Of a DNA stretch of 28,149 bases, positions 1 through 28,149 are shown one piece after another; position 1 is the first letter of the stretch, and each line of letters begins with the position of its first letter. The translations under genes were made by a program, and so were the position numbers. This DNA comes from a virus. The stretch lies in IMG/VR virus record IMGVR_UViG_3300020455_000073, positions 1 through 28,149 of that record, one strand, 5' to 3'. The notes beneath the pieces were generated by a model. It was not told the origin of the DNA and searched no databases. It worked only from the letters and a program-made list of their open reading frames with translations.

Positions 1-95
1 ACCAATTCGGTTCTATATTGAGCCGAAGGCGATATCTTATCGATAACACCTTTCGCCTCCTCACAAGTTAAAAGAGTAGCAATTAGGAATGGCAT
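1..95 (-). CDS. Small riboswitch-controlled protein, N-terminal 31 codons only
   Basis: The reading frame opens at ATG 95-93 and stays open to the left edge, giving 31 full codons that begin MPFLIATLLTCEEAKGVIDK. An in-frame TAA lies 30 nt upstream, so the start is well constrained, and a GGAG sits about 10 nt before the ATG. The hydrophobic start followed by a helical, charged stretch resembles tiny proteins of about 60 residues that I recall from marine Prochlorococcus, Synechococcus and their phages; that family match is from memory. No function can be read from the sequence. It lies directly behind a glutamine-type riboswitch, so its translation probably responds to nitrogen status. The C-terminus is outside the window. 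Confidence 0.7.
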   Translation of the reverse strand, partial: MPFLIATLLTCEEAKGVIDKISPSAQYRTEL

Positions 96-96
96 A

Positions 97-156
97 GGAT
101 GAACGCTCCGTTCCGAGTCGGCTTACTTGCGTCCCCTGTCGAAGGGGGATGAACGT
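97..156 (-). promoter_or_regulatory. Glutamine-II ('downstream-peptide') type riboswitch
   Basis: Read on the minus strand, CGTTC (155-151) can pair with GAACG (113-109) to close a junction (P1). Inside is a hairpin CCCCT / AGGGG (147-143 with 137-133), then the conserved-looking single strand GACGCAAGTAAG, then a short stem CCG / CGG (121-119 with 115-113) that shares G113 with P1. This order and these unpaired letters match what I remember of the glnA / downstream-peptide glutamine riboswitch family. The motif CGTTCATCC occurs twice (155-147 and 105-97). The second copy can form a rival hairpin with GAACG that encloses the GGAG ribosome site just before ATG 95. Family assignment is from memory of the consensus, not from a covariance search. 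Confidence 0.8.
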
Positions 157-174
157 TGTGTTAATACTAACACA
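157..174. repeat. Perfect 7-bp inverted repeat over the -10 region
   Basis: TGTGTTA (157-163) and TAACACA (168-174) are perfect inverted repeats separated by ATAC. They lie across the -10 element of the promoter that would drive the riboswitch gene. The position suits an operator for a dimeric repressor or activator, or simply a hairpin at the very start of the transcript. No binding protein can be named. Confidence 0.5.
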
Positions 175-192
175 TTTGAACTATTTAGTCAA
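164..192 (-). promoter_or_regulatory. Sigma-70-type promoter with embedded late motif
   Basis: On the minus strand TTGACT (192-187) is followed after 17 nt by TAGTAT (169-164). The first element matches the -35 consensus in 5 of 6 positions and the second matches the -10 in 4 of 6, with ideal spacing. CTAAATAG (188-181), the T4-type late motif seen elsewhere in this window, overlaps the -35. The promoter points at the riboswitch and the small gene beyond it. Confidence 0.55.
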
Positions 193-285
193 GTTAATAT
201 GTAAATTTGTTACATCGACCCTACAGGGCGAATTTTTGGCGGGATTTTTTTTGCCCGATTTTTGGAATTAAAAGTCGATTTTCGT
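193..285. other. AT-rich gap with nested inverted repeats
   Basis: There is no gene here. ATCGAC (214-219) and GTCGAT (274-279) are inverted repeats that enclose GGGC (226-229) and GCCC (253-256), with T-rich runs between. It follows the stop codon of the minus-strand oxygenase gene ending at 286 and may be a weak transcription end or an RNA-stabilising structure. It lacks a compact GC stem followed by a U-run, so I do not call a terminator. Confidence 0.3.
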
Positions 286-870
286 TTAGGAGTAATTTAA
301 TATGTTAGCAACTGTCTCAACGTCTTCTCTTCTTATCAAATTAAATGAGATGGACACTCTATTCTCATCAGTATTATTAGTTCCCACTTCATGCTCTAAC
401 CAAGTAGGGAAATAATATAACATATTCTCCTCTGGTTTAAAAGATGCAGTTATTATACTGTTCTTATAATAAGGAATATCTGGTGCAGAGTTAGCAACCA
501 CACCTTTAGGGTCAATAAAAACTAACTCACCACAATCACCTTTAGGAACTGTGACATAGTAAACGCCTGAAAGAAAATTAGTGCCATCCATATGACAATG
601 GTTACGATTCCAAGTGCCTTTATAATTAATGTTAACCCAACTAAAAATAAACAAATCACCCATCTCTTTATCAGATTTGGGTGCATTATCTTTTATAAGT
701 TTTGATAAGGGTTTATAATCAAATGGAGCACCTTGATACCCACCTTTATTTGATCTCTTATCACTAGGATTTTTTGATGCAAATTCCTTTATTTCTTTTC
801 TAATTGGATCTAAATCTAAGTCCAATTTAGTTTTCCAAACTGGACTAGGAAATAATTCCAAACACTCCAT
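286..870 (-). CDS. 2OG-Fe(II) oxygenase, TIGR02466-like
   Basis: This 194-residue protein looks like a complete phage-type 2-oxoglutarate/Fe(II) dioxygenase, an enzyme class that couples 2-oxoglutarate decarboxylation to oxidation of a substrate. The metal triad is visible: H93 and D95 in the HCHMD stretch and H160 in WLEHEVG, followed by R171 in RVSISFN, the likely 2-oxoglutarate-binding arginine. The HxD motif followed by a serine/glycine-rich strand (SGVYYV), and the distal PTWLEH block, are typical of the family annotated TIGR02466 (Pfam 2OG-FeII_Oxy_5). It shares a TAATG junction with the upstream gene, so the two are translationally coupled. The substrate is unknown. Such genes are frequent in marine myoviruses. 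Confidence is high for the fold, none for the substrate. Confidence 0.85.
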   Translation of the reverse strand: MECLELFPSPVWKTKLDLDLDPIRKEIKEFASKNPSDKRSNKGGYQGAPFDYKPLSKLIKDNAPKSDKEMGDLFIFSWVNINYKGTWNRNHCHMDGTNFLSGVYYVTVPKGDCGELVFIDPKGVVANSAPDIPYYKNSIITASFKPEENMLYYFPTWLEHEVGTNNTDENRVSISFNLIRREDVETVANILNYS

Positions 871-1247
871 TATTTTCTTTTTTTCTTTCTAGAAGTTTTT
901 GTTTGATATCCCCACAATTTAGGACTAATAGTTCCATTACCATACTCTATACTCTTCAGACCTTTACTGAACTTATCATAGTACATATCAAAGAGTTTAG
1001 TCCTTGTACCCCTACTTAAATCCAAACATACCTTATCCTCAACAGTATACTTAATAACCCAAGCATCATTAGGTGCTTGAGTAGTATGAACATCTTCTAA
1101 AGTACCATTAGAAACTAAAATCTCACAAGCATAATTTGTTTTAGAACTTTCTTTTTCTTCCTTAGTCCACGGTTCAAACTTAACTTCTGGTTTAGGATCT
1201 AATTTTTTTTCTTGCTTTGCAGGTGCTTTTCCAACTGGTGCGGTCAT
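870..1247 (-). CDS. Phage protein of unknown function, basic C-terminus
   Basis: I do not recognise this 125-residue protein. I start it at ATG 1247 because GGGGAGG lies about 6 nt upstream and the ATG overlaps the previous stop as ATGA; an upstream in-frame ATG at 1262 would consume that ribosome site. The first 30 residues are rich in lysine, proline and alanine and look disordered. The middle (roughly residues 38-105) is a mixed alpha/beta stretch, and the last ten residues are almost all lysine and arginine, which suggests nucleic-acid or acidic-protein binding. It is tightly coupled to genes on both sides. A role in transcription or replication would be a guess. Confidence 0.75.
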   Translation of the reverse strand: MTAPVGKAPAKQEKKLDPKPEVKFEPWTKEEKESSKTNYACEILVSNGTLEDVHTTQAPNDAWVIKYTVEDKVCLDLSRGTRTKLFDMYYDKFSKGLKSIEYGNGTISPKLWGYQTKTSRKKKRK

Positions 1248-1870
1248 GATCTTCCTCCCCATGTAATATCTGGATATGCTTGTGATACTACATCCTTAGT
1301 AATCTTATACTTAGATTCTAAATTTTTATCTTTTACGAGAATAAGAATCTCTGCTTCAAGTGGATGCAATCCCTCAAGGATGTTAATAAACATAGTTTCT
1401 CTACGAAGATTACTCAGAGAATTGTTACCACCTTTCAAGAAATTATAAAAGGAACCAAACTCTTTACGAATAGTTGTTCTACCCTGATCATTTGATCCAA
1501 GAGAAGTACTACCCATTTGATTCATTTTACCAACAGCATCACCTATCTTATCAGATAATGTTCCTGTAGTATTACCATCATCTTTATTATTTCCATAAGG
1601 AACTTCACCTGGTGGTAAAACAGAAATTGCTGTTTCATCAAAATTCCAAATAAAAATTGCCTTGAGAGATTGATCACCATATCTCTGGAGAACTTCTACT
1701 TTCTTTGCAATACTCCTTTGCTTAGATGCTGCATCTAATACTTCAAAGGCAAATGGATTCGTTGGCAGATCAGGAATCTTTTGAGAAATTACCTTTGGTT
1801 TTGCTGCCGTAGTTTTTTTAGTTGCTGACTTCTTTCTAGTCGTCGCTGCTGTCGTCTTCTTCGTTGTCAT
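1244..1870 (-). CDS. Conserved T4-like phage protein (DUF6433-like)
   Basis: The product is 208 residues from ATG 1870; a TTG three codons earlier is also possible. Residues 1-30 are a lysine/threonine/alanine-rich tail, probably flexible. The body contains KVEVLQRYGDQSLKAIFIWN, a PPGEVPY segment, and a C-terminal part with RRETMFINILEGLHPLEAEIL followed by YPDITW. This pattern matches a protein I remember as universal among T4-like phages of marine bacteria and filed under DUF6433. Its function is unknown to me. The ATGA overlap downstream and the 35-nt overlap with the membrane-protein gene upstream show one transcription unit. Confidence 0.75.
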   Translation of the reverse strand: MTTKKTTAATTRKKSATKKTTAAKPKVISQKIPDLPTNPFAFEVLDAASKQRSIAKKVEVLQRYGDQSLKAIFIWNFDETAISVLPPGEVPYGNNKDDGNTTGTLSDKIGDAVGKMNQMGSTSLGSNDQGRTTIRKEFGSFYNFLKGGNNSLSNLRRETMFINILEGLHPLEAEILILVKDKNLESKYKITKDVVSQAYPDITWGGRS

Positions 1871-2057
1871 AATTTTCAAATCTGAATGCTACAATTTCAT
1901 CTGGAACTAAGTTTCCATTAGTGTCGAACATCTCAGGATGCACTTTAACATCTTGATAGTTCATAAAATATTCCCTTGCTACCCAACCACCAATGGCTCC
2001 AACTATAAGGAACAATAATGTTAGAAAAGATCCAAACACTAAACTTGTTGCTAACAT
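1836..2057 (-). CDS. Small single-pass membrane protein, cyanophage type
   Basis: This 73-residue protein starts at ATG 2057, where GGAG lies about 8 nt upstream. One transmembrane helix is obvious at residues 7-25 (FLTLLFLIVGAIGG core). It is followed by VAREYF, a short soluble domain with MFDTNGNLVPDEIVAFRFEN, and a very acidic C-terminus (NEEDDSSDD). With no signal-peptidase site it is probably an inner-membrane protein with a short N-terminus on one side and an acidic domain on the other. I recall similar small proteins in other cyanophages but no function. The frame stays open upstream to 2255 without a good start (see findings). Confidence 0.7.
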   Translation of the reverse strand: MLATSLVFGSFLTLLFLIVGAIGGWVAREYFMNYQDVKVHPEMFDTNGNLVPDEIVAFRFENYDNEEDDSSDD

Positions 2058-2161
2058 GTCTCTTTCTCCTATTTTAAGTGTGGTAATATGTAATGGTTTG
2101 GTTTTCTTTTTACCTCCAGTTAGAATAAATTCAAACCCACGATTAATATCATAATCTGGTT

Positions 2162-2169
2162 TATTTATA
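2162..2169 (-). promoter_or_regulatory. T4-type late promoter (TATAAATA)
   Basis: The minus strand reads TATAAATA, the exact T4 late consensus, just after the glutaredoxin stop and 105 nt before the membrane-protein start. It would drive the membrane-protein, DUF6433-like, basic-protein and oxygenase genes during late infection, leaving an unusually long leader. Confidence 0.6.
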
Positions 2170-2175
2170 TCTTTC

Positions 2176-2424
2176 TCAGAAGATTTTTTCTTCCCTAAGA
2201 TATTGTACAGTTTCTGCACAACCCCCAAGTTTTCTCCTTTCCCCATTAGCATCACATACTACTTGAGGAAAAGTTGAACCATTTCCAAACTCAGCATAGA
2301 AATCATTTTTAGTAAAGTTATCCTCTAAATTATACACCACATGGTTCTGTTTTGTCAATGACATTACTTCCTTTATTTTATCACAATACGGACAACCGTT
2401 TTTAGAATAAATTGTGAAATTCAT
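2176..2424 (-). CDS. nrdC: Glutaredoxin (NrdC-like)
   Basis: An 82-residue glutaredoxin of normal length. The redox pair is in CPYC (C11, C14) after the first strand. The cis-proline motif is present as TFPQV at about residues 51-55, and the GGC-ET glutathione-binding turn follows near residue 67. In T4-like phages the homologue NrdC reduces ribonucleotide reductase and so supports dNTP synthesis; that role is known for the family and inferred here. It acts in the host cytoplasm. The ribosome site is poor (AGGA almost touching the ATG). A late-type CTAAATA motif lies 24 nt upstream. It is divergent from the heptose epimerase gene across an 86-nt gap holding both promoters. Confidence 0.92.
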   Translation of the reverse strand: MNFTIYSKNGCPYCDKIKEVMSLTKQNHVVYNLEDNFTKNDFYAEFGNGSTFPQVVCDANGERRKLGGCAETVQYLREEKIF

Positions 2425-2447
2425 TTCCTATAATGTTTTTAAAAAAT

Positions 2448-2455
2448 TATTTAGA
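2448..2455 (-). promoter_or_regulatory. Late-type promoter motif (TCTAAATA)
   Basis: The minus strand reads TCTAAATA, one substitution from the T4 late consensus TATAAATA, at a proper distance (24 nt) from the glutaredoxin ATG. It sits back to back with a plus-strand sigma-70-type promoter. Confidence 0.5.
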
Positions 2456-2484
2456 TGGATAGTATATCATATATGTGTTATAAT
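2456..2484 (+). promoter_or_regulatory. Sigma-70-type promoter for the epimerase gene
   Basis: TGGATA (2456-2461) and a perfect TATAAT (2479-2484) are separated by 17 nt. Transcription would begin near 2491, leaving about 20 nt before the TTG start codon. A host-type promoter agrees with early or middle expression, like that of the opposing sugar operon. Confidence 0.6.
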
Positions 2485-2510
2485 TAGTAGTAATATCACA
2501 ATATCATCAA

Positions 2511-3329
2511 TTGATTATACTAACAGGATCAAAAGGATTTATAGGTCAGAACTTTCTTAAGTATCTGATGGAACATTCTGATGAAGAAATCGTTACGGTT
2601 GATGAGCATGACTGTTGGGATTGGATAGCATACTTTGAGGACTGGGATAAAGTATCTCTTATACTACACCAAGGAGCGATCTCAGCAACGACAGAAACAG
2701 ATATAGATAAACTCCATAGAACTAATGTTTGGTTTACTATAGAACTGTTTGAGAAGGCAATAGAACATCAAATAGATGTTAAATTTGCATCATCTGCATC
2801 AGTATATGGCAATACAAGAAAGAGTTTAATGGGAAGTACTCCTAATAAAATATCTCCATTAAACTACTACGCAATTACTAAGTTACAGATAGATTATTAC
2901 ATACAAGATAACCTAGATAAGTTTTCATCTATCCAGAGTTTCAGATACTTTAATGTGTATGGAGAAGGAGAAGATAAAAAAGGAGATCAAGCAAGTCCAG
3001 TTCATAAGTTTACCAAACAAGTGAAAGAAACAGGTAAACTAAAACTGTTTGAAGGTTCAGGTAAATATCTAAGAGATTTTATTTGGGTTGGGGATATAGT
3101 AGAAGTCGTTCTTAATAATGATAAACCATCTGGGATCTATGATCTTGGAACCAGTAACCCAGTTAGTTTTAAACTTGTTGCTGAATTAATAGCAGCAAAA
3201 TATAATGGAGAAATAGAATACATTCCATTCCCAGAACATCTAAAAGGAAAATATCAATATCTAACTATCGCAGAAAAGGTATGGGACTATCAATTTATAA
3301 ATGTAGCACAGTATCTTAATATGTGTTGA
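2511..3329 (+). CDS. hldD: ADP-L-glycero-D-manno-heptose 6-epimerase (HldD-like)
   Basis: This 272-residue short-chain dehydrogenase-type epimerase would convert ADP-D-glycero- to ADP-L-glycero-manno-heptose using bound NADP. The Rossmann motif TGSKGFIGQN is at residues 5-14, the catalytic SSASVYG and YYAITK blocks are central, and the C-terminal half carries FRYFNVYGEG, LFEGSGKYLRDFIWVGD and IEYIPFPEHLKGKYQ. I recall the last three as HldD signatures rather than general sugar-epimerase ones. It is somewhat shorter than bacterial HldD (about 310 residues). The start is TTG with no clear ribosome site. It converges with, and overlaps by 14 nt, the last gene of the opposing sugar operon, which holds the other pathway enzymes. 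A related NAD-sugar epimerase is the main alternative. Confidence 0.85.
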   Translation: MIILTGSKGFIGQNFLKYLMEHSDEEIVTVDEHDCWDWIAYFEDWDKVSLILHQGAISATTETDIDKLHRTNVWFTIELFEKAIEHQIDVKFASSASVYGNTRKSLMGSTPNKISPLNYYAITKLQIDYYIQDNLDKFSSIQSFRYFNVYGEGEDKKGDQASPVHKFTKQVKETGKLKLFEGSGKYLRDFIWVGDIVEVVLNNDKPSGIYDLGTSNPVSFKLVAELIAAKYNGEIEYIPFPEHLKGKYQYLTIAEKVWDYQFINVAQYLNMC

Positions 3330-3882
3330 ATATTAAATTAAAGGATACGGTTTTTCTAATATTATTTGATTTATGAACAGACACCCCATGTAACATATAA
3401 GATGGAAATAATAAAAGCTTACCTCTTTCAGCTCTTATAGATTTTCTATCTCCAGAGAAACCAAGATCTCTCCATTCTCTATGAACCTCTCTGTAACCTT
3501 CATTATAAAAGAAAAATTTACCATCATCTTCTTGTTCATCAGTTAAAAAAAGACATCCTGATAAATGAAAAGGAGTATGATCATGAACTTCCTGAAAACA
3601 TCCTTTCTTATAAGTATTTCTCCAAATTTCATGACAATATATACTAAGATTTGCCTTACGACAATCTAAATCCAATTCATTAAAAAATATACTTAATGAT
3701 GGTTTAAATAATGTAATAAAATCTTCACGTAAATCTAATCTTTCTACTTCAATAGTACATCCATCCACCCAAGAAAATTCTTGATTTTCTGTCAAATTTA
3801 AATTTTCTATATTACTTAATAGATCTTCTTTATTTGGAGGATCTATTAATGAAAAATAATTTTGTGTTATAACGTCAAGCAT
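3316..3882 (-). CDS. 2OG-Fe(II) oxygenase, TIGR02466-like
   Basis: A 188-residue protein from ATG 3882 (TGATG junction with the cupin gene; GGGGG lies just upstream). The core reads QEVHDHTPFHLSGCLFL, then FPSYMLHGVS, then RKTVSFNL. That gives H100 with H102 (or D101) as the proximal metal ligands, H165 as the distal ligand and R176 as the 2-oxoglutarate anchor. The HxH variant of the usual HxD, if real, would be a feature of this subfamily. It is the last gene of the sugar operon and its end overlaps the convergent epimerase gene. The substrate is not known; a sugar, a nucleotide-sugar or a virion protein is possible. Confidence 0.78.
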   Translation of the reverse strand: MLDVITQNYFSLIDPPNKEDLLSNIENLNLTENQEFSWVDGCTIEVERLDLREDFITLFKPSLSIFFNELDLDCRKANLSIYCHEIWRNTYKKGCFQEVHDHTPFHLSGCLFLTDEQEDDGKFFFYNEGYREVHREWRDLGFSGDRKSIRAERGKLLLFPSYMLHGVSVHKSNNIRKTVSFNLIFNTY

Positions 3883-4238
3883 CAATCCCCCCTGAATACT
3901 CTATGTGAATCTAAATCAAAATGTTGTGTAGAAAACTCAAATAATTCAGAATCTTCCATAGCATACATTTGATGTCTCATCTTTCTTTCAATATGAAACT
4001 TATCACCTGGTTCTAAAACTATACTATCAGATAATGCAATATCATTATCAAAACCATAAAAGAGATGTATCTTACCAGACTGTAAGAAAAATGTTTCATC
4101 CTTTAGAAGATGATAATGCCAAGAACATCTCTTACCTTTAACAAAGAATAAAAGCTTACCACAATATTCAGAAGTATTACATATCCACTTCTCATAACCC
4201 CAACCCTTGGGAACAAATTTTATATCATCATTATTCAT
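3882..4238 (-). CDS. Cupin-domain protein, sugar isomerase/epimerase-like
   Basis: A 118-residue single-domain cupin. Motif 1 is intact: H41, H43 and E48 in WHYHLLKDETFFLQSG. Motif 2 has PGDKFH with H82 and a further H89, so a metal site is likely. The opening PKGWGYEKWI and the YHLLKDE block resemble the C-terminal cupin of type II mannose-6-phosphate isomerases and related nucleotide-sugar cupins. It joins both neighbours by ATGA or TGATG overlaps inside the heptose operon, so a step in sugar conversion is likely, but the reaction cannot be told from sequence. Confidence 0.75.
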   Translation of the reverse strand: MNNDDIKFVPKGWGYEKWICNTSEYCGKLLFFVKGKRCSWHYHLLKDETFFLQSGKIHLFYGFDNDIALSDSIVLEPGDKFHIERKMRHQMYAMEDSELFEFSTQHFDLDSHRVFRGD

Positions 4239-4876
4239 ACAAAATTAGGACCTAATCCCCAACCAACTACAACTCTACGTTTACCTTCAGTAACAGGTGT
4301 AACTCTATGTAGAATAAAAGATGGGAATACAACAACCTCACCTCTACCTATTTTAATATAACTATCTTGCACACCATACCTAAACTGTAATTCACCACCC
4401 TCATAATCATCATGATCAGATAGTCCTATAGAAAATGATAACTTTCTCTGAATATGTTGTGCTGATCTAGCAGGAGGATCTATATGCCAATCAAAATGCC
4501 CACTATCTTCTGCATGATATTCGCAATACTGAAAAGATTCCCAACTATCAATTGAATAATTCCAAACATCAGTATTAATATCCCTAATAGTTCTTGTTAT
4601 ATTATCATAAACTGGCATCAATAATTCTTTATCTTCCTCATCAGTTAAGGAATATGTTTTAGTTGTTCTTATACTACGTTTTGATGGTTCTTCTGATGGC
4701 AAATCTGGTCTTGCTGCCCAAGACTCAACTAAAGCATCTTCTAACTCTTTATCCTCAAGAGATGTCTCTATAGATTGTAATACCTTTTCATGAACCATAT
4801 CCTTCAAATGAATAAACCACATCCCATGTGGTTCTGTTGGTGTTATGTAATTAAAATCTTTATAAAAATAACTCAT
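4235..4876 (-). CDS. 2OG-Fe(II) oxygenase, PKHD/prolyl-hydroxylase-like
   Basis: A 213-residue dioxygenase of the prolyl 4-hydroxylase-like class, distinct from the two TIGR02466-type proteins nearby. The proximal ligands are H131 and D133 in FDWHIDP, the distal ligand is H190 in FPSFILHRV, and arginines at about 200-201 (GKRRVVVGW) bind 2-oxoglutarate. Between them lie KLSFSIGLSD and YEGGELQF, typical of the jelly-roll core of this class. Known relatives include PiuC/YbiX-type and P4H-like enzymes. It sits mid-operon with TAATG and ATGA junctions. A protein-hydroxylating role is possible, given the collagen-like fibre gene in the same window, but is not shown. Confidence 0.85.
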   Translation of the reverse strand: MSYFYKDFNYITPTEPHGMWFIHLKDMVHEKVLQSIETSLEDKELEDALVESWAARPDLPSEEPSKRSIRTTKTYSLTDEEDKELLMPVYDNITRTIRDINTDVWNYSIDSWESFQYCEYHAEDSGHFDWHIDPPARSAQHIQRKLSFSIGLSDHDDYEGGELQFRYGVQDSYIKIGRGEVVVFPSFILHRVTPVTEGKRRVVVGWGLGPNFV

Positions 4877-5229
4877 TAAACACCATGACTTTCAAAGAAT
4901 GAATCACATTGCCATCCCTTATCATCTATAAAATAATCAGCATGAGGTTTACCCATAATCAATTCATGATACTTAACACCCCATTCTTTAAGTTGGTTTT
5001 GAGTCAACTCAAATAAAACTCCTTCTGCTTTTACAGAAGCAATAGAATGAGGTTGGTCTGAAAATCTACCCATCGCTCTGGCAGTAAAATATATTATATA
5101 ATTACCTTCATCATATAAAGTATTTATTTTTGCAATACGATCTTTCCAAGGTTCTGCTTTATGGTAATCCCTACCAACAGTTGGACTGCAAATAGTTCCA
5201 TCTATATCAATACAGTATCTTTTGGACAT
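4876..5229 (-). CDS. HAD-family phosphatase, possible GmhB role
   Basis: A 117-residue minimal HAD hydrolase. Motif I is DIDGT (nucleophile D8, acid D10), motif II is FTAR (T49), motif III is K94 in GKPHAD, and motif IV is IDDK (D102, D103). There is no large cap domain, as in phosphatases acting on sugar phosphates. It lies between the heptose kinase and an oxygenase gene, overlapping the kinase gene by 23 nt. In ADP-heptose synthesis GmhB removes the 7-phosphate from heptose 1,7-bisphosphate; this protein could do that. It is shorter than classic GmhB (about 190 residues) and I see no GmhB-type zinc cysteine cluster, so the role rests on context. Confidence 0.75.
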   Translation of the reverse strand: MSKRYCIDIDGTICSPTVGRDYHKAEPWKDRIAKINTLYDEGNYIIYFTARAMGRFSDQPHSIASVKAEGVLFELTQNQLKEWGVKYHELIMGKPHADYFIDDKGWQCDSFFESHGV

Positions 5230-5944
5230 CTTCTTCAGTTAAAATGTAAGTTCCTGGTTGTTGAACTGCAATAGCTGCTGCTCTATTTCCCATCATAAGG
5301 GATTCATCTATGTTGTTAGTAGTTATATACCCGTAGACAAGTGCTGCTAAGAAAGTATCTCCAGCACCAACTACATCATATACATTTACTTTTTCTGCTG
5401 GATATAAGGTTTGTTTGTAAATACAACCTTCAGATCCTTTTGTTACTATTAGATTGTCTATATTATAGTCATCTAACTTCTCATATTCTACATCATTTAT
5501 TTTAATAAAGCAATTAGGTTTATTAGGAAGTATAGATTTTTTACTATCAATAAACACAGGACAAGATGAACTCTCTACAATCTCAAATATCTTTTCTGTA
5601 GATAGATACCCTTTGTTATAATCTGATATAACAACAGCATCAAAACTATCAGTCATTACTGGTATCATAAGAGGTTTTATTTTTTCCTCATTATCAACCC
5701 TAAGTATCTGTTGATTAGATTTCTCATCAATAAATCTTGTCTTAACTAACTGTTCATTATTGGTTAAAAATGTAATATCAAGACCAAATGATTGCAAGTT
5801 TAAACAAACATTACCTGCCATGCCAGAAGTAGTTTTTATCTTAGCATAATCTAGAACAGGCACAGGTGCTTCTGGACTTATCCTATTACATCTACCATAG
5901 ATGTATTCATCTTCACAACTATCACCCAGTAACAGTACTTTCAT
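5207..5944 (-). CDS. hldA: Heptose-phosphate kinase (HldE N-domain type), shortened
   Basis: A 245-residue PfkB-type sugar kinase. Diagnostic HldE blocks are RISPEAPVPV (21-30), GMAGNV (41-46), VVISDYNKGYL, and DVVGAGDTF (190-198) with the catalytic base D196. It would phosphorylate D-glycero-D-manno-heptose 7-phosphate at C1 using ATP. The kinase domain of bacterial HldE is about 315 residues. The missing part lies mainly between residues 60 and 75, where a stretch of some 25 residues seems collapsed to TNNEQ, with further trimming later. The active-site motifs survive, so it is probably functional. It overlaps the upstream nucleotidyltransferase gene by 23 nt: the two HldE halves are separate and in reversed order. 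Confidence 0.82.
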   Translation of the reverse strand: MKVLLLGDSCEDEYIYGRCNRISPEAPVPVLDYAKIKTTSGMAGNVCLNLQSFGLDITFLTNNEQLVKTRFIDEKSNQQILRVDNEEKIKPLMIPVMTDSFDAVVISDYNKGYLSTEKIFEIVESSSCPVFIDSKKSILPNKPNCFIKINDVEYEKLDDYNIDNLIVTKGSEGCIYKQTLYPAEKVNVYDVVGAGDTFLAALVYGYITTNNIDESLMMGNRAAAIAVQQPGTYILTEEDVQKILY

Positions 5945-6338
5945 TAATCTTTTTGATTACATTACTGCTGGCATATCCACCTACTCTAGGAAGATGTCTT
6001 ACCTCACCAGCGTGTTCCCAACCAACTACATCACCATCCCTCCAATCATCACCAAGTAATAATATATCAGGTTGATATAGTTCGATTAGATCTTCTAACT
6101 CTTGCCTACTACCAAAGGTATGAACAACATCAATATACTTGATTGCCTCAAGCATAGCAACCCTATAACAAAGATCGTTTATAGGGCGATGATCACCTTT
6201 GTCAGTCCGAATTTTCTCATCAGTATCCGTAGCAACTATTACTTTCTCTCCTAGAGATCTAGCAACCTTGAATAATTCTATGTGACCTGGATGAAGAATA
6301 TCGAATGTGCCATTGCACCAAACAATATCATTCTGCAT
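5922..6338 (-). CDS. hldC: Heptose 1-phosphate adenylyltransferase (HldE C-domain type)
   Basis: A 138-residue nucleotidyltransferase of the RfaE2 class. NGTFDILHPGH (9-19) contains the HxGH nucleotide-binding motif; KGDHRPIND follows, then LEAIKYIDVVHTF and a closing GGYASSNVIKKI, which takes the place of the STTxII block of HldE. It would transfer AMP from ATP to heptose 1-phosphate to give ADP-heptose. Glycerol-3-phosphate cytidylyltransferase-like proteins share the HxGH fold, but the flanking motifs fit HldE better. Its ATG overlaps the carbamoyltransferase stop (TAATG). The length is normal for the free-standing domain. Confidence 0.85.
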   Translation of the reverse strand: MQNDIVWCNGTFDILHPGHIELFKVARSLGEKVIVATDTDEKIRTDKGDHRPINDLCYRVAMLEAIKYIDVVHTFGSRQELEDLIELYQPDILLLGDDWRDGDVVGWEHAGEVRHLPRVGGYASSNVIKKINESTVTG

Positions 6339-8125
6339 TATAATTTATCATCACCATCTTCACTAAGCATTTTTCCATCATCCTTTTCCATATTAGGACG
6401 ATTTGATTTAATAGTAATTAATTTTTGTATTTCTGGTAAATACATATAATCAATATCACTAGTTGATAAAGTATCTAATGCATCATCAATATCTTCAACT
6501 AAAGGATCTCCCCCAAGATTAAATGAAGTATTAAACAGAATAGGAACATCTGATAGTTTTTCAAAAGCACTAATTAAATTGTAGTAATTCTCATTCTGTT
6601 CTTTAGTAACAGTTTGAATTCTACAAGTGCCGTCAACGTGAATAACTGATGGGATCTTCTCAGCAACTCCAGGTAAAGCATCTACAGCATACATCATACT
6701 TGGAGATTCATCCATTCCAGCAAGATCAAACCAATCATGAACTTTATCTGCAAGAATACTACAAGCAAATGGTCTGAAATATTCTCTATGCTTTACACCA
6801 TTAACGATATCTTTTCCATCTTTAACAGTAGGATCAAAAAGAATTGAACGATTGCCCAATGCTCTTGGTCCACCTTCAGATCTACCTTGGAAAATAGTAA
6901 CAATATTTCCATCTCGAATCAACTTTGCAATTTCTTTATCTGAGGTATCAGATACCTTTGCCTCTGGATATTCTTCTATATGATCAAGATATGTATCTGG
7001 ATCATATTGCGGTCCGTAATATATGTCCTTTGGTGGTTTTATAGGTATGATAGTTTTTCCTTTATTAAAATAATCATGATAATAAACATGATAAGCACCA
7101 CCTATTGATGTTCCACCATCATGAGAAATAGGTTCACAGTAAATATTTAAATTAGGAAAACGTTTTTTAAATTGATAATTTGCAACACAATTCAATCCAT
7201 ATCCACCACATATAACAATATTTTTCTCTCCTGTTATATCAACAGCCTTTTGAATTAAATTACCAATTTGCTCTTCAGATTCTTTTTGAATAGCGTATGC
7301 CATATCTTTTTGAACCTGAGACCATCTAGGTTCTTCACCATCTTGTGGATGTTGCTTAACATCTTCAATAAGAGTAGGATACATCTCATGCATAACATAA
7401 GCACCATTAGGATAATTTGGTTTAAATACATCCCTATTACCAAAACCATTCCTAAACATTGGAGGTATGTCTGGATTTGGTTTTCCGTATGGAGACAATC
7501 CCATAGTTTTTCCAGCATCAATAGACATAAAACCACAATATCTTGTTACTGCCTCATACTCTTTAACTATACCAGGATATTCTGTAGCAAATGTACCTGT
7601 ATCATCATCTAATCTAACATACCCTATTGCTGAATCTGTTCCCAAATGTTTGTAAACTGTTCTCAAATTTAAAGGTTTTTGAGCATGAAAAATAGTTTCA
7701 AATTCAAATATAGTGCCATCAAAAGCTTCTGTATGCAAGAAACTTCCAGCACCATCAGCTATAACACAAGCGGCAGAATCAAATCCAGAATTAATAAATC
7801 CAACATTAGCATGTTGTTCATGATGAATCTGATCAATATATGTTACCTCATAAGTTAACTTCTTTTTACATAACTTTCTCATCCAAGATTTATATAAATC
7901 TTCTCCAGTCCAGTCTGCTTGAGGTCCTGCTCTATGGGTATGACATACAACCAAATGATCTATATGATCAACATAATCAAATACTTTAGTTAATCCCAAT
8001 AAAGGAGTTCCATCACGTTTAAACCTAGATAAACGTTCTTCTTCAAGATAAAATGCTATCTCACCATCAATAAGTAAAGTCGTGCTGGCATTATGCCCAC
8101 GAGAACAAGACAAAATAATACTCAT
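6338..8125 (-). CDS. O-carbamoyltransferase, NodU/CmcH/TobZ family
   Basis: At 595 residues this is a full-length member of a family that activates carbamoyl phosphate with ATP and transfers the carbamoyl group to a hydroxyl, often on a sugar. The N-terminal Kae1-like domain has GHNAS (10-14), the metal-binding HHEQHAN (101-107) and DGAGS (124-128). CGGYGLNCVAN (306-316) and QGRSEGGPRALGNRSIL (413-429) mark the second half, and LFNTSFNLGGDP follows near residue 550. The last 25 residues are acidic and variable. GAGG lies 7 nt before the ATG. It sits between the glycosyltransferase and nucleotidyltransferase genes, so a heptose or another transferred sugar is a reasonable acceptor. Related genes occur in several cyanophages. 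Confidence 0.92.
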   Translation of the reverse strand: MSIILSCSRGHNASTTLLIDGEIAFYLEEERLSRFKRDGTPLLGLTKVFDYVDHIDHLVVCHTHRAGPQADWTGEDLYKSWMRKLCKKKLTYEVTYIDQIHHEQHANVGFINSGFDSAACVIADGAGSFLHTEAFDGTIFEFETIFHAQKPLNLRTVYKHLGTDSAIGYVRLDDDTGTFATEYPGIVKEYEAVTRYCGFMSIDAGKTMGLSPYGKPNPDIPPMFRNGFGNRDVFKPNYPNGAYVMHEMYPTLIEDVKQHPQDGEEPRWSQVQKDMAYAIQKESEEQIGNLIQKAVDITGEKNIVICGGYGLNCVANYQFKKRFPNLNIYCEPISHDGGTSIGGAYHVYYHDYFNKGKTIIPIKPPKDIYYGPQYDPDTYLDHIEEYPEAKVSDTSDKEIAKLIRDGNIVTIFQGRSEGGPRALGNRSILFDPTVKDGKDIVNGVKHREYFRPFACSILADKVHDWFDLAGMDESPSMMYAVDALPGVAEKIPSVIHVDGTCRIQTVTKEQNENYYNLISAFEKLSDVPILFNTSFNLGGDPLVEDIDDALDTLSTSDIDYMYLPEIQKLITIKSNRPNMEKDDGKMLSEDGDDKL

Positions 8126-8134
8126 AATTTAGCC

Positions 8135-9229
8135 TCAAGATTTAGTAGTTTCTAATTCCAATAACTCATCTATTGGTTTTTTCTTTTTCTTTGTTATAGA
8201 CTTAGGTGTTCCAAAATTAATTGGTGCAATTTTTTTAGTTGAAGAATCTCCATATTGTGGTTTCATATTTGAAGGTATACCAGAAAGACCTACATCTGAA
8301 GATGACTTCTTACTAACACCTATCTTATCCTTAATACCCTTTACTAACTGATCAACGGTTTTATCACTTAATACCATTGAATCTTCATTAACTCTATCAA
8401 TACATAAATCCCATGTCAATCTGATCGGACTATATCTTCTTTTTCCTTTACCATTATCAATAATAGTAAATTTCTTACTATCAGGATATGATATATTCTC
8501 TGGAAAAGTAGATCCAACAACAACAGTAGTTGGTTTATCTAAAGAATATGCCATATGTTGCCCAACACTATCACATCCTAAGAAATAATCAGCAGCATTA
8601 ATAACACCCATCCAACCATTAAGACCTAAATTTTTAGGGCAAGCAATTCCTAAACCAGTCCATCCAGGAATCTCAATCTCCGACATAAGAACTATGCCAA
8701 AATTATTTTTCAACTTCTCAATAATACTAAGAAGATTTGATACTTCCATACTTCTACCAGAAGAATCAAATATAAAATTACCTTCAGTCTTAGTTCCTTG
8801 ACCAAAAGGTTGAATAACAACTATCTTATCTTTTCCAGATCCAGCCTTTACTTCAGCAATTATATTATGCCCATTAACCTGATCAGCTTTACTAAGCTCT
8901 AAATTTATTTTTCTAGTTTCAGGAACCTCATCAAGTTCATTAATCTCAATATCAAAAGCCTGTATGAGATTACACTCTTGATTAAAATATTGATTAATCC
9001 TATAAGGTTCTGGAGAAACTATCTCCTTATCTTTTAAATGATCTTCAAATAATCCTTTATGACCTACAGAATATGTTTTATCCCTAAGAACTGGATTATT
9101 TAAATATAACTCATCCCAAGACTCTGATACTATCACAAAATCGTCGTGAGTTTCTGCATACCTTTCTAACGCAGGAATGGAGCAAAGGACACGCCCTGCT
9201 CCACCGTTAATGAAAAAAGCCTTATTCAT
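8135..9229 (-). CDS. Family 9 (heptosyltransferase-type) glycosyltransferase
   Basis: A 364-residue GT-B glycosyltransferase. The N-terminus has a GGAGRVLCSIPAL loop (9-21), which aligns with the acceptor-side glycine motif of ADP-heptose:LPS heptosyltransferases. The donor side has AADYFLGCDSVGQHMAYSLDKP (211-232) and VVVGSTFPENI, equivalent to the DSGPMHLAAALGKP signature of the family. From about residue 315 a lysine/serine-rich tail is added that typical GT9 enzymes lack, ending with a run of five lysines. It is the first gene after the sigma-70-type promoter at 9254-9282 and leads an operon for ADP-heptose synthesis, so ADP-heptose is the likely donor. The acceptor (host LPS, another glycan or a virion protein) is unknown. 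Confidence 0.8.
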   Translation of the reverse strand: MNKAFFINGGAGRVLCSIPALERYAETHDDFVIVSESWDELYLNNPVLRDKTYSVGHKGLFEDHLKDKEIVSPEPYRINQYFNQECNLIQAFDIEINELDEVPETRKINLELSKADQVNGHNIIAEVKAGSGKDKIVVIQPFGQGTKTEGNFIFDSSGRSMEVSNLLSIIEKLKNNFGIVLMSEIEIPGWTGLGIACPKNLGLNGWMGVINAADYFLGCDSVGQHMAYSLDKPTTVVVGSTFPENISYPDSKKFTIIDNGKGKRRYSPIRLTWDLCIDRVNEDSMVLSDKTVDQLVKGIKDKIGVSKKSSSDVGLSGIPSNMKPQYGDSSTKKIAPINFGTPKSITKKKKKPIDELLELETTKS

Positions 9230-9253
9230 TCAAGTCAAACCTCAATGTTTAAT

Positions 9254-9282
9254 ATTGTAGCATTGTTAACTTATATAGTCAA
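9254..9282 (-). promoter_or_regulatory. Sigma-70-type promoter of the sugar operon
   Basis: On the minus strand TTGACT (9282-9277) and TACAAT (9259-9254) are separated by 17 nt, each matching consensus in 5 of 6 positions. Transcription would start about 18 nt before ATG 9229. This is the strongest host-type promoter seen in the window, in contrast to the T4 late motifs in front of the fibre genes. Confidence 0.75.
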
Positions 9283-9317
9283 CCAGATAAAGAATGTTAT
9301 GTAAGGATTATACTACA

Positions 9318-10400
9318 CTACTGCCAAGATACACAAACCATACCAAACTTACCAGAGTCTCCACAGTTACCAGTACCACCACCCATTGCGTGTGACATAA
9401 ATCCACCAGCACCAGGATATCTTAAGTAACTACTCTGCCAAGCACTACACTGGTATCCACAACAGTTACCACTAGTATAGTTAGGGCAACATTCCGATTG
9501 CATATTTTCACCATAGATAGGTGGGTGTTTTTCCCAACCATAATGGTTACTATTCCAGCACATCCTAGGCCAAATTCCTCGGATACCGTAAACTACGTTC
9601 TCCCATGTTGGACATTCAATACCATAAAGTCCAGCATTAACATCTGATCCAGAAACATAATCAATTATCCCAAAGTTTGGTCCATTAAAGCACCAATCAC
9701 CACCATAGTTACAAATATAAGCACCACTAGAGTCGTTTGTTATTTCTGCAATTCTACAATAACAGAATCCACCTCTCATAGCCATCCAAGTACCTATAGA
9801 TCCTTGTCCTCCATCAGCACAGAACTCACAGAAATGACATCCTTGAACATAAGAAGGACATCCTGCAAGCCTTTGACCTCCAGATGTAGTATATCCATAA
9901 CAGCAATATGCACAACCAGAACATAAAAGATAACACCAACCAGACGATACTGGAATAATTACAGATGCATATGCTCCAGTAGATCCAAATGGTGTATGTC
10001 CACAGCAGCAAGGTCCTTTATTTGCACCACCACCAGAACCCCATAATTGGAATCTAGCTTTGGTTGCACCACCAGGAACATACCAAGTACAACTTCTACC
10101 ACAGCGATAATATCCAGTATCATCGCAAACTTTTATTCCACCAGTCCATCCATCACCTTCATAAACGTGCCATTTACTAGTTTCTGCTGGACACGCCCAG
10201 TGAGCTCGAATACCTTCATTATTACCAGTTGCAAACCATTTCTTAGCACAATCATAAGCAGCACTTGAAGCACCTCCACCACCACTAGCAGCAACGTCAA
10301 CACAATTAGCCTTTAGATCAAATAGTGCTTGACGCTTTTCAGCAATTTCTTTCTTTAGTGCAGCTTGTTCATTAAGAGCACTGTAAACTAATACATCCAT
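9318..10400 (-). CDS. Cysteine- and glycine-rich virion protein, paralogue A
   Basis: A 360-residue protein with 31 cysteines. Residues 1-35 look like a short coiled coil (ALKKEIAEKRQALFDLKAN), followed by a Gly/Ala/Ser linker. A conserved core follows: KVCDDTGYYRCGRSCTWYVP, ARFQLWGSGGG, a CCC cluster, AYASVIIPVSSGWCYLLCSG and SYVQGCH. The end, GKFGMVCVSW, matches the end of the paralogue at 11137-12225. The ARFQLWGSGGG and GAYASVIIPV elements recall glycine-rich fibre tips. Probably a fibre or spike subunit; the cysteines could form disulphides or bind metal. The start follows GGAGG lying within the end of the upstream gene, and the stop of that gene directly abuts the ATG. Confidence 0.75.
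   Translation of the reverse strand: MDVLVYSALNEQAALKKEIAEKRQALFDLKANCVDVAASGGGGASSAAYDCAKKWFATGNNEGIRAHWACPAETSKWHVYEGDGWTGGIKVCDDTGYYRCGRSCTWYVPGGATKARFQLWGSGGGANKGPCCCGHTPFGSTGAYASVIIPVSSGWCYLLCSGCAYCCYGYTTSGGQRLAGCPSYVQGCHFCEFCADGGQGSIGTWMAMRGGFCYCRIAEITNDSSGAYICNYGGDWCFNGPNFGIIDYVSGSDVNAGLYGIECPTWENVVYGIRGIWPRMCWNSNHYGWEKHPPIYGENMQSECCPNYTSGNCCGYQCSAWQSSYLRYPGAGGFMSHAMGGGTGNCGDSGKFGMVCVSWQ
9835..10135. repeat. Duplicated block, copy 1 (cysteine-rich core)
   Basis: Long stretches here are nearly identical at the nucleotide level to 11662-11953, for example around 9902-9985 and 10040-10135, with silent and replacement changes concentrated in a central variable patch. This encodes the conserved core of the two cysteine-rich proteins and points to recent duplication or gene conversion. 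Confidence 0.8.
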
Positions 10401-11078
10401 TTAGACAACACCTCCAACTCCATTAATAGAGACTTTATTTAATTCAACTTGAACATCAACTGGAATCTTAGGAATAGTTCCTACTGATGCTGGAAGAGTT
10501 ACATACTTCCATGTTTTGTAATATGGATTATTACCAAGATAAGTTTCAATAGCAGCAAAATAAGTATCTATTTTAGTATTAATATCCGTTCCAAAATCAT
10601 ATTGATCCGAATATGTCTTTACATAATCCCGATTAGCCTTAGCTTTATCTGCATGTTCATTTTCTAATATTTTAATTATTTGCTCCAATTTCCAAGAACT
10701 ACTTATAAAATCCCATACTGGGTAATAAACATCTCTTAGATCAGGATTATCCATTTTCTTATACACATCACCATTACTCATAGTTTCATCAGTATAAGTA
10801 TAAGCCCAATTATAAGTCTCCTCAAATTGATGAGAGCAAATATATGCTATAGGTAATTGAGAACTGTCTTTAGCATTAACTGTTTTGCGAATATCCCCAC
10901 CTTCTGGAGGATCAGTGGAGACATCAACCTTAGATATCTTTCCAGTACTACTCTCTACCCATACATCAAACGTTTCAGGTCCTTTGTATGTATAACTACC
11001 ACTAATATTTGTAGATATTCCAGCTACAAAATTTTCAGTAGGGAGTAGATGAGTAAAAGATGATGTAATGTCTGCCAT
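10401..11078 (-). CDS. Virion-region protein of unknown function
   Basis: I do not recognise this 225-residue protein. It has one cysteine, in sharp contrast to the two cysteine-rich neighbours. The N-terminal third is beta-rich (SYTYKGPETFDVWVES) and speaks of attachment or assembly. Residues 110-180 are helical and aromatic (YPVWDFISSSWKLEQIIKIL; tyrosine-rich segments), and the end is again beta-like, finishing NGVGGVV. It has its own exact late promoter 35 nt upstream and directly abuts the cysteine-rich gene downstream. A chaperone or adaptor for the cysteine-rich fibre proteins, or a minor structural protein, would both fit the position. Confidence 0.6.
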   Translation of the reverse strand: MADITSSFTHLLPTENFVAGISTNISGSYTYKGPETFDVWVESSTGKISKVDVSTDPPEGGDIRKTVNAKDSSQLPIAYICSHQFEETYNWAYTYTDETMSNGDVYKKMDNPDLRDVYYPVWDFISSSWKLEQIIKILENEHADKAKANRDYVKTYSDQYDFGTDINTKIDTYFAAIETYLGNNPYYKTWKYVTLPASVGTIPKIPVDVQVELNKVSINGVGGVV

Positions 11079-11112
11079 TGTTTCTACAGTCTCTAATTTT
11101 TTTACCTTGAGT

Positions 11113-11120
11113 TATTTATA
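11113..11120 (-). promoter_or_regulatory. T4-type late promoter (TATAAATA)
   Basis: An exact TATAAATA on the minus strand lies in the 58-nt gap before the gene starting at 11078, at 35 nt from its ATG. It should serve that gene and the cysteine-rich gene after it. Confidence 0.75.
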
Positions 11121-11136
11121 ATATGATTCTACTGCT

Positions 11137-12225
11137 TTAACAGTAAGAAACACATACCATTCCGAATGAACCTACGTCACTGCATCCACTGGTATCTCCA
11201 CCACAAGTAGAGTAACCATATGCACCCATTCCAGGTTTTCTCTTATGAGAGCAATAACATGCTTGATAGCAGCATCCAGTTCCTTCATTATAATGCTCAG
11301 AACAGCAGCAACTGTCTGTAGGGAATCCATAAGTACCAGGATGCCTAAAGCACGTTCCATAGTTTCCAAACTGCCAACGTACGTATGACCATTGTCCAGG
11401 AACTTTATAAACTGGTGCTTGATCAGAGGTTCCATATGCAGTTTTAGTAGATCTTGCTGGTTGATAAACAGCATCTCTAAATCCATTAGGATATCCTACA
11501 CCAGGAATTTCATTTTGATGAGAACAATAATCTGATCCAGTATTACAAATACATCCATAAAGTCCTCTACAAGCACTTAATTGATGAGGTCCTCTATGAC
11601 ACCTATCTCGCATTTCACAATACCGATTGGTTTCACCACCTTCAGCACAGAAATTAGTTAAGTGACATCCTTGAACATAAGATGGGTTTCCATCAGCAGT
11701 GTTCTGTGTTCTCTCTACATAACAACAATATGCACAACCAGAACATAGGAGGTAACACCAACCAGTCGATACTGGAATAATTACAGATGCATATGCTCCA
11801 GAACCACCATTAGTGGAACCACCGCAACAACATCCACTTCCAGCTCCACCACCAGAACCCCAAATTTGGAATCTAGCTTTAGTATAACCACCAGGAACAT
11901 ACCAAGTACAACTTCTACCACAACGATACCAACCAGTATCATCGCAAACTTTAAATCCAGTACTCCAACCAGCAGATCCTTGAGGATCTGCATCAGTAGC
12001 ATCTGGATTTCGTGGAATCATACACCAAATATGATTATTAGGAGCACTAACACCTGGCATAACATCAGCAATGTCTGATGAAGTACTTCCTCCACCACCA
12101 CCGCCACCGCCACCGCCAGATGCGGTTTGAGCTGAGGTTATACCAACAGATAACGCTGCAGATTCTGCCTTTAACTTTTGATTTATCTCCTGTAAGGCAT
12201 TATAGGTTAATACGTCTGCTGCCAT
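11137..12225 (-). CDS. Cysteine- and glycine-rich virion protein, paralogue B
   Basis: A 362-residue paralogue of the protein at 9318-10400, with 32 cysteines. It has a similar short N-terminal coiled segment (YNALQEINQKLKAESAAL), then a run of ten glycines, the shared core (KVCDDTGWYRCGRSCTWYVP; FQIWGSGGG; CCCGG; YASVIIPVSTGWCYLLCSG; SYVQGCH) and the shared ending GSFGMVCVSY plus a terminal cysteine. Between residues 210 and 330 the two proteins diverge strongly, as expected for receptor-facing regions. GAGG lies 8 nt before the ATG. It is the third gene of the late operon that starts at the 12864 promoter. A fibre or spike role is inferred. Confidence 0.75.
   Translation of the reverse strand: MAADVLTYNALQEINQKLKAESAALSVGITSAQTASGGGGGGGGGGSTSSDIADVMPGVSAPNNHIWCMIPRNPDATDADPQGSAGWSTGFKVCDDTGWYRCGRSCTWYVPGGYTKARFQIWGSGGGAGSGCCCGGSTNGGSGAYASVIIPVSTGWCYLLCSGCAYCCYVERTQNTADGNPSYVQGCHLTNFCAEGGETNRYCEMRDRCHRGPHQLSACRGLYGCICNTGSDYCSHQNEIPGVGYPNGFRDAVYQPARSTKTAYGTSDQAPVYKVPGQWSYVRWQFGNYGTCFRHPGTYGFPTDSCCCSEHYNEGTGCCYQACYCSHKRKPGMGAYGYSTCGGDTSGCSDVGSFGMVCVSYC
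11662..11953. repeat. Duplicated block, copy 2 (cysteine-rich core)
   Basis: Partner of 9835-10135. The near-identity covers the segments coding for the WCYLLCSG, YASVIIPV, WGSGGG and YRCGRSCTWYVP motifs. Both copies are in the same orientation with one gene between them, so unequal recombination could delete or fuse the intervening gene. Confidence 0.8.
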
Positions 12226-12228
12226 TTC

Positions 12229-12504
12229 TTATACCTCAGTGATTGCTGTAACTAAATTGTCTGAATTATATGAGAGTTGCCAGTTCTTATCAACACCCCC
12301 TATAGATTCTGTATAGGACGTTATTAATCCGTCAGAATTATAGTTGATACTTGAATAATTATTATCACCAATTGTAACCGCAGTTACATTATTACTAGAG
12401 TCAGTACTGATTCCACTTGCTCTAGTAAAAGGGTCAGTAGCAACAATAGTACCGCCACCGCCACCTTTTCCTTTGTTTATACTAAGACCAACGTAACGTC
12501 CCAT
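12229..12504 (-). CDS. Small virion-region protein with two YNSDG-type repeats
   Basis: A 91-residue protein. After a short basic, glycine-rich start (INKGKGGGGG) come hydrophilic beta-type repeats, including INYNSDGLITSYTES and LSYNSDNLVTAITE, which resemble the YD/RHS-type repeat unit seen in some cell-surface and fibre proteins. A good AGGGGA ribosome site precedes the ATG. Located between the small beta protein and the cysteine-rich protein in a late operon. Probably a minor fibre or fibre-associated protein; function unknown. Confidence 0.65.
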   Translation of the reverse strand: MGRYVGLSINKGKGGGGGTIVATDPFTRASGISTDSSNNVTAVTIGDNNYSSINYNSDGLITSYTESIGGVDKNWQLSYNSDNLVTAITEV

Positions 12505-12516
12505 TGCTAATTCCCC

Positions 12517-12837
12517 TTAAGTTGTCTGTTCAATACCATATACCGAAGCAGATACGTCAGATCCACTACTATATACGACCACATTTTTACCAGCATTCAA
12601 AGAAATAGCAGTTCTTTCTAATACAGCATTCTTTGGAACAGATACATCATACTCAATGTATTCCTGAGCACTTGGTGATCCTGATGAGGATAACGCTACT
12701 CTAATTGTTCTAGCTCCTGATGAACTTCTATTCACCACGTTAATGTTGACAACAGCATGAGTGGAAGAAGGAACTGTGTATACAGTAACATTACTTCCTC
12801 CAGATAATGATGATTGTCCTAAAATTCCAGATGCCAT
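12517..12837 (-). CDS. Small all-beta virion protein
   Basis: A 106-residue protein predicted to be almost all beta strand: NVTVYTVPSSTHAVVNINVVNR, then RTIRVALSSS, EYIEYDVSVPKNAVLERTAI and NVVVYSSGSDVSASVYGIE. The pattern 'YT-P .. V.I.V.N' followed by 'L..G..V.V.S....V' is shared with the 109-residue protein at 27042-27371, suggesting the same fold. I recall small proteins of this kind in cyanophage structural clusters, but the function is unknown. It is first in a late operon with an exact late promoter 27 nt upstream. Confidence 0.68.
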   Translation of the reverse strand: MASGILGQSSLSGGSNVTVYTVPSSTHAVVNINVVNRSSSGARTIRVALSSSGSPSAQEYIEYDVSVPKNAVLERTAISLNAGKNVVVYSSGSDVSASVYGIEQTT

Positions 12838-12863
12838 TTTTTAATGCTTCCCCTTGTCTTGAT

Positions 12864-12871
12864 TATTTATA
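12864..12871 (-). promoter_or_regulatory. T4-type late promoter (TATAAATA)
   Basis: Exact TATAAATA on the minus strand within the 49-nt gap between the 1338-residue fibre gene and the small beta-protein gene. Followed by a GGGGA ribosome site and ATG 12837. It should serve three genes down to 11137. Confidence 0.8.
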
Positions 12872-12886
12872 ATTTGTAAATATACT

Positions 12887-15800
12887 CTAACCTAATTGCC
12901 CAACAAAGAATTCAGAAACCTGAACTTCTTTCCTAAACTCATTTTCCACATCATTTCTCAAATTAGTAATTTCAGTGTTGGTATATGATTGAGCAGATGA
13001 TAAAGTATTAGAAACATCTGTCTGAGTTTGAGATCTTTCAGTTGCTAATCCTGCAGTAGTATGAGACTGTGCCATTAAAAGATGTTCTGCATCTCTAGTA
13101 GCAACATAAGTTCTAACAGCAGCCTGTGTAGGAACTTTCTCATTACTATTTTGTGCCATTGTTCCGTCAGTTGAGAACTCATTAATAGAAGCACCTAACT
13201 GAGCACCGATTGAACCCAATCGAATTGAAGTCAAACCAGATAGATCGAAACTGTTAGCATTCAAGGTTGCAGCACCAGTTGCCTGGTTAACACGGAAATA
13301 TTTACCAACCCTGAAGTTACCTTGTTCATCAGTAGAAACATAGAATACCCTTCCTGGGAAGTCTTCCGTAATTTCTTGAGCCTGAACTGGATCCTGATTT
13401 GGTGCTGCTGGCCAATTAGTTGTATATGTTCCACCAGTTCCTACTTGCAAGAAGTCATGTCCAGTTAATCTTGCCTGACTGAAGATGTAACGAATCTTAA
13501 TGTCCTGTTCGTCAAAGGTTTTATTTGCCTTCTCTTCAACAAGTGTTAGAGTAGTAGTTCCATAAGTATCAGTGTCTCTACCAGTAATTTTCACAAACTC
13601 ATTATCTATCTTTACATAATCTCCAATAGCACCATCAAATCTTACAGATAAAGTTGCTCTAAACGCAGTAGCAATACCAGTGAAATCTTTATTAATTTCA
13701 GCAGAAGCAATTTGATTAGTTTGCCCAATTGAAGTAAATGTATCACCAATACTATATGAATTAGCAGAACCAGCACCATCTTGTGCTCTCTGAATCGTCA
13801 TAGAGTTTGCAGTTGGGAAACTTGTAATTTTACAAAGTTCATTTGTAGGTGATAAACAATATTCACCAGGATTAAATCCACTAATTGTGCTAGTACTAAA
13901 TGTAGTATCACCAGATTGTGCAGGAGTTAGAAGTGTAAATGTACCAGATTGAACAGGATACTGTGTAAATGTAGTAGTTCCACCAGTATGACCTGCACCA
14001 CTAGTAGTCCATTGTCCTCTATCAATGAAAACGTTACCTTTTCCAGTAGGTCCTGTTTGACTTACACCATTAATCACGAATGTAAATGGATCAGCACCAG
14101 TAATGTCATCACTATTATATCCACCATTACCAGATCCAGTAAGAAATTCTATACTACCATTCTCTTCAAGAGTAGGTGTATTTCCTAATCCACTAAGAAC
14201 AAGAACACGACCAGCTTGACCTCTGTTTGCATCAGGGTTATTAATAAGTTGAGCAGTTGTTCCTGAACTCATTGCAGTAATAGTTTCATTTGGAATGAAA
14301 CCAGTTCCAACACCAACAGTATCACCTTCAGTAATTACTGAATAGTAGATTAAATTCTGAGTGGTTCCTTGAACCGAATTAACAGTTCCCCAAGCAGTTG
14401 AACTATTACCTCTAATCCTCTCACCAACTTGGAATCCAGATCCAGACATAGTATCAGTATCAAATTGTAATATTAATCCTTCAATTTCACCATCTCTGGT
14501 TTCCTCTAATGGACTGAATCCTGAACTTACAATACCATATTTACCCCAAGAACTGTTTCCAGCAAGAGATCTAATTCTACCACCACGAGTAGCAGCGTAA
14601 CTAATATGGTTATAGTAGGTGAAGCAAGAAACCATCTCAGCAGTTCCACCATCTGTAACCCAGAATGCCATTCCTTCATCATGAATGTTTGTGAATGAGT
14701 CAAACACAATAGATTTGTTAGAAGGTGTTGCTGATCCATCAACAAATTGTCTATGAATTCCACCATCAACAATTGCACCAATACCTTTAACTGATTTTGC
14801 AGAACAGTTTGATACGTATGGTGATTTAACAATTCTACTTTCTGGGTTTAGAGCAACAAATACACCTTTAATATGTGCGTTATTAGGATCATACTGCTGT
14901 GCAGTAAATGTAAACGTTGTAGAAACATTTTGTTGTATATCAACCTCTATTTGACTAGAACTAATAAATCCAATAACCTTTGTTCCAGTTTGAACACCAG
15001 AACCAGTTACAGTTGTTCCAACTAAATCAGGGAATAAATTCGATGAAGATAATATTGAACCACTAATACTACCAGCTTTAGAGGTAACTGTACCTGCTGG
15101 AGTAAATCCAGTCATATTCTCCATCAAGATGTCTTTAAGCATTGTTGAGTTGCTTAACTGGAACATTGTGGAATGCTTATTCTCTCTTACAAGTGCTGAT
15201 GTAATGCTTATATCAGATCCACCATTCTCCCAAGTATCTGATGTTGTCCAAGCACCACCAGAAAGAGTACGAATTTGAATAGTCTTATCATCATATGATG
15301 AATCTAAAATAACAGCACACTTAGTTGAGTTACCATTAAATATTGAAGAACCATATGAAACTGTTGCAGGTGCATTTGCTAATGTAAGATCTTGATGTGT
15401 AGATAGATTTGCTGCACCAACATTAACAGTAATAGTTGTTCCTGTAGTAGCAGTAATACTTATAAAATTACCAGCTACAGGATCTTTATGTGCTCTTGGA
15501 TAACTCTTAGCCTTATTATGATTATCTAATGAACAAGTAAATCTTATAGTATCATTACCAATCTGAATTGTATTAGAAGTGGTTAAAGAATGAGATCCAA
15601 TCTCTAGGACAAGATTTCCTGTTGTAGAATCATATGTTGTTCCAGCAACGGGTGTTTTTGTTCCACCACCAGTTACAGTAATACAATCCGCATCTGCTGA
15701 TACGAAAGTATGATCATAATGTTCGGCAGCAATAATCTTAGATGTTCTTAAGTTATCTCCAACAATCGATACTCCCTCTGGAACGATAATTGGTAAAGTT

Positions 15801-16903
15801 TCAGCATAAGTTCCTGCTTTTACATAAATTGTTGCAGGACCAGTTGCTATACCACAAGCATGTCTAACTGAATGAAATGACCTACTTATATTTGAACCAT
15901 CATTTTGATTACTTCCTTCTTCTGTTACATAGAAAACTGGATGTGTTACGCTGTTCAATTCCCATTGAGGAATACCATTCTTACTTACAGATAATACTTG
16001 ACCATTATTTCCTACAGGTAATCTTGCAGCACCAGTAGTGTAATAGACCATATCACCTTGAGTGGTCATCACATTGTTGGCAGCACCCTCAGCCAACATA
16101 CTCCAATAAGTACTATTTGAATCTGTTGAAGGATCCTCATTTAAACTACCAGCAGTAGCAACTCCGATATAACTATTACTTAATCTTTTTACAGCATCAC
16201 CTAACTGATAAGTTACTGTAGAATCCCAGTTACCTTTCCAAGCAACACCCTTAGTAACTAAACTCCAATTAGCTTCTGTTGTTGGTACAGTATTAGTACT
16301 TGTTGTTATTGCAACGTATGAATATCCACCATGCAATACAACATCACCTTGCTTATAATCTGTTGAAGAACTCCACTCACCAACTACATTAAATCCTGTA
16401 GTTATAATATCCCAATCATTTGTTAGGTTATATGAAGGTGGCTTATTAACATGAACACTCTTTGCAACATAAGTATAACCACCATATGTTACAACATCTC
16501 CATCCTGATACTGCGTTGAAGCATTCCAAGTATCTTCATAATTAAATGACTGTAAATATTCAACAACATAAAGTGTAGTATCTCCTTCTTCAAATGTTGC
16601 TGATGAAGTATGTCCAGTAACTACTCTATATTGAGTATTACCATATTTGTATATGTCATTTACCTTATACCAAGTACTTGCTTGCCAATCACCCTTATTA
16701 GAAATTCCTTCTGTATGTAAAGTCCAATTAGATGTTAAATCTGAACTGTAGAACTGATTTTCATTTCCAGATGATGTATGATTAGTTTTACAAACGTATG
16801 TGTTTGCACCATATTTTACAATGTCATCAATGACATATGCGGTATTAACTAACCAATCACTACGCCAGTTAAATTTTAATCTGCCAAGTCTAAATTCAGC
16901 CAT
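12887..16903 (-). CDS. Giant tail-fibre or adhesin protein with beta-helix
   Basis: A 1338-residue structural protein. Residues 12-274 hold five related repeats of about 50 residues with the pattern W..ST.Y..GDVV.YGG..YVA, similar to chitin/cellulose-binding-type modules. A GDMVYYTTGAARLPVG element follows (about 283-304), then a pectate-lyase-like beta-helix opening (FYVTEEGSNQNDGS, ATIYVKAGTYAETLP; from about 323). The centre is beta-rich with Thr/Ser/Gly. Near residue 1190 comes QGNFRVGKYFRVNQATG, a block also seen in the protein at the right edge of the window, and the last 80 residues form a coiled coil. It presumably acts in attachment or sits on the tail or baseplate. No lyase catalytic residues are evident. 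Confidence 0.82.
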   Translation of the reverse strand: MAEFRLGRLKFNWRSDWLVNTAYVIDDIVKYGANTYVCKTNHTSSGNENQFYSSDLTSNWTLHTEGISNKGDWQASTWYKVNDIYKYGNTQYRVVTGHTSSATFEEGDTTLYVVEYLQSFNYEDTWNASTQYQDGDVVTYGGYTYVAKSVHVNKPPSYNLTNDWDIITTGFNVVGEWSSSTDYKQGDVVLHGGYSYVAITTSTNTVPTTEANWSLVTKGVAWKGNWDSTVTYQLGDAVKRLSNSYIGVATAGSLNEDPSTDSNSTYWSMLAEGAANNVMTTQGDMVYYTTGAARLPVGNNGQVLSVSKNGIPQWELNSVTHPVFYVTEEGSNQNDGSNISRSFHSVRHACGIATGPATIYVKAGTYAETLPIIVPEGVSIVGDNLRTSKIIAAEHYDHTFVSADADCITVTGGGTKTPVAGTTYDSTTGNLVLEIGSHSLTTSNTIQIGNDTIRFTCSLDNHNKAKSYPRAHKDPVAGNFISITATTGTTITVNVGAANLSTHQDLTLANAPATVSYGSSIFNGNSTKCAVILDSSYDDKTIQIRTLSGGAWTTSDTWENGGSDISITSALVRENKHSTMFQLSNSTMLKDILMENMTGFTPAGTVTSKAGSISGSILSSSNLFPDLVGTTVTGSGVQTGTKVIGFISSSQIEVDIQQNVSTTFTFTAQQYDPNNAHIKGVFVALNPESRIVKSPYVSNCSAKSVKGIGAIVDGGIHRQFVDGSATPSNKSIVFDSFTNIHDEGMAFWVTDGGTAEMVSCFTYYNHISYAATRGGRIRSLAGNSSWGKYGIVSSGFSPLEETRDGEIEGLILQFDTDTMSGSGFQVGERIRGNSSTAWGTVNSVQGTTQNLIYYSVITEGDTVGVGTGFIPNETITAMSSGTTAQLINNPDANRGQAGRVLVLSGLGNTPTLEENGSIEFLTGSGNGGYNSDDITGADPFTFVINGVSQTGPTGKGNVFIDRGQWTTSGAGHTGGTTTFTQYPVQSGTFTLLTPAQSGDTTFSTSTISGFNPGEYCLSPTNELCKITSFPTANSMTIQRAQDGAGSANSYSIGDTFTSIGQTNQIASAEINKDFTGIATAFRATLSVRFDGAIGDYVKIDNEFVKITGRDTDTYGTTTLTLVEEKANKTFDEQDIKIRYIFSQARLTGHDFLQVGTGGTYTTNWPAAPNQDPVQAQEITEDFPGRVFYVSTDEQGNFRVGKYFRVNQATGAATLNANSFDLSGLTSIRLGSIGAQLGASINEFSTDGTMAQNSNEKVPTQAAVRTYVATRDAEHLLMAQSHTTAGLATERSQTQTDVSNTLSSAQSYTNTEITNLRNDVENEFRKEVQVSEFFVGQLG

Positions 16904-16920
16904 TGTTTTTTCTTAAAATC

Positions 16921-17304
16921 CTATTTTGGTCCTACGGTATAATCATAATCACTGAACGATACAGTTAGATATCCATCATCATCAATATAATAGGAAGTTT
17001 TCCTAAAATCAAACCTGAACTGTTGATATTTATCGTACTCGTTGTTCCTATACGTTTTCTCTTCAGTAGTCTCATCCACATAATCTAAACCTTCTAAGAA
17101 ATCAGGTATAGCTGTTCCATCAAGTCTATGGGATACATCAACTACATCAGTATCGGAAGTTTTTACTTTAACATAACGAAGCATACCGTCATCATCCCTT
17201 CTTAAGGCATGAACGGTAAATTTATCTTGCTGTCCAAATTGAAGTCCACCACCGCCACTACCACTAGTGCCAGATAGCATACTCCCACTTAGGAACATTG
17301 TCAT
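16921..17304 (-). CDS. Small virion-region protein, unknown function
   Basis: A 127-residue protein. I start it at ATG 17304 because GGAGGG precedes it by about 8 nt and the ATG overlaps the upstream stop as ATGA; a TTG at 17334 in the same frame is less likely. The N-terminus is a Ser/Gly-rich linker (SGTSGSGGGG), then a compact acidic domain containing TVHALRRDDDGM and VKVKTSDTDVVDV, and a C-terminal part rich in tyrosine and aspartate (YYIDDDGYLTVSFSDYDY). Cyanophages carry proteins of this look next to fibre genes, but I cannot assign a role. It lies between two fibre genes in one late operon. Confidence 0.65.
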   Translation of the reverse strand: MTMFLSGSMLSGTSGSGGGGLQFGQQDKFTVHALRRDDDGMLRYVKVKTSDTDVVDVSHRLDGTAIPDFLEGLDYVDETTEEKTYRNNEYDKYQQFRFDFRKTSYYIDDDGYLTVSFSDYDYTVGPK

Positions 17305-18122
17305 GCAAATACCCTCCAATAAGTATTGGTCCAAACTAATTTAACAGTAGCCCCAGACACATCACATGCTAAAGGAGAATCAATCGTGCCCGAATAGTTC
17401 TTAAACTGCTCATTATTTTGGGTTGCAACCATAAGATTATTTATGTCCCAACTTACTTCGGTATCATGTAGTTCAATAAAGTCTCCAGGATTTTTAACTA
17501 AAGGAAGTATTACAGTAAATCCAGCACCAACTGTATCCGTGAGATACCCAGTATTAGATTCTAATGTTGCCTCTGAATTTAATATAGTCAGTGGTGGAAT
17601 AGTAGCATCTGCCCTAACAGCAAGGTTATTAAGATCAATAACAACTGTAGATCCGTATCCTATAACAGTTAAACCAGTACCAACAAAGTTAATGTCAGTA
17701 AATCCAGCACCTATCTTTGTTCCAATAACACCAGACTCTGGGTTTATTGCTGTTGATCCAATACCAACACCAGTAACAAATAATCTACCATCCTTATATA
17801 AATCACCACCAAAATCTATATCACCATCAACAAATACATTATCCTTAAAGGTAGATACTCCAATAAAAGTAGAGAAACCAGTAATATTAATATTTCTACC
17901 AACTACTTCATCATAAACAAGATCACCAGTTACATTAAGATTGCCTGTAATAGTAGCATCACCATCAATCCTTGCACTACCAAGAACATCCAATTTAAAT
18001 TGTGGATCTATAGTACCAATACCAACATTTGGTGTTGAAGTGGTAGTTATAGCAATCTTACCAGTAGCGTCATCAACTACTAGATAATGACCAAATTGCG
18101 ATAGCTCTCTATTGAATGCCAT
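17301..18122 (-). CDS. Tail-fibre-like protein
   Basis: A 273-residue protein beginning FNRELSQFGHYLVVDD and TTSTPNVGIGT-DPQFKLDVLG, the opening used by many phage and bacterial fibre proteins with a 'nviGIGT.P..kLdV.G' element. A ladder of short beta repeats follows (ITGNLNVTGDLVYDE; STFIGVSTFKDN; DGDIDFGGDLYKDG), typical of trimeric fibre shafts. The C-terminal 100 residues form a small globular tip (GAGFTVILPLVKNPGDFIEL, ending TNTYWRVFA). A late-type promoter lies 21 nt upstream. It overlaps the downstream gene by 4 nt. Confidence 0.75.
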   Translation of the reverse strand: MAFNRELSQFGHYLVVDDATGKIAITTTSTPNVGIGTIDPQFKLDVLGSARIDGDATITGNLNVTGDLVYDEVVGRNINITGFSTFIGVSTFKDNVFVDGDIDFGGDLYKDGRLFVTGVGIGSTAINPESGVIGTKIGAGFTDINFVGTGLTVIGYGSTVVIDLNNLAVRADATIPPLTILNSEATLESNTGYLTDTVGAGFTVILPLVKNPGDFIELHDTEVSWDINNLMVATQNNEQFKNYSGTIDSPLACDVSGATVKLVWTNTYWRVFA

Positions 18123-18142
18123 TATATGATTACTTTATTAGA

Positions 18143-18150
18143 TATTTATT
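18143..18150 (-). promoter_or_regulatory. Late-type promoter (AATAAATA)
   Basis: The minus strand reads AATAAATA, one base from the T4 late consensus, in the 32-nt gap between two fibre genes and 21 nt before ATG 18122. Confidence 0.55.
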
Positions 18151-18154
18151 GAGT

Positions 18155-20191
18155 TTATACATCTGCAGTATTTGTTGAAGGGAATGCTCTATTTGTACCC
18201 CAAATAATTCTTACTGCTCCATCAGCAGAAGTTCCTACAGGTCCACCATTACCATAAGATCCACCACCTCCACCATAATTTCCACCATTTCCTCCATTAG
18301 GATCAGAAGCACTTGTGCCACCACCATCAGCACCACCAGAACCACCGCCACCTTGAGGATTTGTATTACTACTATTATAAGTGTACTTAGTTCCACCAGT
18401 TCCATCAGCACCTTCTCCATATATTCCTACACCACCACCTCCAGCAGATCCACTTCCAGCACCTCCAGCACCACCGCCACCGCCACCTTGACCAGCAACA
18501 CCATTTCCACCAGTAGGTCCATCACCATTTGGAGCACTTTGCAATTGGTAAGAAGATCCTCCTTTACCACCAGCACCACCATCTCCAGAATATCCACCAG
18601 CTCCACCGCCACCACCAGCACCAGCACCATAACCATCATAAGTCCATTTACTTCCACCTACACCACCGTTACCTCCACCGTCTCCTACATAATCTCCACC
18701 ATTTCCACCATAACCACCACCACCTTTAACAGTAGATGTGTTTATGAAATATGAATCACCAGGAACAGATCCATTACCAGGTGTTCCAACTACAACAGTA
18801 TATGATTGACCTGGTGTTACTGAAATATTATTCTTATATCCTAGTCCACCACCTGCAGATCCATCAAAACCACCAGCACCACCATTACCCATATTCACTG
18901 CACCAGATCCAACAGCAACTACAGAAACAGAGGTAACACCTGCAGGACAAGTCCAACTATATGTCCCTGCTGTAGTATATTCTGATTGCCCTTGAGGATC
19001 TGAAGTATTAGTTGATGGAAATGATCTTCCAGATCCCCATATTAATCTTACTGCACCAGCAGCAGCATCACCCTTTCCAGAAGCACCACCTCCATAAGAT
19101 CCAGCAGTTGATGCATCAGCATTACTAACATTTCCCCAAGTACCATTAGATCCACCAGATCCTCCACGACCACCATAATCAGATGTCGAATTGCCATTTC
19201 CAGCAGCACCATTTGATCCTTCACCTTGGATACCAGTTCCACCCCCTGCACCAGCATCACTTTGTACTACACCTTGAATAGCCCATCCACCTCCACCTCC
19301 ACCACCAGATCCACTACTTACTTGGGTAGCCCATGATGCAACGTTTGTACCACCATCTCCACCAGATCCACTATATCCACCAGCTCCTCCACCACCACCA
19401 TAATATCCTGTACTACCAGAACTATAATATCCACCTTTTCCACCAACACCACCACCATCTCCAGTATATGTTCCACCATCAGCATTTGTCCCACTAAAAT
19501 ATCCTATCTGCGTCATACCACCACCACCTTTTACAGTAGATGTGTTTATAAAATACGAATCTCCACCATCAACACCAACTCCAGATTGTCCATTAACTCC
19601 AGCAGCACCAACAACTACAGTATAAGATTGACCTGGTGTTACTGAAATATTATTCGTGTATCCAAGACCACCACCTGCACCTCCACCAGACCAGTTAGTA
19701 TCATTAACACCACCACCTCCACCAATACAAACAGCACATACTGATATTACATTGGAAGGACAAGTCCAATTATATGTTCCTGGTGTAGTATATGTTTGTG
19801 AACCATCTGGAATAGGTCCTGTTGATGTATCATTAATTGTTATAGTAGAACTTTCCGCAACCTGATTTGTTCTAGCAGCATCGGTAAATAATCTTGTCTT
19901 AAATGTCTCAGGTCCTTCGGTTGCTGAATCTGCTTCAGTATATACTGCAAATGTTGCGGCATTACTAGTAATAGTAATTGACCCATCCATTGCTCCAGAA
20001 ACAAAATCAGCACTTGTTACATTACTTACTGATACAGCATCCCAATAAAGAGTTGTTCCATCATCTACATTTGCAGTTGTCACAGTCGTAGTACATGTAG
20101 CACCTTCCTCTACACTACTAGGAACAGAAAGAGAGTATGTTGGATCAGAACTACCCATCATGAATAGCATTTGTACAACTTTGATACTCAT
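18155..20191 (-). CDS. Twin glycine-rich adhesin with Calx-beta-like domain
   Basis: A 678-residue protein in three parts. Residues 15-122 resemble a Calx-beta domain: VPSSVEEGATCTTTVTT near the start, TITSNAATFAVYTEADSATEGPE in the middle and STITIND at the end. Two copies of a glycine-rich fold follow (about 133-395 and 405-670), each opening with YTT.GTY.WTCP and containing NNISVTPGQSYTVVVG, SYFINTSTVKGGGG and long glycine-rich loops, and each closing with AVRLIWG or AVRIIWG. Glycine-rich distal tips that pack as polyglycine helices are known from T4-like phage adhesins such as the S16 gp38 type, so receptor recognition is the likely job. One nucleotide separates it from the upstream gene. 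Confidence 0.8.
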   Translation of the reverse strand: MSIKVVQMLFMMGSSDPTYSLSVPSSVEEGATCTTTVTTANVDDGTTLYWDAVSVSNVTSADFVSGAMDGSITITSNAATFAVYTEADSATEGPETFKTRLFTDAARTNQVAESSTITINDTSTGPIPDGSQTYTTPGTYNWTCPSNVISVCAVCIGGGGGVNDTNWSGGGAGGGLGYTNNISVTPGQSYTVVVGAAGVNGQSGVGVDGGDSYFINTSTVKGGGGMTQIGYFSGTNADGGTYTGDGGGVGGKGGYYSSGSTGYYGGGGGAGGYSGSGGDGGTNVASWATQVSSGSGGGGGGGWAIQGVVQSDAGAGGGTGIQGEGSNGAAGNGNSTSDYGGRGGSGGSNGTWGNVSNADASTAGSYGGGASGKGDAAAGAVRLIWGSGRSFPSTNTSDPQGQSEYTTAGTYSWTCPAGVTSVSVVAVGSGAVNMGNGGAGGFDGSAGGGLGYKNNISVTPGQSYTVVVGTPGNGSVPGDSYFINTSTVKGGGGYGGNGGDYVGDGGGNGGVGGSKWTYDGYGAGAGGGGGAGGYSGDGGAGGKGGSSYQLQSAPNGDGPTGGNGVAGQGGGGGGAGGAGSGSAGGGGVGIYGEGADGTGGTKYTYNSSNTNPQGGGGSGGADGGGTSASDPNGGNGGNYGGGGGSYGNGGPVGTSADGAVRIIWGTNRAFPSTNTADV
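18720..18832. repeat. Internal repeat of the glycine-rich adhesin, copy 2
   Basis: Nearly the same nucleotide sequence as 19528-19655: both encode the SYFINTSTVKGGGG and NNISVTPGQSYTVVVG motifs of the two glycine-rich modules. The similarity at DNA level suggests a fairly recent internal duplication or ongoing conversion between modules. Confidence 0.65.
19528..19655. repeat. Internal repeat of the glycine-rich adhesin, copy 1
   Basis: Partner of 18720-18832, in the first glycine-rich module. Confidence 0.65.
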
Positions 20192-20192
20192 A

Positions 20193-20978
20193 TTATGATA
20201 GTCCAGCTCCAGATACTACAAAAGTATTACTTGAAACACATAAAATAGTAGCAATTCCTTTTTCAGCTAAAGTCCTATTGCCTGTCGTAGAAGTTCCTGC
20301 AAGATACATTGTAGTATTACTACCTTCAGTAATGGTTATATTAGAAGAACTATTATTAAAAATTGTAATCGCATTACCAACAGTAAGGATATTCTGATCC
20401 ACTTGCACCGAAGAATTTGTATTAATTAAAGTACCAATATCAGACGCAGTTAAACTATGGGAAGCAGATTTTGTTGTGGTTGCAAACTTTTCTCCAATAA
20501 TAAGTCTACCACCCATATTAGGGTGAGCAGTGCATTGATAGAATAAAAAATTAGGTGCATCATGAGGAACATCAAATATAATATCAGTTGGTGCAGCACC
20601 ATCGTTATTAGTTACACCAATATTATATTGTGTTCCTGTAGATCCATTAGGAGTACTTTGAATTCTAAAAGGATGTCCTGAAGATCTATTATGAAAAATA
20701 TATTTCTGACCTCTAACAAGATTTAAATCTGGATCATTTATTGTACCATTTAAACCTGGTCCCTGAAAAGTGTAGTGATCACTTGCATCATTACCAATTA
20801 TCCAACCAGATAAAGCACCACTAAATTCAGTAGCAGTACAAGTTCCACCTATTGATACGTCAGTGCTTATTGCAACATTAACAGCATTTAAGTTTATATT
20901 ATTTGGACTTGTAATTGTTGGTGTGCCAGATGCTCCGATTAAATTAAATTTCCTTACACCAAAACCTTTATCTGCCAT
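20193..20978 (-). CDS. Virion protein with cupredoxin-like domain
   Basis: A 261-residue protein. Residues about 65-162 form a cupredoxin-like beta-sandwich: LNLVRGQKYIFHNRSSGHPFRI, then a mid strand IIFDVPHDAPNFLFYQC, then TAHPNMGGRLIIG. All four residues of a type 1 copper site are present as H102, C149, H152 and M155, with the C-x2-H-x2-M spacing used by amicyanin. The C-terminal 90 residues (SASHSLTASDIGTLI, NAITIFNNSS, RTLAEKGIATILCVS, ending SGAGLS) form a module common at the ends of phage fibre proteins. So a cupredoxin fold is built into a fibre or structural protein. Whether it binds copper is untested; many cyanophage relatives may use the fold only structurally. Confidence 0.78.
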   Translation of the reverse strand: MADKGFGVRKFNLIGASGTPTITSPNNINLNAVNVAISTDVSIGGTCTATEFSGALSGWIIGNDASDHYTFQGPGLNGTINDPDLNLVRGQKYIFHNRSSGHPFRIQSTPNGSTGTQYNIGVTNNDGAAPTDIIFDVPHDAPNFLFYQCTAHPNMGGRLIIGEKFATTTKSASHSLTASDIGTLINTNSSVQVDQNILTVGNAITIFNNSSSNITITEGSNTTMYLAGTSTTGNRTLAEKGIATILCVSSNTFVVSGAGLS

Positions 20979-20990
20979 TGTATTTTTTAC

Positions 20991-20998
20991 CTATTTAG
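20991..20998 (-). promoter_or_regulatory. Possible late-type promoter (CTAAATAG)
   Basis: The minus strand reads CTAAATAG just 13 nt before ATG 20978, in the short gap after the protease gene. The motif is good but the leader would be only a few nucleotides long. Confidence 0.35.
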
Positions 20999-20999
20999 A

Positions 21000-22841
21000 T
21001 TAAGAGATCGACATTCCACTAATGGATGCTTGTCCATTATTAGCAAATGGATTATATAAAATTCTACGAGGAGAACTCTTCAAACTATAAGTACTACCCC
21101 AGTAATTTGAATCGGTAGAACCATTACTTTGATATGGATCATAAAAATCTGTCGAAGGAACTTCCACAGAACCATGAGTTAATAACCAATTCCTAGCTTC
21201 TGCTCTTGTAGATTGTGGTTGAGATTCCAGATACAACGCCATCACACCACATACTTGAGGTGTTGCCATACTAGTTCCACTTATAGCATAATTATAAAAA
21301 CTATTGTTTCTTGGATCAGAATATCCAGTAGCATATGGACTAAGAATATTATGCCCACCAGACCAAACATCAATAGCAGGTCCTCTATTACTAAAGGAAG
21401 AACATCTTTCTTGAGATCCAGATTGTCTAGTAACATCTATAGATCCAACAACAATTGCAGCATCCTCTTTATCTTGATGTGTAATTGCAGGAGTTCCACC
21501 TCTATTATAATAACTTAAATGACCACTAGTATAATAAAAAGTACCAGAAGTTACTTCATTCATATAATCTTTTCCACCTGGATAATCTTGCTTATCGTCA
21601 GAATTACCTGCAGCGAAAACCCATACAATATCCTTACAATCAGGATCATCAAATACCTCATCAGCCTCAGTCTGACCAGATGTTCTAGTAGTAGTGAATT
21701 GATTATAAACTGAACTCAGTTGTGACTGATAATAAACTGCAGGAGCAACAGTAGAAGTTATTTGAGAATCACTATAAGAAGATCCTCTAAAATTAACAGT
21801 ATGACTTAAATCATTACGAAAAAATTGTCTATGTCCCCAACTACCATTAACAACTGTAGGATTTCTTCTACCTGTTACTGGATTAATTGGTTTATTTTTA
21901 TGCCAAACTTTAATATAATCAAATCCATCTGATGGTTCAGACCATCCAAGATCACTTCTATCAACACAAGCAACAGTCCATATGTTTGCTTCAAAAGCAT
22001 GACCAAACTGATTACCAGCAGCAGTTCCAGCACAGTGTGATCCATGATGGTTTGCTAAAGCATTACTTTGATTACCAAATTCATGCATCAATAAAGCACC
22101 AGCAACATTATAATTTGCAAATGATCCTGATCCAGGAGCAACCAAACCTTCACTAGCCCAATTAATACCATACTCAGATTGACCATGAATTAATATATCT
22201 CTAACTCTACTCTCAGTTTCACAAGCTAAACTATTTGCAACAGATGTATATCCTGGTTTTAAAAATTCTGGATGATTCCAACGAACCCCAGTATCCATAA
22301 TAACAACATCAACATTCTTTCCTGATAATGTATATTCTAAATCACCGTAAATGTATGTTTGAGATCCAAAAGCATCTGTATTATTCCTTTTACTATGCCT
22401 CAATAAACCCCATTGAGTAAAATCTAAAGTTGTTCCTGGATTACCTCCACCACCAGAAGCATCTCTTCTATTCTCAACATTATATTTAAATCTATTTGTA
22501 GTTAAATGACTATCAAACTCTTGATCATATTTTCTCTGTTCTAATTCATACTCATTATATAAACTAGATCTTTCAACCCATTCAACCTTAGAATGATTTC
22601 TTAATATCTCTGCCTCTGCAGGAGACATTTCATATACACTCCTCTTGGGAGAACACTTCATCTCTGAAGTACAATCAATCTTCCTGTTTGGAATATCATC
22701 TATATTATTTTCAGTGATTATATAATCATGAATCTCTTGCCAATCTGCAGCATCTTTTACGCAAACTGCATATGCCTGTTGAGTGTCAGGATATACAACA
22801 AGAACTCTTCCAGTATTTGAATCTAATGTTGTGCTAATCAT
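21000..22841 (-). CDS. Subtilisin-like serine protease (S8 family)
   Basis: A 613-residue protein with a complete subtilase catalytic triad: D183 (VVIMDTGVRWNHPEF), H266 (NHHGSHCAGTAAG) and S524 (ISGTSMATPQV), plus the oxyanion asparagine N413 (VFAAGNSDD). Residues 1-130 form an extra N-terminal domain ending in a glycine run, possibly a propeptide or a virion-anchoring part. A 50-residue tail follows the catalytic domain. There is no signal peptide or transmembrane helix, so it is probably carried in the particle or acts in the host cytoplasm. Its neighbours on both sides are fibre genes (TAATG junction with the collagen-like gene), which suggests that it processes fibres or cuts host surface proteins. 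Confidence 0.88.
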   Translation of the reverse strand: MISTTLDSNTGRVLVVYPDTQQAYAVCVKDAADWQEIHDYIITENNIDDIPNRKIDCTSEMKCSPKRSVYEMSPAEAEILRNHSKVEWVERSSLYNEYELEQRKYDQEFDSHLTTNRFKYNVENRRDASGGGGNPGTTLDFTQWGLLRHSKRNNTDAFGSQTYIYGDLEYTLSGKNVDVVIMDTGVRWNHPEFLKPGYTSVANSLACETESRVRDILIHGQSEYGINWASEGLVAPGSGSFANYNVAGALLMHEFGNQSNALANHHGSHCAGTAAGNQFGHAFEANIWTVACVDRSDLGWSEPSDGFDYIKVWHKNKPINPVTGRRNPTVVNGSWGHRQFFRNDLSHTVNFRGSSYSDSQITSTVAPAVYYQSQLSSVYNQFTTTRTSGQTEADEVFDDPDCKDIVWVFAAGNSDDKQDYPGGKDYMNEVTSGTFYYTSGHLSYYNRGGTPAITHQDKEDAAIVVGSIDVTRQSGSQERCSSFSNRGPAIDVWSGGHNILSPYATGYSDPRNNSFYNYAISGTSMATPQVCGVMALYLESQPQSTRAEARNWLLTHGSVEVPSTDFYDPYQSNGSTDSNYWGSTYSLKSSPRRILYNPFANNGQASISGMSIS

Positions 22842-23590
22842 TATACTCCCTCTATTCTAGTGAAAACATATTCTAAATTCCCAGTAATTGCATTTTCTGG
22901 GGTAGCATTTATAGTGACCTCTCCATTAAAAATAGATGATCCAACAGAAACTAGTAAATCATTACCAGTATATGTTATAGCATATTCTTGGGTCTGAGTA
23001 TTGGTTCCATCATGAACTACAGTAACCTTCTGGGACTGTTTACCATAAGTTCCACTACTAAAATACAATGTATAATCTGCTATCTCATTAGTTAAAGCAA
23101 TATTATCTAACCGATGAGCAACAGTTGGTGAAGCAGTCCAGTTTCCAGAACCAGTTCCAACACTACCACCACCACTACCACCAGATCCAGGAGGACCAGC
23201 AGGACCAGGAGGACCAATAGCACCATCATTACCATCAGCACCTGGAGGACCAGCAGTTCCAGGAGAACCAGAAGGACCAGCAGGACCAGAAGGACCAGCA
23301 GGACCTGGAGCACCAGTGGGACCTGTAGGACCACTAACACCAGAAATTCCACTTAAAGATGATCCATCACCATAATAACTTCCAGCAGTCACAGAAGATC
23401 CTACTGATACATTTTGAACAACTTCTAAATCATAAAAATATGAAACTCCTGTTGTAGAAATACCTGGAATGGTGGCAGCATTAATTGTAGATATACCAAC
23501 TTTCCAGGTTGATCCATCCCACTTCCACGTTATATCATTTGCAGAATGAGTATCACCTACACTTGGATTGCTTGGAAAATTAATAGCCAT
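22841..23590 (-). CDS. Collagen-like fibre protein
   Basis: A 249-residue structural protein. Residues 1-80 have two short fibre elements ([20 protein letters not shown], which attaches such proteins in many cyanophages, and [11 protein letters not shown]). Residues 81-134 are 18 uninterrupted Gly-X-Y triplets, three of them GPP, that should form a collagen triple helix; a Gly/Ser hinge follows. The C-terminal 100 residues are a beta-rich tip ([35 protein letters not shown]). A homotrimer is expected. Five of the triplets have proline in the Y position, the site hydroxylated by prolyl 4-hydroxylases in animal collagen. The ATG follows AGGGG. Confidence 0.87.
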
Positions 23591-23600
23591 TTATTTACCC

Positions 23601-26600
23601 CTATATCTGTGATTGAACATCAGCATGTTTTGTATCTGGTGCTGGTTGATCTGGTTCAACGATCAAGTTACCTTCACTATCAGTCATATCTAATGACTTA
23701 ACAGTATCATCTTGTCTTTCACCAACAACCATCCAAGAAATAGTATCAGTGCAAGTATTATCCTGTGCAGTAATAGTTAATATATTGCCAGAAACAGATC
23801 CCTTAACAGCAGTCCATCCAGTTTCATTTGATGTGAAGCATTGTATATCTCTATTTAATAAAACAAATGTTCCTTCAGTCATACCTGCCTTTGTATCAAT
23901 ATTAACTGTAGCAGTTCCACCAACCAAATCAATCTTACCACGATAGATAAGATCCATCTGAGGACCTTCAAGGAATGAATGAACCAAATGCTTGGTAGTA
24001 GATAACCCAGCTACTGGATGAGGAATCTTAAATGATCCACCACTCTTACTTAGAGTTCCCGTAATTGTAACACCACCAGAAGTTGTCTCTAGTTTCTTGG
24101 CTCCCGTATTTCCATAATACAATTCTGTAGCACCACCCCACCAACAAGCAACACCACTAAAAGCATTCAAATAAGGTCTAAGGAAAATATGCCCCCAAGT
24201 TCCAGAAGTATTTTGTCCCGTGATCCAAAGGTTTGTATCCTTATTTTTATTCTGAATATATGTTGCAAAAGCACCAGGTCTATGATGCATCTCTAATCCA
24301 TTAGATCCAATCTTTAATGTATTATCAGATCCAGGAGTAGTACAATCTCCAATATCAATATTCTTATTATTAACATCAAGATTACCACCAAGTTGAGGAG
24401 ATGTATCCCCTATAATATCAGTAGTAACACCAGTAAGTGAAGTATATGGATAATTTATTGCATTTGAAAGATTAAGTCCTGGAGTATTATATGATTGACC
24501 AAGAACAAGATTAACTCCACCAAGACCAATAGTTGAATTAGTTAATGCAGAATTAGTGACATTAGTTAAGTTTGAACCATCACCAGCAAAAGAACCAGTA
24601 GTTAAGGTAGTTCCATCGAAAGTTAAGTTTGCACTGTCTTCTATCTCTCCACCAGTACCAGTAAAAACAACTCTAGTAGCAGTTAAGTCTTCTACCTTCA
24701 GCGTGTTTGCTAATACTCCTGCATTAGCATCTATTACACCAGAGAAAGTCGAAACACCAGTAACACTTACATCATCTAATTCTGTAAGACCGTCTACATC
24801 AATATCCACGAAAGTAGAAAGACCTGTGAATATTGATATACCATTAAGAGTTGTATTATTAAGAATAACTGGTCCTGTATTAGCACTTAGAGCACCTTGG
24901 AATGTTGCAGCAGCAGATACAATAACATCATCAAGAATTGATTGCTTATCTACTTCAAGGGTTCCAGCACAGAATAAATCTGTTAATCCAGTAAATCCTG
25001 TGGTGCTAATACCTTGAGGAGGTGCAGAATATATGTTAGTTAAGTATTGCCCATCACCATGAAACTCTGTAGCAGTTGCCACACCAGACATACTCACGTT
25101 ACCAAGATTAGTATGTCCACCTACAACTATAGAACCACTTATATCAGCAGAACCATTTGCATCAAGAGAACCAACAGTAGATATACCAGAAGTATTAAAA
25201 GTTCCTGTTACGTTACCTACAATATTACCAGTAACATTACCAACAATATCTCCATAAAAATTAGTTGCTGTTACTATACCTGTTGAAAATATATTTCCAA
25301 CATTAGCTCTACCACCTATATCTAAAGTTCCAGTAGCAGATATATTACCAGTTCCAGAAATATTATAATTATTAAGATCTAAATCACCACCAAGTTGAGG
25401 TGTAGCATCATTAATAAGATCAGTTCCACCACCACCTGATCCACCACCACCTGATCCAGGAGAAGCATCAACCCATTGAGAACTATCTACATCTGTATAA
25501 TATATTTTTAAAATACCTTCATCAGATTTCCACCACAGAGCACCATCAGTAGGACTAGCAGGTGGTGTATCATTAGTTGTTACAATACCATCTAAATTAG
25601 ATCCATCACCATAAAATTTATTAGCAGTTACATTATTACTAAATGCTCCATCATAAGCATTTACATTACCACCAACAACACTACCAACTAAGTTACCAAC
25701 AAAAGTGGTAGCAGTTACAAGTCCACTAACAACAATACCACCAGATGCAACAATACCAGTAACATTTATATGTGGTGATCCAGTTAAATTAAGTGCTATA
25801 GTAGCAGTATCAGCATTACCATAACAATCACCCGTAATATTTCCTTCAAATCCATTCGCAGAAGTTACAATACCAGCAGCAACATCAATACCATTAGAAT
25901 GAACTCGTAAACCAGATCTTGCAGTAACAAGTCCAACAGAATCTACATTAGTTACATCCTCATAAGTTAATGTCTGAACAACTGAAACATTATTAGCAAC
26001 TATATCAGATACTGTTATATTTGGAGATCCAATTAATCCCTGAGCATTTACCGCAACAGTTGCAATACCTGCAGCATTACTATAGTGTCCTATATTAATA
26101 GTTGAAATTCCAGAAGCAGCATCATAATGAGCCGTTACACCATTACCAACAAAGTTAACCGTGCCAGCAGTTCCTACAGTAGTTCCTTCATTCTGAAACT
26201 CTATCCCAGAAATTATTCCCTCTAAGTATTGACCATTACCACGATACTCAGTAGCAGTTATAACACCTACAACAAGATTTGGTGATCCAGTTAATCCTTC
26301 AGAAAGAGTTGATATTCCAGCAACTTCTGCATAAGTAGAAGTTGTATTAATTCCAGTTAAATTTGAACCATCACCATGAAACTGGAAAGCAGTTACAACA
26401 CCTACGGCAAAAATATTATTGAATAATGATGTTCCTGTTGTATTAATTCCTAACGTACTTCCACCAGATGCTTGTCCATTCGTAAGAGAATCTACATTAA
26501 AAGAAATAAACTCAACTACATCACCTTCAAAACATGGAGAATATATTGTTATAGTGTTACCACCAGGAGCACTATATTCACTGTTAACTAACTTAACACC

Positions 26601-27032
26601 ATTTACATATACATCAGTAAAGAATGGATTATATGTAAATCCAGTAAATGTTGTTTGACCTGCAGTTGCAGTATGTAATATACTATCCCTAACTCCACCA
26701 AAACTTGCCCAAGTAACACCATCCTCAGTGCATTTTAAATATTGACCAGGACTACCAAGACTATCACCAGCACCTATACGCCCATTAAAAGTAGCAATAC
26801 CAGATACAATTAAATTTCTAGCATTAATATCATCAACTGTAATGGATGAACCAGCACCAGTTACTACAATATTAGGAGCATCTAATTGTTGTCCGACAGT
26901 TAGAATACCAGAAATATTAGTATCATTACTGATATTAACATTTCCTATTACACCAAGAACAAGTTTCTCTTCGGTAAATGATGATATACCGATATGTTGA
27001 TGTGATACTCTACCGCTTCTAAACCTTGCCAT
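23601..27032 (-). CDS. Giant tail fibre with repeated GDGSNL elements
   Basis: A 1143-residue fibre protein made mostly of short beta repeats of the type ISTTG-LxVxGxxTATxFxGDGSNLTGI. Five clear copies of the G(D/N)G(S/Q)(N/Y)L element appear (GDGSNLTGI, GNGQYLEGI, GDGSNLDGI, GDGQYLTNI, GDGSNLTNV). A Gly/Ser linker lies near the middle, followed by PQLGGDLDLNNYNISG, and a similar PQLGGNLDVNNKNID occurs later. The C-terminal 230 residues form a distinct globular region with aromatic motifs (WWGGATELYYGNTG; WMVVGERQD) ending in an acidic tail. The start is ARFRSGRVSHQHIGIS. It is likely the long shaft of a side or whisker fibre. No catalytic site is visible. Confidence 0.82.
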   Translation of the reverse strand: MARFRSGRVSHQHIGISSFTEEKLVLGVIGNVNISNDTNISGILTVGQQLDAPNIVVTGAGSSITVDDINARNLIVSGIATFNGRIGAGDSLGSPGQYLKCTEDGVTWASFGGVRDSILHTATAGQTTFTGFTYNPFFTDVYVNGVKLVNSEYSAPGGNTITIYSPCFEGDVVEFISFNVDSLTNGQASGGSTLGINTTGTSLFNNIFAVGVVTAFQFHGDGSNLTGINTTSTYAEVAGISTLSEGLTGSPNLVVGVITATEYRGNGQYLEGIISGIEFQNEGTTVGTAGTVNFVGNGVTAHYDAASGISTINIGHYSNAAGIATVAVNAQGLIGSPNITVSDIVANNVSVVQTLTYEDVTNVDSVGLVTARSGLRVHSNGIDVAAGIVTSANGFEGNITGDCYGNADTATIALNLTGSPHINVTGIVASGGIVVSGLVTATTFVGNLVGSVVGGNVNAYDGAFSNNVTANKFYGDGSNLDGIVTTNDTPPASPTDGALWWKSDEGILKIYYTDVDSSQWVDASPGSGGGGSGGGGTDLINDATPQLGGDLDLNNYNISGTGNISATGTLDIGGRANVGNIFSTGIVTATNFYGDIVGNVTGNIVGNVTGTFNTSGISTVGSLDANGSADISGSIVVGGHTNLGNVSMSGVATATEFHGDGQYLTNIYSAPPQGISTTGFTGLTDLFCAGTLEVDKQSILDDVIVSAAATFQGALSANTGPVILNNTTLNGISIFTGLSTFVDIDVDGLTELDDVSVTGVSTFSGVIDANAGVLANTLKVEDLTATRVVFTGTGGEIEDSANLTFDGTTLTTGSFAGDGSNLTNVTNSALTNSTIGLGGVNLVLGQSYNTPGLNLSNAINYPYTSLTGVTTDIIGDTSPQLGGNLDVNNKNIDIGDCTTPGSDNTLKIGSNGLEMHHRPGAFATYIQNKNKDTNLWITGQNTSGTWGHIFLRPYLNAFSGVACWWGGATELYYGNTGAKKLETTSGGVTITGTLSKSGGSFKIPHPVAGLSTTKHLVHSFLEGPQMDLIYRGKIDLVGGTATVNIDTKAGMTEGTFVLLNRDIQCFTSNETGWTAVKGSVSGNILTITAQDNTCTDTISWMVVGERQDDTVKSLDMTDSEGNLIVEPDQPAPDTKHADVQSQI

Positions 27033-27041
27033 TAGTTGATA

Positions 27042-27371
27042 TTAATTAAGGGTTTCCAATATACTTCCAATAAATTTTACATGATTAGGATTGCTTGCAG
27101 ATAATTCTAAACTATCCCCAGACTCAAGAACTAACTTTCCTTGAGTTAGATTCATAGTATCATGACCTTGAATAGGCATACTTTTTACAACCTCTGTTCT
27201 TGTAGCACCTCTTACGTGATCCAAAGATACTGTATGAGATGTAGAATCTACATTGGTTGTTTGTGACAGTAAAACAACACCACTATATCCAACAGGAGCA
27301 GTATAAATTCCCACTGGTGTAGATGGTGCTACAAAGGTTACTGTTTTAAATACATTTAATGGTAAAGCCAT
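27042..27371 (-). CDS. Small all-beta virion protein
   Basis: A 109-residue beta-sandwich-like protein. The strand pattern GIYTAPVGYSGVVLLSQTTNVD, HTVSLDHVRG, KLVLESGDSLELSAS and a final IGSILETLN resembles the 106-residue protein at 12517-12837 in length and in position relative to large fibre genes. Such proteins may be caps, adaptors or decoration proteins of fibres; that is inference. The GGAGGAG ribosome site lies within the end of the upstream gene. Confidence 0.68.
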   Translation of the reverse strand: MALPLNVFKTVTFVAPSTPVGIYTAPVGYSGVVLLSQTTNVDSTSHTVSLDHVRGATRTEVVKSMPIQGHDTMNLTQGKLVLESGDSLELSASNPNHVKFIGSILETLN

Positions 27372-27372
27372 T

Positions 27373-28149
27373 TTATAAATCTCCTCCTAGTGCTAGAATT
27401 AATGGCGTGACATTAGCGAATAAACTCTTGGAATAAAAATTACCAGTAATAGTTCCGCTAATTTGATCTATCTGGACACCCTCACCAATTCTAAAGTTTC
27501 CACCTTGGTCAGTGCTGGTATAAACAACTAATCCACCGTTACGGTTGTCAACTTCATTTGCCTGTATGGTGACACCTCCACGAGAAGGAAGAGAAGCAAT
27601 TGGGTCAACACCACTACCAATATATTGGAATGAATGACTTGATGCTAATACTCTACTTTGCCTAAAGAAAGGAACCGAAACACCAAGACCAACAGGTCTT
27701 GGAAGATTTTCATTGGTAGTGATAGTACAAATACCAGATGAAATAGGAGTTGAACTCTTAATAGAATAATACGTTGGGATTAATTCTACAGTAGCCGTTG
27801 CTGTATTTATCCCCACATCAGGAGCAGAAATAGTAATAGATGGAAGAGAAGTATATCCTCTACCATTTGAAACAAATTCAATTTCATCTACTTTATTATT
27901 AAAGATAGATGCAGAAGCTTGAGCAGTAACACCCCAATCATTAGAAGTGCTAGGATTTCCTATCGTAACTGTTGGTGCAACATTATATCCACTACCAGGA
28001 TTAGTAATTTCCACATTACCAATACTATAATATAAATCGTCAAAATAAACTACCTTACCATCAAATGGTCTAATAAGATTAATTGCTGCTTTACCACCAC
28101 CAATATATGTGTGTGCAAATCTATTAGGTCCAACATATGCAGTAAATGA
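27373..28149 (-). CDS. Virion structural protein, C-terminal 258 residues
   Basis: The frame is open to the right edge of the window with no stop, so the start lies outside; a GTG at 28014 is internal. The visible part begins FTAYVGPNRFAHTYIGGGKAA and continues ITNPGSGYNVAPTVTIGNP, a repeat-like element (also SNGRGYTSLPSITISAP) common in cyanophage baseplate or fibre proteins. Near the end, TSTDQGGNFRIGEGVQIDQISG closely parallels a block close to residue 1190 of the 1338-residue fibre. It is the first gene of the visible fibre operon and joins the small beta protein gene with one base between them. Confidence 0.75.
   Translation of the reverse strand, partial: SFTAYVGPNRFAHTYIGGGKAAINLIRPFDGKVVYFDDLYYSIGNVEITNPGSGYNVAPTVTIGNPSTSNDWGVTAQASASIFNNKVDEIEFVSNGRGYTSLPSITISAPDVGINTATATVELIPTYYSIKSSTPISSGICTITTNENLPRPVGLGVSVPFFRQSRVLASSHSFQYIGSGVDPIASLPSRGGVTIQANEVDNRNGGLVVYTSTDQGGNFRIGEGVQIDQISGTITGNFYSKSLFANVTPLILALGGDL

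Follow-up and report, generated by a model that had tools for sequence, protein, structure and literature searches.

A viral contig that ends inside a probable nested two-site glutamine riboswitch of T4-like cyanophages, with a small gene housed in the RNA

The window, that is, the whole stretch of DNA analysed here (28,149 nt; IMG/VR record IMGVR_UViG_3300020455_000073), is a viral contig. Close to its first position, the minus strand carries a putative promoter, several strands of a glutamine riboswitch-like RNA and the beginning of a small ORF (Table 1). Transcription from the promoter is predicted to start a few nucleotides 5′ of C1, the first strand of the RNA. By chance, 0.9 such promoters are expected per 400 nt, so it is weak evidence alone; the same promoter is kept in four related loci (L337-L340). 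The neighbouring intergenic stretch at 218-290 is terminator-like and matches several other cyanophage genomes, in some records at two to three places. It is followed by two 2OG-Fe(II) oxygenase genes (PF13759; 286-870 and 3316-3885, minus strand), an epimerase gene (2511-3329, plus strand) and a weak cupin match (3882-4238, minus strand), all of which are ordinary cyanophage content.

Table 1. Features of the 5′ half of the element and its surroundings in the window
Feature	Position	Strand	Remarks
Sigma-70-type promoter	164-192	-	TTGACT 192-187, 17 nt, TAGTAT 169-164; TG before TAGTAT
C1, CGUUC, outer P1 5′ strand	151-155	-	Partner G2 past the contig end
P2 hairpin, UCCCC/GGGGA	132-149	-	149-145 with 136-132; Rfam alignment
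Base X of GACG[X]AA	129	-	Long-range pair beside the ligand, described in PMC6698751
AAGUA, loop-E 5′ strand	124-128	-	GUA 126-124; other strand [A/G]AA in 3′ half
P3a, AGCCGACU	116-123	-	Partner P3b in 3′ half, AGUUGACU in L337
G1, GGAACG	109-114	-	GAACG 113-109 pairs with C2 (inner P1′) or alternatively C1
GGAG, likely Shine-Dalgarno of the small ORF	106-109	-	In the G1/C2 hairpin loop
C2, CGUUC, 3′ strand of inner P1′ hairpin	101-105	-	Comparative pairing
P2′ 5′ strand, UCCUAUG	93-99	-	Start codon included; partner at ORF end, past the contig, seen in L337
Small ORF B (phrog_504 family), first 31 codons	3-95	-	Runs off the contig

Exactly two copies of CGTTCATCC were found on the minus strand of the window (155-147 and 105-97). 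Dinucleotide shuffles gave an expectation of 0.08, and none of 100 shuffles held two copies. Similarly, GGACGCAAGTA-N-GGAACG occurred once in the window (134-109, minus strand) and never in shuffles. The first-pass annotation had read this region as a single glutamine-II riboswitch directly before a short gene. Much of what it described could be confirmed: the closing stem (CGTTC 155-151 with GAACG 113-109), the internal hairpin, which is P2, and the conserved strand GACGCAAGTAAG are present. The two copies of CGTTCATCC do compete for one GAACG, and the alternative hairpin GAACG-GAG-CGTTC (113-101) has GGAG at its loop, with ATG (95-93) directly after it. We also agree on the kinship with glutamine riboswitches, in a phage.

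The class had to be changed. In an Rfam cmscan, the fragment scored 32.9 bits (E = 1.8e-5; gathering threshold 35) against glutamine-I (RF01739) and 24.5 bits (E = 4.6e-4; gathering threshold 33) against glutamine-II (RF01704), which places it nearer to glutamine-I. The pseudoknot-closing helix of RF01704 around GGAACG would contain three non-standard pairs, and we rejected a stand-alone glutamine-II riboswitch because of its low score. A scan of the whole window gave no Rfam match over threshold. Taken literally, this is the outcome that the annotation had named as a refutation of its reading. The low scores of the fragment reflect a missing 3′ half: the contig end falls inside a larger RNA, of which positions 97-156 cover the 5′ half alone. 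RF01739 aligns a related composite with a short inner loop (L014) over its whole length with 43.6 bits, above the gathering threshold, which single aptamers (L006, L010, L024) also exceed. Most of the ORF-bearing composites that we checked are below it.

The remainder of ORF B, the 3′ strand of P2′, P3b, G2 and a DUF4278 gene lie off the contig. In three loci (L337, L338 and L339), the match to the window includes the ORF, and the sequence then runs on with ...CLWDAKVD-stop, GGGACGCAAAAGTTGACTAAAGGAACGG, CTTTGGAG and the start of the DUF4278 gene. Many phage motifs with split halves were found by a pattern scan of viral contigs. The first half contains the GUA side of loop E without the GAA side, which comes later, past another copy of CGTTCATCC. 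Downstream of the first half, at a distance of either about 20 nt or about 150-200 nt, is the second half, GACGCAAACGACT[A/G]AAGGAACG, and P3a of the first half is complementary to P3b of the second (AGUCG with CGACU; AGCCGACN with N′GYCGACU). A relaxed parser yielded 237 distinct composites, which are selected loci, because the collection scans fixed parts of the motif. One of them has a different start, a three-module chain of an orphan 5′ half, a P2 ORF and a complete short inner loop with the 3′ half (L110).

Does the window need its missing half? In the reading of the earlier annotation, a stand-alone glutamine-I or -II riboswitch would lie directly upstream of the small gene, and the downstream half would be irrelevant. 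The window does match both models, with both scores under the gathering thresholds. When we scanned from the second half alone, 196 of the 208 sites had the first half upstream, and visible variants accounted for several of the other 12. Moreover, the 3′ half occupies a fixed place relative to the ORF stop and the P3 lengths match. We regard the stand-alone explanation as extremely improbable.

The complete element would have the order C1(CGUUC)-P2-GACGCAA-GUA-P3a-G1(GGAACG)-C2(CGUUC)-P2′-GACGCAA-P3b-(A/G)AA-G2(GGAACG). Pairing of C1 with G2 would form an ordinary glutamine-I aptamer with loop E, and pairing of G1 with C2 would form another glutamine core, circularly permuted, on the far end of a shared P3 helix. 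The loop of P2′ would contain a small protein gene, and some phages have a further one in P2. The feature in the window is very probably the 5′ half of such a nested two-site glutamine riboswitch of T4-like cyanophages, with its enclosed gene or genes. Thus, the first-pass annotation took half of a nested double aptamer for a single riboswitch. The short gene that it placed behind the riboswitch is there, inside the element in the inner P2′ loop, and it is a DUF4278 gene that follows the complete element.

Comparative evidence supports the nested pairing. Given no structure, RNAalifold folded 48 short composites into C1-G2, P2, G1-C2 and P2′ with no broken pairs and with eight pairs changed on both sides. 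When P3 was included in the pair count, 94.8% of the cells were paired and the covariation score was 0.282, compared with 0.085 after shuffling. The nested topology was also the minimum in single folds of L066 and L135, and RF01739 aligned L014 as C1-P2-GUA-P3...P3-GAA-G2 with 38 bases inserted in the P3 loop. The closing pair of P2 covaries among relatives (U-A, A-U, G-C and C-G) and pairs in all 178 short P2 hairpins.

In eight of the 237 loci, GGAACG/CGTTCA of G1/C2 is swapped to GCAACG/CGTTGA, and neither side ever changed alone. On the tree of the enclosed protein this amounted to seven changes, and all six independent pairs were concordant (P = 0.031). The swap aside, the P1 pairs are invariant. 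The long-range pair is intact at both cores in 234 of the 237 loci under nested pairing and in 209 under tandem pairing, with agreement of 5/5 independent pairs on the tree (P = 0.0625). P3 is mostly 5, 6 or 8 bp long, with both sides equal in 233/237 loci and in 9/9 independent pairs. In the 8-bp class, the distal pair is U-A, A-U, G-C or, once, U-G (118/118), and a C.A mismatch at position 3 (115/118) and an A.C mismatch at position 6 (112/118) are strongly conserved and unexplained. Window positions 121 and 118 are the P3a sides of these mismatches. A pooled shuffle of P3 was uninformative, as the classes share the loop-E end. The 6-bp class (L015, L043, L059, L062, L085, L086) always has short inner loops; its P3b ends in C and so leaves no ORF stop codon, as expected if the stop and P3b have bases in common.

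Glutamine riboswitches do occur in tandem, with 157 doublets counted (PMC9481103). In addition, L014 and L032 show C1-G1 pairing in their minimum-energy OFF folds. An ordinary tandem of two glutamine-I aptamers (C1-G1 and C2-G2), with the small gene between them and degenerate P3 elements, is nevertheless highly unlikely. Neither module has a complete P3 and loop E of its own, as GUA is confined to the first and GAA to the second. In all 26 informative loci, it is the nested long-range pair that is kept, and not the tandem one. The G1/C2 swap would disrupt the P1 helix of each tandem aptamer. We found no series of two complete aptamers that each possess a P1 and a P3, and we rejected the tandem on these three grounds.

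With the nested pairing upheld by this evidence, the inner core can be regarded as a circular permutation of the outer one. Among the features of RF01739, P1, P2 and the GGAACG/GACG core are present, as is the long-range pair. Loop E (GUA/GAA) and P3 are complete only across the two halves of a composite; the GUA/P3a side is present in the window, and L337-L339 show the other. The G1/C2 loop caps the inner core. This core has no loop E, so its binding of the ligand is less certain.

From the conservation of the cores, we infer that the composite would bind L-glutamine and switch. In crystal structures, the ligand-contacting positions are C1, G2, G22/G18, C58/C39, G59/G40 and the long-range pair (PMC6698751). 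It might be argued that the cores bind another ligand, or glutamine too weakly, and that the element is a protein- or ribosome-controlled leader. Ribosomes must affect the 3′ half, because the coding ORF overlaps it. We consider this explanation unlikely, because the contacting positions are conserved at both cores and, in marine picocyanobacteria, it is usually a DUF4278 gene that accompanies a glutamine riboswitch (PMC6316151).

The enclosed genes fit closely into the structure. Of the 148 long inner loops, 146 have an ATG at a distance of 9-16 nt, counted from the start of C2, and a stop codon at a constant place, formed by the last U of P3b and the first two bases of loop E. The AUG follows the 5′ strand of P2′, and the P2′ helix often includes it. 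The spacer starts with GAG in 80/148 ORF-bearing inner loops and in 0/46 ORF-less ones. Across the ORF ends, pairs 1-4 of P2′ form in 174-176 of 176 loci, pair 4 being well above shuffles (maximum 128), and pair 5 forms in 159/176 (shuffle maximum 112); on the tree, pairs 4 and 5 gave few independent pairs, too few for a test. The proteins of both ORFs are under purifying selection, with an approximate omega of about 0.28 for the inner ORF (B) and 0.18 for the P2 ORF (A). NG86 dN/dS values over all pairs of ORF B were noisy, with a median of 0.74, and close pairs gave about 0.28. The comparisons show that the pairing is nested, that both cores are conserved and that the ORFs are under selection as coding sequence.

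The inner ORF belongs to phrog_504 and the P2 ORF to phrog_6471, with other families in a few loci. The L124 homologue matched the phrog_504 profile (E = 2.7e-10), and the window ORF matches the first part of the family in P-SSM2 and L337. The first parse comprised 194 composites. Both loops contain an ORF in 40 of them, P2 alone in 13 and P2′ alone in 107, and 32 have no ORF in either loop; in two, no C1 was identified. By coverage, L123 and L124 rank with the closest GenBank relatives, and each of them carries both ORFs. AlphaFold gave a two-helix model of ORF B (pLDDT 77); two rows from GenBank records were left out of the input. In P-SSM2 (L122, AY939844; about 2690-2840), the inner ORF is unannotated and only the DUF4278 gene PSSM2_320 is annotated. 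An unrelated ORF, YYTYYSYEPFGRGYIGSR..., was inserted in the G1/C2 loop of L159 and L080, with remnants in L169 and L201; in L080, C2 lies about 550 nt downstream. This ORF looked GIY-YIG-like by eye and had no Pfam match. It is possibly a homing endonuclease that uses the riboswitch loop. In L141, an ORF MRQCSKCSEYKP... directly follows G2; it is zinc-ribbon-like (CSKC...CKEC) and HNH-like by eye. The base after G2 in this locus is A, which breaks the outer long-range pair.

In the complete loci, G2 is followed by a leader, behind which lies either a DUF4278 gene (PF14105) or a related gene of the MNTLN type. The L124 gene scored 30.1 bits against the DUF4278 profile (cut-off 25.3), and the MNTLN-type version 14.6 bits, below the cut-off. 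In L337, the DUF4278 gene encodes MAKVTYRG.... In 184 of 233 loci, the loop-E strand CU[A/G]AAG and the Shine-Dalgarno flank of the downstream gene are fully complementary. A loop-E A was opposite C in 0/68 cases and a loop-E G in 60/124 (P = 5e-15); on the tree, about eight independent pairs were concordant and none was discordant. In five of six short composites, the ligand-free pairing of loop E with the Shine-Dalgarno flank was the minimum, and the aptamer state was 1.4-5.1 kcal/mol higher. Without glutamine, this pairing would keep the DUF4278 gene off, and glutamine would lock the loop-E strand into the aptamer and turn the gene on. Both known glutamine classes show ON behaviour (PMC6316151). 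Taken together, the covariation, the off-state energies and the published behaviour make glutamine-ON the likeliest direction, and glutamine probably turns the DUF4278 gene on.

For the inner ORF, the proposed control is more speculative. A folded RNA would hold the GGAG and AUG of this ORF in hairpins and thus repress it, and ribosomes on the inner ORF would oppose folding of the aptamer, so that the two genes would respond oppositely. A thermodynamic model of ORF-bearing transcripts did not give the expected change at the Shine-Dalgarno sequence or AUG of the inner ORF, and the DUF4278 Shine-Dalgarno sequence was no freer in the folded state. The directions of switching are therefore putative, and the inner ORF may be controlled by aptamer folding.

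The first half was present in 392 of 50,697 GenBank phage records, all of them under the names Synechococcus phage, cyanophage, Prochlorococcus phage or marine virus. All 16 records examined contain it. Thirteen of them parse completely, including P-HM1, S-TIM5, Syn33, S-RIM2 and P-SSM7; P-SSM2 and AG-345-E02 have a variant 3′ half seen by eye, and S-H9-2, the sixteenth, did not parse completely. Among 84,980 bacterial and archaeal species genomes, the G1/C2 pattern occurred in eight contigs only, and a host origin was rejected on this count. Several of these eight matches seem to be phage contigs, and the others may be chance. Composite-like matches in bacterial or MAG records (L129, on a Nonlabens xiamenensis contig, L127, L130 and L131) are likely contamination or phage contigs.

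The outer aptamer shares with glutamine-I its CGUUC/GAACG P1, P2, the GUA/GAA loop E, P3 and the long-range pair; it differs in that the P3 loop holds a second, circularly permuted core and the P2 or P2′ loops house ORFs. Glutamine-II has the same ligand-binding core and, in marine picocyanobacteria, also lies ahead of short ORFs and of DUF4278 genes (PMC2864571, PMC6316151), but the composite lacks its pseudoknot-closing helix around GGAACG. Tandem glutamine riboswitches likewise have two cores per transcript, in series (PMC9481103), whereas those of the composite are nested and have P3 in common. Glutamine riboswitches have been reported in cyanophages and in the OM43 phage Melnitz (PMC9964418, PMC9602691, PMC9004378). 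The relevant passages of these reports concern phage-borne glnA-type RNAs, including an S-CREM1 glnA annotated at 44 bits, and describe them as simple glnA or as tied to tmRNA; nested structure and an enclosed gene are unmentioned in those passages. In the literature searched, we found no description of nested riboswitches, of ORFs in aptamers or of DUF4278 in phages, and an earlier description is possible elsewhere. Cyanophage glutamine riboswitches are known; in the literature covered, we found no account either of a nested pair on a shared helix or of an aptamer that contains genes. Group I introns have ORFs in peripheral loops and also place coding genes in loops of a structured RNA. The composite differs from them in being a predicted metabolite sensor, and the start and stop of its gene belong to its helices.

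Riboswitches normally are leaders in front of genes. Here the gene would be built into the sensor, so that its start codon, stop codon and final codons also serve as parts of the RNA structure, and a single shared helix would connect two ligand sites. Since the 5′ half is present in 392 GenBank phage records, the element is common and apparently overlooked. The widest interpretation, to which we give slightly less than an even chance, is that most T4-like cyanophages carry a natural two-site glutamine sensor, with a normal and a permuted aptamer on a shared helix and genes in the loops, which would couple the metabolite, the translation of the enclosed gene and, oppositely, the expression of the next gene. 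Such an element would be a natural system for studies of cooperativity and of the coupling of translation and folding. The N-terminus of IF17, a glutamine synthetase inactivating factor, is related to the DUF4278 domain. Via the DUF4278 protein, the element may link phage expression to the nitrogen state of the host.

Follow-up and report, generated by a model that had tools for sequence, protein, structure and literature searches.

The nucleotidyltransferase, kinase, cupin and epimerase clusters of a sugar cassette in cyanophages were noted as co-occurring in 2010, in the available text of that study (PMC3037559), and a commentary, in its accessible part, tells of viral heptose enzymes described in 2024. 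The gene set that we describe is itself not new: P-SSM2 and its relatives carry the cassette. The version in P-SSM2 and P-SSM5 (T4-GC 302-308) has the same core genes as the one studied here and shows 83% DNA identity across 82% of a 7.1-kb query. It differs in that P-SSM2 is without the two oxygenases that lie here between HAD, cupin and epimerase, and another 2OG oxygenase adjoins its epimerase.

Organization of the cassette

The window, i.e., the whole stretch of 28,149 nucleotides that was analysed, is a fragment of a P-SSM2-like T4-type cyanophage. A first-pass annotation had placed a heptose island with six genes at positions 2511-9229. The island is present, and all six genes proved to be intact open frames (Table 1). 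The same minus-strand run also holds a cupin and two 2OG-Fe(II) oxygenases, which that annotation had not mentioned. The oxygenase at 3316-3885 is absent from some related loci, and that at 4235-4876 occurs in only a minority of them.

Table 1 Features of the cassette, with positions in the window.
Feature	Position	Strand	Remarks
HldD-like ADP-heptose 6-epimerase (predicted)	2511..3329	+	TTG start as read
2OG-Fe(II) oxygenase, variable passenger gene	3316..3885	-	PF13759 48 bits
Cupin, proposed sedoheptulose-7-phosphate isomerase in place of GmhA	3882..4238	-	no Pfam model above cut-off
2OG-Fe(II) oxygenase, variable passenger gene	4235..4876	-	PF13640 53 bits
Small HAD phosphatase, proposed GmhB-step enzyme	4876..5229	-	TIGR01689 30.9 bits, under cut-off; phrog_1238
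PfkB kinase, HldA-like, short (245 aa)	5207..5944	-	PF00294 73.7 bits
HldC-like nucleotidyltransferase	5922..6338	-	PF01467 63.9 bits
NodU-type O-carbamoyltransferase	6338..8125	-	PF16861 190.9 bits, PF02543 65.2 bits
GT9-like (heptosyltransferase-fold) glycosyltransferase	8135..9229	-	PF01075 17.9 bits, under cut-off; predicted fold

Both named phages and IMG/VR contigs carry the cassette as well, and catalytic residues are kept in the family alignments, which comprise 49 to 69 sequences each; the cassette is thus not a chance match. Its core was found in two contexts, either beside tail-fibre genes or in a glycan cluster with other glycosyltransferases. That the genes are functionless filler DNA or relics, a possibility raised in the available text of the 2010 study (PMC3037559), is hardly credible in view of the conserved residues, the intact and overlapping frames and the recurrence of the core in both contexts. 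The T4-type late promoter TATAAATA has three exact copies in the window, where 4.9 would be expected, and none of them lies directly upstream of the cassette; we therefore make no claim on its timing.

Profile matches and conserved residues of the cassette enzymes

The proposal of ADP-heptose synthesis is well supported. The best NCBIfam models for the kinase, the nucleotidyltransferase and the epimerase are all heptose models, namely TIGR02198 (151.1 bits, cut-off 345), TIGR02199 (104.6 bits, cut-off 181.5) and TIGR02197 (210.6 bits, cut-off 274.6). Each of these scores is under its cut-off, as is that of PF01075 for the GT9-like protein. The nearest solved structure to the epimerase is E. 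coli HldD (1eq2, E 6.4e-44). Aligned to 1eq2, its residues Y120, K124 and K157, which we take to be the catalytic Tyr, the Lys and the second Lys of E. coli HldD, are kept in 59/59, 58/58 and 59/59 readable rows of a 59-sequence alignment. Likewise, Asp196 in the GAGD of the kinase is kept in 69/69 sequences, and H16, H19 and R118 of the nucleotidyltransferase are each kept in 60/60.

A small HAD protein is indeed present in the position ascribed to GmhB, and its residues D8, D10 and D103 are kept in 50/50 sequences; by its profile matches it is not of GmhB type. The match to the EcbF/BcbF model TIGR01689 is weak (cut-off 162), and the matches at E 0.01 comprised EcbF-BcbF and BT0820-type models only, with no GmhB model among them. 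The GT9-like protein, a member of the phage family phrog_8954, agrees with its annotation in predicted fold and falls short of it in the profile search (gathering score 22). Its model (pLDDT 86.3) superposes on GT9 structures with Z-scores of 19.6-22.6 (best GT9 chain 22.6), the 11 best rows being GT9 plus three NDH-PSI rows and the next fold class following at 12.5. The sugar O-carbamoyltransferase was borne out, both Pfam models exceeding their cut-offs, and is the only cassette enzyme to do so.

That kinase, nucleotidyltransferase, epimerase, HAD and GT9-like protein all score under curated cut-offs counts against a heptose pathway. Together with the shortness of the kinase and a HAD of EcbF/BcbF type rather than GmhB, the scores under the heptose equivalog cut-offs would suit a cassette that makes some other activated sugar instead of a glycero-manno-heptose. 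We judge this quite improbable, as heptose models rank first for three of the enzymes, and in archaeal loci the same cupin stands beside HldA, HldD and GmhB proteins that do pass their cut-offs.

A cupin as candidate replacement for GmhA

It had been stated that only GmhA is missing. For the SIS family this is correct: SIS_2 (PF13580) has no match in the 28-kb fragment and none in the 10 complete cassette-bearing phages at E 10, and the GmhA profile matched 0 of 79 IMG/VR loci. The label 'phosphoheptose isomerase' in phage records was rejected as evidence for GmhA, since the protein that bears it is the HAD and a SIS domain was not found. A local supply of sedoheptulose-7-phosphate from transketolase in P-TIM68 and S-SM2 was likewise set aside; the proteins in question match E1_dh plus Transket_pyr. 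In substance, the statement is probably wrong because the cupin likely replaces GmhA and would carry out the same first step.

Among Pfam models, the cupin matches PF07883 and PF07385 weakly (PF07385 16.6 bits, cut-off 20.8). In a Foldseek search, ranks 1-4 and 6 were D-lyxose isomerases; fold alone is insufficient for an assignment, the best 50 rows being close in Z (13.9-15.8). A wider cupin profile gave quercetinase as its top PDB match, which counts against an isomerase. Since that alignment is limited to the cupin core, we did not take it to indicate function, and quercetinase was dropped. The sugar and metal contacts of D-lyxose isomerase given in the available text of PMC8378251 (K62, H75, H77, K86, E88, H143, E156 and D163) correspond, in this order, to K28, H41, H43, K46, E48, H89, E101 and D108 of the cupin. 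No variation was seen at the first seven, either among 32 sequences or among 18, and the eighth position is D, E or N. Judged by these positions, the cupin retains a ketol-isomerase active site.

The cupin accompanies the kinase in 31/31 cyanophage or marine-virus records and in 62 of the 67 IMG/VR loci whose contig extends at least 2 kb past the kinase on the downstream side; the remaining five lack it, a point against the proposal, such cupin-less variants lying on short contigs. Archaeal versions are fused to HldA or form the middle of a single GmhB-cupin-HldC protein, and at one locus (L202) the cupin adjoins HldD, HldA and a GmhB-HldC fusion. Within one archaeal class, cupin and GmhA exclude each other: the 19 HldC-positive genomes comprise 10 with the cupin only, six with GmhA only, none with both and three with neither. 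Across all 188 archaeal genomes, the overlap was 0, but chance alone would give no more than ~1.9, which limits the weight of this absence.

Other observations count against an isomerase. Of 53 cellular cupin loci, 33 are without a kinase or nucleotidyltransferase match, many cellular cupins being located outside heptose clusters, and the genomes of five cupin loci contain GmhA too, in one case on the same contig at a distance of about 15 kb. These findings would fit a host GmhA that supplies heptose-7-phosphate and a cupin with another job, e.g., a later sugar isomerisation or epimerisation. So would the host genomes. The argument that the host has no use for heptose stands on a shaky premise, as the closest named phages infect Prochlorococcus, and 49 of 300 sampled genomes of one Prochlorococcus family contain a GmhA-like SIS_2 match scoring 46 bits or higher (counted from the match listing, frames of 190-309 aa). 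Most of the 300 genomes have no such match, however, the cupin keeps its ketol-isomerase active site, and in HldC-positive archaea it substitutes for GmhA and is fused to pathway enzymes. A host-supplied GmhA was the simplest answer; weakened by the archaeal data, it is retained as an unlikely rival.

Co-occurrence, contact residues, archaeal fusions and the exclusion of GmhA lead us to regard the pathway as probably complete. We consider it rather likely that the cassette encodes every step between sedoheptulose-7-phosphate and a nucleotide-activated glycero-manno-heptose, the cupin standing in for GmhA as the isomerase, and in addition a transferase and an enzyme for carbamoylation. The cupin would isomerise sedoheptulose-7-phosphate, the PfkB kinase would phosphorylate C1 and the small HAD would remove the 7-phosphate. 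Activation of the sugar with ATP, perhaps also with CTP or UTP, would then fall to the HldC-like enzyme, and epimerisation at C6 to the HldD-like one.

Putative destination of the sugar

Where the cassette lies beside tail-fibre genes, the GT9-like enzyme would attach the sugar and the carbamoyltransferase would carbamoylate it, the phage fibre being a somewhat more likely acceptor than the host envelope. Delivery to the envelope so as to block superinfection, which would involve the same enzymology, is a serious contender that we rate a little under even. It was proposed for the LPS genes of P-SSM2 in the available text of PMC2984593, Pseudomonas LPS contains carbamoylated heptose according to that of PMC8005017, and in its second context the cassette lies in a glycan cluster that has further glycosyltransferases. 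Against it, the GT9-like and carbamoyltransferase genes travel together and were found in the version adjoining fibre genes. Moreover, TibC, a heptosyltransferase of GT9 fold whose complex with ADP-heptose is in the PDB, has a protein as its target.

On the fibre reading, we tentatively propose, with slightly less than even confidence, that a family of ~118-residue cupins, present in cyanophages as well as DPANN archaea, evolved as a second way to catalyse the entry step of glycero-manno-heptose synthesis and replaces GmhA by a metal-dependent mechanism of lyxose-isomerase type. The phages with the cassette would thereby make ADP-heptose without host heptose genes and decorate their own tail fibres with it in carbamoylated form. 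Among the open-licence papers listed in literature searches, none describes a cupin in the role of sedoheptulose-7-phosphate isomerase; novelty is hence unproven. If the proposal is true, the supposedly missing step gains its enzyme, and the entry step of heptose synthesis gains a second, unrelated family that annotation now misses. Phage records mostly label the cupin cysteine dioxygenase, nucleotidyltransferase or hypothetical, and cupin in one record. GmhA-based surveys would overlook such pathways in viruses and archaea. Whether cyanophage 'LPS' genes are functional or filler, as posed in the available text of PMC3037559, would become testable with one small protein.

Comparison with known systems

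The predicted route follows the reaction order of the bacterial GmhA-HldA-GmhB-HldC-HldD pathway, with HldA-, HldC- and HldD-like enzymes in the phage; it differs in that a SIS-type GmhA was not found in the 28-kb fragment or the 10 complete phages, the HAD lies outside the GmhB family and the scores are under cut-offs. With D-lyxose isomerase (Thermofilum 7nzo, B. subtilis 2y0o), the cupin has its fold and all eight contacts in common, seven of them invariant, but it is shorter (118 against about 175-200 aa), only 22-27% identical and under the PF07385 cut-off, and its predicted substrate is phosphorylated. The GT9-like protein and the heptosyltransferases WaaC, WaaF and TibC have a common fold at an identity of 10-16%. 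Finally, the carbamoyltransferase WapO of Pseudomonas is likewise encoded with heptose genes, and its product type, in the available text of PMC8005017, is a carbamoylated heptose, the likeness to the phage enzyme being assumed at the family level.

Architecture of the cassette

The window, a virus record of 28,149 bases, derives from a P-SSM2-like T4-type cyanophage; searched as a 7.1-kb query, the island (2511-9229) matched P-SSM2 and P-SSM5 at 83% identity across 82% of the query length. The minus-strand run encodes, in this order, a GT9-like protein, a carbamoyltransferase, a nucleotidyltransferase, a PfkB kinase, a HAD protein, a 2OG oxygenase, a cupin and a further 2OG oxygenase. One flank of the cassette is formed by a glutaredoxin-like frame, whose P-SSM2 counterpart is annotated nrdC in its record, and the opposite flank by fibre genes. 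Two paralogous Cys-rich proteins of unknown function, separated by a third gene, adjoin the cassette. Hydroxylation of the collagen-like repeat by the three 2OG-Fe(II) oxygenases of the same window would be a testable idea.

Features of the cassette and its surroundings
Feature	Position	Strand	Remark
2OG-Fe(II) oxygenase	286-870		
Glutaredoxin-like frame	2176-2424		assigned by reading
HldD-like epimerase	2511-3329	+	TTG start; convergent with minus-strand run
Minus-strand run	9229 down to 3316	-	genes tightly packed or overlapping
2OG-Fe(II) oxygenase	3316-3885	-	
Cupin	3882-4238	-	candidate isomerase
2OG-Fe(II) oxygenase	4235-4876	-	
GT9-like protein	8135-9229	-	
Cys-rich protein	9318-10400		phrog_35878
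Cys-rich protein	11137-12225		phrog_35878
Tail fibre	12887-16903		three CBM_5_12 carbohydrate-binding stretches
Subtilase	21000-22841		PF00082; within fibre gene block
Collagen-like fibre gene	22841-23590		PF01391

Cassette enzymes resembling heptose enzymes

The best NCBIfam match of the kinase, the nucleotidyltransferase and the epimerase was a heptose model in each case, though all scored under the curated cut-off. This agrees with the first-pass annotation, which had called them HldA-, HldC- and HldD-like; judged by sequence, the three are a divergent phage branch. Alignments of related sequences retain the epimerase catalytic residues Y120 (59/59), K124 (58/58) and K157 (59/59), D196 of the kinase GAGD motif (69/69), H16 and H19 of the nucleotidyltransferase (60/60) and D8, D10 and D103 of the HAD protein (50/50). 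Nucleotidyltransferase R118 is likewise kept (60/60), and by our reading of the alignment might occupy the position of the STTR5 arginine, which a passage of a commentary on Tang et al. ties to CTP and UTP use (PMC11461863); the assignment is weak because the phage motif is ASS, whereas the consensus has STT.

Model searches with the HAD protein led to models of the EcbF/BcbF type, with a further match to a capsule biosynthesis protein; GmhB was not found among the matches. The HAD gene proposed for the GmhB position resembles the EcbF/BcbF type rather than the GmhB family. In phage records (L080-L089), the HAD protein is mislabelled as phosphoheptose isomerase and the cupin as cysteine dioxygenase or nucleotidyltransferase. 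A GT9-like fold of the proposed heptosyltransferase-type enzyme was supported by structure comparison: of the 11 top-scoring VIA rows (Z 22.6-18.7), eight were GT9 entries and the other three came from the NDH-PSI supercomplex, after which Z fell to 12.5. The assignment is based on predicted fold.

A cupin as candidate for the GmhA step

The cassette had been described as lacking only GmhA, the isomerase of the SIS family. The window, a fragment of a phage genome, indeed gave no match to PF13580, nor did any of ten complete cassette-bearing phage genomes at E 10, a setting at which 14/14 control genomes matched (9 above cut-off). A GmhA profile made from six sequences found nothing in 79 IMG/VR loci. 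An SIS-family GmhA was not found in these searches, in line with that description, but its step is probably supplied by the cupin.

The profile of the phage cupin retrieved L-ribose or D-lyxose isomerases as three of its four best PDB matches (E ~0.001), and in Foldseek with the cupin model (pLDDT 91.3) D-lyxose isomerases took ranks 1-4 and 6. Two observations speak against this: the fold comparison gave similar Z values for all the cupins listed, and a wider cupin profile placed quercetinases on top, matching the cupin core only, followed by D-lyxose isomerase over nearly the full length. D-lyxose, D-mannose and D-glycero-D-manno-heptose share their C2-C4 configuration, and a lyxose-type isomerase would therefore be stereochemically suited to the GmhA reaction.

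Sugar and metal contacts of the Thermofilum D-lyxose isomerase are given in a section of PMC8378251 as K62, H75, H77, K86, E88, H143, E156 and D163, and the same source reports that activity disappeared when the equivalents of K86, E156 and D163 were lost. Mapped through HMMER alignments with a hand-derived numbering offset of 24, their phage counterparts are, in the same order, K28, H41, H43, K46, E48, H89, E101 and D108. Seven of the eight show no variation in either of two alignments, one of 32 phage sequences and one of 18 phage, bacterial and archaeal sequences; the eighth, D108, is D or E, with N in one row. The chance of at least seven of eight random positions being invariant is 0.0014 for the former set and 3e-5 for the latter, four of the eight being metal ligands common to many cupins.

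Distribution in viruses

The kinase was matched in 37 phage records, comprising 31 of cyanophages or marine viruses (at least 40% identity) and six Salmonella, Listeria, faecal and uncultured records. All 31 of the former, a count that includes repeat isolates and double records, are among the 35 cupin-bearing records. In Bellamy and SynMITS9220M01 the cupin is flanked by genes labelled kinase and nucleotidyltransferase. In IMG/VR, the cupin occurs in 64/79 loci, and in 62/67 where at least 2 kb lies downstream of the kinase; the other five carry a variant cassette, likewise without detected HAD and epimerase. This variant (L029, L030, L033, L043, L044, L046) combines nucleotidyltransferase and kinase with no HAD, cupin or epimerase nearby and, on longer contigs, also GT9, carbamoyltransferase and two unknown proteins.

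Cupins in archaeal and other cellular genomes

Scanning genome contigs with two peptide patterns yielded 53 cellular cupin loci, 20 with a kinase or nucleotidyltransferase match inside the locus and 33 with none, some contigs being short. In Woesearchaeota and other DPANN archaea, HldA-like kinases carry the cupin as their C-terminal domain (L133, L136, L140; TIGR02198 321-343 bits, cut-off 345), and in L138 it is the middle of a GmhB-cupin-HldC protein. Eight of ten archaeal genomes of this kind (G012, G015-G023) gave no SIS_2 match; the other two gave one each, on frames 583 and 619 aa long that we take for GlmS.

For the class to which G016 belongs, we also called 188 genomes, with cut-offs chosen after inspecting the matches (HldC, TIGR02199 ≥140 bits; cupin, ≥100 bits; GmhA, SIS_2 ≥60 bits in a frame below 260 aa). 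Of 19 HldC-positive genomes, ten had the cupin only, six GmhA only, none both and three neither (one-sided Fisher p = 0.003, or 0.049 minus six genomes recruited via the cupin search, kinship ignored in both). Over all 188, the cupin occurred in 14 and GmhA in 26, with no overlap versus about 1.9 expected, and the exclusion therefore carries information chiefly among HldC-positive genomes; four of the 14 lacked an HldC match at 140 bits. Locus L202 reads cupin, HldD, HldA and a GmhB-HldC fusion, with HldD, HldA and GmhB (TIGR00213) above cut-offs and HldC under; in L204, of the same class, a GmhA (TIGR00441, above cut-off) adjoins HldC and HldA.

Against replacement counts the presence of GmhA elsewhere in the cupin-bearing genomes of L090, L091, L097, L100 and L103. 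L090 and L091 resemble phage contigs that were placed in bins; the L103 genome has cupin and GmhA ~15 kb apart on a single 57-kb contig, GmhA adjoining a second kinase-nucleotidyltransferase gene. Together with L092, L096 and L141, L090 and L091 carry phage-type cassettes with phage-level scores under archaeal, planctomycete and Rhodobacteraceae MAG titles, and all five look like misbinned phage contigs. The cupin family is also wider than the heptose pathway, as other contexts show: the cupins of L106 and L111 lie near GDP-mannose-4,6-dehydratase-type genes, L106 (7009-9696) also with an HldE-like fusion, perhaps a modified-heptose cluster, and in Prochlorococcus AG-409-P03 (L101:9980-10324) the cupin occurs without the heptose genes, next to genes for a DegT aminotransferase and a radical SAM protein.

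Substrate supply, sugar destination and relation to known systems

Sedoheptulose-7-phosphate could be made by a TalC-type transaldolase, which 10/10 complete cassette phages encode, but talC is frequent in cyanophages generally, according to a passage of PMC3037559. The cassette core occurs in two settings. In one it adjoins fibre or neck genes and is accompanied by GT9 and carbamoyltransferase; in the other it lies in glycan clusters, where these two were not found. IMG/VR loci that extend 5 kb or more upstream of the kinase number 55, of which 42 had both, 13 neither and none one alone. Decoration of phage fibres by the sugar is plausible because of the fibre setting, the precedent of GT9-fold TibC, whose target we take to be protein, and the occurrence of oxygenases in the same region as a collagen-like fibre gene. 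On balance, we would rank the fibre somewhat above the host envelope as destination. Parts of the literature mention protein heptosylation by aah (PMC11461863), carbamoylated heptose in Pseudomonas LPS (PMC8005017) and a suggested surface change for P-SSM2 (PMC2984593).

A section of the 2010 survey reports T4-GC 304, 305, 307, 308 and three other clusters as co-occurring in P-SSM2, S-SM2 and S-SSM7 and is undecided on their functionality (PMC3037559); notes in phage records identify T4-GC 307 as the cupin. Among the open-licence papers listed by our literature search, none was found on a cupin carrying out the GmhA step. Heptose genes in phages and the synthesis of ADP-heptose by viruses have already been published; the cassette is of this known phage kind, with a first-step enzyme that is probably new.
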